Source: Pycnococcus provasolii (lineage: Eukaryota; Chlorophyta; Pseudoscourfieldiophyceae; Pseudoscourfieldiales; Pycnococcaceae). From it: a stretch of 64,000 nt of DNA. Positions 1 to 64,000 of this stretch are shown piece by piece; positions within the stretch are counted from its first letter, which is position 1; each line of letters starts with the position of its first letter. The position numbers and the translations under genes were made by a program. The notes beneath the pieces were generated by a model. The model did not search any database, was not told the origin of the DNA, and was given only the letters and a program-made list of their open reading frames with translations. The stretch spans positions 434,001 to 498,000 of the forward strand of contig OW568868.1 of assembly GCA_938743325.2 (NCBI GenBank), in the 5' to 3' direction.

Positions 1-3000
1 AGCGCAGAGGGAAGCGCGGAGAGAGAATCCGATGCTACGCTAAGATCACCATCAGCGGCACCGTCGGCGAGAGCACGAAGAACGCGCTGTCCACGTGGTG
101 CGAGCTCCGAGTCGCGAAGATTGCCTATGCTTCGTGCTCCGACGCGCCGCACGTTGCTCGCTCGATCGCTTGCGATGAGCTCCACAAGCTGTTCGGCAAC
201 AGTCGAGGCCCAAGCCCCGTCCGCCTCTGCCTGCGTGTCGTCAAAGTCATGCACGCTTGAGCAGAGCGCGCCAAGCGCGGCTCCAGCGAATGTGCGCACG
301 CCTGCGTCATACCGCTGAATTCCAGGCAAGATGGCTGCGGCTAGACGAGCTCGCTGACGTTCCGTCACTACGGACGAAGCGCTCGCCTCACCTAAGGCGG
401 ACGCTCCGACCGCCGCAGAACTTGAAAGCGCCTTGTCACGGCGCTGCTGTAGAAATGCCGTTCCAAGGCTTGCCCCCTTTCGCCCACTTGCATCAGCAGC
501 AACGAAGAGCGCTGAAATGGCACCTACGGCACTGGCTCGCGATCGGTCTATGAAGCGATCATCTCCCGCGGGTGGTGGTGGCTGCTCTTCACCAGCCAGC
601 CGGCCTGCGCGAATGACGAGAGCGCCTAACATTTTACCGTAGAGGTCTTCAGATGTGGCACTGGCTCCGTCTGAATCGTAGTTCAAGGCAGCGGCAAGTG
701 ATGGCAAGCCTCCCAAGCCCTGCGCGCCAATCGAGGCAATGAGCAGGTCTGTTGCCGCGCATGGAAGGTACGATGCCTGTGCAGATCCAATGGCATTTCC
801 TGGGGTCGAGGCACCATCAGAAGAAGACTCGCCCTCTTCCTCGGCATCTAACAAGAGTAAAAGGCGTTCATTGCGTTTATCCGCCTCAGATTCCGTGCTA
901 CCAACTGTCAAAGGTGCGTCCCATAAGATACCGCACAGGAATGCCACGACCTGCTCACAGACCTTTGAGTCCTGGCATATCACCTGAGCTGCGCGCTGCG
1001 ATGGCGTGAACAGCGCATCATCGGAAGTGATCGTTGCGGCAGGGCGGCGGCGCTTCGTGCGAAATGCCTGGCCGTGCAGCAGGGCCCGGAAGAGCGCCGG
1101 GAGCGATTTTTCGCCGCCGCTACTGGTGGTGCTTGTATCCACGTCCTGGCATGCTCGTGCGAGCGAGCGCAGTCCATTCAGAAGAGCATTTGCAACCTCC
1201 TTCGAGGGAGGACTGGTTGTGTCCAAGGCTATAAGTATGCTTGCGCACACACCCTGCAAAATCGTCGTATTCGCCGCGAGCTCCGCGCCGCGCGCCGCGA
1301 GCGCGTCGGCTACAACTAGGGCACTTCCCATCGGTGCATCAAGATTGTCCTGCGCTCGAGCACAGCATGCGCAGCAGCTTTCAATCAGGCCAGCGAGTTC
1401 CGTCGCATCGAGTGCCGCCGTGGCTGGGCGCGCCGCACCGCGTGCCGAGTCAAGTCGTCGTGCGAGACTGCTTCCACTCGCCACATCACCGCTGGTGCCA
1501 GCCGATGCCAAAAGCATGTCCCTTGCTGCACCTACCATTGCGGCAGCCTCGGCGGGCACACCGACACCTGCACAAGCGCACAGGGCACTCGCAAGTGCTG
1601 CTGCAACGCCTCGTGTAGCCGCGTCGGCATCACAGGCGAGCGCGAGCGGTGCAACGAGTCGCGATCCCAGTCTCAAGGTTCCCGCCTGCCCAGTCGCTGC
1701 ACCTTCCGCAGTTGTACATGACGCGACCAGGCTCAGAGCAAGAGACGCCAAGCGACGACGCTGTGTGATCGTAAGTGAATTTCTCAAGAGCAGCACATCA
1801 AGCTCTGACAGCATGTCCCCTAGCGCACTTAGACGACCTTCGGTGGTCACCGCACCGGAGGCTGAGCGTGCTGTGCGATTAAGTAGAGCGCATGCCAGCG
1901 CGCCCAAGGCGAGATCGAGCTGACGCTGTGCCTCCGCGACCATGTTCTCCGTGTCGGTGGGGACAATCACGCGTGCCTCAGCTTGCGCGGTCGCATCGAT
2001 GGTATCAGCCGCCAGCAGGTAAAGCGAAACGCTTGATGAGGGGGCGTCAAGAACATCTGGACGTGTCACGAGCGAAATGAGGACTGCTCTCGTGCGAGAC
2101 ACAGCTGCACCGTCCACCTCGCCCTGCATGAGCGCACAAAGTGCGTCTGCCGCATGCTTGGCGGAGATGACTGCGGAAGGTGTGCACTGAGGCTCCGAAT
2201 CGGCCATAGGGGCCGGCACGACTCCACTCGTGCTTCGCGTGCGCTGCGATGGTGTCAAACTTCCGAAGAAAGTCGAAGTCTGCGAATTCAATGATCCGCT
2301 ACGAGCTGACGATGTTTTGTCCGGCGAATCGTTGCCTTTGCCCTCCGCCTCCGGGGAAGTCTTGGAAATTCCCAGGCCCTGCGCCTCAGCCTCCGCGCAA
2401 ACCAGCGCCGCTTCTAGCAGCTCGTCGCGGCGCCGCAACACAAAACCACCGCTAGATGCTGCACGAACCGTGCACGCCACCCCCGCGCAAAAATGTGCAC
2501 GACGCTCGCTCGCGGAACCGCTGTGCTCTTCCAGTCCAGCGCGCAGCGCACCAATTGGATTGCACTTTTCAAGGAGCATAGGGAGCACGTGCGTTTCGCA
2601 TCTCGCGCGCTGCAGATCGACCGGCGCCGCAAATGCGCAAAGCCCTAGTGCAAATGCAAGACCAGCACGCGCAGCGACCAAGCTTGTTGTAGCCTTGAGT
2701 GGTCCGTCATCCTTAGAGGTTTTCCCCGCGTTGGCTGGTGGGCTGCCATTACCCTGCGCACCTTGAGGAGTTCCAAAGAAGCTTGCAATCGCCGCGAACG
2801 GGCTTGCCTGATTGTTCGCAGCTGCAGCCGCGGCCGCAGCCGCATCAGCGGCGTCTGCGGCGTCTAGCGCCGATCGTAACACTGTGAGGCTAGCGTCAAG
2901 ATGAATCGCGGCAGCATCACCGAATAAGCGAGCGGCACTCTCACGCGCATCGCTGGTGGACAAGTTCATGCTGGCGAGAGCCTCGCTTAGGCATTCTGTT

Positions 3001-5357
3001 GCGAATGCTGACGCACTAATGCCCCCACCTGAGGCTCCGGCAGTCGCGCCGAGCCGATTGCCGTCCTCGGGAAGAGCTGCTAATACCTTTCCTAGCCATC
3101 TAAGAGATGCCAGGCGATAATCCGGGAACCAGGCAAGGTGCGCACATGCCAATGTGTCGCAGCCCTGAACATCTGCTAGCGTACCTCTCGCACATTCGTA
3201 GAGGAAATCTCGCGAGCCGGAGTGAGCAAGCGACTCACACGCCATTCTCGCAACTGCGAGGTGCGCAGAACCTTGGGAATTGACGGACGAAACCCCGTCT
3301 TCAGTCGCTTCATCTGGCAATTTCGCGCAAAGCTCCTGCGGAGTTTTTGCCTGCCATGCCGCACCGATATGTGGATGGAGATAATCCTTGCTGGCCACAA
3401 GGAGCTCTGCGCTAAGCGCACTGATCGCATTGTCACCGCACCCCATCAGAGCAATTAGCTTGCCAGCCGTCACTGCTCGTCTGCGTCGCTCGGCATCATT
3501 CCACGACGCTGCAGAAGCATCTGTCGCCGCTTCGGCGCGCCGACGAGCGATGGATATGGCAGCACGACAGAGTGCGGGGGCAGCAGTCAGAAGGTTGGGT
3601 CGCACGAGCAAGTCGAGAATCAATGGCCAAAGAGCCGAATCGGCACCCGTGTCGTTCGCGACGAGCTGCATTGCCTGGTCACACGCGTCGCGGAGAAGGC
3701 GAGCATCCCGACCAATCTGCCCTGAATTGGTGGCAACAATCCCCGCCATCTCTGCAAGCGTTTCCGGGATGGCTGCAAAGAGTTTATCCCCTCCGGATTC
3801 CGCAAGATATCCAATTGGTGCCATGCTTGCCACGAGTCCGATAAGCGCCCGGCGATTTGTCACAGAACTTCCCACGAAGCCACCAAGCGCTGTGGCGATT
3901 CCGCCGACAAGCACGCCTCGCTGTCCACCAAGCACCGAGGCGAGGCTCACCACACAATGGCGCAGGACAATCAGGCTGCCGAGGCGGAGGAGAGCGGGAG
4001 ACACGTTGTTGACACCACCATTCGCGGTGGCAGAGTTTCCGTTGGAAGCTGATGCTGCAGCTCCCTCTGATCCGCTAAGACACGCGACGAGCCACCCGGT
4101 CGTATCAACGACGTGCAGTCGCACACATGCCTCGGCTGATCGCAGCAATTCCTGCTGCTCGCGTGCGCGTGCACGAATGGATTCGGCGTCTACATCCTCG
4201 CCACTTTCCGTGGCCGCTCTTGCAAGTCGAGTTGTCATGTGTGCAAGAGCTGACAGTGCAGCTGTGCGATCGAGAGCGCCGCTCGTTGGCGTGGCGGCGG
4301 CAGCAGCCAGAACGCGGCTGAATCCTCGCGCCACGCCAAGCGCCGCAATCGGCGCATTACCCGCAGCTTCTCGCTTGTGGAGCTCCAGTAGCGCGGGGAG
4401 CAGCTTAGGGGCGAAGATAGCCAGGTCACCTGTGCTCAAGCTAAGGCAGAGAGCACCGCACGCCTCAGCAACGCTTGCGCGGAGTTCCGGCTGCCGTGCT
4501 TGTGGCAGCCACGTGGAGAAAAGCAGCTCGAGCGCACTTCGGAAGAGTCCACCCACCTCCTCCTTAACGAGTGCGGCATTACCTCCATGCCAGGAGGCAG
4601 CTATGGCGGCGGTTGCATCGGCGCGTGGCGATGTGGCCTCCTTTCCGGCATCCTCGAGTGCATCGGCGGCGACGCTGAACGCGCTGAGTACTTCGCTGAG
4701 CAGTGCGCGTGGCGCGTCCTCGCGCACCTGTCCTAGGCCCGTGCACAGCCGTGGCATGCATTCGCGAAGTAGGCTCGCAAAGTCCCACGGCTCGCAGCTG
4801 GCTGCAAGTTCGCGCAGCGCGAGTGCGGCGCCCGGCGGGGTTGCCTGGCCTGGTGCAAGGTACTCGAGCACAAGCTGCGAGACCGTGCTCGCGTCGACGC
4901 GCGCCGCCGCAGCCACGGCAGCTGCTGCGGCGTCGTGTATCTCCAGGGTATTCCCACCCGCAAAGCGCTCAAGACAAGCCATGGCCGTTCTTGCTGCCGC
5001 AACGGCCGTATCTCTGTCCATACTTTTTCTCGTTGCTCTGCACACGCTGCCGCATAGCCTGAGCCTCGCGGCGTCCGCTTGCATCGCCTTTTCTGCCTGC
5101 GCCTGCGCCTGTTCGTCCATGCTGCCCACCTTGTTGGTCTGCGTATCGTTTGCATTGCGTGCTGAAGCGGCTGTGACGTTTGCGACGCACGTGGAGATGA
5201 CTTGTTTCGCGTTTTGTGGCGATATGGCTGCGCATTCTTCGAGCGCGACGAATGCGGCGGTGCGTACGTTATCGGCTGGGTCTGCTAAGGCTTGCGTGAG
5301 TAGGTTGATGTACACTGAGGCTGGCTGACTCGGCGCTGACATAGAGGAGGCGGACAT
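1..5357 (-). CDS. MROH1-like: MROH1/SGR6-type giant HEAT-repeat protein, C-terminus beyond window
   Basis: The minus frame opens with ATG at 5357 and stays open to the window edge, about 1,785 codons. It begins MSASSMSAPSQPASVYINLL and continues as Ala/Leu-rich helical repeats. Residues around 270-330 (LELLFSTWLPQ, then PKLLPALLELHKRE) follow the maestro HEAT-like repeat family member 1 pattern known from animal MROH1 and plant SHOOT GRAVITROPISM 6. The last visible stretch (LVELIASDRASNVRRVGARS) is again HEAT-like. Known family members are roughly 1,600-1,700 residues, so most of the gene should be here. MROH1-type proteins are linked to endomembrane and lysosome/vacuole transport; that role is taken from the family. 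I translated both ends; the middle rests on the frame being open. The Ala/Ser-rich plus-strand frames over this region are its antisense shadows. Confidence 0.8.
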   Translation of the reverse strand, partial: MSASSMSAPSQPASVYINLLTQALADPADNVRTAAFVALEECAAISPQNAKQVISTCVANVTAASARNANDTQTNKVGSMDEQAQAQAEKAMQADAARLRLCGSVCRATRKSMDRDTAVAAARTAMACLERFAGGNTLEIHDAAAAAVAAAARVDASTVSQLVLEYLAPGQATPPGAALALRELAASCEPWDFASLLRECMPRLCTGLGQVREDAPRALLSEVLSAFSVAADALEDAGKEATSPRADATAAIAASWHGGNAALVKEEVGGLFRSALELLFSTWLPQARQPELRASVAEACGALCLSLSTGDLAIFAPKLLPALLELHKREAAGNAPIAALGVARGFSRVLAAAAATPTSGALDRTAALSALAHMTTRLARAATESGEDVDAESIRARAREQQELLRSAEACVRLHVVDTTGWLVACLSGSEGAAASASNGNSATANGGVNNVSPALLRLGSLIVLRHCVVSLASVLGGQRGVLVGGIATALGGFVGSSVTNRRALIGLVASMAPIGYLAESGGDKLFAAIPETLAEMAGIVATNSGQIGRDARLLRDACDQAMQLVANDTGADSALWPLILDLLVRPNLLTAAPALCRAAISIARRRAEAATDASAASWNDAERRRRAVTAGKLIALMGCGDNAISALSAELLVASKDYLHPHIGAAWQAKTPQELCAKLPDEATEDGVSSVNSQGSAHLAVARMACESLAHSGSRDFLYECARGTLADVQGCDTLACAHLAWFPDYRLASLRWLGKVLAALPEDGNRLGATAGASGGGISASAFATECLSEALASMNLSTSDARESAARLFGDAAAIHLDASLTVLRSALDAADAADAAAAAAAAANNQASPFAAIASFFGTPQGAQGNGSPPANAGKTSKDDGPLKATTSLVAARAGLAFALGLCAFAAPVDLQRARCETHVLPMLLEKCNPIGALRAGLEEHSGSASERRAHFCAGVACTVRAASSGGFVLRRRDELLEAALVCAEAEAQGLGISKTSPEAEGKGNDSPDKTSSARSGSLNSQTSTFFGSLTPSQRTRSTSGVVPAPMADSEPQCTPSAVISAKHAADALCALMQGEVDGAAVSRTRAVLISLVTRPDVLDAPSSSVSLYLLAADTIDATAQAEARVIVPTDTENMVAEAQRQLDLALGALACALLNRTARSASGAVTTEGRLSALGDMLSELDVLLLRNSLTITQRRRLASLALSLVASCTTAEGAATGQAGTLRLGSRLVAPLALACDADAATRGVAAALASALCACAGVGVPAEAAAMVGAARDMLLASAGTSGDVASGSSLARRLDSARGAARPATAALDATELAGLIESCCACCARAQDNLDAPMGSALVVADALAARGAELAANTTILQGVCASILIALDTTSPPSKEVANALLNGLRSLARACQDVDTSTTSSGGEKSLPALFRALLHGQAFRTKRRRPAATITSDDALFTPSQRAAQVICQDSKVCEQVVAFLCGILWDAPLTVGSTESEADKRNERLLLLLDAEEEGESSSDGASTPGNAIGSAQASYLPCAATDLLIASIGAQGLGGLPSLAAALNYDSDGASATSEDLYGKMLGALVIRAGRLAGEEQPPPPAGDDRFIDRSRASAVGAISALFVAADASGRKGASLGTAFLQQRRDKALSSSAAVGASALGEASASSVVTERQRARLAAAILPGIQRYDAGVRTFAGAALGALCSSVHDFDDTQAEADGAWASTVAEQLVELIASDRASNVRRVGARSIGNLRDSELAPRGQRVLRALADGAADGDLSVASDSLSALPSA

Positions 5358-5811
5358 CGTATGTGACAAGCCAAGAATAATACGCTAGTACCGTCGACAG
5401 CACGGCACGGCACGGCACGGCACGCCGCTTTGCGCGCGCAGAACGAATGAAGGTGTTCGCCGCAAGTGGCGCAGCAGCGCAAGACAAGAAAATAACGGCA
5501 CGGAACGGAGGGTTAGGGTTAGGGTTACACGCGCGTTTCCACGTGCGCGGGAAGAGTTTCAGGCCAGCCTCGACTTGCATCGCCGTTCTTGGCGTCGAGG
5601 TTTCAGGCCAACCTCACCTTGCATCGCCGTTCTTGAAGCGTCGAAGCATTTTAGTCGTCTGGTCAGGCAGACTTTAGTCTATGGATGGTGACCGCATCTC
5701 CGACGTCCCGCCATCGCCGGCGCCATCGTCCCATCTTTCAGTCCCCACCAACCGGCTGACTTGCCTCGCTCCAACCACCTTGCACCGCGCGCGCGCAACC
5801 TTGCACCTTGC
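5358..5811. repeat. Divergent intergenic region with short repeats
   Basis: The gap lies between divergently transcribed MROH1-like (-) and SLC35-like (+) genes and probably holds both promoters. It contains a CACGG pentamer run (about 5400-5425), a short GGGTTA telomere-like run (5509-5527) and an imperfect direct repeat of about 40 bp (5561-5599 and 5605-5646, both containing TTGCATCGCCGTTCTT). No coding sequence is apparent. Confidence 0.6.
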
Positions 5812-6861
5812 ATGCAGCCGTCCGCCGCAAGCTCAAGTCTTCCCACGTCTGAAAAAATACAATCAGAAGTCACGCTGGACGTGTCGCAAGAAACACCGGC
5901 CATGCTCGCTTGCCTCCCGTCCTACTTACGCGACGCTGATACGAGGAAATTCATCGTGTTAAGCTCCTTCTTCCTCCTCTTCATCGTCGTCTCATGCGTG
6001 TTCGAAGAGTATCTGTTCAAAAGCACACCCGGATTCGCGTTCCACACGACAGTCGCTTTCGTCGAACTCGTCACGTTCGCGCTCGGTGCGCTAGCCCGAC
6101 TCGCGCACAGAAAGGAACTGTACGCACCACTCAAGGCGCCAATCCTATCACACATAGGTGTTGCCGTCACTCTGGCGCTCGCGCAGAGTATTGGAAAGAT
6201 CGCCATCAAGTACACGAATTATGTGACAGCTACGATTCTGCGTTCGGGCAAGCTCATCCCAACTCTCCTGCTCAGCGTTGTTTGGCTTCGTCGTAAACAC
6301 TCGAAACTTGAGTGGACAGCCGCCGTGCTTCTCGTCGCGTCGAGTGCGCTCATGGCACTAGGAGAGCGTGCGCTGGAGCCGGATTTCAACGAATTCGGCA
6401 TCCTATTAGGCGTCGTGTTCTTGTTCTTGTCCGCGCTGCAGGGCAACATGCAAGACCGCATTTTGCGCGACCACGGCGCGACAGTTGACGAGCTCATGTT
6501 GTACAGCAATGCGTTTGGTGCGATCCTTGCATTCGCCGGAATTGCATCCAGCGGAGAGCTCGTTGCGGCATCGAAATTTTTTGCAGGAAATCTAACCGCG
6601 ACAGGCGTGCTCTTGGTTCGCTCGCTCACGTTCTACGCAGGTGCCATGTGCTACACGCACGTCATCCGCCTGTACGGCGTTGCGGCCGCGACCGCGGTTG
6701 GCACGGCGCGCAAGACTATCACTGTATTGTTGAGTTTCGCGGTGGTTCCAAAGCCTTGGCATTTCAACTACAGTTTTGGCCTGATTGCTTTCGTGGCGGC
6801 GGACGCGCTGTATGTGAGACAAAAGATGCTGAAGGGCGCGAGCAGTAGTAGTACGACATAG
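5812..6861 (+). CDS. SLC35B-like nucleotide-sugar/PAPS transporter
   Basis: The protein has 349 residues from the ATG at 5812; the longer frame upstream begins with TTG. It is a multi-spanning membrane protein of the drug/metabolite transporter superfamily, with about ten hydrophobic segments from FIVLSSFFLLFIVVSCVFEE onward. Diagnostic stretches are the YTNYVTATILRSGKLIPTLL region and, near the C-terminus, TARKTITVLLSFAVVPKPW, both typical of SLC35B2/B3/UTR transporters. These exchange PAPS or UDP-sugars across Golgi or ER membranes. The substrate cannot be read from sequence. The N-terminal 60 residues are polar and poorly conserved in this family, so the internal ATG near 5902 is an alternative start. 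The C-terminus is a Ser/Thr run. Confidence 0.85.
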   Translation: MQPSAASSSLPTSEKIQSEVTLDVSQETPAMLACLPSYLRDADTRKFIVLSSFFLLFIVVSCVFEEYLFKSTPGFAFHTTVAFVELVTFALGALARLAHRKELYAPLKAPILSHIGVAVTLALAQSIGKIAIKYTNYVTATILRSGKLIPTLLLSVVWLRRKHSKLEWTAAVLLVASSALMALGERALEPDFNEFGILLGVVFLFLSALQGNMQDRILRDHGATVDELMLYSNAFGAILAFAGIASSGELVAASKFFAGNLTATGVLLVRSLTFYAGAMCYTHVIRLYGVAAATAVGTARKTITVLLSFAVVPKPWHFNYSFGLIAFVAADALYVRQKMLKGASSSSTT

Positions 6862-8006
6862 ACTTTATGGTACTGCTAACATAGTGGCACGGTACATATT
6901 TACCAACTACTGTAATGTGATATTATCCATTCCACCATGACTCCATGAGAGTCTTCACCCGCCGCATCTAACCTTAACGGCTTCTAGAATTGAGAAGCAG
7001 CAAGGAACGCAGGCAAGCTTAACGTCCAAGGGGTGGAATGCCTTTGATCGTGAAACTTGACCTCTCCCTGCGGAGATACCTTGAACAACACCTTGACGAG
7101 CGACGTTTCAAGTGCGACGGAAAGCCCCTTCCCTCACCTTTTCAAGTTTAGTGAAAGGGATCGATGCGGTTCCGCGACATTTGTCGTGCGCCAGCACCTG
7201 CGCGCGCATTGGCTACCTGTAATAAGTCAAGTTAGTTCCTCTTTCGTTACAAGACGTGGCTTACAAGCTACGTCAACGAAAAGCCGCTCTGAGCGCACAC
7301 GCTGCCTGCAGGGGGGGGCTTAAGGCCTCCCCCCCCGTGCTTCGCTCCCAAAGCCAGGGAGCCTAGACGCGTAGAAGGGTGGGGAAGGGAGATCTACTAC
7401 TTACTACGTTAAGACGGAACGTTAGTCTTGTGACCGCCGTCACACCGCTAAGTAGATCATGCAGTGCTTCCAGCTTGCTGGCAGCGTCTTGCTCAACGAA
7501 CGCGCGTACGAGGCGTTTCACGTCCGCCCGCACCAGCGACTCCGTCAGGTGCTTAGCGAGCTCGAGAGCACGGCGTCGTCCGTCCGCCTGTGCGCCGGCG
7601 CCAGATGATCTGATTGGAAATTTGGAAGCGGTGGTGGTGGCGACATTTTAGCTGATTGTTGACGTAGCACTTCGCCTTAACGGCGTGGTCGACGGCCTTT
7701 GGCAGTTTGGCTCAAGGAGCTCGGCTTTTTACAGTACTATAAAAGTGCAACTTGAGCGGGATCCCGAAAGTCGAAACTGGGGGAACCAAAGCAAAGAATC
7801 TGGACAAGGTTCACCGTACAACCCTGTATCCCCAAGCAACGAGAGAACACCCGGGGAAGAAAAAAACGCCCCTGCCCCTCCCCTGCCCCCATTTCATATT
7901 ATTTCTTCATTTGTGTTTGCGAAACCGCGTCGACGGTCCGTGTTGGAGTTTCGTTTCGAAAGCGTAAGTAAACGTGAGCTTGAGCTTCCCGTTGCTTTGC
8001 TTGTCG
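6862..8006. other. Intergenic region with a coding-like relic and a TATA-like box
   Basis: No intact gene is seen. A poly-G/poly-C near-palindrome lies at 7311-7338. A minus-strand coding-like patch covers 7390-7647 and is listed separately. A TATA-like CTATAAAAG at about 7738 is roughly 265 bp upstream of the Qc-SNARE start and could belong to its promoter. Confidence 0.4.
7390..7647 (-). pseudogene. Coding-like fragment, possible gene relic or lost exon
   Basis: One minus frame without an ATG reads RRRALELAKHLTESLVRADV and then KRLVRAFVEQDAASKLEALH, an amphipathic helical composition typical of real protein. The frame begins right after a TAA at 7648-7650. The ATG at 7646 is in a different frame that stops soon after, so either a frameshift or missing exons separate start and body. 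I recognise no family. It could be an exon of a spliced gene or a decayed copy. Confidence 0.3.
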
Positions 8007-8750
8007 ATGTCTTGGGCGTCCCAGTACGACGCCTCAAAGGCACTCATCGAGGAAATCACCTCCCTGATTACCGAGCGCAACACGCTCCTGAACAATGCCC
8101 ATGCGTCCATGTCATCAGGGTCTAGCAATGACGCGTCTGCGGCGCCGCGCCTCGCGGCGTCCGCGCGACGCAAGCTCGCGACGTTAGCGTCCAAGCTGGA
8201 TATCTTGGACCGAACGGCCGCGACTGGACCTGAAGTCATGGAGCGCGAAATTGCACGACGCACGGAACTTGTCGCAATGCTGCGAACGCGAAGGGAACAA
8301 CTCACGGGGATGCTGGCGAGAAACCCAAACAACGCAGCGGGGGGAGCAGAAGCGGACAGCACGACGTCGCTGCTGCAAGGTGTGAACGTTAGCAACGTCA
8401 CGCAAATCAGAGGAACGGAGTCGGAAGCAACTGCACCGCTCGACGACCGCGGCGTGCTCAGACTGCAGCAAACCATGATGCAGGAACAGGACGAGGACCT
8501 CGCGGACCTCGAGCGCGCTGTCGCGGGAACCAAAAACGTGGCGCTCACCATCAACGACGAACTCGACGAGCAGAACCGCCTACTGGACGACTTTGACGAG
8601 GACGTCGACGCCGTTGGAGGTCGCCTGCGAGCTGCGACGCGACGCATCGGAAAGGTGAGCAAGTTGAGCGGAAACTGCGCGCAGTACACTTGCATGCTCG
8701 TGCTTATCGCCGTTTTAGTTGTCTTAATCGTCGTTTCTCTGAAGTACTAG
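8007..8750 (+). CDS. SYP5-like: Qc-SNARE of the SYP5/syntaxin-8 type
   Basis: The protein has 247 residues from the ATG at 8007 (MSWASQYDASKALIEEI), which matches the N-terminus of plant SYP51/52; an in-frame ATG 11 codons upstream is less likely. The N-terminal helices (about 1-110) are followed by the SNARE motif (about 155-215), including QTMMQEQDEDLADLERAV and ALTINDELDEQNRLLDDFD, with the central Q of a Qc-SNARE. A single C-terminal anchor (CMLVLIAVLVVLIVVSLKY) ends the protein. SYP5 SNAREs act in fusion at the trans-Golgi, prevacuolar compartment and vacuole. The nearby Vps55-like gene works in the same trafficking route, but co-regulation is not shown. Confidence 0.92.
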   Translation: MSWASQYDASKALIEEITSLITERNTLLNNAHASMSSGSSNDASAAPRLAASARRKLATLASKLDILDRTAATGPEVMEREIARRTELVAMLRTRREQLTGMLARNPNNAAGGAEADSTTSLLQGVNVSNVTQIRGTESEATAPLDDRGVLRLQQTMMQEQDEDLADLERAVAGTKNVALTINDELDEQNRLLDDFDEDVDAVGGRLRAATRRIGKVSKLSGNCAQYTCMLVLIAVLVVLIVVSLKY

Positions 8751-9041
8751 GTTAGGGTGAGGCGAAGGTAAACGCGTGTAATCGAAAGAACTTTGTTATC
8801 AATCTTTATCTAAGCGTGCATCATGTCGCTCAGCGCCGTCGTCAGCAGTCGTAAAGCTTTGCGTAACCTTTACCACCCCCTTAAACTTTATTTTTGTTGG
8901 CGGAACCTTCACCTCAAAAAAAATATTTATATTTGTATATTTGTATACCCGGTAATAACCCTACACCCTAACGCTGCTTATTTTCCTCCCTCCCCTCTCC
9001 CCGCATTTATTTGATTCTCTCGGCCTCAATCACATGCTGAC

Positions 9042-10682
9042 ATGCGAATAATGGCGTTTCCAGGAAGTGCTCTACCACTAGGAACTCAAGGCGCTACGGG
9101 TACCACACCACCTTTACCTTTACAGGGCATATTAAAGCATTCCCATGGAAAGGCGTATGGTGGAGTTGGAAAGGCGTATGGTGGAGTCTTCTTGAATAAG
9201 CATTATTCTCCTCATGCACATGCAGTTTCTTTCTCCACTCGCACTCGCACTGGAAGTCGTCTCAACTCGCACTCGCACTCGCACTCGAGACATCTCATTA
9301 TTGGGAATTGTGCGCACTTCCATTCTTTGAACCAGGATCCCTTAGGCCTTAGCCTTAGGACACACCCTGTTAGCCTTAGATCATCTTGTGGCACTTCTCG
9401 TTCTGGTTCTTCTCCCAGGTCTCGTTCTTCATGCTTGGCATCACCAGCAGCATCGTTGTCATTATCATCACCAGCTTTACATGGGAATTGGAATTTTGCT
9501 ATAGCGCCGTCCGACCCGTGGGGATGCTGGACGTTCTTAGCCGCTGCTGCAGCTTTCGCAAGCTGGAGTGAACGAAACACAAACTTGGGTGCGCGACTTT
9601 CCGGACCGATGGTCGCAACCGTCGTCGGACTCGTCGCAGCTTCGTTCGGACTCGTTCCGGACAACGCGCCCGCGTATGACGTCGTCAACCGATACCTCGT
9701 GCCACTAAGCGTACCGCTGCTTCTTCTCTCCTCCGACCTGCGTCGCGTACTCAAGGAAACGGGAAGCCTGCTGCGAGTCTTCGTCCTAGGCTCGATTGGC
9801 ACGCTCGCGGGCACAGTCGCGGCGTATGCCGTCGTGCCACTTCACGCCACGAAACTCGGCGCAGACGCCGGCTGGAGCATCGCCACCGCACTTTGCGCAC
9901 GCCACATAGGCGGCGCAGTCAACTACGTGAGCGTCACAGAGGCACTCAACGTACCCGCAAAGAGCGTTGCGGCTGGCCTTGCCGCGGACAACTGCGTGTG
10001 CGCACTGTACTTCGCCAGCCTGTTTGCGCTGGCAGCGGTGGCTGACAAGGAGCTGCTGAGAAGGAAGGACTCTACTCAGGATGTGAGCGAAGCTGCGACG
10101 ACGTCTGGTTCAGAAGGCGAGCGGACGACGAGTCCGATTGACACTCAGACTGTCAGCATAGCCGTCGCCTTCAGCGCAGCATGCTGCTTCGTCTCTTCAC
10201 GCATCGCCGCCGCGCTCGGGCAAGGTGGTGAAGCGTGGACCCTACCAATCGTCACCGCGATCTCTGTGGTTGCGGCGACAGCATTCCCGAAACGGCTGGG
10301 AGCTCTCGAAAAAGGTGGTAATTTGGTGGCGAATGTCCTTCTTGGATTCTTCTTTGCATGCGTCGGTGCGCGAGGTTCGGTAGCGACCGTCATGGGCGAG
10401 GCGCCGGCGCTGTTCGCGTACAGCATGGTGCAAATTGCTGTGCATTTCGTCGTCCTATACGCCCTCAACGCGGCAACAATCAAGGCGCCGCTAAGAGACT
10501 TGCTGCTAGCATCCAACGCCAATGTCGGCGGACCGACCACCGCAGTATCCATGGCGAACGCGCGTCGTTGGGAAAGTAGCAAGGTGCCCGCACTCCTGGT
10601 TGGTGTATTCGGCTATGCGATGGCGACATTCTTAAGTCTCGCGCTTGGCATACGCGTTCTAAAGCCATGGGCTTTCTCATAG
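9042..10682 (+). CDS. DUF819 family membrane protein, probably organelle-targeted
   Basis: The protein has 546 residues from the ATG at 9042; a second ATG lies at 9051. Residues 1-150 are Ser/Arg/His-rich and low in acidic residues, resembling a transit peptide with an unusual HSHSHS run and a duplicated KAYGGV (tandem ~20-bp DNA repeat, 9148-9187). From about 165 the DUF819 domain is clear: SDPWGCWTF, ARLSGPMVATVVGLVAASFG, YDVVNRYLVPLSVPLLLLSS, DLRRVL and about ten membrane segments to residue 540. Plant and bacterial DUF819 proteins are uncharacterised transporter-like proteins, often chloroplast-predicted. A polar loop (residues 345-375) divides the domain. Function is unknown. Confidence 0.85.
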   Translation: MRIMAFPGSALPLGTQGATGTTPPLPLQGILKHSHGKAYGGVGKAYGGVFLNKHYSPHAHAVSFSTRTRTGSRLNSHSHSHSRHLIIGNCAHFHSLNQDPLGLSLRTHPVSLRSSCGTSRSGSSPRSRSSCLASPAASLSLSSPALHGNWNFAIAPSDPWGCWTFLAAAAAFASWSERNTNLGARLSGPMVATVVGLVAASFGLVPDNAPAYDVVNRYLVPLSVPLLLLSSDLRRVLKETGSLLRVFVLGSIGTLAGTVAAYAVVPLHATKLGADAGWSIATALCARHIGGAVNYVSVTEALNVPAKSVAAGLAADNCVCALYFASLFALAAVADKELLRRKDSTQDVSEAATTSGSEGERTTSPIDTQTVSIAVAFSAACCFVSSRIAAALGQGGEAWTLPIVTAISVVAATAFPKRLGALEKGGNLVANVLLGFFFACVGARGSVATVMGEAPALFAYSMVQIAVHFVVLYALNAATIKAPLRDLLLASNANVGGPTTAVSMANARRWESSKVPALLVGVFGYAMATFLSLALGIRVLKPWAFS

Positions 10683-10728
10683 GGTAACACTAACTTGACT
10701 CTCTTACACCTGTGCAAGCGCGCACGTG

Positions 10729-11823
10729 TTAGCCGCCAGCACCTGCGCGACTAGTTAGCACGCGGTCGAGGCGCTTTTCAAATGGTGTGCTGCCCCCGCG
10801 GACGCGTGCATTCGCGGCATACTTCCGTGTCGTGTTTGGCAGGCGGCTGTGTGGAGGTGTGTCAGACGTCGAGGTTGGTTGGCCAACGACCTGAGAAGCA
10901 GGCGTGAGCTCGTCGACCTCTGCACACACCAAAGTGCAAGGTTCTTCCAAGTCTCCTGTGGGAGTGCAAGTCTGCTCCATTTCCGCCTCCACCGCCGCAG
11001 CAACTGCCAGTGCAGCTTCCTCAGTTTGCTGCGTGGCGTGCTCCTCCATATTTGATACGGAAGTCGTCACAGCGCCGGAGTCCACCTCCTCGCATGGTCC
11101 TTCGCAAGACGCATTGCTCTCAGCAAGCGAGGCGGAGAGCGTCGGTCGCTCGGACGTCGACAATGCCCTATTGATTTTCTTAGAAGAGTGTATCATTTCG
11201 AGCGACTTCCTCGCCGTTGTGGGAGATACCGCACTGGCGGTGTCGCTCGGCGGCGAAGGTGCGTCCTCATAGGTGTGACTTGTCTTTACTGCATCCAGTT
11301 TGACCTCCGTTGCCGCCGTGGATCGGCTTGTCAAGGGTGGAACGTCGCACAGTTCGCACGCTCGTGTTACCTGTACTGTTTGCTGCTTGTGCCGCTGCTC
11401 CGTCTCCGTGTCGTTGTCGTTGACGTTTGGCGCAGACACGCACAGGCCGAAGCAACTCCACCAACCTCCTCGTGGCATGTTCGCCAGGTAAGGTAAGATT
11501 TCGTCAACAGTACAGTTTGTTAGGAGGGTGCGCAGAGAGACGGACTTTTCAAACGACGAGACGCGAGAGCGGGGCCGTGGGCGTGAGGAGGAGGCCGGGC
11601 AAGATGCAGATGCAGATGCATGGTCGCGGTGCTCTGCACTACCAAATAGGCAAATACTGCGAACTTCGTCGAGGCATGCGCGAAACCTCGCATGCCAACT
11701 CTGCACTGCCAACTTGGTCGAGCTCTGAAGTCTGAAGTAGGTGGTAAAATGATTAAAATCTACACCGTGCGTGCGTGCGTGCGTGTACAGGACGAGTCCC
11801 CTTCCGGCATTCCCATTCGTCAT
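10729..11823 (-). CDS. Hypothetical low-complexity protein
   Basis: The frame has 364 residues from the ATG at 11823. A second start at 11478 gives 249 residues beginning MPRGGWWSCFGLCVSAPNVN, whose Cys-containing N-terminus is attractive as a true start. The rest is Ser/Thr/Glu-rich and probably disordered. It ends with a basic patch (TTRKYAANARVRGGSTPFEK). No domain is recognised. It is convergent with the DUF819 gene and divergent from the Vps55-like gene, whose start lies only 68 bp from the longer start, so the shorter start leaves more room for promoters. Confidence 0.5.
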   Translation of the reverse strand: MTNGNAGRGLVLYTHARTHGVDFNHFTTYFRLQSSTKLAVQSWHARFRACLDEVRSICLFGSAEHRDHASASASCPASSSRPRPRSRVSSFEKSVSLRTLLTNCTVDEILPYLANMPRGGWWSCFGLCVSAPNVNDNDTETEQRHKQQTVQVTRACELCDVPPLTSRSTAATEVKLDAVKTSHTYEDAPSPPSDTASAVSPTTARKSLEMIHSSKKINRALSTSERPTLSASLAESNASCEGPCEEVDSGAVTTSVSNMEEHATQQTEEAALAVAAAVEAEMEQTCTPTGDLEEPCTLVCAEVDELTPASQVVGQPTSTSDTPPHSRLPNTTRKYAANARVRGGSTPFEKRLDRVLTSRAGAGG

Positions 11824-11890
11824 TTCTGTCCTCGCGAGCCTTTTCGTCTGTTTTGATAAACTTTACTCTTTATCGTAAGCTGTCGTCACC

Positions 11891-12307
11891 ATGTCGCCAC
11901 GCCTGCTCATGGTGCTCGCCTTGCTCGTGACGCTCTCACTGCTCATGCAGCTGCTCGCGTGCGTGCTCTACGACAACTGGTGGCCCGCACTCGGCGTACT
12001 CGTGTACGTGCTCATACCCATGCCTTACCTCTTCTTTGGCGCGGGAGGAGGAGACGGCGGCTATGGCGGGGCGATGTACATGGACGAGGGGGGAGACTGC
12101 TGGCAAGATGCGGGCAAGTTCTTGGCGGGCCTGAGCGCGACGGGTGCCGTGGCCATTCCGTGCACGCTTTACCACTCCGGCTCTATCGAGCAGGGCGCGC
12201 TCGCGCTGAGTCTCTGCTCGACGGGCCTGCTCGGCCTTGCGATAGTCGCATACGAGAGAGGGACTGCGTGGTTCGACGACGACTACGTAAGCACGTTCTA
12301 CTACTGA
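11891..12307 (+). CDS. VPS55-like: Vps55/LEPROT-like endosomal membrane protein
   Basis: The protein has 138 residues with four predicted membrane helices. The family signature is clear: CVLYDNWWPALGVLVYVLIP, then PMPYLFFG, and later DAGKFLAGLSATGAVAIPCT. Yeast Vps55 and animal LEPROT/OB-RGRP act with Vps68 in late endosome to vacuole sorting. The loop after the second helix contains a Gly-rich insert (GAGGGDGGYGG), and the tail is acidic/aromatic (DDDYVSTFYY). The length matches the family (about 130-140). Confidence 0.92.
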   Translation: MSPRLLMVLALLVTLSLLMQLLACVLYDNWWPALGVLVYVLIPMPYLFFGAGGGDGGYGGAMYMDEGGDCWQDAGKFLAGLSATGAVAIPCTLYHSGSIEQGALALSLCSTGLLGLAIVAYERGTAWFDDDYVSTFYY

Positions 12308-12670
12308 ACATTAGGCCCAGGGCCTAATCATCGCCGCCATCGCCGTCGCCGGAGAACGACAAAGCGTTACACACAATACGCTGTAAATATAGAGAGTCTA
12401 AAATCTTACCAACGGTAGGAGTAGTTTTACCCACCCACCACACAAAAACCAAGACTGCAAGGTTGGATTACTTCGTCGAGGGGAAGAAAACCACCATACA
12501 ATCAGGAGAGGTATTTTCCTTTCAGGACCTTTTTACCAACTATAAAATTTACAGCTTCTGAGCTTCCCTGGTTGCCGGTTCCCTGGTTTTTCAGTCCTGA
12601 AAACCCGAACCCACGTGGCCTGGTAGCCCTACACATCTTTGTCAACCTCTCTCCGCCACAAACGTACCCA
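12308..12670. other. Intergenic region, promoter of the downstream gene
   Basis: No gene is visible. A TATA-like TATAAAATTT at 12541 lies about 130 bp upstream of the next ATG. The frame upstream of 12671 is open but starts with TTG. Confidence 0.35.
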
Positions 12671-13720
12671 ATGCCGTCACCCATGTCCCTTGCAACGCAA
12701 GCACGGCTCTCTCATGCACCTCATCGTCCCATGAGGCGCAGTCCTGCTCGCTTTATTGTCTCTTGCACGGCTTTTGGGGCGTCGTGGGACGTCAGGTGGT
12801 CTGTTGCGGCGTCAACGCAGGTTGAGCGAAAACCTTTATGGGTAAGCAGAAAAGCTCATGGGAGACGCCTAAAACTCTCAAAAGCGAGCTCGCGACGCAC
12901 AATGCAGTCGGAAGGATCTAGGCGCGCAACTGAGCCTGGCGTGAGCGGCCTGGCATATTCAGCACTAGCATCAAGCGCAGCCTTTATGGTGGCGTGGGTG
13001 CTCTTTTTTCCTGGAAGCATGTGGACTGGCTGGGCCACGCACGATGCGTTCGTGGATGACGTCTGGACGACGTTTCACTTGTCTACGTTCAGCCCGTCGT
13101 CGTTGGTGCTCAAGTACGGCGACCTTGGGCGGTCGCCGGCGCTCTTGCACGCACTGCCTGGCGCAGTCTGGTGCGCACTTATTCCAATGCAGCTCCGCGG
13201 ATTCGACGGAGATGCCCACCGCGCAAGAGGGCGCGTCGCTCTGGCGGCTGCCGCAGTTATGATGGTTGGCTTCGCGCTCATTGACGTAAGTGGTCTCGAG
13301 GCGGATTCGTACGATTTTGGAGGAAATGGCGGAGGCATTGCAAGTGCGGCTGACTCGCTCGGCGTGCTGCCTATGCCGTTCAACCGAGGTGGAACGAGGA
13401 CTGTGGCTGGCTGGTTCATCGCCACGGGTGTGCTCGCGTGGCAGACTGCGGCGGCGAAGGATGCGGAAGCTCATCGCGCATGGGCGATTCGACACTGCGG
13501 TGCCGGCCTGTGGGTGGCGCTGCAACGTCCATCGTTTGCAGCTTGGCGCATGGCGCAGTCTGTTGTTTTGGGTGGCGCCGCGGCGAGTACGCCAGCGGCA
13601 CAGGCTGAGGCATTTTACTATGCGGCTTACATCGTCACATTTGTGTACTTCGTCGGAGCGGAGGCTGTGGCCCGCGGAGTCGTGGGCAGGACAGACTTGC
13701 GAGCGAAGGGTGAAGAGTAA
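12671..13720 (+). CDS. DUF2306-like multi-pass membrane protein with transit-like N-terminus
   Basis: The protein has 349 residues from the ATG at 12671. The first 100 residues are rich in Ser, Arg and Ala and resemble a plastid or mitochondrial transit peptide (MPSPMSLATQARLSHAPHRP). An ATG at 12902 is an alternative start. The core has about six to seven hydrophobic segments with conserved-looking His residues: LLHALPGAVWCALIPMQLR, HRARGRVALAAAAVMMVGF and AEAHRAWAIRHCGAGLWVAL. This His/Arg layout resembles DUF2306 membrane proteins of fungi and bacteria. That assignment is from memory of the pattern and tentative. Biochemical role unknown. Confidence 0.6.
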   Translation: MPSPMSLATQARLSHAPHRPMRRSPARFIVSCTAFGASWDVRWSVAASTQVERKPLWVSRKAHGRRLKLSKASSRRTMQSEGSRRATEPGVSGLAYSALASSAAFMVAWVLFFPGSMWTGWATHDAFVDDVWTTFHLSTFSPSSLVLKYGDLGRSPALLHALPGAVWCALIPMQLRGFDGDAHRARGRVALAAAAVMMVGFALIDVSGLEADSYDFGGNGGGIASAADSLGVLPMPFNRGGTRTVAGWFIATGVLAWQTAAAKDAEAHRAWAIRHCGAGLWVALQRPSFAAWRMAQSVVLGGAAASTPAAQAEAFYYAAYIVTFVYFVGAEAVARGVVGRTDLRAKGEE

Positions 13721-13958
13721 TTGAGCGCCGTGCTGTTGGAAAGTCAAGCAACAATATCACGGTTGGCACAAGACATTTGGGAAGCGTGTCCGCTGCTTGT
13801 GAACCGTAATTGGGAACGAATAGAGGCGCACCTCGAGAGCTACGGCGACGGGGTCACGGACGACACATGGGGACGACCCTGATGCCTGAGGTTCTTCCTT
13901 ACGACTCGTGGTGTTATTGTAAGTGCAGTACAGTAAATTAGTATACAAGGAAAAATAT

Positions 13959-15017
13959 TCATAAGCGCTCAACCTCGACGAGCGCGGCATTTGTCACCAC
14001 TTCGGGAGCGACGTATGACGCGATACCGCGTGCGGGGTGAATACGCACCTTGCCTTCGCCCTCGAGCTTTTTGATGTGTTGTAGGAGAACGCCCACTGCG
14101 CCAAGTCGCACGGGCAGAGGAAGGCCTTGGTAAATGAGCGATGTGAGGTTCCAAGGCGTACTCTTTCGATTTGGACACGTGTCAAGCGCTTTCAGCACGT
14201 CTTCGTCACGCTGATTGCGATGCACAATGTACCGTCTTACGTGAGCAGCGCCGTCGTCAATTGCTTTCCCGTGCGAAGGATACAAAGTGGCGGGCGTTCC
14301 GTTTGCCCGTCTCCTCTTGCACTCGTCAAACTCGTCGCATAAGCGCTCGAGCGACCTCATGTATGCCGGTAGATTGCTGAACACTGGCGTGCTCTCGCCG
14401 AGGACACAATCTCCCGTGAATATGCTCTGCTCCTCCTCGAGAAGCAACGATATGTGATCTTCGGTATGTCCTGGCGTGTGCAAGAATCGCAAAGTGACGT
14501 TCGGGTTGACGCTGCACTGGGCAACTGTCGTTCCATTTCGCTTCAACGTTCCATCGGTGTGCAGGATATCGCCATCGTTGACGTCAACAAACGTCGCGTC
14601 GTCTCCTGGAAATTTCATCTTGAATACGGGAACTGGTTCTTGTTTGGCTGAAGAATCATTTTGGCTGAGTGCTTTGAGCACAGCGTGCACACCGCCGACG
14701 TGGTCGGCGTGGTGGTGCGTGAGAATGATGGCCGCGATGTTCGAGACGTTGAGTTCGCGCATCGCCTTAAGCAGGAGGGGAGTGTATGCCGCGGACGAGA
14801 ACGCGTCTCCGGTGTCGATGAGGACTCGAGCTTTTGCGTTTGGTGCGCCGACTAAATACGTGTTTGTTCCTTGCAGCGTGAATGCTGAAGGGTTCTTGCC
14901 GAGTATGCGCGTGACAAACGGGGATAAGCGAGTAATGTCAGGTATGGCGGACAAACCACGAGGTGGTGCATTAATATTAATGCCTCGCATGAACATTCGT
15001 GGATGGAAGGAAGGCAT
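13959..15017 (-). CDS. LACTB2-like: LACTB2-like metallo-beta-lactamase fold hydrolase
   Basis: The protein has 352 residues from the ATG at 15017; the frame extends upstream only through a TTG. The beta-lactamase fold is complete: LGKNPSAFTLQGTNTYLVG, metal-binding HHHADHVGG (about residue 100), HTPGHTEDH (about 180), FTGDCVLGES (about 205) and LYPSHGKAI (about 245). It ends with a winged-helix-like tail (HIKKLEGEGKVRIHPARG). These features match LACTB2, an endoribonuclease acting on single-stranded RNA in animal mitochondria, and related plant hydrolases. An insert near residues 125-145 (SQNDSSAKQEPVPVFKMKF) sits where family members vary. Confidence 0.92.
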   Translation of the reverse strand: MPSFHPRMFMRGININAPPRGLSAIPDITRLSPFVTRILGKNPSAFTLQGTNTYLVGAPNAKARVLIDTGDAFSSAAYTPLLLKAMRELNVSNIAAIILTHHHADHVGGVHAVLKALSQNDSSAKQEPVPVFKMKFPGDDATFVDVNDGDILHTDGTLKRNGTTVAQCSVNPNVTLRFLHTPGHTEDHISLLLEEEQSIFTGDCVLGESTPVFSNLPAYMRSLERLCDEFDECKRRRANGTPATLYPSHGKAIDDGAAHVRRYIVHRNQRDEDVLKALDTCPNRKSTPWNLTSLIYQGLPLPVRLGAVGVLLQHIKKLEGEGKVRIHPARGIASYVAPEVVTNAALVEVERL

Positions 15018-15377
15018 TGAAGGCGAGCATTCACGTTTTCTACAGAAGTAACCGTCGTCCGTCCGTCTGTCTGGCAACCACAAAGAAAGGGTCGGGGAGG
15101 GGGAGGGGGAGGCCCGAGGGCGAGGGAGGGCGAGAGGCTGGGGTGCCCGAACCCCTAACCCGAAACCCGTAACCCTAACCCGTAACCCTAACCCGTAACC
15201 CTAACCCTAAGTCCATACCCTAACCCTAACCCGTAACCCTAACCCTAAGTCCATACCCTAATAGTCTAACCAGCTCGTTCGTACCGGTACAGGGACTTCC
15301 TTCGTCAGGTCTCTCTCGTCCGATTTGGTATTTGGTAATTACCACCCTACTACTTCCTACCGTAGTGTCTTCGAAGC
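15018..15377. repeat. Intergenic region with interstitial telomere-like tract
   Basis: A purine-rich GGGAGGGGGAGG stretch (15092-15135) is followed by a mixed CCCTAA / CCCGTAACCCTAA array (about 15148-15270), including a duplicated AACCCTAAGTCCATACCCTA unit. No gene is present. Confidence 0.75.
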
Positions 15378-16282
15378 ATGGTGTTTGTATCTTCCGAAGA
15401 AGAAGAAGAAGAAGAAGAAGCAGAAGGTGCTCATGTGCTGCGTCTTCGCGGCTCCTCTTTGGGCTCTTCCTATTCAAGAAGTTCATCCGTTGATGCTCGA
15501 GAACGTGACGTCATCGCGTACATCACGTCATCCATTCCGTCGTCGATTTCACACACCGGCGCCGCGCCGTTCGACGAACACCTGCGAGGCGTGATGCTTA
15601 TTCTCAGAGGATGGAATGCGACACCTGAAGTTCAGCTTGCCGGTGCCCTTCACTCCGTTTACGGTACGGAGGGATTTCAAGGGCATAAAGTGCCGTGGAG
15701 CGAACGACCTACAATCAGGAGAATCGCGGGTGATTTTGCGGAAAAGTTGGCGTTCGTATTTTGTCTTGCAGATCGCGAGTCGGTGGACTTCCTGGTCAAC
15801 CGTGAGGTGGAAAACATGGAGCTCGCTCGGAGTGACGAGTCGCCAAGAACAATCAAGGCGAGACTTGAGCTTGGTCACTTTGACATTAGTCTCAAGAAAC
15901 GTGAGGTGCGTCCCTTGCTCGAACCAACCTTGGAGCTATGAACAAACAACCACTAACCCGACACACACTACACTGAAAGTGGGTGGACTTCGTGACATTG
16001 ACGCTCGCAGACTGGCTTGAACAAGTGGAAGGTGCGGCTTCGAAAGCCAATGTTCACTTTGGCTGGCAAAAAGGTGAAGCGTGGAGCTATCGCCGCACTG
16101 CCTACGCAAACATGGCAAAACTCTTGCACGAAGCATACGGGTTGCCGATTGCGGTTGAAGATCACAAAGTTGTGTACGGCAGAGAGCCACCAGAGAGCCG
16201 CCACCTCGAGATGAGGGTCACGCCCGCGATGACGGAGTCGGCAAGAGAAGCGCGCATGGCACGCGATATGTACAGCAATTGA
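15378..16282 (+). CDS. DUF6817 family protein, two exons
   Basis: Exon 1 is 15378-15905, the intron 15906-15979 (74 bp; donor GTGCGT, acceptor AAAG) and exon 2 15980-16282, giving about 276 residues. Splicing joins SLKKRE to WVDFVTLTLADWLEQVEG in phase 0; without it the upstream frame stops at 15941. The N-terminus is acidic (SSEEEEEEEE, encoded by a GAAGAA run). The conserved part contains LAGALHSVYGTEGFQGHKVP, RIAGDFAEKLAFVFCLADR and AWSYRRTAYANMAKLLHEAYG, which match the DUF6817 pattern (HD-like helical proteins with an HSIYGTE motif) seen in plants, algae, fungi and bacteria. The HSxYGTE motif suggests a metal-dependent hydrolase ancestry. That function is inference. Confidence 0.8.
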
Positions 16283-16471
16283 CTACCTATACCACTACAC
16301 GTAACATCTCGCCACAGAAAACTGGGCGGGGGGATACACTCGAGAGCACTGATTGGATTGGATTTTTTGCCCCCCCCCCTCCTCACCAAACGTCCATTTT
16401 CTCCACTTTCGCCATTTTCGTCTTCTTCGCTCTCGCCGCGTCCCCACGTCCTCACCTGGCCTCATAGCGCT

Positions 16472-18463
16472 ATGCCGCTTATGCCGCACAGCAGCAGCAG
16501 CACACAGCGTCATGGTCGTCATGCCTCCACCACCACCTTCTTGGGCTTGCCCAGGGAGGAGGCTTCGTCCTTGCACCTGCAAGGCGCGCGCGCTTCCACA
16601 ACTACCACAATAAACGCACACGCCACGCAGACACCCAACACAAGTACAGGTAGTGGTGCCGGGTCCGCGACGACACGCGGGGTGCGAAGGACGACTGGTG
16701 ATACGACGGACACAGGCTTAAGAAGTCAGGCGAGACGAGGCAACACGGTAAGCGTTTCGCACGTGCAACGAGGATACCTGCAGCCTAGAACCATGCCGAT
16801 GCCGTCCTCCTTGCGCAACACGACCTTGCAGTTGCAAGGCGCGCTCGCCAGCGGAGTCAACACAGCTGTAGCCGGGTCCGCGACGACCCCCGCGGCGCGA
16901 AGGACGACGGACACGACGGACACGGGCTTAAGAAGTCAGGCGAGACGGGGCACCACGAGCGTTTCGCACGTGCAGCGAGGATACTCGCACGCGACTTCGC
17001 GAACACGCACAACCTTGCACCGACGAGAGGCCACCGACCTCGCAACGGATATCGCTATCGCACGAGCTAACCTTAGCCTTGCGGCAAGCGCGTCTGCGCT
17101 GAGAAGAGGGAGCGAACTATCGCAGCGGGCATCGCAGCTGGCAGCCTCGACGTCAACGCCGCCGCTTCCAAGGCAGTCGAGACTGCCGGCGGGGAGCGCT
17201 GCCGCGCACGCTGCACTGCTAGAGCGCGCAAACAGTGCGCTCCTAGCGGCGCGACAAACCAGCCGCGAGCACGCGGAGACGCTACGCGCTGCAAGACAAA
17301 GCAACCGCGAGCACGCGGAGGCATTGCGTGGCACATCGTTGACGGCACGGCGCACCGCTCGTAACTCTGCCACGATGCCGCCGCCTGCCGCTCCGTATCG
17401 GCCGACGGTAAGGTCGTCAACGCGTGCGGTGACGCCAACCGTGCGAATTGCCACTACCAACTCCGCCGCCACCGCCGCCACTGCCACGACGCCGACGCCG
17501 ACACCGACACCGATATCTGCACCGCGCATCGAACCTACAACAACCTCGCCAAGTTCAAAAAGTGCGACACCCGCGCTTGCCGCCGCATCGGCGAGCTGGG
17601 AAGGCGCGGCTAGCCTTCGCGGCACGTTGCGCGAGTTACAGCGGCAGCAGGGAGAGACGCTTCGGGAGCTGGAGCGCCTACGCCTCGAGCAACTTAACCT
17701 CAGACGCCAGCAGCAGACAGCAATCTTCCGGCTATTGGAGTCGGAGCGCATGCTGCTCGCACGCGCCGCCCCCGACGATGAGGCTGCGACGGACGCGTCG
17801 TGGCTGGATGACAATCTCACTGCACGTACGGCCGTGCTTGACTTGCTCTCACATGCCGCGGCGTCCGCGCAGCCGAATGCAACTCAGCTCAGCTGGCGTT
17901 GGGATGCGCTCGAGGGATCTGCCCAGCGCGCTGCACTCGCGCATGCCGCACGCTTGCTTGAGGCAAGCTTGAGCCGGCTCGACGTGCAACTTTCAGCGCT
18001 CAATGCCGGTCGTCCTGCAGAGGCGGAGCGCGCACTTCCGCCCGCACTCGTGGATGCCGCAGCGCCATCGTCGTCGGACTCCGCCGTGGCGCGCGCTGCG
18101 GGACGTGCGGATGCGGCTGCCGAGGCTGTGACGCGTCTGGCGCGCGGAGTTCTGGCAGCTGTGCACGGCTCTGCGATGCGCCGCGCCGCTCTCGCTTCGG
18201 TGCACGGTGTCTTTGGCGACGAGGAAGATGCGGCTCCTCGTGGCGCGTCGTCCGAGGCGATAGCCTCCCTTGCGGAGACTCCATTCGGCGCGGGAGCGGA
18301 TGATGCGAGCTGCGCCATTTGTCTTCGCGACTTCGAGACACCTGATTGTCTCGTGGTTCGTCTCCCAAAGTGTTCGCACGCGTTTCACAAAGGTTGCATC
18401 AGCGAGTGGCTTTGCATCCGTAACGCGTGTCCGCTGTGCAAGGCGAAGGCTTGCGTTACATGA
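16472..18463 (+). CDS. RING-H2 finger protein (putative E3 ubiquitin ligase)
   Basis: The protein has 663 residues from the first ATG at 16472; the longer open frame starts with TTG. A C-terminal RING-H2 (residues 613-658) has all eight ligands: CAICLRDF, then CSHAFHKGCISEWL and CPLCKAKA. The rest is Ala/Arg/Thr-rich, probably disordered, with a short coiled coil near 410-450 (LQRQQGETLRELERLRLEQL). The N-terminal 170 residues contain an imperfect internal duplication: SQARRGNTVSVSHVQRGY, with partners near 75-110 and 140-175. Thr-Pro alternation (about residue 345) comes from a simple DNA repeat. Substrates and partners are not inferable. Confidence 0.85.
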   Translation: MPLMPHSSSSTQRHGRHASTTTFLGLPREEASSLHLQGARASTTTTINAHATQTPNTSTGSGAGSATTRGVRRTTGDTTDTGLRSQARRGNTVSVSHVQRGYLQPRTMPMPSSLRNTTLQLQGALASGVNTAVAGSATTPAARRTTDTTDTGLRSQARRGTTSVSHVQRGYSHATSRTRTTLHRREATDLATDIAIARANLSLAASASALRRGSELSQRASQLAASTSTPPLPRQSRLPAGSAAAHAALLERANSALLAARQTSREHAETLRAARQSNREHAEALRGTSLTARRTARNSATMPPPAAPYRPTVRSSTRAVTPTVRIATTNSAATAATATTPTPTPTPISAPRIEPTTTSPSSKSATPALAAASASWEGAASLRGTLRELQRQQGETLRELERLRLEQLNLRRQQQTAIFRLLESERMLLARAAPDDEAATDASWLDDNLTARTAVLDLLSHAAASAQPNATQLSWRWDALEGSAQRAALAHAARLLEASLSRLDVQLSALNAGRPAEAERALPPALVDAAAPSSSDSAVARAAGRADAAAEAVTRLARGVLAAVHGSAMRRAALASVHGVFGDEEDAAPRGASSEAIASLAETPFGAGADDASCAICLRDFETPDCLVVRLPKCSHAFHKGCISEWLCIRNACPLCKAKACVT

Positions 18464-18929
18464 CAAGGCCCTACCGTATTAACATATACATAACCTACAG
18501 ACAGCATAGTACCTGTAAGTTAGCTGTACCGTACATATTTCTTTATCTTACCTGTATGTAAATACGATTCTCACGTTTCGTTGGCACCAACCAGGCTGTA
18601 CCGCTTCGTGCTGGCAGGCAGTCCAGACAGACAAACTTTTAACCTACAGTATGGTTTTGTTGCGCCATTTGTTGCGCGATTCCCTAAAGGTAAACTTTAG
18701 CTAAGGTTAGCTGAGCTTAGCTAACCATAGGGTCCATCCTGGTTAGGGTTTAGGGTTAGGGTTAGGGATTGTTTTGTTTTGTTTTTGTGTTTGGTTTTTC
18801 GGCTTGGTGGCCTCCTGCTTCAGTGAAGTCTGTGCTCCTCCGCTCCCTCCTTGCTCCTTGCGAATACATAGTTGTTTTTGGAGGGGGACGAAGAAACTCC
18901 GCCCATTTCAGCTTCGCCCCTTTCCAATC
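18464..18929. repeat. Intergenic region with telomere-like and TTAGCT runs
   Basis: It contains AT-rich sequence likely to be the RING gene 3' end, several GTTAGCT/TTAGCTAAG motifs (about 18693-18728) and a GGGTTAGGGTTTAGGGTTAGGG tract (about 18741-18768), then a pyrimidine-rich leader before the next ATG. No gene is seen. Confidence 0.6.
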
Positions 18930-21900
18930 ATGTCCGCCCCCTGGCTGACGGCGTCGTACCTCTCCGAGGTGCTCCGCAGCTGCGGTGCGGTAGTCATGGG
19001 GGGCGGTGGTGGCGTGGCGTGCGTGTCGTCCGCCTCCTTCGCCGCCCTGCTCCGCTCCACGGGACTCCCGCCCGTCTCACTGGCGCGCATCTGGGACGCG
19101 ATGTTGGCTCACCAGAGTGCCAACACGCCCCATGCGTCCGCGTCGTCCGACGTCGTGACGCGTGAGCAGGTGGCAGTAGCTTTGCAAATGGTCGCGGCGT
19201 GCCAGGCGGGCATGGTGCTGCCGGGACTCCTGCCGCCGCCACATTCGTCGCCGATCCCGCCGCCGACGTGGACACAGCAGCAAGCCTCGCCTGTGTCGAC
19301 GCCGACGCCAACGCCAACGCCGCAATATGTACTACCAATCGCCGCCTCGCCGCCGCAATCACAGTCGCCGACAAAGACGCCGGCTGACCCGTTTGCAGAA
19401 CTCGCAGCGCTTTCCTCACCGCCGAAGCCTCAGCACGCGTCGCCGCCGATGACGTCCATGAAGGTCGCGAATCTGCAGCAGCAGTTGGGACAAATGCACG
19501 TCGGAGCTGCGAGTTATGTGGCGCCAACTGCTCCTATCGCGACACCAGCTTCCAACTCGTTCCTGTCGGCGGAGGTGCTTGCCGCGGGTGAGGCGGCGGC
19601 AAGCGCTGCAGTGCCTGCAAGACGCACGTCCAACTCCGACGTGCCACCGCAGAGTTGCTCGTTCGTGGAGGCTGCACAATCGCATGTTGGCGCAAACGAC
19701 GCACCTCTACTCGACTTGGGTGGGCTCGACACGCTGGACTGGAATGCACGAAACGATTCTCAGCCTACCGCTACAGCTATCGCGCACACTGCTCCCCCAC
19801 CCTATTCTCCCGCCGCCGCCTCCCCCACCTCCTCATCCGCCGCCGCCTCACTGTCGTCACCTTCATTTCTGCCATCCTCATTTTCAACCGCACCTACTCC
19901 GCAAACCACACCCGCCCACGGTGCTGTTCTGTCGCCCGCTGGGGCCACGAGCACGACCACAGCAACAACCAGGGTGGACCTTGAGCCCCTTTCGGCCCTT
20001 CTTCGCCTCTCGCCCATGCTACCATCACACGCCATTAATCCCAAGAATGCAGCAGCACCGCCAACGATGAAACTCGCCTACGCTGGCAATGGAGCGCTCT
20101 TCGCATTTCCACCAGGACACGGCGGGGGTACGGCAGCAATTCATGCGGTTGCACGCTCATGGCCACGTCTGAGCGAACTGGCGTCAAGCCCGCCAGCTCG
20201 CGTAGAGGCTGCGTGCAGCGACGACGGTGACATGGCACCAAGCAGCTTGGTTCAGGGAAGTCTGGGCCGCTCCATGGCGATGGTGACTTCTGTATGCATC
20301 GATTCCAGGGAGGGTTTTCTCTGGACTGGTCACGACGATGGCGTGGTGACTGCCTGGCACATGGGTGGTACAAAGCCTGTGCCGTCAGCACAGACGCGAG
20401 TGCACAATTCGCGTGTAACCGCGCTATGCATCTGCCATGGCGTACCAGGTGGTGGTGTATATGACCAGACGTACCTGGTGACAGGATCGAGCTCGGGAAC
20501 GCTGCGCCGCTGGGGTACGCGCACCTTTATCTCCACTTTTGCACAATCATTTGGGAAGCTGCAGCTTGACGCGTCCGCAAGCACCGAGCTGCAGCCAACT
20601 GTGCATGCGGAAATTCGGCATGCCGTGCATTCAGGGTGCGACGGTGATAGGTGCATTGCATGGTTCGCTGGCGAGTTCTCCATCTCATGCTGGGACGTGA
20701 GTCGCTGTCGGCTCCTGCTCAAATTTGGTGCCGCCTCAGGACCTGGAGCGGATCTTTCGTCGCCTGATGCAGCTTGGCAGGCTGCTGATGGAGCTAATGA
20801 CGACGCATACTTTGACGGTGCAGATGAAATTGCAGTGGGATCAAGCGCAGGCCAGAGTCGTGGCTTCGCTGGTGCCCTCGCCCAAAAGATTGCCCGCAGC
20901 AAGCTGGGGAAATATGCGGCGCGAGGAGCGCGCGGGGCCATGTCAAGCGCAGTCAGCGGAATTGCCGCTGTGGCTCGCGCGACTGGAGCAGGCTCAGAGA
21001 TGGCTGGAGCTGCACAGGCGCACCAGGCGAATTTACGGGCGCGCATGAGAAAGCGCGTTGCTGCTCTTTGCTCGGGAGGGAAGGGTGGTAGCACTTGGAT
21101 CGTGTACGAGGGTGCATACGCAAGCCTCGTGGGATGCGACGGCCGTGCCATCCTCAACACAGACGATGGCCCGGCGGGCATCACTCACAACGATGATCAT
21201 CCAATGGCGGGTGGGGCATTGTTCCAATGCGCCTGCTTTGTTCCTGGAAGCGGTCGCCAACCTGACAGCCTTTGGGTTGGAACGAGCGCCGGACGCGTGC
21301 GCGTTTACAACGCTAGCACAGGCTCATTATGCACCATCCTCATTGACGGTGTGGGCAGTGGCGTCATTCGAAGCATGGCGTGTGGACCGGACGTTGTGGC
21401 GGGGCTGTCAAGTAGTGGTGCTGTGCGCGTATGGGGCCAGCAGATTGTACTCAATGCAACCCGAGCGGCTGCTCTAAGGCAAGCTCTGTGCACAAGCCCC
21501 GCCGTGCCCTTCCGTGCGAGGCATACATGTCGCATATTCTGTGGGACATGGAATGTCAACGAACGCAAGCCAAGCTTGGAGCATATTGTCGCGTGGTTAC
21601 GCGGTGGCTATACGCCCAATGCCGCGCTTGCAGCCCAGCCGGCTTACGATTTGGCGGTCTTCGGACTGCAAGAGATTGAGATGTCCACTTCCACGGTTGC
21701 CGCGGCTAGCTTGATGGAGTCTGTCGGAGGCGTGGCGACTGCTCCAGCCGAGGACGAGGCGAGAGGTTTCGCACGCGCAGACGCTCTATTTCCCGATGTA
21801 AATAGCCTTGGGGCTGTTGCGCAGTGGTGGGCAAATCAGCTGCGTGAGGGATTGAACGCATACACGAAAGCCATGAACACGTCGCCCGGGCAAAGCTCAA

Positions 21901-23027
21901 GCTTGACGTCAAATCCAGTACATGGCGGAGGAAGCGGTAGCATTTCATCCGGCAGGTATCGTCTAGCAGCTTGCCGTGCACTGGGTCCGAGTGCAATCTT
22001 CGTCTTCGCTCGCATCGATGTAGCGCGCTTCGTTGGAGAAGTGGAAACTTGTGCCGTGCCTTGTGGTGGACCGGGCGGGATGATGGCCAACAAGGGTGGC
22101 GTGGCGTGCCGTTTGACGCTGTACAGGAGAAGCATTGTTTTCGTCAACTCACACCTGGCTGCTCATCAGGACAAGGTGGCTGAGCGTAATGCGCATTATG
22201 AGCGCATTGCATCGCAGATGCACTTCCACGGTACCCCGCAATTTGAGTCACAATCCAGCGATGTTGGCGATCCTTTTACGTCAGAAGCACCAGCTCTTCA
22301 GAATCTCGACGGAGGGGCCATGTGGCTTGGTGACTTCAACTACCGCGTCAATCATGACTACGATCGTGCTCGTGAACTCGCCATTAAAGGTTCGCTGGAC
22401 GAGCTCTTAAGCCGCGAGCAGCTTGCTATGGAGATGCAGAAGGGCTCAGCATTTCGTGGCTTCACGGAAGGTCCAGTCAGATTTCGCCCGACGTTTAAGT
22501 TCGACTCTTGCACGTACAAGGAGAAGAAGGGCAAGGGCGATAACTCAGAGGGCCCTACGGTGCGCGCCCATCGCACTAGCACTGTGTCTTCTACCGGGTC
22601 GAGTCGATGGGACATAGAGGACGATCCAAGCGACGCAAATGGAAACGAAAAGGATCCACTCGTTTACGATTTGTCCGAGAAAAGACGAGTCCCAAGCTGG
22701 TGCGATCGTGTGCTCTTTCGCGGGGCGATACCTGAAAAATCGCCGACGTCTTCAGAGCGCGGCGCAAGCGCCGCGGTTACTGGCAGCGTTGCTGAATGGG
22801 TTCAATTTGGAGTGGAAGATTCCAAGGTGAATCGCGACTCGTCAGCTAAAACTCTCTCGGAGACTGTGCAAGGCTCGCCTGTGGTCGAAGTATATGACGG
22901 ACTGACTGAAATTTGCCAATCTGATCATAAACCTGTGCTCTGTGTTCTGAATTATACCATAGAAAGTGACTCTACTAGGGAACGATTCGCTGCCTGGTAC
23001 GATGAAATTGTGAAATCGCGCCGATGA
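18930..23027 (+). CDS. 5PTase/FRA3-like: EH-like domain, WD40 repeats and inositol polyphosphate 5-phosphatase
   Basis: The protein has 1,365 residues from the ATG at 18930; the upstream extension has a TTG start. Residues 1-95 resemble an EH domain (FAALLRSTGLPPVSLARIWD, then VTREQVAVALQMVAACQAGM). Residues 100-400 are Pro/Ser/Ala-rich. WD40-like repeats follow (about 440-860: SVCIDSREGFLWTGHDDGVV, VTAWH, SSSGTLRRWGTRTF, DSLWVGTSAGRVRVYN). The catalytic IPPc domain (869-1345) has FCGTWNVNERKPS, FGLQEIEMS, FVNSHLAAH, WLGDFNYRVNHDYDRA, PSWCDRVLF and SDHKPV, so all key motifs are kept. Known plant 5PTase12-14 (FRA3) combine WD40 and IPPc and dephosphorylate inositol phosphates and phosphoinositides. 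The EH-like N-terminus would suggest endocytic recruitment. Confidence 0.9.
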   Translation: MSAPWLTASYLSEVLRSCGAVVMGGGGGVACVSSASFAALLRSTGLPPVSLARIWDAMLAHQSANTPHASASSDVVTREQVAVALQMVAACQAGMVLPGLLPPPHSSPIPPPTWTQQQASPVSTPTPTPTPQYVLPIAASPPQSQSPTKTPADPFAELAALSSPPKPQHASPPMTSMKVANLQQQLGQMHVGAASYVAPTAPIATPASNSFLSAEVLAAGEAAASAAVPARRTSNSDVPPQSCSFVEAAQSHVGANDAPLLDLGGLDTLDWNARNDSQPTATAIAHTAPPPYSPAAASPTSSSAAASLSSPSFLPSSFSTAPTPQTTPAHGAVLSPAGATSTTTATTRVDLEPLSALLRLSPMLPSHAINPKNAAAPPTMKLAYAGNGALFAFPPGHGGGTAAIHAVARSWPRLSELASSPPARVEAACSDDGDMAPSSLVQGSLGRSMAMVTSVCIDSREGFLWTGHDDGVVTAWHMGGTKPVPSAQTRVHNSRVTALCICHGVPGGGVYDQTYLVTGSSSGTLRRWGTRTFISTFAQSFGKLQLDASASTELQPTVHAEIRHAVHSGCDGDRCIAWFAGEFSISCWDVSRCRLLLKFGAASGPGADLSSPDAAWQAADGANDDAYFDGADEIAVGSSAGQSRGFAGALAQKIARSKLGKYAARGARGAMSSAVSGIAAVARATGAGSEMAGAAQAHQANLRARMRKRVAALCSGGKGGSTWIVYEGAYASLVGCDGRAILNTDDGPAGITHNDDHPMAGGALFQCACFVPGSGRQPDSLWVGTSAGRVRVYNASTGSLCTILIDGVGSGVIRSMACGPDVVAGLSSSGAVRVWGQQIVLNATRAAALRQALCTSPAVPFRARHTCRIFCGTWNVNERKPSLEHIVAWLRGGYTPNAALAAQPAYDLAVFGLQEIEMSTSTVAAASLMESVGGVATAPAEDEARGFARADALFPDVNSLGAVAQWWANQLREGLNAYTKAMNTSPGQSSSLTSNPVHGGGSGSISSGRYRLAACRALGPSAIFVFARIDVARFVGEVETCAVPCGGPGGMMANKGGVACRLTLYRRSIVFVNSHLAAHQDKVAERNAHYERIASQMHFHGTPQFESQSSDVGDPFTSEAPALQNLDGGAMWLGDFNYRVNHDYDRARELAIKGSLDELLSREQLAMEMQKGSAFRGFTEGPVRFRPTFKFDSCTYKEKKGKGDNSEGPTVRAHRTSTVSSTGSSRWDIEDDPSDANGNEKDPLVYDLSEKRRVPSWCDRVLFRGAIPEKSPTSSERGASAAVTGSVAEWVQFGVEDSKVNRDSSAKTLSETVQGSPVVEVYDGLTEICQSDHKPVLCVLNYTIESDSTRERFAAWYDEIVKSRR

Positions 23028-23125
23028 ATTTAATTATTTCAATTTGAATGTTGCTGTAGTCAAACATTATTTTTACATCTTGAAACAAATAAAACAACGG
23101 CAAAAACAAAAATACTGTGTGTGTT

Positions 23126-26100
23126 TTATGGAGACCAAGGTGGTCTTGTAGCCGTTGCCTCGACAGCACGTGCAAGTGCATAGATTGTGTTATGTCGCTC
23201 CATCTCATGAGATGTAGCCGTCGATGTGGTCGGTAAGGATGTTGACGATGCTGGTGGCGCATTTGAGCTCGAGGGAAAAGCGGCTGACTGAGGTTGCAAC
23301 TCTCGCACTCCGCACTCCGCACTCGACATCACAGAAGTAGATGCTACGAATGGCACCGAGGACGCCCTCGTGCAAAGGATCCAATCGCTATGTTTTTTCC
23401 TTGTTGACACCGCCGCGCGCGCCAAAATCGCATCCACTTGTGCCTCTAGCTGCCCCGGAAATGCCTCACTTGTTGACGTTGCATTGGCAGCCGCGCTTAC
23501 TCCTTGAACAGCCGCATGTCCGCTTCCCATACGTGCAGAATCGAGACTTTCTCGACGCACGCGCTCAAGCTCTCGCTCGTAGAAATCAGATCGAAATTTT
23601 TCGTGCGTCAACGCCTCGCGAAGCTGCTCCGCTACGGTCTGAAGCTCCTTATTCGCCCGCTTGAGTTGTCCGTCGTCGGTGCTACGAAGATCGTGCAGAA
23701 GCACCTCCAGGGCATGGCGACGTGCGGCTTCCTTGTCGAGCTGCGCACGCAGCTCGTTCACTATTGTTTGGTTCTCTTCGCTTGGAAGTTTGTTATGGTC
23801 TTCAAGCATCTTTCTCTTTGTCTCTGAGTCAGCAAGAAGAGCTTCCATTCTCGTTCGATAGTCCAAAGCCTGGCTGCAAAACTTATCAAATTGTGTCTTC
23901 ACAGCGTCCAATTCCTGTCGAAGACGTGCTTCAGCTTCGTGATCAATGCTTTCCATGCGTGATTCAAGATTCGTTCGCGTCTCGTTCAGGCGAATAACAA
24001 TATTTTGGTAAGACTGCCTGAGACGAGACACCGCACCTTCCAGCGAAGTGCTCTCAAACAGGACACAAGTTGTTTGCGTTCGAATTGAACTATTCTCGTT
24101 CAGTTCTTGCCTGAGCTCATTCCCACGTTCAATCAGCTTCTTCTTCAGCTGAGAAATTTCTAAATTCGCGTTTGCCAAATCAAACTCCAAATGACCGCGC
24201 TCCTCCGCCTGCAGGGCGGCGTGTGCTTCGGCCTGCATTGCCATCTGATCATGCAGACGTGCCTCCGATGACTCGAGTGCATGCACACGGCCGCGCGCCT
24301 CTTCGCATGCGGCACGAACACGTCTCGCATCAGCCTCTACACATCTCTTCGACTCTAGCTGCCTTGAAGAGCGCTCCAGCTCCGCGCGCGTACTCGCGAG
24401 CTCGCTCTCTAGACGACCGCGCTCCTCAGCATGCATGCTCTCCAGCGACGCAGACTCAGCCGCACGACGCGACTCCTCCTCCGCCGCGCGCTCCGCCAGA
24501 GAACGTGCCATCGAAGACGCTACGTCCGCAACCTGCTTCTGCAGAGACTCGCGCTCGCGCCTCCAGCGCGCCTCGCTCGCAGACGCCTGCTCCTCAAGAC
24601 GAGACACGTTCGCGCCGCCCTCTGAGCGCTCGCGCGACAACGCCTCCTCCAGCGACGCGCGCTCCGTCGCCGCTGACGCCTCCAGCACGCGCAGACGCTC
24701 GCTCAGATCCGCCTGCTCCTTCGCCTTCTCAGACGCGAGCGCCTGAGCACGAGCCACCGCCGCATCCATCTCGCCGCGACGACGCTCCATCGAAGCCTGT
24801 GCCGCCGCGCGACGCATCGCACTCGCCGCGCTCAGCGCCGACGCGCGTCGCTTGTGTCGCCTCGTCTCCGCCTGCAGGGCGGTGTGTGCTTCGGCCTGCA
24901 TTGCCATCTGCTCATGCAGACGTGCCTCCGATGACTCGAGTGCATGCACACGGCCGCGCGCCTCTTCGCATGCGGCACGAGTCTCGGTCGCGTCACGCTC
25001 GAGTCGCTCCAGCTCCGCGCGCGTACTCGCGAGCTCGCTCTCTAGACGACCGCGCTCCTCAGCATGCATGCTCTCCAGCGACGCAGACTCAGCCGCACGA
25101 CGCGACTCCTCCTCCGCCGCGCGCTCCGCCAGAGAACGTGCCATCGAAGACGCTACGTCCGCAACCTGCTTCTGCAGAGACTCGCGCTCGCGCCTCCAGC
25201 GCGCCTCGCTCGCAGACGCCTGCTCCTCAAGACGAGACACGTTCGCGCCGCCCTCTGAGCGCTCGCGCGACAACGCCTCCTCCAGCGACGCGCGCTCCGT
25301 CGCCGCTGACGCCTCCAGCACGCGCAGACGCTCGCTCAGATCCGCCTGCTCCTTCGCCTTCTCAGACGCGAGCGCCTGAGCACGACCCACCGCCGCATCC
25401 ATCTCGCCGCGACGACGCTCCATCGAAGCCTGTGCCGCCGCGCGACGCATCGCGCTCGCCGCGCTCAGCGCCACCGAGCGTCGTTTGAAACACTTCGCCA
25501 AGATATCTAGAGCAGCATACTCTCGAGTCTTTACTGCCAAATCGTCACGTAGCTTCGCATTTGACGCTTCCAGATCCTTGATCCGCCCTGAGTCAACCGA
25601 GGCAGCTGCTGGAACGGCGATATGATCTGCGTCACTTTGCATGCCCACATCCTTTGAAGGCGTCGCTTCAATCTGCATGCCAACATTTTTCGTGGGCGTC
25701 ATGTCCATCTGCATGCCAACATTTTTCGTGGGCGCGACGTCCATCTGCATGCCGACATTTTTCGTGGGGGTCACGTCCATCTGCATGCCCGCGTCCTTCG
25801 TAGGCGTCGCCTCCATCTGCATGCCTGTGTCCTTCGTAGGCGTGCGCTCGACGACGTTGTCGCTCTGCATGCCCGCATCCTTCGTAGGCGTGCGCTCGAC
25901 GACGTTGTCGCTCTGCATGCCCGCGTCCTTCGTAGGCGTGCGCTCGACGACGTTGTCGCTCTGCATGCCTGTGTCCTTCGTAGGCGTGCGCTCGACGACG
26001 TTGTCGCTCTGCATGCCCGCATCCTTCGTAGGCGTGCGCTCGACGACGTTGTCGCTCTGCATGCCCGCATCCTTCGTAGGCGTGCGCTCGACGACGTTGT

Positions 26101-29100
26101 CGCTCTGCATGCCTGTGTCCTTCGTAGGCGTGCGCTCGACGACGTTGTCGCTCTGCATGCCCGCATCCTTCGTGGGCGTGCGCTCGACGACGTTGTCGAT
26201 CTGTATGCCTGTGTCCTTCGATGGCGTTTCGGGGGGCGATCTCGACTCCTCTTTTGACAGCGAATCAAGCTGCTTGCTCGCACTCGATAACTGACGATCC
26301 AGCGCGTGAGCACGTCCTCGCGTCTCGGCTAGGTCATTTTCGATGCTTGCTAGCTTCGCCGTCTTGCCTTGCACATCAGACACAAGCCGGGCCCGAGCCA
26401 CATTTGCCTTATCGAGTTCAGATGCGTGCAAGCTCGCCTCGGCACGTGCTTCAGCAATGCTCGTACGAGCCGCTTGAAGCTCGCATTCCAGCTCCTGCGC
26501 CTTGTCTTGAGCATCGCTCAACTCATCTTGCACGACAAGCATTTCATCCGTGATTTTCGCGTATGCCAGGTTAGCATGCTCAAGACGCGACTCATGCTGA
26601 CCAATTTCAACACGTGCCGCCTGAAGTTCATCCTCGTACACACGTAAAGTCTCACTCAGTTCGATCACTTTCTGTTGCGCCTTATCGGCGCTTTCAAGCT
26701 TTATGCGCACACGAGAAAGCTCGTCGCGCTCAAGTGATAAGTGCTGAGACGTCTCTCGCTCCCGATGCTCCGACGAAGCAATCTTGGCTTTCAGGTCTGA
26801 CACTAAATCCGTATACTCCCGCACTCGATCTTCACTTGCCTTCGCTTTCGCCATCAATTCTGCAAGGTAGCTAGCGTTTTCGCTCGAGTTTGACTGAGTG
26901 CGTTCCAAATCACGCTCAAGTCGCTCCAGCTCCGCGCGCGTACACGCGAGCTCGCTCTCTAGACGACCGCGCTCCTCAGCATGCATGCTCTCCAGCGACG
27001 CAGACTCAGCCGCACGACGCGACTCCTCCTCCGCCGCGCGCTCCGCCAGAGAACGTGCCATCGAAGACGCTACGTCCGCAACCTGCTTCTGCAGAGACTC
27101 GCGCTCGCGCCTCCAGCGCGCCTCGCTCGCAGACGCCTGCTCCTCAAGACGAGACACGTTCGCGCCGCCCTGTGAGCGCTCGCGCGACAACGCCTCCTCC
27201 AGCGACGCGCGCTCCGTCGCCGCTGACGCCTCCAGCACGCGCAGACGCTCGCTCAGATCCGCCTGCTCCTTCGCCTTCTCAGACGCGAGCGCCTGAGCAC
27301 GAGCCACCGCCGCATCCATCTCGCCGCGACGACGCTCCATCGAAGCCTGTGCCGCCGCGCGACGCATCGCGCTCGCCGCGCTCAGCGCCGACGCGCGTCG
27401 CTTGTGTCGCCTCGTCTCCGCCTGCAGGGCGGCGTGTGCTTCGGCCTGCATTGCCATCTGCTCATGCAGACGTGCCTCCGATGACTCGAGTGCATGCACA
27501 CGGCCGCGCGCCTCTTCGCATACTGCACGAGTCTCGGTCGCGTCACGCTCGAGTCGCTCCAGCTCCGCGCGCGTACTCGCGAGCTCGCTCTCTAGACGAC
27601 CGCGCTCCTCAGCATGCATGCTCTCCAGCGACGCAGACTCAGCCGCACGACGCGACTCCTCCTCCGCCGCGCGCTCCGCCAGAGAACGTGCCATCGAAGA
27701 CGCTACGTCCGCAACCTGCTTCTGCAGAGACTCGCGCTCGCGCCTCCAGCGCGCCTCGCTCGCAGACGCCTGCTCCTCAAGACGAGACACGTTCGCGCCG
27801 CCCTCTGAGCGCTCGCGCGACAACGCCTCTTCCAGCGACGCGCGCTCCGTCGCCGCTGACGCCTCCAGCACACGCAGACGCTCGCTCAGATCCGCCTGCT
27901 CCTTCGCCTTCTCAGACGCGAGCGCCTGAGCACGAGCCACCGCCGCATCCATCTCGCCGCGACGACGCTCCATCGAAGCCTGTGCCGCCGCACGACGCAG
28001 TGTTGATGCTGCGGTAAGAGCGACAATGCGACGTTTGTACGATTTGATTTCTTGTGAAGGCTTGTCATATTGCTGCTGTTGATGTTGCTTAAGATACTGC
28101 ACTTCCTGGACGAGGGAAATAATATCGCCTTCGAGTCGAGCCTTTGATCTCTCTTGCTGTTCTTCCGCGTAACGAATCGATTCTTTAAGAAATTCGATCT
28201 CATCAAGCGCGAGGGAATGAATCTGTTCGAACTCGTGAATCCTAGTCTCACGATCACCAATTTGCTGATGCAGATCTTGAATTTGTTTGACGAGAAACCT
28301 ATTCTCTTCCGACAGCTTCGAGGTTCGATCGCGATCTATGCTAGATTGTTGCAACAAATGTTGCTTGCAATGAATGATTTCCAAATCCATACGCCGTATA
28401 TCATCCGTGGCAGCTGCTAGTTCGCTCTCTAGACGACCGCGCTCCTCAGCATGCATGCTCTCCAGCGACGCAGACTCGGCCAAACGCTTCGAATCTTCAG
28501 CTGCAGCATGTGCAACTTCATTGTTCGCAATGTCGAGAGCAGATGTCGCCTCACTCAGGTCATGCACAAGAACTTCTCTCTCTTTCCTCCATTGCGCCTC
28601 GCTCGCAGACGCCTGCTCCTCAAGACGAGACACGTTCGCGCCGCCCTCTGAGCGCTCGCGCGACAAAGCCTCCTCCAGCGACGCGCGCTCCGTCGCCGCT
28701 GACGCCTCCAGCACGCGCAGACGCTCGCTCAGATCCGCCTGCTCCTTCGCCTTCTCAGACGCGAGCGCCTGAGCACGAGCCACCGCCGCATCCATCTCGC
28801 CGCGACGACGCTCCATCGAAGCCTGTGCCGCCGCGCGACGCATCGCGCTCGCCGCGCTCAGCGCCGACGCGCGTCGCTTGTGTCGCCTCGTCTCCGCCTG
28901 CAGGGCGGCGTGTGCTTCGGCCTGCATTGCCATCTGCTCATGCAGACGTGCCTCCGATGACTCGAGTGCATGCACACGGCCGCGCGCCTCTTCGCATGCG
29001 GCACGAACACGTCTCGCATCAGCCTCCACACATCTCTTCGACTCTAGCTGCCTTGAAGAGCGCTCCAGCTCCGCGCGCGTACTCGCGAGCTCGCTCTCTA

Positions 29101-32100
29101 GACGACCGCGCTCCTCAGCATGCATGCTCTCCAGCGACGCAGACTCGGCCGCACGACGCGACTCCTCCTCCGCCGCGCGCTCCGCCAGAGAACGTGCCAT
29201 CGAAGACGCTACGTCCGCAACCTGCTTCTGCAGAGACTCGCGCTCGCGCCTCCAGCGCGCCTCGCTCGCAGACGCCTGCTCCTCAAGACGAGACACGTTC
29301 GCGCCGCCCTGTGAGCGCTCGCGCGACAAAGCCTCCTCCAGCGACGCGCGCTCCGTCGCCGCTGACGCCTCCAGCACGCGCAGACGCTCGCTCAGATCCG
29401 CCTGCTCCTTCGCCTTCTCAGACGCGAGCGCCTGAGCACGAGCCACCGCCGCATCCATCTCGCCGCGACGACGCTCCATCGAAGCCTGTGCCGCCGCGCG
29501 ACGCATCGCGCTCGCCGCGCTCAGCGCCACCGAGCGTCGTTTGAAACACTTCGCCAAGATATCTAGAGCAGCATACTCTCGAGTCTTTACTGCGAAATCG
29601 TCACGTAGCTTCGCATTTGACGCTTCCAGATCCTTGATCCGCCCTGAGTCAACCGAGGCAGCTGCTGGAACGGCGATATGATCTGCGTCACTTTGCATGC
29701 CCACATCCTTTGAAGGCGTCGCTTCAATCTGCATGCCAACATTTTTCGTGGGCGTCATGTCCATCTGCATGCCAACATTTTTCGTGGGCGCGACGTCCAT
29801 CTGCATGCCGACATTTTTCGTGGGGGTCACGTCCATCTGCATGCCCGCGTCCTTCGTAGGCGTCGCCTCCATCTGCATGCCTGTGTCCTTCGTAGGCGTG
29901 CGCTCGACGACGTTGTCGCTCTGCATGCCCGCGTCCTTCGTAGGCGTGCGCTCGACGACGTTGTCGCTCTGCATGCCCGCATCCTTCGTAGGCGTGCGCT
30001 CGACGACGTTGTCGCTCTGCATGCCTGTGTCCTTCGTAGGCGTGCGCTCGACGACGTTGTCGCTCTGCATGCCCGCATCCTTCGTAGGCGTGCGCTCGAC
30101 GACGTTGTCGCTCTGCATGCCCGCATCCTTCGTAGGCGTCGCCTCCATCTGCATGCCTGTGTCCTTCGTAGGCGTGCGCTCGACGACGTTGTCGCTCTGC
30201 ATGCCCGTGTCCTTCGTGGGCGTGCGCTCGACGACGTTGTCGCTCTGCATGCCTGTGTCCTTCGTAGGCGTGCGCTCGACGACGTTGTCGCTCTGCATGC
30301 CCGCATCCTTCGTAGGCGTGCGCTCGACGACGTTGTCGCTCTGCATGCCTGTGTCCTTCGTAGGCGTCACCTCCATCTGCATGCCCGCGTCCTTCGTAGG
30401 CGTGCGCTCGACGACGTTGTCGCTCTGCATGCCCGCATCCTTCGTAGGCGTCGCCTCCATCTGCATGCCCGCGTCCTTCGTAGGCGTCGCCTCCATCTGC
30501 ATGCCTGTGTCCTTCGTAGGCGTGCGCTCGACGACGTTGTCGCTCTGCATGCCCGCGTCCTTCGTAGGCGTGCGCTCGACGACGTTGTCGCTCTGCATGC
30601 CTGTGTCCTTCGTAGGCGTGCGCTCGACGACGTTGTCGCTCTGCATGCCCGCATCCTTCGTAGGCGTGCGCTCGACGACGTTGTCGCTCTGCATGCCCGC
30701 ATCCTTCGTGGGCGTGCGCTCGACGACGTTGTCGATCTGCATGCCCGCATCCTTCGATGGCGTTTCGGGGGGCGATCTCGACTCCTCTTTTGACAGCGAA
30801 TCAAGCTGCTTGCTCGCACTCGATAACTGACGATCCAGCGCGTGAGCACGTCCTCGCGTCTCGGCTAGGTCATTTTCGATGCTTGCTAGCTTCGCCGTCT
30901 TGCCTTGCACATCAGACACAAGCCGGGCCCGAGCCACATTTGCCTTATCGAGTTCAGATGCGTGCAAGCTCGCCTCGGCACGTGCTTCAGCAATGCTCGT
31001 ACGAGCCGCTTGAAGCTCGCATTCCAGCTCCTGCGCCTTGTCTTGAGCATCGCTCAACTCATCTTGCACGACAAGCATTTCATCCGTGATTTTCGCGTAT
31101 GCCAGGTTAGCATGCTCAAGATTCGACTCATGCTGACCAATTTCAACACGTGCCGCCTGAAGTTCATCCTGGCACATACTCAGCTCCTCGGTCAAACGAG
31201 ACACATTTTCCCTAGCCTCGTTTAAGACTGGATTCTCAGATGCCCCATCTTCACGTCTCTTTGACGCCTCTACGGAAGCTTCGAGCCGAGTTACGTATGA
31301 CTCAGTGGCAGCCTGCGCAGCTTTCAAATCCGAAAGCTCTGTGCGCACACGAGAAAGCTCGTCGCGCTCAAGTGATAAGTGCTGAGACGTCTCTCGCTCC
31401 CGATGCTCCGACGAAGCAATCTTGGCTTTCAGGTCTGACACTAAATCCGTATACTCCCGCACTCGATCTTCACTTGCCTTCGCTTTCGCCATCAATTCTG
31501 CAAGGTAGCTAGCGTTTTCGCTCGAGTTTGACTGAGTGCGTTCCAAATCACGCTCAAGTCGCTCCAGCTCCGCGCGCGTACACGCGAGCTCGCTCTCTAG
31601 ACGACCGCGCTCCTCAGCATGCATGCTCTCCAGCGACGCAGACTCAGCCGCACGACGCGACTCCTCCTCCGCCGCGCGCTCCGCCAGAGAACGTGCCATC
31701 GAAGACGCTACGTCCGCAACCTGCTTCTGCAGAGACTCGCGCTCGCGCCTCCAGCGCGCCTCGCTCGCAGACGCCTGCTCCTCAAGACGAGACACGTTCG
31801 CGCCGCCCTGTGAGCGCTCGCGCGACAACGCCTCCTCCAGCGACGCGCGCTCCGTCGCCGCTGACGCCTCCAGCACGCGCAGACGCTCGCTCAGATCCGC
31901 CTGCTCCTTCGCCTTCTCAGACGCGAGCGCCTGAGCACGAGCCACCGCCGCATCCATCTCGCCGCGACGACGCTCCATCGAAGCCTGTGCCGCCGCGCGA
32001 CGCATCGCGCTCGCCGCGCTCAGCGCCGACGCGCGTCGCTTGTGTCGCCTCGTCTCCGCCTGCAGGGCGGCGTGTGCTTCGGCCTGCATTGCCATTTGTT

Positions 32101-35100
32101 CTCGCAAGCTCATATTGGATGCTACTAGAGTATCGAGTTGGGTTGATTTCGAAGAAGTCTCATCGCCGGATCGAGTGGCGCGGTACATTTGCAATTGAGC
32201 AGTTTCGTTGCTAAGGTGAGCGGCAGCGGCAGCGGCTTCGCTGGCTTGACGTGATGCCCATGCAGCATCAGCTTCAATTTTCAGGAGATCCTCTTGTGCA
32301 ACGGCCCGTCGTCGATTGAGTTCGTCCAAATCGGAACGTGCGATCACATTAGCTTCAAGAGTCTCCTGTAATTCGATTTCAGCCTGTGTGATGCATTCAA
32401 TGAGAATTTCCTGTGGCGATTTTGGTTCAGATGGCTCCTGAGGTCTTGCTGTTGCATCACCCATTGGTCCATCAGTCTGCATGTTCGAGTCAGTAGGCTC
32501 GCTTGACGGCTGTGCTGAATCCTTCACATCGACCCGCTGTCTCTGTGGCAACCACGTGTTATGCGCACCGGCTGTCAGAGAACGTAGTGAGACATCGGAT
32601 GCCGATCTCCCCAATGGACTAAGACTTCTGTTTGATCGCTTTGCTGTCGTTTGTGAATATTCGAGGTGTATTTCTGCAGAAGGCGCATCGCCGTCCCACG
32701 TGCTTGAGTCATTATCCTCGACATTTGAGCGACCGCTCAGATCTTCAACGCTTTTTGCAATAGCGCCTGAGTCGTGCAAAGTGCTGCGCCCTACAGTCGC
32801 CTCACGTTCAGTGCCGAATAGCACGACAGCCTCGTCCAGCGTACCAACAATCGCTTCATGTCGTTCGCGTAGCACCTCAAGGCTCGCCTCCCTTGTAGCC
32901 ACCTCGTCATCAATGCGGCGTATCACCTGCATTCCAGCCTGCAATTTTTCGTCAAGCTTAAGGGTTCGCTCGTAGTAAGATCGGAATTTCGCACGTGCAT
33001 CAGTGAGCGATGCCTGCTCTTCCTCTCGCTGTTGACGGGTTTTGTCGTACTCCTCGACGGCGTTCTCTAACGCTGCTCGAAGCTCTTTGAGCCGTTCCGC
33101 GCTTCGTGTCTCAGCTTCACGAGCAGATGATAGGGCTGCAGAAATGCGCGAGAGCTCCGCTCGCTCATCCAGTTGATTCTCAGATTCTGTATTAGAACTT
33201 ACCGGTTGGTCCTGCGGAGAATGAAATGGGTGCTGTGGGAGAGATGAAGTCTCTGTTCCAACGGAAACAAGGATCGGCGAAGTCTTCGCGCTTGTCCCCG
33301 TAGAGACCATCCTCCTTCTTATTGTCTGTGTCTGACCACACGCAAAGCGCGGGTTCCTTGTGCCGGTCGCCTGACTTCGTGTGGATTTATGTACAGTCTG
33401 ACTTTCCGCATTCATCGTGGCAGAAATGCTGCTGTCTGTACTCGTCGATGCCTCGACAATGCTTGCGTCAAATTCTGTCTGCGTCTCCTGCTCCTGTCCA
33501 TCCAGAGACAGCTCGAACGAATGTTCCGTCTGCATTGAGCAGTCCACTGCTTCTGATCTGCAAACCTCCTCCGACGCAGCTTCCTCCGCCCACGACTCGA
33601 GATAGCCTAAAAACGTGTTTCGAAGGCTGTCCCGAGTCGCCTCGTCCGAGAGATTCGCGCCATGCTCAAGAGCTGAAGTCTGACAAGTAGCATCTCGCAT
33701 TGCAACGGGTATTTCGTCAGTGCACATTCCAATCGATCGCCACTGTGGGGTTGGTGAGGATTCCAGAATTGGCAACTCATTTTTCGCACTGGAATCCGGC
33801 ATTGAAACAGATTCGCCCTTTCTCAGTTTCCTCTCAACCATGAGGCGCTGCTCCTGACTGTCGAGAATGGCTCGTAGCACCTTGTGGTGTACACTCGCGC
33901 GATCCAAGTCTTCGGGCTCCAGTGAAGGGCTGTGTGAAGTCGCTTCCATTGCCGTAACGAGTTCGTGTGCACTATCGCGCATCAGAACTTGGTGGTGGCC
34001 TGATTCTGTGTCCAGCTGCACATGTTGCACAGTCAGATGCGTCACAGGAACTACCGCAGGAACAGAGAGCCCACTTCTCGTTTGTTGAAAGTCCTGGCGC
34101 ATTTGTACTGCCTCTTCACGTATCTTTGGGCTGATGCTTTCGAGACTCTCGTTAGCCTTCACCAAAGTCTGACGTCCACGAATTGTTTGCGCAATCGCTT
34201 CCGCGTTTCCCGTGTACTGCTTGAAAGGTGACGTCGCCGCATCGGCCAAGGTCGCCTTGATCTGCGAGTTTGCTGATTTGTTGGGTGACGTACCATGCTC
34301 GGTCACATGGAGGCTCACTTGTACGTTGGCTTCTTCGGCAAATTCCTCAGACAAGCTCAAGACAACCTTGCACTCAAACGACGATGCATTGTCAGATTTT
34401 CCCTGCTCTTCTTCGTCATCTGCAATGTCACCAAGGCGCCATGCGGGTGGGGATGGACCGTGTGCGTGACGTGAAGTGGCGGTTTCATCGGAACCATCGC
34501 GGGGCACAGTTGCGGCAAGGTGCGTGGGTGGGTGCTGGCGCATCGCAGAGACTGTCGCAAACTCCTGTACAGGAGTAGGTTCATCAATGCTCAGCTCCGA
34601 TGCATCATCCAGTGGTGCGTATGCAAGCACATCTGTCGGCATCAGGGGCACGTCGACGGAAGCAGCAGGTGGAGGCGTCGGAAATTCCGGTGCCTCGTTT
34701 AATTCTCGACGCAGTTCCGCAAGCTCGAGACTCTGAGCGTTCGTAAGCGGGACGTAATAATACTGCAGCTCGTTCTCTGCCGCCTCAGCTCTCTCCAACT
34801 CGCGCGACGCGACAGTATTTGCATCCTCAACCTCGGTAAATGCTAGCTGTAGCCTGCTTTCCAGCTCGGCGATGCGATCAGCCGCCTCAGATGCCGCAGA
34901 ATCGGCTTCCGCTTGGGCATCGGCTGCAGCGGCCGCGTCTGCAGCACGAGCAGCGCGCAGGTTTTGCACCTCAAGATGCATAAGTCGCATTGCCTCGTGC
35001 GCCTGTTCCAATTCGTACTCTTCATCACTTGACGGCGTTTTGGTTTTTGGGCTATCGATCAGCTGAGGCATTTGCCTTGCAAGCCGCAGCTCTGCAAGCT

Positions 35101-36628
35101 CACGCTCGAACTCATCAAGCTGGCGATGCAGCTGTCCTCGCGTTTGCCGCTCCGTCGCGAGCTGCATCTCGAGTTTCTGTGTCTGCGACTTGGCTTCCTC
35201 GACGCGAAGCTCAAGCGCACGATTCTTTTCGACAAGCATGCTATTCGTAGAAAGCGTATCTAATAGCTGCTGCGATATCGTAGCCAGCTCAGCTTTTGCA
35301 TCCTCCGCTTCCGCCCGCGCGACGTCGCGCTCGGATCTGTACGTGTGGAGCAAGACGACGCCTGCACCGTCATCATCATCGTTCTCATCGCCAGTCGACG
35401 GAAGTGTAGGTCGGAATCGACGCACCGCCTCACGCCTTCGTGCGATAGTCACGGATGCTCCGTTGAGTATGTCCAAACTCGGCACGAGCGCTACGGCAAG
35501 GTCGAGCACAAAGTTGCTATCTCGCACCACCGGATTTCCCTCAATATTGAGCACGGCGAGCGTTCGCCCCAGCGCGCCCAGAGCATCGACGCTACTTGGC
35601 ACCGCGATGCAGTTGTTCGCGACGCGGAGTACGCGGAGAGGCGGTGGAAGTGTTGCTGCGGATTTCGCCGCTTGTGCGCTGACGAACGTGGGCACGTTCT
35701 TGAGCAGATTACCGGAAACGTCGAGTTCCTCGAGGTTCTTCAATCCGTCGAGGCCGTACAGGTGCACGACGCGGTTGTTCGCCAGGCTGAGCGTTCGTAG
35801 CGTGTGCGGAAGCAGCGCATCGAGCCGCTGCGTGATGCGTTGGATGGCGTGCCCTCCTAGGTCGAGCGAGCGCAGTTTAGGTGCAAGCTCCGTCAGTCGC
35901 TCGAGGATATGTAGTTGTGCGCCTCTCAGGGGGTCTGAGCACCGTGCGTCGACGTCGATGACTGCTGTTTTGTTTGCGCTGGACGGCACACCCGCCCACC
36001 GCCTGATGTTCGCCTCTGTCCAGTGCAAGGTCGCACGACGTGTCTGTCCTTCTTTGTGTTGTTTGCTTGAAGACGGCAGTGTCTGCTTCTGCTTTTGCCT
36101 TTGTGTATCGACGTCGGCGAGCGGCTTTCTTCTGTGGCTTGCATGCGGCGGCCTTGCATGCTCGGAGGCGGTTGGCGTACTCGTCTCCTGCTCCTCTGTA
36201 GTCTCCGTGTTGTTACATGTAAGGTTCTGGTACTCGTACGGGCGGCTGGCCGACGAAGGCTGCGACGACGTTCCTGTGTAAGATAACCTTGAGGAGCTTC
36301 TTAACGCGTCTTCTTCAAGGTGAAGATTCTGAGAATCAAACTCCCCAGTTCGCTCATCAAGTCCGGCCACCACCAAGTGGGTAACCCTCTCAACAGGCTC
36401 AAGAAACACCTCATCATCAAGCAAATCAAGCTCAAAAGGAGGCGCAGACTCAATATCACACACAGACTGCAACAAAGACTGCTCCACAGACTGCAACAAA
36501 GACACAGACAAAGAGGACAAGGAGGAAGGTCCACCACCACCCTCACCCTCACCCTCCTCACCCTCACCACCGGACATGGAGGACCACCACTCGTGAGGCT
36601 CACCATCACTCCGATGGGCGTGCGCCAT
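23126..36628 (-). CDS. Giant LRR and coiled-coil scaffold protein with two tandem motif arrays
   Basis: This single open frame of 4,500 residues starts at the ATG at 36628. Residues 1-220 are disordered, with an acidic Gly/Glu/Ser run. LRRs of the SDS22/LRRcap kind span about 222-402 (LRSLDLGGHAIQRI, LRTLSLANNRVVHLYGLDGL, LEELDVSGNLLKNVP). Then come long coiled coils. Residues 1020-1135 contain several QT motifs (SMQTEH, ETQTEF, GQTQTI). Two arrays of a 12-16 residue repeat lie near 1954-2313 and 3466-3665, separated and flanked by seven copies of a ~160-residue Ala/Glu/Arg heptad module (AMRRAAAQASMERRRGEMDA). The LRR-plus-coiled-coil plan resembles centrosomal/basal-body proteins such as LRRCC1; no orthology is claimed. 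The near-identical repeats make the assembled length uncertain. Confidence 0.88.
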   Translation of the reverse strand: MAHAHRSDGEPHEWWSSMSGGEGEEGEGEGGGGPSSLSSLSVSLLQSVEQSLLQSVCDIESAPPFELDLLDDEVFLEPVERVTHLVVAGLDERTGEFDSQNLHLEEDALRSSSRLSYTGTSSQPSSASRPYEYQNLTCNNTETTEEQETSTPTASEHARPPHASHRRKPLADVDTQRQKQKQTLPSSSKQHKEGQTRRATLHWTEANIRRWAGVPSSANKTAVIDVDARCSDPLRGAQLHILERLTELAPKLRSLDLGGHAIQRITQRLDALLPHTLRTLSLANNRVVHLYGLDGLKNLEELDVSGNLLKNVPTFVSAQAAKSAATLPPPLRVLRVANNCIAVPSSVDALGALGRTLAVLNIEGNPVVRDSNFVLDLAVALVPSLDILNGASVTIARRREAVRRFRPTLPSTGDENDDDDGAGVVLLHTYRSERDVARAEAEDAKAELATISQQLLDTLSTNSMLVEKNRALELRVEEAKSQTQKLEMQLATERQTRGQLHRQLDEFERELAELRLARQMPQLIDSPKTKTPSSDEEYELEQAHEAMRLMHLEVQNLRAARAADAAAAADAQAEADSAASEAADRIAELESRLQLAFTEVEDANTVASRELERAEAAENELQYYYVPLTNAQSLELAELRRELNEAPEFPTPPPAASVDVPLMPTDVLAYAPLDDASELSIDEPTPVQEFATVSAMRQHPPTHLAATVPRDGSDETATSRHAHGPSPPAWRLGDIADDEEEQGKSDNASSFECKVVLSLSEEFAEEANVQVSLHVTEHGTSPNKSANSQIKATLADAATSPFKQYTGNAEAIAQTIRGRQTLVKANESLESISPKIREEAVQMRQDFQQTRSGLSVPAVVPVTHLTVQHVQLDTESGHHQVLMRDSAHELVTAMEATSHSPSLEPEDLDRASVHHKVLRAILDSQEQRLMVERKLRKGESVSMPDSSAKNELPILESSPTPQWRSIGMCTDEIPVAMRDATCQTSALEHGANLSDEATRDSLRNTFLGYLESWAEEAASEEVCRSEAVDCSMQTEHSFELSLDGQEQETQTEFDASIVEASTSTDSSISATMNAESQTVHKSTRSQATGTRNPRFACGQTQTIRRRMVSTGTSAKTSPILVSVGTETSSLPQHPFHSPQDQPVSSNTESENQLDERAELSRISAALSSAREAETRSAERLKELRAALENAVEEYDKTRQQREEEQASLTDARAKFRSYYERTLKLDEKLQAGMQVIRRIDDEVATREASLEVLRERHEAIVGTLDEAVVLFGTEREATVGRSTLHDSGAIAKSVEDLSGRSNVEDNDSSTWDGDAPSAEIHLEYSQTTAKRSNRSLSPLGRSASDVSLRSLTAGAHNTWLPQRQRVDVKDSAQPSSEPTDSNMQTDGPMGDATARPQEPSEPKSPQEILIECITQAEIELQETLEANVIARSDLDELNRRRAVAQEDLLKIEADAAWASRQASEAAAAAAHLSNETAQLQMYRATRSGDETSSKSTQLDTLVASNMSLREQMAMQAEAHAALQAETRRHKRRASALSAASAMRRAAAQASMERRRGEMDAAVARAQALASEKAKEQADLSERLRVLEASAATERASLEEALSRERSQGGANVSRLEEQASASEARWRRERESLQKQVADVASSMARSLAERAAEEESRRAAESASLESMHAEERGRLESELACTRAELERLERDLERTQSNSSENASYLAELMAKAKASEDRVREYTDLVSDLKAKIASSEHRERETSQHLSLERDELSRVRTELSDLKAAQAATESYVTRLEASVEASKRREDGASENPVLNEARENVSRLTEELSMCQDELQAARVEIGQHESNLEHANLAYAKITDEMLVVQDELSDAQDKAQELECELQAARTSIAEARAEASLHASELDKANVARARLVSDVQGKTAKLASIENDLAETRGRAHALDRQLSSASKQLDSLSKEESRSPPETPSKDAGMQIDNVVERTPTKDAGMQSDNVVERTPTKDAGMQSDNVVERTPTKDTGMQSDNVVERTPTKDAGMQSDNVVERTPTKDTGMQMEATPTKDAGMQMEATPTKDAGMQSDNVVERTPTKDAGMQMEVTPTKDTGMQSDNVVERTPTKDAGMQSDNVVERTPTKDTGMQSDNVVERTPTKDTGMQSDNVVERTPTKDTGMQMEATPTKDAGMQSDNVVERTPTKDAGMQSDNVVERTPTKDTGMQSDNVVERTPTKDAGMQSDNVVERTPTKDAGMQSDNVVERTPTKDTGMQMEATPTKDAGMQMDVTPTKNVGMQMDVAPTKNVGMQMDMTPTKNVGMQIEATPSKDVGMQSDADHIAVPAAASVDSGRIKDLEASNAKLRDDFAVKTREYAALDILAKCFKRRSVALSAASAMRRAAAQASMERRRGEMDAAVARAQALASEKAKEQADLSERLRVLEASAATERASLEEALSRERSQGGANVSRLEEQASASEARWRRERESLQKQVADVASSMARSLAERAAEEESRRAAESASLESMHAEERGRLESELASTRAELERSSRQLESKRCVEADARRVRAACEEARGRVHALESSEARLHEQMAMQAEAHAALQAETRRHKRRASALSAASAMRRAAAQASMERRRGEMDAAVARAQALASEKAKEQADLSERLRVLEASAATERASLEEALSRERSEGGANVSRLEEQASASEAQWRKEREVLVHDLSEATSALDIANNEVAHAAAEDSKRLAESASLESMHAEERGRLESELAAATDDIRRMDLEIIHCKQHLLQQSSIDRDRTSKLSEENRFLVKQIQDLHQQIGDRETRIHEFEQIHSLALDEIEFLKESIRYAEEQQERSKARLEGDIISLVQEVQYLKQHQQQQYDKPSQEIKSYKRRIVALTAASTLRRAAAQASMERRRGEMDAAVARAQALASEKAKEQADLSERLRVLEASAATERASLEEALSRERSEGGANVSRLEEQASASEARWRRERESLQKQVADVASSMARSLAERAAEEESRRAAESASLESMHAEERGRLESELASTRAELERLERDATETRAVCEEARGRVHALESSEARLHEQMAMQAEAHAALQAETRRHKRRASALSAASAMRRAAAQASMERRRGEMDAAVARAQALASEKAKEQADLSERLRVLEASAATERASLEEALSRERSQGGANVSRLEEQASASEARWRRERESLQKQVADVASSMARSLAERAAEEESRRAAESASLESMHAEERGRLESELACTRAELERLERDLERTQSNSSENASYLAELMAKAKASEDRVREYTDLVSDLKAKIASSEHRERETSQHLSLERDELSRVRIKLESADKAQQKVIELSETLRVYEDELQAARVEIGQHESRLEHANLAYAKITDEMLVVQDELSDAQDKAQELECELQAARTSIAEARAEASLHASELDKANVARARLVSDVQGKTAKLASIENDLAETRGRAHALDRQLSSASKQLDSLSKEESRSPPETPSKDTGIQIDNVVERTPTKDAGMQSDNVVERTPTKDTGMQSDNVVERTPTKDAGMQSDNVVERTPTKDAGMQSDNVVERTPTKDTGMQSDNVVERTPTKDAGMQSDNVVERTPTKDAGMQSDNVVERTPTKDTGMQMEATPTKDAGMQMDVTPTKNVGMQMDVAPTKNVGMQMDMTPTKNVGMQIEATPSKDVGMQSDADHIAVPAAASVDSGRIKDLEASNAKLRDDLAVKTREYAALDILAKCFKRRSVALSAASAMRRAAAQASMERRRGEMDAAVGRAQALASEKAKEQADLSERLRVLEASAATERASLEEALSRERSEGGANVSRLEEQASASEARWRRERESLQKQVADVASSMARSLAERAAEEESRRAAESASLESMHAEERGRLESELASTRAELERLERDATETRAACEEARGRVHALESSEARLHEQMAMQAEAHTALQAETRRHKRRASALSAASAMRRAAAQASMERRRGEMDAAVARAQALASEKAKEQADLSERLRVLEASAATERASLEEALSRERSEGGANVSRLEEQASASEARWRRERESLQKQVADVASSMARSLAERAAEEESRRAAESASLESMHAEERGRLESELASTRAELERSSRQLESKRCVEADARRVRAACEEARGRVHALESSEARLHDQMAMQAEAHAALQAEERGHLEFDLANANLEISQLKKKLIERGNELRQELNENSSIRTQTTCVLFESTSLEGAVSRLRQSYQNIVIRLNETRTNLESRMESIDHEAEARLRQELDAVKTQFDKFCSQALDYRTRMEALLADSETKRKMLEDHNKLPSEENQTIVNELRAQLDKEAARRHALEVLLHDLRSTDDGQLKRANKELQTVAEQLREALTHEKFRSDFYERELERVRRESLDSARMGSGHAAVQGVSAAANATSTSEAFPGQLEAQVDAILARAAVSTRKKHSDWILCTRASSVPFVASTSVMSSAECGVRELQPQSAAFPSSSNAPPASSTSLPTTSTATSHEMERHNTIYALARAVEATATRPPWSP
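25632..26229 (-). repeat. Tandem array B: 14 coding repeats of TPTKDxGMQ type
   Basis: Fourteen coding units, mostly 48 bp (ERTPTKDAGMQSDNVV) with some 36-bp units (TPTKDTGMQMEA), lie within the giant coiled-coil gene. The first unit in protein order is KDTGIQID; the last five diverge (KNVGMQMD three variants, KDVGMQSD). The third-base pattern is nearly identical between units, indicating recent expansion or homogenisation. Confidence 0.95.
29688..30765 (-). repeat. Tandem array A: 25 coding repeats of TPTKDxGMQ type
   Basis: Twenty-five units of the same 48/36-bp repeat lie in the giant coiled-coil gene. KDAGMQ and KDTGMQ units are interleaved with SD, ME and MD endings. The final six units match array B in order and sequence, so the arrays share an origin by segmental duplication and then differed in copy number (25 against 14). 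Confidence 0.95.
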
Positions 36629-37226
36629 CACAACACTGATGGGGGAGTGATGGGGGAGGGATTTGATGGGGGCGTGTGATTTGGCGGGAGGGGCAGAAGG
36701 GGGGGACGTAGATCGATCTCCCCTATCAGCCTAGGAGTAGAACTAGGAAGGGAAATAAATCGCCCGGGAAAGCTCTTTGGGAGAATTTGGTGGAGCGATT
36801 AGGTCGGAGAACGACTTTCACATCACATCCCCCTTGGCCTTGGGCCTTCCCTCCCCCCCTCCCTCCATCCTCAAGGATTGTACTGGAAGGAGCAGGTGTG
36901 GTTTGGGCGGGAGAATTCTCATAGTGAATCCCGCTGAGTGGAGCCGGCTGATCAAGGGCTCCTCCAACTTCCCAGGGCTGTTTCTTGGGACCTTACATAC
37001 CAGTCACGTGGTCTCCCCCTCCTGACCATAAGAGTAGGCATAGGTGGATCCCCTCTTTCCTTCTGGGCGCATCCCTTCCCTTCCCTTTCCTCCCCCTTTC
37101 CCTTTCTTCTTCTTTCTTCGCCCTCAAAGGCAGACCGGGGGACTCGCCTTGGATCAGTCATTCAGTCTCGTTGCTCTTTCTTTTTCTGATTCTGCGAGGG
37201 ACCCCCTGCTCTTGGGGAAAAGAGCA
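36629..37226. other. Intergenic region upstream of the giant gene, left flank of transposon
   Basis: The promoter side of the minus-strand giant gene. It holds G-rich (GGGGGAGTGATGGGGGAGG) and pyrimidine-rich stretches. No convincing coding sequence or known element is seen before the transposon target duplication. Confidence 0.4.
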
Positions 37227-37303
37227 GGTGCCTGATGAGAAATGGCCAGATTATAGGCCAAAATCGCTGTTTTTGGCCAGATTATAGGTTTTTCCTAACC
37301 CTA
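37227..37303. repeat. Left target-site duplication and terminal inverted repeat of the MULE
   Basis: The 10-bp GGTGCCTGAT (37227-37236) is followed by the 67-bp TIR (37237-37303), identical in inverted orientation to 40203-40269. Confidence 0.95.
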
Positions 37304-37538
37304 GACCTAACCCTAACCCTAATCCCTAACCCTACACCCTAATCCCTAACCCTACACCCTAATCCCTAAAACCTATAACTTCCGCCCTATCCCCGTTGTC
37401 AAGGGTTGTCCGCTGGGTTCGGATTTAGTCCGTTAACGCCAAAATCGCAATTTGTGTCACCGATCTTGAATGCACATACACGTGGCATGAAAATGAGTCT
37501 TTTTTTTGCGTTGCTTGGTGTCTTTTAAGTCCTAGTAG

Positions 37539-37680
37539 TAGTGTAAGGTGTGTAAGGTGTCTGCGGAGGAGCACGGCACAAGGCGGGAACACCGGGGCGC
37601 GCGCCTTGCGCGCCCCGGTATGGAGCCTTAGGCCGCGCGCACGGAGCAGACACCTTACACTACTTACACACCTTACACTA
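37539..37680. repeat. Large GC-rich inverted repeat within the transposon
   Basis: Outer arms carry GTGTAAGGTGTCTGC (37539-37564) and its complement (37646-37680), with extra GTGTAAG copies. Nested inside is a 12-bp perfect stem ACCGGGGCGCGC with a 5-nt loop (37591-37619). It lies about 100 bp beyond the transposase stop codon and could act in 3' processing or as a nested foldback element. Confidence 0.7.
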
Positions 37681-37776
37681 CTTACACTCTGACCAGTGGT
37701 TAAGTATGTGGAACTCTGTTACCCCCCTTTTTTTTTGTTACTTTGCCGTTATCATCCCACCCACAATCCTATACTT

Positions 37777-39924
37777 CTACGCGTGTTGCTTCCCCTTGCC
37801 CTTCTTATCGTTCAGCTCCATCGCACCTTTCATGCGCTTGTGCTTCGAAGAAGGTCCCTTCTTCTTCTTCAAGTCGCGTCGCGGCGGCGGTGTGATCTTC
37901 CCGTCTGCTTCGTCCGGCTTCAAGCCAAGCACGTCGCCGTCAATCGACGGCGCGCATACGATGCATGTTGACACGGCTGCAACCGCATTTATGCGCTGGT
38001 GGTATGCCTTCACATGCAGCGTAGCGAAATCAGCGTAGTCAAAGCCCTTCCCGCGATGCTTTGCTGCAGCAACTTGGTGCGGACACGGCACTCCGTACTG
38101 TGAGTAGATTCCGCACGCGCATTCGAGAGACGTCACGATGTCATCATCCACCGGCATCCGCACTGTCACGGTTTGGACGTCATCGACGACGAGGGCGGTC
38201 GTCGGAGAGGACCACGTGACCTTCAAATGCGCAGCATCTTGGAGGCTCTTCTCCAGCAAAGTCGTCGCACGGTCCAGCAAAATCGATGTCGTATCAGCGC
38301 TCACGCGCCTATGAAACTCAGCAAGCTGGTTGACGACACGGACGTGCGCCTCTTGAAAAAATCCAAGCGGCGGGAGGAAGCGTGCGCTCTTGCACGTCTT
38401 GCTCATGGCTGCGTTGATGCTCTCTGCGAACTGACTCGTCACCCTGCCGTGCAAGGCAACGCCTGCCTCGTTCGCCGCGAAGACAGAGTAACGGCATATG
38501 TCGAGTTTTGCCAAGTACGCGTGTGCAGCATGGCTGCTTGCCCGCAGGTTCTGCATTGCCTCGTCGTAGTCGTCGCGTGTAACCGCTTTCACCACAGCCC
38601 AGAATAGAAAGGCTCGGTGGCCAAGGCATGCTCTGTTGCCCTTCACAACCTTGTACAGATTCTGGAGCAAGTGCCATGCGCACCAAAAGCTGAATGCGTC
38701 AGGAAACACGGCCGCGAGTGCTGCTGCTAATCCTTTGTCCCTGTCGCTAAAGATCACTTTGTTCGCGAAGAATCTGGTCAATCCTGCGCGAGCGCAGTTC
38801 CTTAGGAACCACGTCCACGATGCGGTGCTCTCTGAAGGAACACATGCCCAAGCGAGGAGGAGGATCGTTCCCTCAGGCGTCATCACGGTGAGGGTGAGGT
38901 ACACGCCCTTGTAATAGCGGTGCTTCGAATGTGCACCGTCCAGCGCTCCTACCGGCAAGACTGCATCCGCGAGGCTGTCGGCGGGTACAGCGAAGAATGC
39001 CGAGTCGAACGTGCTCGTAGCTGGCAGGACGTTCATGTCGAACGTGGCCCCGGGCGTCGCTTCGGTCGCGAGGCGCCCCCAACGCTTGAAGGCGCTGAAG
39101 CTATCGTCGTACGCCTCGTCGAGCAGGTCGAGCACTATGTGCTTGGCGTTCATTATCGTGCGACGGGCCGGGACAACGACGTTCGGCCTATCCTCCGCAA
39201 CGTGCGACAGCAGGTCCGATGCACTTATTCCGCGGTTCTGTCTGACCTTACGCTCACAGAGTGCTGCGAGTTCTTTCGCCGTCAGGTTCTGCTGCCCCCC
39301 GCAGTTCACGTGAGGGGTAACCTTCACCAGCGTCCACGGATTGTGCACGTCGGCGCACTTCCGTTCCCGCGTTAAGGAGCTCCCGCCTGGACAGCCTTTG
39401 GACTTCCAAACAATCTTCTGTGCCTGATAGCTGCCTCGCTTCGCCCCAGCGCGTGCCTCCTTCGTCGCTGTCACGTCCACCGCGTCGCGGCATCTAAGCC
39501 TGATGGACGCGTTGTTTGAGCCAGGCACTTGGACAAGACTCTTTCCTGGATGAGCCTCCCTCGCGCCCCGGAGTGCGTCCTCGCGGGAGTCGAACGTGGT
39601 CCCAACAATGCTCACAATGCTTCCTGGCTTTGTGAGAAGAAGCCTTGTGCCTGCACTCGCACTCGCCGCACTCGCCGCACTCGCACTCGCACTCGCACTC
39701 GCCGCACTCGCACTCGCACTCGCCGCACTCGCACTCGCACTCGCACTCGCCGGAACCACCGCAAGCTCATGATCCTTCTCCTTCTCATCATCGGACCAAG
39801 ACCAATCGACATCATCAATCTCGTCGTCAATATCCTCCCCCTCATCATCCTTCTCAGGCACATCAAGTAGGTGAGCTCTTACCTCGCCGAACGCTTCCCA
39901 AAACGTCGAAAAGGTTCGGAGCAT
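37777..39924 (-). CDS. MULE transposase with SWIM zinc finger
   Basis: The protein has 715 residues from the ATG at 39924. The N-terminus is acidic with an Ala-Ser run (residues 58-92) encoded by a CACTCG/GCACTCGC simple repeat. The MULE DDE domain has ALDGAHSKHRYYKGVYLTLT (first acidic residue), FSDRDKGLAAAL (second) and WCAWHLLQNLYK (the conserved CxxH region of Mutator transposases). The SWIM zinc finger near residue 635 reads CACGIYSQYGVPCPHQVAA (CxC...CxH). The tail is Lys-rich and could be a nuclear localisation signal. It encodes cut-and-paste transposition. No frameshift is visible, so it may be active. Confidence 0.93.
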   Translation of the reverse strand: MLRTFSTFWEAFGEVRAHLLDVPEKDDEGEDIDDEIDDVDWSWSDDEKEKDHELAVVPASASASASAASASASAASASASASAASAASASAGTRLLLTKPGSIVSIVGTTFDSREDALRGAREAHPGKSLVQVPGSNNASIRLRCRDAVDVTATKEARAGAKRGSYQAQKIVWKSKGCPGGSSLTRERKCADVHNPWTLVKVTPHVNCGGQQNLTAKELAALCERKVRQNRGISASDLLSHVAEDRPNVVVPARRTIMNAKHIVLDLLDEAYDDSFSAFKRWGRLATEATPGATFDMNVLPATSTFDSAFFAVPADSLADAVLPVGALDGAHSKHRYYKGVYLTLTVMTPEGTILLLAWACVPSESTASWTWFLRNCARAGLTRFFANKVIFSDRDKGLAAALAAVFPDAFSFWCAWHLLQNLYKVVKGNRACLGHRAFLFWAVVKAVTRDDYDEAMQNLRASSHAAHAYLAKLDICRYSVFAANEAGVALHGRVTSQFAESINAAMSKTCKSARFLPPLGFFQEAHVRVVNQLAEFHRRVSADTTSILLDRATTLLEKSLQDAAHLKVTWSSPTTALVVDDVQTVTVRMPVDDDIVTSLECACGIYSQYGVPCPHQVAAAKHRGKGFDYADFATLHVKAYHQRINAVAAVSTCIVCAPSIDGDVLGLKPDEADGKITPPPRRDLKKKKGPSSKHKRMKGAMELNDKKGKGKQHA

Positions 39925-40202
39925 GACGTGTGATGATGGTGGTACGTGTTCGTGAGAGAGTCTACTCGGATGATGGGTATGATGCTCACTAACGCTCTTG
40001 AGAATGGTGCTGATGATGAACCTTAAGGGGGAAGCGTACAGTCCCAGAAGGAAGGGGGAAGGGCTGACTGCGTCTTACAAAGGAGGTGCAACGAAACTCT
40101 GCTCAGGAGGAGAAGCCGGAGGAGAAGCCGACCTGACGACAGGACCAGAGGCGAGGCAGGGATCCCTTCCTGGTCGAAACCGCTGGTCCTGTTATTTTAT
40201 AT

Positions 40203-40279
40203 TAGGGTTAGGAAAAACCTATAATCTGGCCAAAAACAGCGATTTTGGCCTATAATCTGGCCATTTCTCGGTGCCTGAT
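40203..40279. repeat. Right terminal inverted repeat and target-site duplication of the MULE
   Basis: The 67-bp TIR (40203-40269) is the exact complement of 37237-37303 and is followed by the second GGTGCCTGAT copy (40270-40279). Confidence 0.95.
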
Positions 40280-41305
40280 TCGTTCACGGGTATGAAGTTT
40301 ACCGCGTGAAGTTTTGGTACCAGACCACGTGATGGCAATTTTTGAGTCCCAAAATCACGTCATGGCTCGGACATCGGAAAACGCGGGTACATCAGAGGGT
40401 ACCACGGAAATACCCTCTGGAACCCTCTGGAACCCTCTGGAATTACCCCGTACCCACGGAATACCCTCTGGTAAGTACCAGAGGACATCAGAGGGTACAT
40501 CACATCATGGCATCGCCAAACGGAATTGGCTTCGTTGCTGGATAGGGGTAGCTTGGTTGGGCCGTTGGGGAAAATCGAAAAGTCGCGGAAACAGACAAAA
40601 TCGTCCTTCTTTTCGATTCGTTTTTCGATTTATTCGGGAAAAGGGGCGGTACACCATCAAAAATGATAGGAAACCTTCAGAAATTAATACGGGAGTTGAA
40701 GTCGATACCATACTTCAGTCCCGATTAAGTTAGTGTATTGGTCCAGCTAAGAGAAGTTTCTACCAACTAACCTTACTCGTAGCTTGTTTTGTTTTTTTTA
40801 TGTTTTTGATTCCGAGATTCCTCGAGTCCATTCCTCGAGATCCTCCTCAGATCCTCGAGACCTTTCCACGCTGTCAAAGGACACATCGAGCACCCACCGC
40901 CACAAAAACACACACACCCCTTTGTACAAATACCGTGATCTGCATAGGGTCGAAAAGGTCAAACACGTTCCGCTCACCTAAGGGACTCTCTCTCACGCGA
41001 CGGGTCGCCTCCGGTAGGGTGATCCCTCACTTGAGCAACTACCCCTCACTTGAGGGTACCGTGACCGTATCGTGACCCGTTTCCGTGCACTGTCGTTCAC
41101 GCCAGGCCCAGCCGCTACCCGTACTGTGTTGGGCACCACTGAACTGAACGTTGGGCACAGTACCTCCCCATATCACCGTATCCCATCCAAACACACACCT
41201 TAAGCCTACCTTAAAGTTAGGTGGTCACTTCGAAGAAGGTCCTGGATTATTACGGACTTAAGCTCGCTGTAATCTCTGGTGGCCGGCGTTGGTGCACCAG
41301 GAAGC
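40280..41305. repeat. Intergenic region with clustered ACCCTCTGG / CAGAGGGT inverted motifs
   Basis: Between about 40388 and 40500 the motif ACCCTCTGG occurs several times, three in close tandem, with its complement CAGAGGGTA on either side, so several hairpins are possible. The remaining ~800 bp upstream of the ammonium transporter gene shows no gene; TCCTCGAGATCCTC repeats occur near 40820-40860. Confidence 0.5.
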
Positions 41306-44300
41306 ATGGCGAAGGGCAAGGATCATGGTGGAAGCATGGCGAGGGGCAAGGATCATGGTGGAAGCATGGCGAGGGGCAAGGATCATGGTGGTGAAGTGTC
41401 CTACAGACTTGCGTGCGCGTCAACCGTCATATTCATGCAAGCAGGGTTCATGCTCCTTGAGGCCGGCTCCGCGCGCATAAAGCACTCGCGAAGCGTGCTT
41501 GTGAAGAACATCGCTGGAGCGTGCCTGAGCTTTATCAGTTGGGCTGCCGTTGGCGCTTTCATCGAGAACGAGCACGGCAACATAGACGATCCGGGCTTTG
41601 TCAGCCTTGCTATCGGGGCAGGCTTTTGTGCAACTGCTTCCACAATAGTAAGTGGAGCCATAGCGGAGCGCACGAGGATTGAAGCATACTTGGTGTTCAG
41701 CATGTTCTTTTCCGCCCTCGTGTATCCAACAGGTCTGCGCCTAGTGGACTGGGCTGGCTCGTGGAACCTGTATATGCACGACTGCAGCTTTCACGACGCT
41801 GCAGGTGGGACGACCGTGCACGTTGCTGGCGGAGTCGCTGCGGGCGTGTTTGCCAAACTCGTTGGGCCGCGTTTGGGGCGCTTTGGTACGCGGGCGACCA
41901 ACATACACGGGCACAATGCGGCCTACGTCGCTCTTGGAACCTTCATCTTAATGTATTCGTGGTTCGGATTCAACGGTTCCGCCGCTGTCTTGTCGTTGCA
42001 CGAGAACAACGCCAACGCGCTGGAAACGGCAGAGAGCATCTTCCTTTCCACCTTGTTCGCCGCCGCCGCCGGGCCGATCGGCAGCGAGCTGTACCTCCTC
42101 TCACGGAAACGGCGTCTTGTGCTTGACCCCGGGGACCTCTGCAATGGCCTTCTCGCCGGCCTTGCCGCGATCACCGCAGGCTGTGACGTGATACCCGTTC
42201 ACACGAGCATCTTCGTCGGTGCCAGCGGTGCGGCGCTCGCCACGGCGGTGAATTTCTCCCTAAAAAATAATTGCATCGTCGACGATGTCGTGGGCGCTGT
42301 TGGCGTGCACGCGGTCGCCGGCGCGTGGGGAACGCTTTGCGTAGGCTTCTGCGGCAAGGTGGCTACGCCCAAGCAGTTCCTCATTCAATTGCTTGTGACG
42401 TTACTGATCGGCGCATATTCTGCGTTCACCACCGGGGCATTTTATCTGGCATTCGATCGCGCCGGGATGCACTTCCGAGCATCCGCGAAAGACGAGGTCA
42501 ACGGTCTGGATGGACGCTTTGAAGGAACGGCGACAGAGATCAAGCCACCCGAGGGCGTCGTCACGATCGTCGAGACGGACATTGCGAGCTCATCAGCTCT
42601 GTGGGAAGGTCATCCGATGGAGATGTCAGCTGCCCAGGAGATCCACGACATGATCATGCGAGAGTGCATGGCGCAACACCGCGGGTATGAGGTGGCGACA
42701 GAGGGAGATGCCTTCTGCATTGCATTTGGAAATACCATCGACGCGGCATCTTTTTGCCTTGACGTGCAGCGCAAAATGTCCGCGGCCAAGTGGCCAAACG
42801 CGCTGGAGACGGCAATCGCGGCACAGCAGCACACCGACGAGAATAAATTTAATGGATTGCTGATTCGTATGGCAATCGACACTTCGTGGTGTCAGCGCAC
42901 GATGCACAATACGTTTGGCACATTCCACTATCGTGGCAAGGCTATAAAGACCACGGCACAGATGCTGGAATGCATGCCTGATGGTGGGATGACACTGATG
43001 ACTCACAGGGTGCACAGGAAAGTGTTCTCGATGACCACTGCAATGGACAGCGCATTTATCATTCATCTCGGGCGGTACGATTTGCATGCAAAGACGTCGT
43101 CAAAAAGAAAGTCCGTTGGACTCTTTGCGCTCCTCCCTCGTGAACACGCGAAGCGTTTGCATGCTGCGAGTCGCATTGTCGTGGGTGAGCGCGAAGATAG
43201 TGGCTTTATTCATGCGCCTGGAGTGGATATGCAAGCAATTGGCAGCGTGGAAGGTTTTGGTGGGCCGATCGAAAAGAAGGTCGCCATGGTGTTCGTGACG
43301 ATCATTGACAGGACGAAGGCGCATCACCCTGCGATTGATCGCGTTGGTAGCAACGAAAATCTGTCGGATATCGACAACGCCGCATCTCCGACTCTAGACA
43401 ACCGTTTCGAGACTCCGGACAACTCCGTGCGAGGTGCATCGCTGTACACTTCCATGGTGACCTCCTCCTTCAAACGGCTCTCCAAACTGAGTCGGGTATG
43501 GCCTACTTCGGTATCGCCCACTTCTCCACCTAGTGGCGGCGGGTCCTCCAATGATCTGACTGCGCTAGATGATGAGGACCTCACTTCGACCACTGCCACC
43601 CACCGTGAATCGGTGAAGTACGTCGGCAGCATCATGCGAGAAACGCTGAAAGAATTCAACGGCTACTTCTGCCAGGAGCATAGGGAACGGTTTATGTTTG
43701 CATTCGAAAATCCTCGTGATGCAATCCTGTGGGCGATGGCTTGCTCAGATGCAGTGGATATTCGCTCAAAGTCGCTGACAATCCAACCTTCTTCGTTGGC
43801 GATTGGAATACACTACTCCACGCCTAGGCAGATACGTCCACACGGCACATCCGGAAGGGCAGACTACTTTGGTGACATGGTTAACACGTCGGCTCGCGTT
43901 GCGTCACGTGCTGCAGATAAGGTGAGCTCGTGTGGAGGGAGTGTTGTGATGTTGACGAAGTTGAGCCTCTTAGCTGCCGACTTAGATTCTGCCGGATCGT
44001 GGTGGCAAAATTCTGTCAAGTGTACCAGTTGCGGCGAGACAAAGCTGAAAGGCATCAAAGAATTGCATGAGCTATACGTTCTGGAGCGATACAGTGCGAA
44101 CGGCACATTCATTTCGGAGGATGAATCAGGCGTGGAGTTCTCTCGCGTTGAAAAAGCCTTACGCGAGGCTATGGATAAGATTGCCCGCGCCAATGATACG
44201 GGATTCGAAGACAGCGACAGCGACGTATCTGAACTTGAGAACGTGGTATCGCATACTAGTCCTTATGCATCAGCGCGTTCTTCTAGATCAAAAGTAAATT

Positions 44301-44371
44301 TAGCCACTGGCTTGAGTCTTGCACGGCTGAGAAATGAGATGCGGACAATATCTAGCGATGACATGGTTTGA
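41306..44371 (+). CDS. AMT-cyclase: Ammonium transporter fused to tandem class III nucleotidyl cyclase domains
   Basis: The protein has 1,021 residues from the ATG at 41306; the frame extends upstream only to a GTG. Residues 1-29 are three MARGKDHGGS repeats (30-bp DNA units). Residues 30-400 form a complete Amt channel: FMQAGFMLLEAGSARIKHSR, HDAAGGTTVHVAGG (Asp near 163, pore His near 172), GFNGSA, DLCNGLLAGLAAITAGCDVI and GVHAVAGAWGT (second pore His near 335). Cyclase domain 1 (about 415-600) has both metal-site Asp residues (ETDI; EGDAF). Cyclase domain 2 (about 658-930) has the GDMVNTSAR transition-state motif. The Amt part moves ammonium at a membrane; the cyclase part should make a cyclic nucleotide on the cytosolic side. 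Whether it is cAMP or cGMP cannot be read. Confidence 0.93.
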   Translation: MAKGKDHGGSMARGKDHGGSMARGKDHGGEVSYRLACASTVIFMQAGFMLLEAGSARIKHSRSVLVKNIAGACLSFISWAAVGAFIENEHGNIDDPGFVSLAIGAGFCATASTIVSGAIAERTRIEAYLVFSMFFSALVYPTGLRLVDWAGSWNLYMHDCSFHDAAGGTTVHVAGGVAAGVFAKLVGPRLGRFGTRATNIHGHNAAYVALGTFILMYSWFGFNGSAAVLSLHENNANALETAESIFLSTLFAAAAGPIGSELYLLSRKRRLVLDPGDLCNGLLAGLAAITAGCDVIPVHTSIFVGASGAALATAVNFSLKNNCIVDDVVGAVGVHAVAGAWGTLCVGFCGKVATPKQFLIQLLVTLLIGAYSAFTTGAFYLAFDRAGMHFRASAKDEVNGLDGRFEGTATEIKPPEGVVTIVETDIASSSALWEGHPMEMSAAQEIHDMIMRECMAQHRGYEVATEGDAFCIAFGNTIDAASFCLDVQRKMSAAKWPNALETAIAAQQHTDENKFNGLLIRMAIDTSWCQRTMHNTFGTFHYRGKAIKTTAQMLECMPDGGMTLMTHRVHRKVFSMTTAMDSAFIIHLGRYDLHAKTSSKRKSVGLFALLPREHAKRLHAASRIVVGEREDSGFIHAPGVDMQAIGSVEGFGGPIEKKVAMVFVTIIDRTKAHHPAIDRVGSNENLSDIDNAASPTLDNRFETPDNSVRGASLYTSMVTSSFKRLSKLSRVWPTSVSPTSPPSGGGSSNDLTALDDEDLTSTTATHRESVKYVGSIMRETLKEFNGYFCQEHRERFMFAFENPRDAILWAMACSDAVDIRSKSLTIQPSSLAIGIHYSTPRQIRPHGTSGRADYFGDMVNTSARVASRAADKVSSCGGSVVMLTKLSLLAADLDSAGSWWQNSVKCTSCGETKLKGIKELHELYVLERYSANGTFISEDESGVEFSRVEKALREAMDKIARANDTGFEDSDSDVSELENVVSHTSPYASARSSRSKVNLATGLSLARLRNEMRTISSDDMV

Positions 44372-44645
44372 TGATGAATATCAAACGTGTTTTTAAAAAA
44401 AATTTAAACACCTTCTTGTAAACCTCGCTGTAACCAACATTAACAAGTTTGAATCATTTTGCCAACTTCATCAATTTTATGCAACAACGGTCGCGAGTTG
44501 GTACGACATCACCATGTACACATGCGCTGTTGAATAGCGCCATGGAATGGGCTAAATGGTGAATGTGAATGGTGTGAATGGACGACAGCTTCACAAAGTA
44601 ATGTACAGTACATTCCATTACTCAATGAGCGATCTTGACCTTAGC

Positions 44646-46037
44646 TCAGGGTCCCTTCAGCGAGCCAACGAATGCTCGAAGCACGATTGCATTCTCCGAG
44701 CTTAGAGCAGCCTCATTCAAACCATCCTCAGCACGTGACAAAGCACTTTCGGCACCCGCGCGTGCTGTAGTATGGCACGCGAGACGGCTTATTAGCCATG
44801 CAAGCCTGGCCTTATTCCAGCTCAACTGTGATGTTAGTACGTACGCAAAGGCTGCACCGCATTCTGCCGTGAAGGGCGGTGGATCTTTCGGCGCCGCGTC
44901 GTCCGTAGCGGGCTCCTCTTTCACGATGCCTGAAGCGGGCGCTTCATCATGCGCTTTGCCCCCAGGTGCTTTTCCATGCGCTTTTCCAGGCGCTTTACCA
45001 GGCGCCTCAAAGTCGTTCTCGTCGGAGTCCAAGTCGCCGTCGGAGTCCAAGTCGTCGTCGGAGTCCAAGTCGCTGTCGCGATCACCACTATTCGACGCCG
45101 CACGTACGCCAGGCTCATAGCTCGCGCGCCGTGCGGCGCGCAATGCATTTTCGTCGTCGTGTGCTCCAGCCTCCGTGAGGCTTCCTTGAACAACGTGTTT
45201 GCCGAGTGCTAGAAGAGCCCCGACAGCCGGAAAGCGCTCGAGAGCGTTGTCAAGCATTTCATCGGCGTCCACTACACGAGGTGTAGTGGCAGCCGCCGCC
45301 GACGACGAGTCGTCGGCATCCTTCTCAGCCTGCCAACGGGCCGCGGCAGCGCGCGTGAAGGTTGCGTCGACCGTCCATGCAGTAATTGTGTGCCTTTGAG
45401 CCAACACTGCATCCGCAAGTTGTACGGCATGTCGAGGTGCCTTCGCCCAGAGCACGTTTCGTGCCTTCACCATCGCGCCGCTGCACGCCGCGGCGCACGC
45501 ATCCGCCTCTGCGAGTGCCGCGAGCGCCTTCGCCGCGCCCTTCGCGTCGCCTACTTGAGCGCGCGCCACGGCGAGACTCTCGACGGTTTCTACGTACTCC
45601 TGTCCTTCTGGTGCAGCCTTGGAGATGGCGCCTCGAAAGGTTTTCCATGCGTTGACTGTTTGCTCGGTGTGCATGTACGGTCCACATATATCTTCGCATT
45701 CCCAGACATCGCGCCCACATCCGTGCGTCGACTTTTCACGCGTCCACGCTGGTCTTGCCATGGCAGGTAAGCGTTGTTTTTTACGTCGCGTGAATTCAGA
45801 GCGCCACACATCTGCGAGTTGTCTTTGTTGAGGGGGGAGGTAATCACATAGCAACGATCGCAAACTTTCCGACTTACGAGTCAGTTGGGTCACACGTAGT
45901 TCCGATCGTTGCCCGTGAAGCGATGAGCCGTTATGCGTAAGACGTGTGCCTCGAGGCGTCTGCCATGAATTCCGAAGTGAACCTCCTGAACCTCCTGAAC
46001 CTCCTGCAACATCACTGCGCTTACGCTTCGAGCCCAT
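44646..46037 (-). CDS. Hypothetical TPR-like nuclear protein
   Basis: The protein has 463 residues from the ATG at 46037 (MGSKRKRSDVAGG); the upstream frame begins with TTG. A basic N-terminus is followed by RPAWTREKSTHGCGRDVWEC and a helical Ala-rich region (residues 125-290) with TPR-like pairs (VARAQVGDAKGAAKALAALA, DEMLDNALERFPAVGALLAL). Residues 315-375 are acidic and repetitive: a DSDxDL 18-bp repeat, then GKAPGKAHGKAP. The C-terminus returns to helices. The order suggests a TPR-type scaffold, possibly nuclear given KRKR. I do not recognise the family. Confidence 0.65.
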   Translation of the reverse strand: MGSKRKRSDVAGGSGGSGGSLRNSWQTPRGTRLTHNGSSLHGQRSELRVTQLTRKSESLRSLLCDYLPPQQRQLADVWRSEFTRRKKQRLPAMARPAWTREKSTHGCGRDVWECEDICGPYMHTEQTVNAWKTFRGAISKAAPEGQEYVETVESLAVARAQVGDAKGAAKALAALAEADACAAACSGAMVKARNVLWAKAPRHAVQLADAVLAQRHTITAWTVDATFTRAAAARWQAEKDADDSSSAAAATTPRVVDADEMLDNALERFPAVGALLALGKHVVQGSLTEAGAHDDENALRAARRASYEPGVRAASNSGDRDSDLDSDDDLDSDGDLDSDENDFEAPGKAPGKAHGKAPGGKAHDEAPASGIVKEEPATDDAAPKDPPPFTAECGAAFAYVLTSQLSWNKARLAWLISRLACHTTARAGAESALSRAEDGLNEAALSSENAIVLRAFVGSLKGP

Positions 46038-46369
46038 AGATTCGGATAGATTGGAGATTCGGACTGGACTGCCGACAGATATGCCGAGGAGCACAGCCTG
46101 ATGCCTGAGTGAGTGAGTGAGTGAGTGAGTGAGTGACAGCCGCCGCCGCCACGGAGCCGCCAACGCCAATGAGAGAGAACCTACGACAACAATAACACAA
46201 CGGTGTTGGGGGAACTGGGAGGGTCCGAGAGGGGGAAACCCCCAAACAGCCTAACCCTAACCCTATACCCTAACCCAGTAACCCTAACCCTAATCCTATC
46301 CCTAACCCTAACCCTAACCCTAACCCTAACGGTTCCGGACTCAACCTGGTTTCCCTTTTCCCTCTTGCC
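46038..46369. repeat. GAGT microsatellite and interstitial telomere-like tract
   Basis: (GAGT)n covers about 46106-46135, in the leader of the TPR-like gene. A CCCTAA tract with variants (CCCTATACCCTAACCCAGTAACCC, then four or more exact units) covers about 46250-46330, just upstream of the rhodanese start. Confidence 0.85.
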
Positions 46370-47158
46370 ATGGGATATTCCTTCCTTGCCTTTTGTCATT
46401 TTCATTTTTCCCGTTTATGTATGCTCTCTGGGTGGTATCCTGTTCAGAATAGAACACACTCACACGCGTCATATTCTTCTCGTACCCTTATTAATAAAAG
46501 AGGTCCTAAGATGGTCTCTGGGCCTTTGCCTGCGGCAAATGCTAGGGCCATGAAGTCCATACCCGGTCCCGTCAGTGAGTCCACTTCCCAGGAGACTTCG
46601 TCGGCTTCCCAGGAGACTTCGTCGGACTTGAATGAACGACGACTTTTGCAAATCACAGAGATGTACGCGGGATACCGAAAGAAACACTTCCCATCTGTCG
46701 ACGACATCGACGCACCCGACGCCCTCAAAATGACACAACAAGACAGTAGTAAGGTGGTGTTCGTCGACGTGCGTTCGCCGCAGGAAACGGCAGTCTCGAC
46801 GATACCTGGAGCGGCCTCGGAGGAGGCGTTCCTGCGCGACTTGCGCGCTGGCGCAATAGACAACACGACGGCAATCGTGTACTGCACAATTGGAATGAGA
46901 AGTGGAAAGTTTGTCGCGCAGCACGCGGAGGACGGAAAGGCGCACGGCGTTCGTCTGCTGAACCTTCGCGGGAGCGTGCTTGCTTGGACGCACGCGGGTG
47001 GTGACCTCGTTCGTCCGTCGGACAAGTCGCCGACGAAGGACGTGCACGTGTACGCGAAGCCTTGGGACTTGGCACGCGTGGATTACACGCCACACTTCTT
47101 GGCGAAGAAAGGATTCGTGCAGGCGTTCGTTGACAGCATCGCGAGGTGGTGCGCGTAA
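46370..47158 (+). CDS. Rhodanese-domain protein
   Basis: The frame has 262 residues from the ATG at 46370; internal ATGs at 46511 and 46550 are possible because the first 60 residues are not domain sequence. The rhodanese domain spans about 115-215: VVFVDVRSPQETAVSTIPGA, active-site loop VYCTIGMRSGKFVAQ (catalytic Cys in CTIGMRS) and LLNLRGSVLAWTHAGGDLV. The Cys loop CxxGxRS and the NLRGSxLAW ending resemble single-domain bacterial and plastid rhodaneses that carry sulfur. A duplicated SQETSSASQETSS lies in the linker (15-bp DNA repeat). The tail (VDYTPHFLAKKGFVQAFVDS) is conserved-looking. Confidence 0.82.
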   Translation: MGYSFLAFCHFHFSRLCMLSGWYPVQNRTHSHASYSSRTLINKRGPKMVSGPLPAANARAMKSIPGPVSESTSQETSSASQETSSDLNERRLLQITEMYAGYRKKHFPSVDDIDAPDALKMTQQDSSKVVFVDVRSPQETAVSTIPGAASEEAFLRDLRAGAIDNTTAIVYCTIGMRSGKFVAQHAEDGKAHGVRLLNLRGSVLAWTHAGGDLVRPSDKSPTKDVHVYAKPWDLARVDYTPHFLAKKGFVQAFVDSIARWCA

Positions 47159-48200
47159 CCGTACCCTAAGAAAGTAAGATACAAGCATAAAATAATACGG
47201 TAGTTACCACCCGGGTCCAGGGGGTGGGGTGATCCAATCGATCTAAAAAAGCGAACCCCTAAAGCGAACTATCGTAACCCCTATTTTTTAACATAGCGTT
47301 GCATTGCGCCGGACCTTCTCATGCCATAGGCAGATAGGGCACGGGTGGTAGATATTTCGGGTTTGCTCTTTCGGGGTTTCGAAACCTTTTTTCCCCCCTT
47401 GGTAACCTCCCTTTGGTTCATTTTTCAATCCCTTCGCTCGCGTTCGGCAATCGGCATGTATAACCTTCATAACGAAGTCTCCGATCCCGTCTGCCCGGAT
47501 TCCGTTAACTAAAAAGTAAAACTATAAACTATTGGCTTGACGAGTCGCGTACTGTATTTGATCATGCCAAACCTGATCCATGTGATGTTCCGTTGACGAC
47601 TTGACGTTGACGTTGACGTTGCCTATCATATCTTTTCACCGCAAGCTTTTTTGGATGTCACAACAGGTCGGCATTTTTGCAAGCAAAAATGCCGATGCCT
47701 GTCACCACACAACGGCAAGTGATCAGGTGATCAGGTGATCAGGTGATCAGGTGATCAGGTGATCAGGTGATCAGGCAAGTCTCTGACAGTCCTCTGACAG
47801 GTCTGACAAGGGTACCTTGCAAGGTCGATGTCAACAGCGATGGGTTGTCGACATCGCCCTTCGGCCCTTGCCCTTTTTCACTCACGTCTACTGTACATAT
47901 CCCTCAGGCTCGTCCCCCAGGCTCGTAAAGGTTTAAAGGGTCGTCCTCCTCCTCTGTTCTCCGAAGAGGCTACTCCGAAGGCTCCGATCCGCATCAGCCT
48001 ATTACGATATACAGCCAGATAGTTGGTAGATCATCAGCCTCCTGAGTCAGTCCCTGGGTTTTGTTTTTCTTTTTTCACCGTCACGACACGGACGTCCTCT
48101 TGCCTGTACTGTGCTGTATTTGTTTCAAGCCATTCTTCTTTCTTACGCACTCGGTGATAACCCTTCGGTGATTACGTTAGGATAGTAGGTTGTTACGTTC
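47159..48200. repeat. Intergenic kilobase with hairpin and 8-bp GATCAGGT tandem repeat
   Basis: No gene is evident. A perfect stem GGCATTTTTGC/GCAAAAATGCC lies near 47672-47694. Seven to eight copies of TGATCAGG (each containing the TGATCA palindrome) run from about 47719 to 47776. TTGACG repeats occur at 47593-47620. Confidence 0.7.
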
Positions 48201-49541
48201 ATGGCGTCTTCTTCGTCTCCCCCTCTTGAGGATCCGTCAGCACAACAACCACTCATGTCAGCACCCTTTGAAAACAGTGATTCTTCAACGAAATCACTCA
48301 AATCACTCGAATCCGCTACGAGAGATTTAAGGCTTCTGCTAGAGAACGGTATCGCGCAGAGATTTCAACTGAAAAAGTGGTGCGAAGATCCCACAGGAGG
48401 AAACTGCATATGCGGACACGACTACTGGTCCTCGAACCACCTGACCATACTGCACTCTCTGCTCCTGCCCGTGCGACCAGAGGCGGTCAAGCTTATCGCG
48501 CTCGAGGAACTGCAAAACAGAACAGACTTGGACGCAAGTGCACTCGAGTACGGAGAGGTGGACCTCTCGAACCTCGCGGACGTGCTGCGAGACGTCGCGA
48601 AGGAGGCGGCGAAGGCGACGGAGGGTGACGACGACGAAGCGCCAGCCATCTTCTGGGACCTCGGAAGCGGGTGTGGTAAGGTGGTGTTCGCCGCGGCGGC
48701 GACCGGCGCTTTCACGGCGTGCTTTGGCGTCGAAATTCTCCGTGACGTCGCAGCCATCGGAGACGCTCTGCTGCCCGAAGTGCGTACGTACGTTGCGCAC
48801 AAACGGTGCGTTGATGTGCGCCTATTTCGCGGCGACGCGCTTCGCGGCCCGACGGCACGATGGTGGCCGTCGGCGGAAGTGCCTCCGCAGGATGCAACTG
48901 TCGAGGGCGACGAGGGTGGTCTGCTGCTTGTTGGCGAAGAGCGTGATGAGGGAGACTCAGCTTCAGCGTCACTGTCGGCGACACAGCCACCTTCACCCCC
49001 TGCGCGAACTTCAAATGCATCTCTCGTCGTCTACTGCGATTGTACGCTGTTCGACGAAGCTGGACGAATACGCCTGGCGCATATTGCAGAACGCCACATG
49101 CCTGCCGGTGCCTGCGTTGCCACCGCACTGCTCCCTTTGCCGACTCGTGCATTTCGTGTCACTGCGGTGCGACCCGTCAAATTTTCCTGGGGCGAGGCTG
49201 AGGTGGTGGTGCAACGCCGCCGCGCCGTGAACGAACCTTTTGGATTGTGTGCGAGATGCTTCGATCAAATGGTCCTTCGATCGCAGGATGGCGGCGAGCA
49301 GGATCACCTAGAGCAGGAGCAGGTTAACACCAGCGACGATCCCGTTGGCGCATGTCACCTCTGCGGATGGCTATGGTGCCACTCTCGTGGCTGCCGCGTG
49401 ACATGCGCGGTGTGTGAGAAGAACGTGTGCAGCGACTGCTCGTCGACGCATGGTGATGGAGAAAAATCCGTCGACATTTGCGTGCAATGTGCGCCGCCTC
49501 AGGACACGATGAACGACGACGACGACGACGACGACGAATGA
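48201..49541 (+). CDS. DOT1-like SAM methyltransferase with C-terminal Cys-rich zinc finger
   Basis: The protein has 446 residues from the ATG at 48201. Residues 45-75 hold a Cys/His cluster (WCEDPTGGNCICGHDYW). The Rossmann SAM-binding motif is at about 150: FWDLGSGCGKVVFAAA, followed by FGVEILRDVAAIGDALL, as in DOT1-type histone H3K79 methyltransferases and their algal relatives. Residues 250-330 continue the fold (SLVVYCDCTLFDEAGRIRLA, AGACVATALLPLPTRAF). Residues 349-433 contain CARCFDQM, CHLCGWLWCHSRGC, CAVCEKNVCSDC and CVQC, a treble-clef or B-box-like zinc module. The tail is poly-Asp. Chromatin methylation is inferred from the fold only; the substrate is open. Confidence 0.78.
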   Translation: MASSSSPPLEDPSAQQPLMSAPFENSDSSTKSLKSLESATRDLRLLLENGIAQRFQLKKWCEDPTGGNCICGHDYWSSNHLTILHSLLLPVRPEAVKLIALEELQNRTDLDASALEYGEVDLSNLADVLRDVAKEAAKATEGDDDEAPAIFWDLGSGCGKVVFAAAATGAFTACFGVEILRDVAAIGDALLPEVRTYVAHKRCVDVRLFRGDALRGPTARWWPSAEVPPQDATVEGDEGGLLLVGEERDEGDSASASLSATQPPSPPARTSNASLVVYCDCTLFDEAGRIRLAHIAERHMPAGACVATALLPLPTRAFRVTAVRPVKFSWGEAEVVVQRRRAVNEPFGLCARCFDQMVLRSQDGGEQDHLEQEQVNTSDDPVGACHLCGWLWCHSRGCRVTCAVCEKNVCSDCSSTHGDGEKSVDICVQCAPPQDTMNDDDDDDDE

Positions 49542-49692
49542 CAAAATTAGGAATTGATGCCGTGTGTATATATTTTTTGGTTGTTCCATGTAAGAAAGAA
49601 ATCTGTGGTGATTTTTCGCGACACACTTTTTACAAACATGCGCAACAGTAGTGGCAACCTGAGGTTTGTACATACTTCCTCTTTCCTTTTGT

Positions 49693-50711
49693 TCAGCGGA
49701 AGTACACAGACTTGCGCGCCTTGCTGGAACGTGCCCAAGGGCTTGGTGGGGCGTTCACCATAGGCTCAGGAAACCAGGAAATGTTCCTGTCGCTGTCGTT
49801 CTCCTTGGCAGGCATTGGCTGATCCCACGCGCGTGGCGACAGCGTGCGCTTCGCACCAAGCCGCGCATCCTGCGCGAGTCGCGCGTCAATGTCGCGCAGG
49901 TCTTCGAACTTGTATCCTGCGGGTGCGAGTATGTCTGATTCGAGTCTCTCGAGGACTTCCTGAGCACAGACTGCGTACGTTTTGTACGAGTCAGAGGCGT
50001 GTTGGCTGGTGTCCTTCGCTGCCGCTGTCGTGTGCGGATAGGCTGATGGCGCGCGCAGCGCACGCTGTGCCGTCGAGTGCAGTGCCCTGCGAAGAGGTGG
50101 GGTGAGAGGGGGAGGTTTGCGTGTTGGTCAGGATTATGTGACGGCAATTAGTGTGTGTGAGCGTGCGTGCGTGCGTGCGTGCGTTTCACGTACCATGCAG
50201 CCCCTGCACACTTGGGTGTATCGACACGTCCGTCTCGAAGCATGTTCGCGAGTTCGACGAGGCAAGAGTGGTACTGTGCGACGAACGCGACGTTGACTGG
50301 GAATTCCTCCGGTGCGAAGAGGAGCGGTTCAAACTTCATGGCGAGCACCCACTCTCTGGTGCACATGTCCGTGGCAGCTGCGTCGAGACCCGCGACGAGG
50401 TCAAGAAGCGCGACGAGCGCGTCGGCGTCCTTGGCTGCGAGTGCCGCGATGCGTGCGGCATACGCGGGTGGAATCACACCACTGCTACAAGTGCCAGTGC
50501 CCACAAAACCCCCTAAATGTGCAGGATGAGTCACATTCAAAGAGGAAGGCTGAAGTGGAAGCGGGGACACACCATCCCTATCCACACCATCCACACCACC
50601 GACCACACCATCCACACCACAAGGCGACCCCGAAGGCGAAGAAGAGAAAGACGACGAGTGGTATCCTGACAGGTACGACTGCTCGAACGCACGCTGCAGG
50701 AGGTGCGCCAT
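49693..50711 (-). CDS. Unknown protein in two exons
   Basis: Exon 1 is 50711-50194, starting MAHLLQRAFEQSYLSGY; the upstream frame begins with TTG. The intron is 50193-50087 (107 bp, donor GTACGTG, acceptor TTCGCAG, with a GCAC/GTGC repeat) and exon 2 is 50086-49693, ending SKARKSVYFR. Joining GCATG to GGCACTG keeps the frame and gives 303 residues. Residues 15-50 are Ser/Gly/Val/Asp low complexity. The conserved-looking helical core is AYAARIAALAAKDADALVAL, MCTREWVLAMKFEPLLFAPE, then YKTYAVCAQEVLERLESDIL and YKFEDLRDIDARLAQDARLG. I do not recognise the family. The coding quality of exon 2 supports the model. Confidence 0.7.
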
Positions 50712-51184
50712 TATTCTGTGAACTATTCTCAATGTGGGGGGAAAATGACTTGACTTGACCGACAGACACGTTGTGGTCTCGTCTTTTTTTTCCCGGGGAG
50801 GAGAATTTCAAACTCGAGATTGTGGGGGGGAGATTGCAAAGGGGGTCCACTTCTTCCCTCCCTTGGGCTTCTCCTTGGCTTGTTCTGTTCTGGGTGGGGA
50901 TACGTCTGTGCACGGTTATTTTTTGTGGTGTTTGGGGATCTCGGGCGGAGAGGGGGATAATTGTCCAATTTCGTGAACGGAAGTGTAACATAACAACGAC
51001 GAGCGCCGCGGCGGCATGATGTCATTGGATTTCATGCGCGGCTACATTGCAGCGCATGAGTCGCAAACGCCTTCGCCGCCGATACCCGGCACAACGACCG
51101 CCCACGCCGACAATCGGCTTTGATCGTCGGTCTTAGAATTTCTTAGGACCGACGATCAGGTGCCAAGTATCCAAGAAGTGGGCG
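50712..51184. other. Intergenic region with a perfect hairpin
   Basis: No gene is visible. An 11-bp perfect inverted repeat GATCGTCGGTC...GACCGACGATC with a 14-nt spacer lies at 51122-51157, next to the decayed gene. Confidence 0.6.
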
Positions 51185-51833
51185 ATGCTTCGGTGGGCTC
51201 CGCCTTTCCCACGGCGGTGTATTTCCTCTTCGCTGCAGATCCGCCCCCTCTTCCTTGCCTCTACCCGGACTTCAGGGTTGGGGACACCGTGGCGCTCTCG
51301 CCATCGGCGTTATCTGCTTCGATTGCGATCCCATGAAACGTACGCCTGTACGCCAAAGCTTTCGACGATGCGGATGTTCCTATGGACGTCACTTTCAGTC
51401 GGACTCATTGAGGAAGAATTTGATGCGGAAATACTCTACGCGATTACCGCCAACCCAAAAACAGACACGCCACTGCAAGCAATCGACGTCGCTCACAATG
51501 GGCACACGCATCGCAACGGAGCGAGATTGTGGCGCGCACTCGTCGACGCATTCGAGTCACGTGTAAGAGGCACGCGCATCGAGCGCTTGTGGCCATTGAC
51601 AGAGGGGAACGTTGGGCGGGCCCTTTTTTCTGCGGTGCGCGCCGCCGCCGGTTTTTTGTGGGCCCCCGGGCCCGGGCCCCGGGGGCGGGGAGGCCCGGCG
51701 TGGCCAGCGGAGGCGGGAGAGAAATCCGGAGTCCCCAACCCGTTTCCCCAAAATCTGAAAATCATCATTGTCGTGATTTGGCATGTGCATGCGCATGTGT
51801 ATGTCATCGCACGCGCTGTCACTGTTTTAGTTT
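51161..51833 (+). pseudogene. Decayed protein gene with in-frame stops and a frameshift
   Basis: One frame reads VPSIQEVGDASVGSAFPTAV and then PCLYPDFRVGDTVALSPSAL, meets TGA at 51334, continues NVRLYAKAFDDADVPMDVTF to TGA at 51409. The protein-like signal then moves to the next frame (IEEEFDAEILYAITANPKTD). That frame runs to 51833 through a very GC-rich stretch (51650-51715). The change of coding signal across frames indicates a pseudogene, a sequencing error or unrecognised introns. The family is not recognised. Confidence 0.45.
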
Positions 51834-51884
51834 AAGACTGACTTGCTGTAAAGAGAGGTGCTGACTAATCGTAGGAAGGAAGGT

Positions 51885-52847
51885 ATGCCGTTCTACGATC
51901 TGAACGTCGTCGTGTCGTCGTCCTCCGGTGTCGAAGCAACATCCGCCGCCGCCGCACTGTCACAGCCATCCCTAGCGCGCATCGTTACCGCGGCTGAACT
52001 GCTTGGCATAAAAGGAGGCGTCGCCTTCGCACACGTCGTGCAAAAGAGAATGCCTACGCTCTCCAAGAAGAATCCGGACGTTCTCGACCTCGCGGCTTTC
52101 CAAACTGGTGGTACATACGACAAGATTCAAGTCTACTCGCGTTTGACCATTGAGGCGTCGGAAGTCGCACACGTCGCGTTTCTCGCCGGCGACGAGGCAA
52201 AGACCGCGGCTGACCAGGATGCGCGTAACGCAGCAAAGGGATTTGATATCGTCGCCGTGCGCCCGCTCACTGCAGACGTGCTCGCTTGGGCGTGCAGGAA
52301 CGCTCGGACATTCGACGTGCTGTCTCTCGACCTCGCCACAAGATTGCCGTTCCGCCTCGCCGCAAAACCTCTGAACGCGGCGAGAGACGCCGGCGTCGCT
52401 CTTGAGGTGTCATTTGGGCCGGCGCTGCGCGGTGGGCCGACGGCAAGAAGACAGCTCTTCGCCAACGCGCAGCTCCTCGCTCACGCGCTCGGCATGGTTG
52501 GAGGTAATCCGATGCCGCCGCGAGGCGTGCGAAGGCGTGGCGTCCTGCTCACGTCCGCCGCAACACGTGCTGAGGACATGCGCGCACCGCGCGACGCCGC
52601 AAACTTGGCGACGCTCATGGGATTCACGGTCGACGGCGCTCTCGCTGCGGTGTCTCGCGTTCCTGAGGAGGTGCTCCAACGCGGTGCACAGCGCCGAACG
52701 GGTGTGGTGGGCGTGCTGAAGGTGGAAGACGCCATGGACGACGATTACGAGGAGGAGGACGAGGAGGACGAGGAGGACAAGGAGGACGCTGACGACGACG
52801 ATGCTGACGATGACGACGATAATGATGTGATGGACCTTGAAAACTAG
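51885..52847 (+). CDS. RPP30: RNase P/MRP protein subunit Rpp30
   Basis: The protein has 320 residues from the ATG at 51885 (MPFYDLNVVV); the upstream extension begins with GTG. The Rpp30 TIM-barrel signature is present: YDLNVVV at the start, YSRLTIEAS, GFDIVAVRPLTADVLAWACR, DVLSLDLATRLPFRL, AARDAGVALEVSFGPALRGG and RGVLLTSAATRAEDMRAPRD with DAANLATLMGFT. It is a core subunit of nuclear RNase P and MRP, which process tRNA 5' ends and rRNA. The C-terminal 45 residues are an Asp/Glu run encoded by GAGGAC/GACGAT repeats, longer than in animal homologues. Confidence 0.95.
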   Translation: MPFYDLNVVVSSSSGVEATSAAAALSQPSLARIVTAAELLGIKGGVAFAHVVQKRMPTLSKKNPDVLDLAAFQTGGTYDKIQVYSRLTIEASEVAHVAFLAGDEAKTAADQDARNAAKGFDIVAVRPLTADVLAWACRNARTFDVLSLDLATRLPFRLAAKPLNAARDAGVALEVSFGPALRGGPTARRQLFANAQLLAHALGMVGGNPMPPRGVRRRGVLLTSAATRAEDMRAPRDAANLATLMGFTVDGALAAVSRVPEEVLQRGAQRRTGVVGVLKVEDAMDDDYEEEDEEDEEDKEDADDDDADDDDDNDVMDLEN

Positions 52848-53071
52848 CGAATACTTATGATGATGTAAAATTACCTACACTGCAACAACAACCTGAGACA
52901 CTCTCTTCATGTCGCGTCTCCCGTTCCTTCATAGCAATCATCATCATCATCATCATCAACCCCCTTCCATCTTATTCATCATCACGGCAGCAAAGCAACA
53001 CACACACAAAAGAAAACAAAACAAAAGAACTGGTCCAAGCCTCATCACGATTCTCTCAAAAGCAAGAGAGA

Positions 53072-54415
53072 TTACGCGGTTGTTGTCGTGAAGCACTTGC
53101 CAGAAATGTCGGCGATTTCGAGAAGCGTCTGCGCATTCGCCTGATCCGATGTGATCAAGTTCTTCCATACTTGTGAAATCGCCACCTTGTCCGCTTCACT
53201 GGACACGCTGTCGAGTGCCTGCGAAATCCTCCAAAGCATGGAAAGCAGTATGTTCATCGTCGCCTCGTCGACAACTGTGCCCTGATCCGCGGCGGCCGTC
53301 GTAAGTTTCGCCATAGTGCCGACCATCACCTTCACATCTTGCACACTCTTCACCTTGCTAAGCGGAAGGCCAACCTGCTCGAAGAAATCGCCCATGTCGA
53401 TGCCCTCTGGCAGCGACTTTTGAATTTCCATGGCAATGTTCATGTTTTTCTCCATGTTCGCGACGTTATCCGGCGTGCACTTCGTGACGCCCACCGGCGC
53501 CATGGATTTCATCATCGTCATGATGGCCCCCACAGTATCGGGAGAAAGGTCGGCTTCCGCGAGAGCTGGAACGACCGATTTGAAAATCGACTCGCACTGA
53601 GCGTTTGACATGGTCACGCCAGCACCACTCATTGTCAGGATCATGATGGGGCAGATCGATGCAGGATTGAGATTAGTCAACGCTGATCCTCCCGTGCCCG
53701 ATGCGAGGAAGCCGTTGATCATTGTCGACATTGCCGGATTACTGAGCATACCACTAACCGCAATGAGCATGTTGCACATCTCCTCCGGCGTGAATTGGGC
53801 CTGCATCTCCTTCATCATTGGCTGAACCACCTTGAACATCTTCTCGAATTCCTCTCCATCCATTTTCGTTGCCAACTCTCCATACATGTCAAGCATCGAC
53901 TTGAGTATGGAGTCTGGCAAATCAACCATCTGCGAGGTTGCCGCAGCACCACCCTGGTTGAATTGCGCGGCAAGTTTGACAGACACGCCAGTTTCAGGAT
54001 TGAGCATAGGTCCCATAGTGTTCATAACACTCACCGATTCGGCAGCCGTCATGTTGCCCATCGCCTGCTTGGAGAGCTGGACGATCTGCTCCGCTTGCTC
54101 CTTTGTCATCGTATCGAGATTCGCCTGCTCGCGCACTGCTCCTCCACTCGCGTCGTTCGTCTTCACCGCCGTTGGCGACACCGGCGTCGCAAATACCATA
54201 GCGAGCGCCTTTGCGACATTCGGCTCGATACTGGCTCCGGTGATGTTTTTGTAGATTGCCTGATTCGCCTCCGCTGGCGTTCCTTGGAACGGGCACGACG
54301 CCGTCACGGAGACGGTGGTGGCGGTCTCGGCAGCAGCAGCATGGACGAGTGCCGTGGTGGTGGTGGTGGCAAGCGTCGCCACGAGGAGGATCTGGATCGT
54401 CGTCGTAGTAAGCAT
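53072..54415 (-). CDS. Secreted Met-rich helical protein, unknown
   Basis: The protein has 447 residues from the ATG at 54415; a GTG upstream at 54472 is not preferred. The N-terminus MLTTTTIQILLVATLATTTT is a clear signal peptide ending near AAAAE. The mature part is helical and rich in Met, with pairs such as MLDMYGELATKMDGEEFEKM, VVQPMMKEMQAQFTPEEM and TMMKSMAP. It has six scattered Cys (CPF near the N-terminus; CNM, ICP, QCES, KCTP, KCF), so disulfides are likely outside the cytosol. No known domain is recognised. Confidence 0.65.
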   Translation of the reverse strand: MLTTTTIQILLVATLATTTTTALVHAAAAETATTVSVTASCPFQGTPAEANQAIYKNITGASIEPNVAKALAMVFATPVSPTAVKTNDASGGAVREQANLDTMTKEQAEQIVQLSKQAMGNMTAAESVSVMNTMGPMLNPETGVSVKLAAQFNQGGAAATSQMVDLPDSILKSMLDMYGELATKMDGEEFEKMFKVVQPMMKEMQAQFTPEEMCNMLIAVSGMLSNPAMSTMINGFLASGTGGSALTNLNPASICPIMILTMSGAGVTMSNAQCESIFKSVVPALAEADLSPDTVGAIMTMMKSMAPVGVTKCTPDNVANMEKNMNIAMEIQKSLPEGIDMGDFFEQVGLPLSKVKSVQDVKVMVGTMAKLTTAAADQGTVVDEATMNILLSMLWRISQALDSVSSEADKVAISQVWKNLITSDQANAQTLLEIADISGKCFTTTTA

Positions 54416-54748
54416 GTTGTTGTTGGTATTGATTGGCGTACGCCGTGATAAGTAAAGTATGAATATCAGCACTTGCGAGATTCTTTATTCTTGGCGATGA
54501 GGGAAGCCGAAAAAGATGTGAACCGTCAGTACTCGGAGAGTCGGTTGGGACAAGACCACCACGTGGGTCCAGAGCGTAAAGTTTGGGGGTTTAAAAACAG
54601 GAGACCCCCTTTTGGGTTTTGAAAGATGGAATTCGCGCCGCCGGGGAGGGCCGGAGGGTGGTCGATGTGCGTCGAAAATCCATCATCCAAAAACAATGTA
54701 TGTTACCACATCTTGTACACACACCTACCACTTCTGACTTCTCAAAGC

Positions 54749-55921
54749 TCACTGAGGATTTGTTGTTGTTGTTGTTGTTGTGTGGATACCGCGTTTGTCA
54801 GCGTCGCTGCTGCTGTAGTTGTGAATGTGAACCGTCGCGCCATGAAAAATGTAGTTGATCGTCGTAGTAGCACCACCACCACCGCCGGAAGGAGGCGACG
54901 AGGCGTATGGTGCCGCCGATGATGCGACGGGGGGAGGAGGAGGGAGAACTTGTCGTCGAGGTTGTTCTGCCACCAATGGCGGAGGTGGTGGCGGCGCTTC
55001 GTGACAATGTTGCTGCATCGATGATGATGTCACCCTGTGATTGAGTTTTTGTTGCAGTAGCGATATGGTCTTCGCGGCGTGCGCGACAGAGGAATGGTAC
55101 TCTTTAGGAACTTGCACCGTGTCATCGAAGTTGAGTAGAGCTGAGTCCTTGTTCAAGTCACGCCAAGCGCGGTCGCGCACGAACGCTGCCTCCTCGGCAG
55201 TTTCGTACGTTCCCAGGTAAATACGCTGGCTGTTGTGCGAAACTTGTGCCTCGAACTTCCTTTTCGCCTTGTTTTTGGAAACACCGCGGTAGGATGACGA
55301 CGGCGGCGGCGAGAATATTTGGCGCGGCTGATGTTGCGTGAGCGTGTTATCATCTTGGGTCATCGCGTCGTCGTCGTCGTCGTCATCGCCAAGACCACAA
55401 GCGGCAGCAACAACAGCTTCAGCGTCGGTGATTTTCTTCTCAAGAGGAGGACGACGAGGGTCGTCTTCAGCTTCGACTTCAACGGACGTTCGGACGTTGC
55501 CATGGATCGCCAGTTGGTCTCTGTTGTGTTGTTCATTGTGTTGCTGCTGCATCTTCATCTTCTTTTTTTCAGGTTCATCATCACATCCGGTAGCAGAGAG
55601 ATGATCGCGACGCTTCAGCAGATCTTTCTTGCTCATGAGAATTCCATTCTCGTCGTGCGATTGCGAAGGAGACGGCGTGTGTGACGGCGACTTCGTCGTC
55701 TTTGCCATCGTGAAGAATGGTGGGAGTGGGAATGATGGTGGTGGTGGTGCTGTTGCTGCTGCGCCGCCCTCGGAATTTGGTGGTAAGGCGGCAGTTCGTG
55801 TCGGCGAGGCGGTCGCCAGCGCACGTGCTGCTTTCACGTACTGCTGATCAGCGTCGCCTTCGTCTTCCCCGCGGCGGAGTAGCGCCAAGCCGGCGGCTTT
55901 TTCTTGCTGCTGCTGCTGCAT
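54749..55921 (-). CDS. AP2/ERF-domain transcription factor
   Basis: The protein has 390 residues from the ATG at 55921 (MQQQQQEKAAG). A single AP2 domain lies near 207-268: SSYRGVSKNKAKRKFEAQVS, RIYLGTYETAEEAAFVRDRA, then WRDLNKDSALLNFDD. The YRG and RAYD-like (RDRAWRDL) elements are kept, with LGTY in place of the plant WLGTF. The flanks are disordered, with Gln, Pro, Gly, Asp and Thr runs from simple repeats. AP2 proteins bind GC-rich DNA elements in plants and algae. The sequence after the AP2 domain (SVAHAAKTISLLQQKLNHR) may extend the last helix. Confidence 0.88.
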   Translation of the reverse strand: MQQQQQEKAAGLALLRRGEDEGDADQQYVKAARALATASPTRTAALPPNSEGGAAATAPPPPSFPLPPFFTMAKTTKSPSHTPSPSQSHDENGILMSKKDLLKRRDHLSATGCDDEPEKKKMKMQQQHNEQHNRDQLAIHGNVRTSVEVEAEDDPRRPPLEKKITDAEAVVAAACGLGDDDDDDDAMTQDDNTLTQHQPRQIFSPPPSSSYRGVSKNKAKRKFEAQVSHNSQRIYLGTYETAEEAAFVRDRAWRDLNKDSALLNFDDTVQVPKEYHSSVAHAAKTISLLQQKLNHRVTSSSMQQHCHEAPPPPPPLVAEQPRRQVLPPPPPVASSAAPYASSPPSGGGGGATTTINYIFHGATVHIHNYSSSDADKRGIHTTTTTTTNPQ

Positions 55922-56179
55922 CGATCTACGATAGAATCGCCACTGATCGCTGAAACAAGAAAATGCGCGTTACCGGGGGAGGGGGAAGGGACAGGGCGAC
56001 AGTCGAATCCTCCAGTTGTTTTGGTCGGGGGTCTAGCTAAGTAAACCCCGATTTTCTGAAAAAGAATGCAAACCCCGAAAAATCAAACTTCAAAATCACT
56101 TCCTCCCTTCTCTCATCAGCAGAGGCGTCACACAATTCATTTTCATTTTTTTTTCATTTTTTGGAACAATCTTCTGAGA

Positions 56180-57964
56180 ATGATCATGATGAAGATGTGC
56201 TTGCATGTTGTCATGCTCGTCGTCTTCTCCTTGTTGGTACATTCCTTTGCGGTAAGAACTACTACCGCACTCACATGCGACGACGACGATAGTAGTAGTA
56301 GGAGTAATAATAGTAATAGTACGTCGTCGTGTAAACAAGCGGGAAGCGCGCTCTTTCCCATATCAGCCTCAGCTGAGCTCGGCGCGCTCGGAAATGTGAC
56401 GCTCTATCAGGCGAAACCGAACGAACCCGTGCGCATCAATGTCACGTACGACGATACATCACGCCGTGCGATGGTCGGTGCATTCAAAGTCCGCATTTCA
56501 GCTGAGCCTCTTGCTAGGGCCGACGCTGGAACGACGCAAGACGAGTGTCGTGGTGCACTCACTACACTACACGATCCGGAAAAACGCGCGCCGCCATTCG
56601 TCAGCTTAGTCGACTACGCGAAAGGATGCAGGAGGAACGACGAGATTAGCTCAGCAGCAGCAGACCAGCAGTGTGCACGTGGCGATCTGAGCGGTAAGCA
56701 CGGTTTGCTACCCGCACCGAGTGGGACGCGCACGCTCGAGGACACGAGTCTGCAAATTCATGACATAATTGGCCGGGCATTCGTGATTGAGAATGTCATC
56801 TCGCGAACCGTTGCATGCGCAAACATCGTCATGGACGTCGACGACGATGACGACTACAAGAATATGCCTCGACTTGTTGAGGAAGCTCCCAGCGAGACTA
56901 CCAGAGCACTTAGCTCGCCGCCGCCGTCGTCGTCGTCGTCGTCGCGGTGTTCTGTGCCGGCGCCAAGGTGTACGAGTGGGCACGAACTCGGCGAACTCGG
57001 AAGCAGCGAAGAAGACGGCAGCTCGCTTCGCATACTAGGTGGAACTGAGGCAAAGCGTGGCGCGTATCCGTGGATAGTCAACATGGGCGTGTGCAGTGGG
57101 ACGCTTATCGCACCGAGCGTCGTTCTCACAGCCGCGCACTGCGTGGCACCCTTCGGTCCGATCCGACTTGGTCAGGTCGTGATGATGGGCTGTCATAGTC
57201 TGAGTGGTCAAACGTGTCAAGAGTCTGGGCGAATCACTGGCATATTCCCGCACGAGAAGTACACGGATCAACAATTGGACTCTTCGCTGACGGATGACGG
57301 GAAGCCTCGTCCGAAATTTGCGTACGACGTCGCCATATTGATTCTCGAAAAGCAGCATCGAACGCCCGTGGCAACGATCGCGACGCGCGAAGACGATCCA
57401 GCGTACTGCGAGAAGAGCGCGAGCACGGTGGCTGGATGGGGTGTTGATGCAACCGGACGACGATATGCATCGAGTGTGCTCCTTGAAGTTGAGGTGCCTG
57501 TGGTCTCGCATGAGCGTTGTGAAGAGGCGTGGGGCAAGGGACGCATAGGCTCGACGATGATCTGTGCAGGCTTTGACGACGGCGGGTGTGATGCATGTCA
57601 GGGTGACAGCGGCGGGCCAATCTTCACGTCGACACGCTGTGCGCCGCCTGGCACACCACCACGTGTATTCGGGATCACCAGTTGGGGGTCCAAGTGCGAC
57701 AAAGAGGATCGCAAGCCTTACGGCGTGTACACGTCGGTGGCGTCTGTACGCGACTGGATTGCATCGAAAATGCCATCTGGTGATCAGCTTGCTGAACTTG
57801 ACGAGCGCGTGCTTCCGTATGTGGTACGTGCAATCAATCAAACAGCGTCAGATAATGCTTTTTGTGGAGTATTCGATGAGTCGCGGTGTTCAATGAATGT
57901 GGTTGCAGGGAATTGCCCAAAGCTTTGCAGAAGCTCGTGTCCGTTAGTTAGGACTACGACGTGA
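56180..57964 (+). CDS. Secreted trypsin-like serine protease with ShK-like Cys tail
   Basis: I place the start at 56180 because MIMMKMCLHVVMLVVFSLLV forms a proper signal peptide; the frame is open from an ATG at 56066. The protein has 594 residues. The region before the protease (to about 280) is unknown and Cys-poor, with a basic/acidic propeptide. The trypsin domain starts at ILGGTEAKRGAYPWIV (about 284), with His in VLTAAHCV (about 319), Asp in AYDVAILILE (about 382) and Ser in CQGDSGGPIF (about 475), plus GITSWGSKC. Asp in CDACQGDSGG, the S1 position, predicts cleavage after Lys/Arg. The C-terminal 35 residues contain five Cys (FCGVFDESRCSMNVVAGNC), resembling a shortened ShKT domain. 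Confidence 0.9.
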   Translation: MIMMKMCLHVVMLVVFSLLVHSFAVRTTTALTCDDDDSSSRSNNSNSTSSCKQAGSALFPISASAELGALGNVTLYQAKPNEPVRINVTYDDTSRRAMVGAFKVRISAEPLARADAGTTQDECRGALTTLHDPEKRAPPFVSLVDYAKGCRRNDEISSAAADQQCARGDLSGKHGLLPAPSGTRTLEDTSLQIHDIIGRAFVIENVISRTVACANIVMDVDDDDDYKNMPRLVEEAPSETTRALSSPPPSSSSSSRCSVPAPRCTSGHELGELGSSEEDGSSLRILGGTEAKRGAYPWIVNMGVCSGTLIAPSVVLTAAHCVAPFGPIRLGQVVMMGCHSLSGQTCQESGRITGIFPHEKYTDQQLDSSLTDDGKPRPKFAYDVAILILEKQHRTPVATIATREDDPAYCEKSASTVAGWGVDATGRRYASSVLLEVEVPVVSHERCEEAWGKGRIGSTMICAGFDDGGCDACQGDSGGPIFTSTRCAPPGTPPRVFGITSWGSKCDKEDRKPYGVYTSVASVRDWIASKMPSGDQLAELDERVLPYVVRAINQTASDNAFCGVFDESRCSMNVVAGNCPKLCRSSCPLVRTTT

Positions 57965-58051
57965 TCAGCTACTACCTCCTCCACCATTTTGGAAGATCGT
58001 CATTGTAATGCATAATTAAACGTATCAGTTAGTTACATTTTGTCGTCACCT

Positions 58052-59350
58052 TCACTCATCCGCATCGGCCAGCCAAGCGCTGATGGCCCACCGTTCTCGC
58101 GTGCTCGCACACACTTCGTGCGGTACCGTGCGGCTGTCAAACAGAACAAGGCGACCACCAGCGGGAGACACGTCGACGGTACGTCGACCTTCGTCGAAAA
58201 ACATGCGCAGCTCACCACCCGAGCTGGCTGCATCCCACGGGTTTTCGTTGAGGTAAAGAATTGCCGTGACAGCTCGATCGATGCTGCGCATGCCAGGTGG
58301 TCCGTCTGCGGCGGTCGCGTCACGTGGATCGTTGTCGAGATGGCATGCGTAGTACTCGCCGTCTGTGTATCTCGCAAGCTGAAGCACGGCGGGCGCTTTG
58401 ACGCGGTGCGTCGTGAGACACGTCACACCGCCAGCTTCTTCGGCGGCGGCGTGCAGCGCGGTGGGAATCGACGTCAGTAAGGATGCCGCAGCCGCAAGGC
58501 CGGGGCAGTCGTTGCCACCACCAGACTCTTCCCAGACGAGTTGCTTGGTGCTGAAGGCGACACCCGCGAGTGGTGTACCAGGACGAGCTCGCCCATCCGA
58601 TCCGCTGGATACCATCGCGATGGCATCCTTGCGTCCCCTGTTTCGCTGCGACTCGATGGACTTCACCTTGCCAGCGTCGAACAGTCGCGCTGCATCTTGA
58701 CGAGCGGCTGCGGCAAGATTATCGTCGAGCACACCGTCGACGATCGCGTATCCTTTTGTCACAAGTTCTTTCACCGCCCGGGCGATGTGAGGCGACGGCT
58801 CAGCTTCAGCCCGTGGCATGTTGCGTTTCTCCCATATGGCGTTTTGCTCGTGCTCGGGCTGGTTTCCCACAGGCAAGGCACCACTCTCGCGCACGGACGC
58901 TGCTAGCGTCGCCTTCCACATGGATCTCATGTCGTCAGCGTCTGTCGTTTCGTGAACGACGTCAAGTTGAAGGTTTTCTGTGTCTGCGCCTCGCGCTTTT
59001 GCGTCAGCGAAGGTTTTCGCGACGTCACGCGACATGCCCACATAGACGACAATTCTTGCAGGATTGCGCACGACGAACACGCCGGAAACGCCCGAAGCGG
59101 AAACGCTCGAACACGCGGAAACGCTCGAAGCGGAGCGAGTTCCTGAAAGAGTACCAGTTGTTACGCGTATTTCTTTCCCTCCTAATCTTAACCCGGACGC
59201 ATGGATGTGAGCTCTGTGAACATTTCTGTGACGCAAACATGACGACGCAACAACGGCGTGTTTGCCACAAGGTCGTCCCCAACCCCAAGGTGCTCGTGAT
59301 CGTGAAGTGCAGCACGAGGGCTGGGGATGATGATGGGGCGCCATCGCCAT
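58052..59350 (-). CDS. GIY-YIG-like domain fused to a HIF-type prolyl 4-hydroxylase domain
   Basis: The protein has 432 residues from the ATG at 59350. Residues 1-75 are basic and Ser/His-rich, a likely organelle transit peptide. Residues 88-170 resemble the GIY-YIG-like N-terminal domain of plant GrxS16 (GVFVVRNPARIVVYVGMSRD, later ALPVGNQPEH). Residues 190-432 form a 2-oxoglutarate/Fe(II) dioxygenase of the EGLN/PHD kind: iron ligands His337 and Asp339 in YYACHLDND, His411 in VPHEV, the 2OG-binding Arg420 in RWAISAWL and LYLNENPWDAASSGGELRMF. The domain should hydroxylate prolyl residues; the target and the compartment are unknown. The Ser-Ala-Ser-Val linker (75-87) comes from a GAAACGCTCGAA repeat. 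Confidence 0.85.
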   Translation of the reverse strand: MAMAPHHHPQPSCCTSRSRAPWGWGRPCGKHAVVASSCLRHRNVHRAHIHASGLRLGGKEIRVTTGTLSGTRSASSVSACSSVSASGVSGVFVVRNPARIVVYVGMSRDVAKTFADAKARGADTENLQLDVVHETTDADDMRSMWKATLAASVRESGALPVGNQPEHEQNAIWEKRNMPRAEAEPSPHIARAVKELVTKGYAIVDGVLDDNLAAAARQDAARLFDAGKVKSIESQRNRGRKDAIAMVSSGSDGRARPGTPLAGVAFSTKQLVWEESGGGNDCPGLAAAASLLTSIPTALHAAAEEAGGVTCLTTHRVKAPAVLQLARYTDGEYYACHLDNDPRDATAADGPPGMRSIDRAVTAILYLNENPWDAASSGGELRMFFDEGRRTVDVSPAGGRLVLFDSRTVPHEVCASTRERWAISAWLADADE

Positions 59351-59673
59351 TGGAATCCAAGCAAAGCAAAGCGGATAAGATGAAGGTTATCAATCCCTTC
59401 GTAACAGTAGTGCTTAAGGGAAGGGTTACTGGGTTACTGGGTTAGGGTTACTGGGTTAGGGTTACTGGGTTACTGGGTTACTGGGTTACTGGGTTAGGGT
59501 TACTGGGTTACTGGGTTACTGGGTTACTGGGTTACTGGGTTACTGGGTTACTGGGTTACTGGGTTACTGGGTTACTGGGTTACTGGGTTTTAGGGGGGGC
59601 CAGTATTGCCAATGAAGGTCATCTTTTACACAAACCGAAATTAAAACCAAAAGTAGGTCCCCTGCTCCAGTAA
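59351..59673. repeat. TTACTGGG satellite and short direct repeat
   Basis: From about 59424 to 59589 the octamer GGGTTACT is repeated about 20 times with interspersed GGGTTAGGGTTACT variants. A 23-bp direct repeat GCCAATGAAGGTCATCTTTT(ACA) occurs at 59609-59632 and 59674-59696, the second copy leading into the copia fragment. Confidence 0.9.
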
Positions 59674-60108
59674 GCCAATGAAGGTCATCTTTTACAGCTA
59701 AAGGAGATCTTCGCTTTCTACCACAGGTACGGACGCAAACCTCTCACTGTGAAGTTCGATAGAGGGTCGGAGTTTATCTCCATGCTGGCGGAGCTCGGCT
59801 TGCTGCAAGGTGCGACGACCGTGCATGAAGACAACACCGCCGCGATCAGCATTCTCAACGACACCAAGTACGACGGACGAACTAAACACGTCGACTACCG
59901 AATTAAATCGGTACGGGAACGCGTGCTGGCGCGCGCGCTGGAGATCTCGTACATTTCGACAGACTTGCAGCTCGCAGATCTTTTCACGAAGCCGCTATCT
60001 AGGGCTACGCATGACAGGCTAGCCACAGTTGCGCTGAATGGCGGAGATATTGACCTGCAGAGCAACCGCCGCAAGTCACGAGACCTTGCGACGATTGAGG
60101 AGGAGTGA
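59674..60108 (+). pseudogene. Ty1/copia retrotransposon pol fragment with internal deletion
   Basis: The frame from 59674 reads LKEIFAFYHRYGRKPLTVKF followed by DRGSEFIS, an integrase-core remnant around the second catalytic Asp and its context. It then passes directly into copia RNase H sequence: LAELGLLQ, HEDNTAAISILND, RTKHVDYRIKSVRERV and QLADLFTKPLSRATHD, ending with TGA at 60106. The rest of the integrase, the entire reverse transcriptase and the RNase H N-terminus are missing. The join is in frame near 59775-59785. It is a dead fragment. The GTG at 59749 is not a start. Confidence 0.82.
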
Positions 60109-60364
60109 TAAATACCGATTGGGGGTTTGTTGTTTTGGTGAAACCCCCACTGGAGATTCGGTTTGTTTGGTTTTACGTCTTGAGTTTCAGGACGTGGTGT
60201 ATTTATAGTGGTAAAGAACTCCACAACTCTTAGTAAGCACGAACGTCAAAAACGGGTGACGACGTGAAAATAAACCAAAAGTGTAGAAAGATCTTATTCA
60301 AGGCACGGCAACAATTCGAACTTCGAATGCAGGAGAACAGACCGTGAACTTAAATGGACTTCTA

Positions 60365-60892
60365 ATGCAGTATCCGGATACGTGGAAGCAGCTACTGAAG
60401 TTCGACGGGATTCACGCAAGACTTCTGAGGAAGGCTCGCGTTGACGGTGGTCGGAAACACCCCGACTGGAAAGACTGGGTCGGAATTACTACCTCCTACC
60501 AGATCGACACCGGAGAATATCACGTTGGCTACGAGACAGGTGAGTTCGTTGTAGAACGAGCCAACAAACTAACCCCCGAAAACAAACAGACTGAGACCGC
60601 CTTCGTGGCTCTGGATCCCGGAGGCGCTGACCCGAATCCGATACTACTATACGAGAACCGCGGGAATATCTTTCTTGACTTTTACTTACTTTCATACGAC
60701 CAACAACAATGGCGTCTGAGGGTGACACCGGTCCCGGGGGGACACTACGAGAACAACAACTACACACACCACTACCACCACCTCCAGGCAGTGGCGCGTT
60801 CCTTCAGAGGGTCTCGAGACCCACCGGGCGGCCGCTCAGAACCAGCTGCGCGAGCGACTCCCCCCAATCAAAAACCCCAATTAAACAAGTAG
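60365..60892 (+). CDS. Uncharacterised frame downstream of the copia fragment
   Basis: The frame has 175 residues from the ATG at 60365. The first 100 residues look protein-like (YPDTWKQLLKFDGIHARLLR, VGYETGEFVVERANKL); the last third is low complexity (YENNNYTHHYHHL). A second frame from an ATG at 60709 (MASEGDTGPGGTLREQQ) overlaps the end and could equally be the real one, for example the start of a retroelement gag. No domain is recognised. The stretch 60109-60360 between may hold a long terminal repeat, but I could not find its ends. Confidence 0.3.
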   Translation: MQYPDTWKQLLKFDGIHARLLRKARVDGGRKHPDWKDWVGITTSYQIDTGEYHVGYETGEFVVERANKLTPENKQTETAFVALDPGGADPNPILLYENRGNIFLDFYLLSYDQQQWRLRVTPVPGGHYENNNYTHHYHHLQAVARSFRGSRDPPGGRSEPAARATPPNQKPQLNK

Positions 60893-61869
60893 AACTGAAG
60901 ATTAGGGTTACTGGGCTAGGGTTACTGGGTTACTGGGTTAGGGTTACTGGGTTACTGGGTTAGGGTATACTGGGTTAGGGTTACTGGAGTCTTCCCCTTG
61001 GAATTAAGGTACCTTTAGGGCTCGGGAACCGGTCTGCCAAAAAGCCATGTGTTGTGCCCACATGGACATGGACCATGCATGGGTTCTGTGATCAAGGACG
61101 TTCTGTGCTCAGGCTTTGGTGTCAGGCCGTGATGGTGGTGCTACTGTATCCCACTTTTCATTCATAGTTCATATTTATTTCTTTGTTGACTTGTACAGTA
61201 TTTCTCAATCCCACCGGCCATTCTTTTCTTCCGATCCCATTGAAGTACTACGATACCTGTAGAGTAGGTGACCGAGGTCTGACCAACTGGTCTGACCGGC
61301 TTGTTTCGAACTGGTTCTCACATGATCCCCAACCACCCGGCAACCGCGTGAACTTTGGTTGGCCGCGCCCGGGGTCAGGCCGTCAGGGTGAGGCCCAGTA
61401 CAGTGGCTCCGCTGCTCGGCTTGCTTGAACTCTGCAACTCTGCAAGCAACTCTCAAGAGGATTCCGTTGTTGTACTCAAGAGAGCAGCTCAAGCTTGCCT
61501 CTTGCCAACGGCCTTCTTCCGTCTTCACAAGGGCCCGTCCTAGGTGGTCTCCCACGGTGAGGATTCCGTGCGGTGCCCTCTGGTAGACTCTGGTAAGTTA
61601 TTTGCTCCCCCTGGGGGCTCTTTTCAGTAACACGGTAAGTAGTGGCGCTTCTCAGGTTCTCACGGGAACCTCTTTTTTGTGCTATAACACCTTAAAGACG
61701 CGGGTCTAGTTCAGGTCAACCTTACCATAAGTAGCCTTAAGTCGCAGTACTCTATCATCTATAGTCTTACTTTTTCCTTGTGAAGAAACACACTTGCCTT
61801 CTTTTTTTCCTTTTCCTTGTAAGCCAGCCAGCCAGCCAGCCAGCCAGCCATACAGCTCTAATAGTCAGC
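60893..61869. repeat. Intergenic region with TTACTGGG/TTAGGG variants
   Basis: The tract at about 60902-60990 mixes GGGTTACT and GGGTTA units. A near-palindromic CCCACATGGACATGGACCATGCATGGG region lies at about 61058-61083. A CCAG repeat (AGCCAGCCAGCC) at 61823-61850 precedes the DRC8 start. No gene is seen. Confidence 0.6.
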
Positions 61870-62477
61870 ATGTTGTCGCTGTCGAAACCGCCGTCGGTGG
61901 AAGATATCAAACTGCGACTCAAATCTGCGTTCCAGCTTTTCGAGGCGCAGAAACAACCCGGCTTCGTCGACGAACGTGAAATACCCACGATTATTCGCTC
62001 GCTGGACATAAACCCGTCGCAGGAACAGCTTCGCATCATACTTGACGAGGTTCGTTGCGGCCGTCGGCTCAGGGCAGCTCAGGTCGTCGGCTAAGCTGCT
62101 TGCTCACACTCTCCTCCAAACACAAACACACAAACACACAAACACACAAACAGGTGCGAGGTGAGGACACAAGCACAGGAATGGTGGACTACGGACGCTT
62201 CGAGTCCGTTCTCGTCAGGCACTTCACGGAGATGACTCCCAGCTACGTGCGCGATACGGAGGACCGGCTCATGCGTGCGTTCCGCGCCTTTGACCCGGAT
62301 AATAAGGGGTACATCGACGCGGACGTGTTCAAAACCATTATTGCGTCGAAGGGCGACGCGTTCCGTCAGGAGGAGGTGGAAGTCATGCTCGGAGCGTGTG
62401 TCGAGGAGGGCAAGATCTTCTACGAGGACTTCTCGCGCCTGCTTGCCGAGGACACGTTCGAGAGGAAATACGTCTAA
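61870..62477 (+). CDS. DRC8: EF-hand protein DRC8/EFCAB2-like, two exons
   Basis: Exon 1 is 61870-62049, the intron 62050-62153 (104 bp, GTTCGT...AACAG, with a CACAAACA repeat) and exon 2 62154-62477, giving 167 residues. Splicing joins RIILDE to VRGEDTSTGMVDYGRFE. The N-terminal lobe contains VDEREIPTIIRSLDINPSQE, the characteristic REIxTIIRSL of DRC8/EFCAB2. The second lobe contains FRAFDPDNKGYIDADVFKTI, a near-canonical EF loop, then FYEDFSRLL. DRC8 belongs to the distal subcomplex of the nexin-dynein regulatory complex of motile axonemes. Calmodulin-like proteins are the alternative, but the REI motif and the length favour DRC8. Confidence 0.87.
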
Positions 62478-62904
62478 ACGATGGCAAATTTTTTTATTTT
62501 CTCAAAGCCTTTGCGTCTGGCTGCTGTAAATGAGTGACTCTTTTCTACGATTTATTTATTTTATTCTCTCGGTTTCTGTCGTCTTTGTGTGTATTTGTGC
62601 GTGCGTGCGTATGTGTGTGTGTGTCCACGTGTGCACGTGCGTGCGTGCATGCGCGCGCGCGTGTGCCTCTGCGTGTGTGTTGTTGCAGGTTTGATTGTTA
62701 TCTTGTTATCGAACACGACGGAGAACCTCGTCGGCTTACACGCAAAACAAATTCACAATTCCAGCCAGTTGTGTGCAGACGCTTATTTCAATTCTTTTCG
62801 TTTTTTTTATCGGTCCACTCACTCACCACGCCATCTTTGATCTTTTGCTGTCGTGTGTTGCCAACAAACTTTTTCCGTTCGCACCGTCCACACAGGGAGC
62901 TAGT
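62478..62904. repeat. Convergent intergenic region with alternating GTGC tract
   Basis: A purine-pyrimidine alternating run (GTGTGCGTGCGTATGTGTG...GCGCGCGCGTGTGC, about 62587-62685) could adopt Z-DNA. It separates the 3' ends of the DRC8 and RPL17 genes. Confidence 0.6.
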
Positions 62905-63477
62905 TTATGCAGCGGCGATCGACTTGGAACCGCTCTTGATGGCAGCCACGCGAAGCGCCGACTTGCGGCTGAGCTTGAGTCCCGACTCGTCGCCCTTGGC
63001 AACCGCCTCCGCCTTCTCGGAAAGGACGAGCTCAACGTGGCAGGGCGAGCTCATGTACGGGTTGATGCGTCCGTGCGCACGGTACGTCCTTCGCCTCTGC
63101 TTCTGCGCCTGGTTCACCTGGATGTGGCTGATGACGAGCGCATCGGTGTCCAGTCCCTTCACCTCGGCGTTGCTCTCTGCGTTCTTGAGCAGACCCAGGA
63201 GGAACTCGCAGCTCTTCTTCGGCCAGCGCGCCTGTCCGTTCGTGCTGTCGGTGTTCTTCGCCTGCGCGGTGCGTCCGACGCCACCGCAGAATCGGTGGAA
63301 GGGGATGGCGCGTCGGTGTTCGAGCACAGCCTCGAGGTAGGACTTCGCCTTGTCGAGCTGCATGTTTTTGATCGCGAGCGCGGACTCACGCGTGTTCTTG
63401 AAGTGCACGCGGAGGTCGGAGCCTCGCGCCTTGCACGACTTCGTCGGGTTCTCAGCTTCCTTGGCGTACTTCACCAT
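62905..63477 (-). CDS. RPL17: 60S ribosomal protein L17 (uL22)
   Basis: The protein has 190 residues from the ATG at 63477 ([20 protein letters not shown]), matching the conserved start of eukaryotic uL22. The full family sequence follows: [64 protein letters not shown]-like [20 protein letters not shown], and the tunnel beta-hairpin region [20 protein letters not shown] with [16 protein letters not shown]. The upstream frame ([15 protein letters not shown]) is untranslated leader. The C-terminal [19 protein letters not shown] is a species-specific tail. It is a constitutive part of the large subunit at the exit tunnel. Confidence 0.97.
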
Positions 63478-63860
63478 TTTGGCACGAACAAGCTGTGAAA
63501 ATGAGCAGGAGTGCAATTCCAATGGAGACAAAAGAGGCACGCCGCCGCACTGCCCTCAGGGAGAGGGGACTGAGGGAAGGGGTATCCACGAAAAGTCCCC
63601 GTGAATGTACGCTACCGGGTACATTCACCCGTACACCCCTCGGTTTCAGGTCGGGGGTTTCGGGAGCTGGGACCCTAAGCCCTAAGGGCTTAAGAGTAAC
63701 CCCTAACCCCTAAAACCCCAAAACCCTAACCAGGACAGGCTGGATCTGCCTCAGAAAAATACATATGGGACAAGAAGGCTTCAACAGAAGGCTTCGTTGC
63801 CCCCCGAACCCTTTTTTACACCCCAGAACCCTTTCACTTGTCACAAGCCGTTGTCTCGCC
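63478..63860. repeat. Intergenic region with telomere-like tract
   Basis: A short CCCTAA-like tract (CCTAACCCCTAAAACCCCAAAACCCTAACC, about 63698-63728) and a duplicated GAAGGCTTC (63774-63798) are seen. No gene is visible between the RPL17 start and the final open frame. Confidence 0.6.
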
Positions 63861-64000
63861 ATGGCCCTCATGAAGACGACGACTCCACCCATGGGCAAGG
63901 CTCCTTCGTACCGTCATGTTCGTGTGAACATGGGTTCTCCTCCTCTCGGCCACTGCAGCACATCCATTTCAATTCCTGCCAAAGGATCGTACCTGGTAGC
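63861..64000 (+). CDS. Possible 5' end of an unknown gene, truncated by the window
   Basis: An ATG at 63861 opens a frame to the window end: MALMKTTTPPMGKAPSYRHV, then GHCSTSISIPAKGSYLV. Only 46 codons are visible and no domain can be recognised. Confidence 0.3.
   Translation, partial: MALMKTTTPPMGKAPSYRHVRVNMGSPPLGHCSTSISIPAKGSYLV

Follow-up and report, generated by a model that had tools for sequence, protein, structure and literature searches.

Pycnococcus provasolii, a coccoid prasinophyte and a tiny marine green alga, encodes a giant protein of 4500 amino acids that combines leucine-rich repeats (LRRs), coiled-coil-like stretches and two arrays of a short repeat and that is, judged from its sequence, probably a client of the dynein light chain LC8 by way of a cluster of single-copy motifs ahead of the arrays. 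This cluster is the best evidence for a client, and it is independent of the repeats. The arrays are a real feature with an ordinary origin, which self-comparison of the gene places in internal duplication. LC8 binding by their 39 units is plausible; judged by motif score, it is doubtful for 37 or 38 of them. The reading that we favour, tentatively and somewhat short of an even chance, is that of an LRR/coiled-coil cytoskeletal scaffold with LC8 on the cluster and on the head unit of array B, the other units being weak or changed versions of it. Here, we describe the gene and the origin of its arrays, then the scoring of its candidate motifs, the constraint on the repeat unit and the known systems to which the protein can be likened.

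Layout of the giant protein and origin of its arrays

In the window, that is the whole stretch of 64,000 nucleotides analysed, the giant open reading frame (ORF) lies at 23126..36628 on the reverse strand. It was read as an intronless open frame, with its ATG at 36628, its stop ending at 23126 and no internal stops over 4500 codons; a convergent ORF (18747-23027), 98 bp from its end, encodes an inositol polyphosphate 5-phosphatase-like protein that has 99% identity to a protein of P. provasolii. At an E value of 0.1, Pfam returns LRRs and one weak sub-cut-off match for the 4500-aa protein. The LRRs occupy residues 250-313 (35690..35881, reverse strand), with an LRR_4 match (2e-06, 28.3 bits versus a cut-off of 27; best stretch 276-313) and an LRR_8 match at residues 250-309 below its cut-off. 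PDB matches of this part are to generic LRRs, and its single-sequence model has a mean pLDDT of 54.7, with values under 50 across most of the LRR. Proline-free stretches of at least 60 amino acids (n = 10) add up to 2899 amino acids, both arrays sit among them, and helices are present in two pieces of the protein for which single-sequence models were made. Homologues of residues 1-1500 were found at E<=0.001 neither within the 4500-aa query (best 1421 candidates by shared words) nor with an 1800-aa piece (7984 candidates scored), and the giant protein did not appear among the matches listed from the open-access literature on tandem-repeat LC8 clients and on Pycnococcus and flagellar genes. Compared with the genome, the piece that contains array A gives nine matches, eight of which fall inside the giant ORF; the ninth, a candidate paralogue with 25% identity and 8 stops, was taken for coiled-coil noise.

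The repeat unit follows the pattern [TA]P[TS]K[DN]xG[MI]Qx[DE] and occurs 39 times: 25 units form array A (residues 1956-2314; 29687..30763, reverse strand), headed by KDAGMQID, and 14 form array B (residues 3468-3666; 25631..26227, reverse strand). Both counts confirm those of the first-pass annotation of this DNA. Of the unit that it proposed, ERTPTKD(A/T)GMQ(S/M)(D/E), the leading ER is found before only 23 of the 39 units, and NVVER likewise follows 23 of 39. TPTK or TPSK, claimed for each unit, is present in 37 (TPTK in 33, TPSK in 4), and APTK, noted for a single unit, in fact occurs in two. Steps from unit to unit are of 16 residues (23 times) or 12 residues (14 times). Over the 39 units, position -4 is D in 33 and N in 6, position -3 is A in 19, T in 12 and V in 8, and position +1 is S in 23, M in 12 and I in 4. 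The last of these positions, which is buried in known LC8 complexes, is among the most variable in the unit. At the DNA level, 32 of the 34 occurrences of the KDxGMQ pattern in the 32.3 Mb genome fall inside the giant gene, and two are in ORFs that by eye seem unrelated.

Each array is part of a coil-array-coil block, and self-comparison identifies the second block (residues 3056-4075; 24402..27463, reverse strand) as a duplicate of the first (residues 1510-2735; 28422..32101, reverse strand). DNA identity is 99.5% between residues 1510-1765 and 3056-3311, 94.3% between 1817-2096 and 3329-3616 and 93.7% between 2120-2735 and 3468-4075. The coil marker RRGEMDAAV recurs at residues 1554, 2387 and 2608 of the first block and at 3100, 3739 and 3950 of the second, with a seventh copy at residue 2889 between the blocks. 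Many pairs of these seven coil-segment copies are 98-99% identical over ~450-650 bp; for the copy at residue 2608, identity to several others is 87-89%. By this comparison, array B and its flanking sequence are an internal copy of array A and its surroundings, and the 39 units trace back to a small number of multiplied events and should not enter statistics as 39 independent draws. The CCAP190/2 assembly of P. provasolii (32.2 Mb; mitochondrial and plastid genomes besides 44 chromosomes) is described as having 444-fold HiFi coverage and a QV of 58.2 (PMC11130579). Since the assembly rests on 444-fold HiFi reads, the ~1-kb arrays should be right, and an assembly artefact as their source is unlikely at this coverage and QV (PMC11130579).

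Single-copy motifs and array units as candidate LC8 sites

Candidate motifs were scored with a matrix of our own (not LC8Pred), built from published 8-mers, 42 of binders and 33 of non-binders (PMC6607443, PMC12057147, PMC5746249, PMC5963919, PMC12797016, PMC3078936). Each binder 8-mer was entered once, four of the 42 bind weakly, and ASCIZ QT3 (its peptide being too weak), Pak1, the DKSTQTD consensus and duplicates were excluded. As non-binders, 33 of 43 listed rows were used; ILK of Table 2 was dropped, as were BSN-shift, CRYBG1, DAZL, the second SCRN2, MUC5B-1, CUL3, MSTL1, OTOG and ZNF469 of Table 1. The matrix has a leave-one-out AUC of 0.79, a different measure from the accuracy of 78% printed for LC8Pred. 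As background served 45 mechanical ORFs of at least 400 aa (39,828 aa) from 200 kb, among which antisense frames are possible. Reference points for the score are medians of 13.5 for binders and 7.8 for non-binders and a background 99.9th percentile of 5.4; median flank scores are 4.6 for binders and -1.6 for non-binders.

The genome contains four matches to the Dynein_light profile. One of them, L002, is an LC8 of 89 residues that matches dynein light chain 1 (DYNLL1; 7y8w_A) with 178 bits over its full length, 79 of the 89 residues being identical as counted on the alignment, with one difference after residue 42; by this likeness, a conserved LC8 with a conserved groove is encoded. L003 is a second LC8-like stretch with no open upstream part in the frame that was read, and L004 has dynein light chain 10 (7kzm_P) as its closest match. 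The RSP3 of the alga was taken as a positive control and gave RHMDVQTD (14.5) and SDIAVQTD (13.8); the RSP3 family is depicted as a multivalent LC8 partner (PMC10046861).

At a matrix score of at least 5, nine LC8-like 8-mers cluster in residues 964-1148 (33185..33739, reverse strand), four with a central Q (RDATCQTS, VDCSMQTE, QEQETQTE and ACGQTQTI) and five with other central residues (RSIGMCTD, VEASTSTD, RMVSTGTS, VSVGTETS and QPVSSNTE). QEQETQTE scores 16.2, VDCSMQTE 11.9, RDATCQTS 9.0 and ACGQTQTI, which has poor flanks (-4.3), 7.6. Two further single-copy motifs follow: TDSNMQTD (score 8.3; residues 1379-1386; 32471..32494, reverse strand) and, just N-terminal of the first block, SSKSTQLD (score 11.5; residues 1492-1499; 32132..32155, reverse strand). 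Of the motifs that had been listed for the region preceding the arrays, SMQTE, ETQTE and QTQTI were recovered at residues 1031, 1048 and 1099, and NMQTD was found at 1382 rather than near 1425. Disorder cannot be taken as given in the cluster, since residues 975-1092 are without proline.

The cluster exceeds its shuffles at every threshold used. In residues 950-1160, a stretch chosen because the earlier reader had pointed there, nine sites at threshold 5 compare with 1.38 on average and 6 at most in 1000 shuffles, five at threshold 7 with 0.65 on average and 4 at most, and three at threshold 8.5 with 0.31 on average (P 0.002); the background ORFs (n = 45) hold at most three sites per 200 aa at score 5. 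When a central Q is required, four sites remain, versus a shuffle mean of 0.95 for threshold 5 (P 0.0085) and of 0.47 for threshold 7 (P 0.0015). A plain regular expression finds four matches in the same stretch versus a shuffle mean of 0.27, a number reached by 0 of 5000 shuffles. The pattern M[QC]T[DE], which resembles the GMQ anchor of the arrays, occurs three times in residues 1-1900 (GMCTD, SMQTE and NMQTD) and 0 times in the 39,828 background residues. As is expected of a multivalent client, the protein has at least two motifs with an anchor of the T/S/V/I-Q-T/V type (QEQETQTE, SSKSTQLD, ACGQTQTI), next to VDCSMQTE, RDATCQTS and TDSNMQTD with M or C at -1. By score, the proposal of a multivalent LC8 scaffold is supported for the single-copy cluster and the array B head and not supported for the other 38 units.

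The array B head, KDTGIQID (residues 3471-3478; 26195..26218, reverse strand), scores 11.8, or 9.5 once nNOS is taken out of the training set, and 28 of the 42 binders score above it. It had been likened to the LC8 ligand of nNOS, from which it was said to differ by one residue, and this comparison is borne out by the ligand as printed, MKDTGIQVDRDL (PMC12797016). The array A head, KDAGMQID, reaches 7.3, under the non-binder median, and the 37 non-head units 2.7-5.7. Each of 38 units is outscored by at least 39 of the 42 binders, the array B head being the sole exception, and this per-unit scoring, which only that head passes, speaks against reading the arrays in general as LC8 sites. MQS, MQM or MQI anchors are found in 37 units and in no binder used; M at -1 occurs in 0 of 42 binders, as does S or M at +1. 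Literal 16-residue shuffles reach the score of KDTGIQID in 0.3% of cases, that of KDAGMQID in 0.9% and those of the 37 others in 4-15%, and circular-unit shuffles of five unit types do so in 5-22%. The flanks of 33 units score 6.2-7.0 (binder median 4.6), and 5.1-5.7 for the recomputed unit types with nNOS removed from training; the six KNV units have ordinary flanks, which without nNOS in training score 3.5-3.7, under the binder median.

Published peptides bear on such anchors in both directions. In nNOS, binding was abolished when -1 and +1 were changed to Asn (PMC12797016). WWC3 CDAGSQTD (Kd 5.34 uM) has D-A-G-x-Q-x-D in common with array units and indicates that this arrangement can work, and WWC2 LDAGSQTS, a weak binder (32.7 uM) that also has D-A-G, indicates the limits of that flank. 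The low array scores would be softened if the algal LC8 accepted M, since the single-copy motifs with M at -1 have T at +1 and an acidic residue at +2. The same motifs (SMQTE, NMQTD and GMCTD) tie the array to the LC8 type and so argue against a repeat that binds a peptide-binding partner other than LC8, an explanation that we regard as quite unlikely even though the core is conserved and has no exact counterpart among the LC8 anchors of the binders used.

Constraint, phosphorylation and geometry of the unit

The 39 unit cores differ by 12 synonymous versus 10 nonsynonymous changes, each codon change counted once, against a nonsynonymous share of 74-79% expected without constraint (P 0.0005-0.004 for transition weights 1 to 4; other tie-breaking gives 13 synonymous and 9 nonsynonymous changes, and the P values use 12/10). 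The same count gives P 0.0015-0.017 for the 8-mer alone, and the coil copies have a similar, weaker synonymous excess (P 0.015-0.038; one diverging copy is left out of these figures, and the ratio is 0.67 with that copy included). These counts are parsimony in a homogenising array and indicative only. P, K, G and Q are invariant in all 39 units, with silent codon variation in P, K and Q, and amino-acid variation falls at -8 (T, A), -6 (T, S), -4 (D, N), -3 (A, T, V), -1 (M, I), +1 (S, M, I) and +2 (D, E). From the synonymous excess, the unit core looks to be under constraint.

Both the shortage of nonsynonymous core changes and the four fixed residues with their silently varying codons argue against an alternative that we consider somewhat unlikely, in which the protein is an LC8 client via the cluster and perhaps the array heads and the 37 other units are non-binding, e.g. 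a flexible spacer whose length would change by slippage and unequal exchange. Such a spacer would agree with common units that score hardly above their shuffles and with array lengths that are unequal, 25 versus 14. The 33-bp unit core has 14 distinct forms among 39, all 23 copies of the 15-bp linker are the same, and this linker identity, together with the near-identical coil copies, suggests a gene middle that is turning over quickly, as a spacer would allow.

A second alternative takes the arrays as CDK multisite phosphorylation platforms, with TPTK functional and GMQxD incidental or a docking element. The CDK consensus S/T-P-x-K/R is matched by the TPTK or TPSK of 37 units, TP.K, missing altogether from residues 1-1950, is rare among the 39,828 background residues (8 occurrences), and in the TPxK part, where P and K are invariant, 5 changes are synonymous and 2 nonsynonymous. 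We think this alternative quite unlikely: the TPxK excess gives a P of only 0.023-0.033 on 7 changes, the G-x-Q-x-[DE] part is conserved at least equally, S/T-P-x-K/R sites in residues 1-1950, two in number, are about as frequent as in the background (1.03 versus 0.80 per 1000), and consensus matches do not show phosphorylation. Going by the consensus match, CDK may tune the arrays. The unit threonine at -8 is three residues ahead of the 8-mer and outside it, and phosphorylation at or near the anchor is stated in a review to reduce LC8 binding (PMC12017986).

In a single-sequence AlphaFold model of the array A region (mean pLDDT 50.4), residues 1818-1949 form one helix, the array is non-helical with some low-confidence strands (pLDDT ~25-60), and helix is found again from residue 2328. 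The gaps between array 8-mers are 4 and 8 residues. Linkers are given as 3-9 residues for solved multivalent LC8 complexes (PMC12797016), and in ASCIZ linkers of 6 and 9 residues are reported to go without heterogeneous binding and a linker of 3 to go with it (PMC10046861). By analogy, the 4- and 8-residue gaps suit LC8 stacking, with the proviso that motif-end counting may differ by 1-2 residues between the cited papers and our gaps.

In the favoured scaffold, an N-terminal LRR would be followed by long helices pairing as coiled coils, with interruptions that would carry β-strand motifs for the LC8 dimer. LC8 would sit on the single-copy TQT/MQT cluster (~964-1148) and the array B head, and the other array units, 4 or 8 residues apart, would be its weak or altered copies. 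The coils would hold two chains parallel so that LC8 dimers could fill the motifs in register, filling would stiffen the flexible linkers into rods in the way reported of Nup159, and proline-directed phosphorylation at TPTK may tune this filling. For the giant protein, we infer LC8 binding, dimerisation, phosphorylation and the site in the cell alike. A bolder version, which we hold to be unlikely, would give each chain ~50 LC8-type sites (39 units and 11 single-copy motifs), zipped into CDK-switched rods between coiled coils. If true, this number would be several times the 11 verified sites of human ASCIZ, cell-cycle phosphorylation would open or close the rod through one CDK-type site per array site, and the algal LC8 would accept an M-Q-S/M anchor when sites are many. 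If the arrays bind, we know of no more multivalent LC8 client. They would then be a natural test of how far avidity rescues weak anchors, as well as a built-in series for the study of how rods assemble and are controlled, with 25 or 14 units, steps of 12 or 16 residues and a kinase-type site in 37 of the 39 units. Weak motifs with multivalency-dependent binding have been named as a prediction problem (PMC12057147).

Known LC8 clients and the cell context

Among LC8 clients, ASCIZ/ATMIN has 11 verified sites in human and 7 in Drosophila, and its weak TMT site QT3 is reported to be bound next to a canonical site (PMC5963919, PMC10046861, PMC12797016). It resembles the giant protein in its many LC8-type motifs of mixed strength and differs in being a zinc-finger transcription factor with unequal linkers, whereas the giant protein has uniform, near-identical arrays that are flanked by helical stretches and use a different anchor. 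Yeast Nup159, with five LC8 sites, forms rigid stacked complexes (PMC10046861). It shares with the giant protein several sites in a row and a rod on binding, the latter as a prediction for the giant protein, and is unlike it in being a nucleoporin with far fewer sites. Nup159 is not known to have an LRR, and its motifs are TQT-like. GKAP carries LSIGIQVD and QSVGVQVE, a non-canonical G-[IV]-Q-V-[DE] type that binds well when paired, with a Kd of 0.29 uM (PMC12797016). It resembles the giant protein in having non-canonical motifs and in being a scaffold, as is proposed for the giant protein, and differs in having two sites, a 17-residue linker and V rather than S, M or I at +1.

VFL1/LRRCC1 are LRR and coiled-coil proteins of the centriole or basal body (PMC8983040) and, likened by layout, would be the obvious comparison for the giant protein. 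The order of LRR followed by coiled coil would be shared, the coiled coil of the giant protein being putative, and so would a green algal flagellar context. To our knowledge, they are much smaller and without TPTK/GMQ arrays. In the genome of the alga, the dynein stalk domain is matched 19 times, at 16 loci after grouping, SAS-6_N twice and RSP3 once. A basal-body role is possible, going by the LRR, the helical stretches and these flagellar genes, and even without array binding the gene would be a candidate structural part of the flagellar apparatus or of a microtubule-organising centre. Pseudoscourfieldia marina is a flagellate. The 18S sequence of Pycnococcus is given as identical to that of P. 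marina (PMC11130579), and the dynein, SAS-6 and RSP3 genes are kept although Pycnococcus is listed among the algae without any reported flagellate stage (PMC10495350).

Flagellar genes and light chains in the genome

Profile searches of the P. provasolii genome contigs returned 16 dynein-stalk loci, six of which sit in open frames of more than 4000 residues, together with two SAS-6_N matches. RSP3 is retained, bearing two good LC8 motifs, as is a light chain resembling LC10 (L004); the profile matches making up the flagellar-type gene set are L004, L006, L007, L016-L019 and L040. Retention of the dynein-stalk, SAS-6_N, RSP3 and LC10-like genes is consistent with a hidden flagellate stage. The species is coccoid and is classed among the algae lacking flagella through loss. 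The genome also carries a second coding stretch of LC8 type (L003), where the match begins at profile position 19 and is preceded by in-frame stops; perhaps its first exon is located elsewhere, or the copy is partial.

Surroundings of the giant reading frame

Long plus-strand open frames, including 24115-25488 (+), run antisense to the repeated coils of the giant ORF and are probably a by-product of repetitive, GC-rich coding sequence. The ORF at 18747-23027 (+) resembles inositol polyphosphate 5-phosphatases, and a protein search recovered one P. provasolii protein at 99% identity and a further relative, P0002, at 59%. Judged by eye, the translation of the 715-residue ORF at 37777-39924 (-) resembles a MULE-type transposase whose C-terminal part is SWIM-like. 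Several arrays of telomeric type (CCCTAA, GGGTTACT) lie internally, at 15146-15261, 37294-37369, 46250-46330, 59423-59589 and 60902-60987 of the window, all outside the giant ORF.
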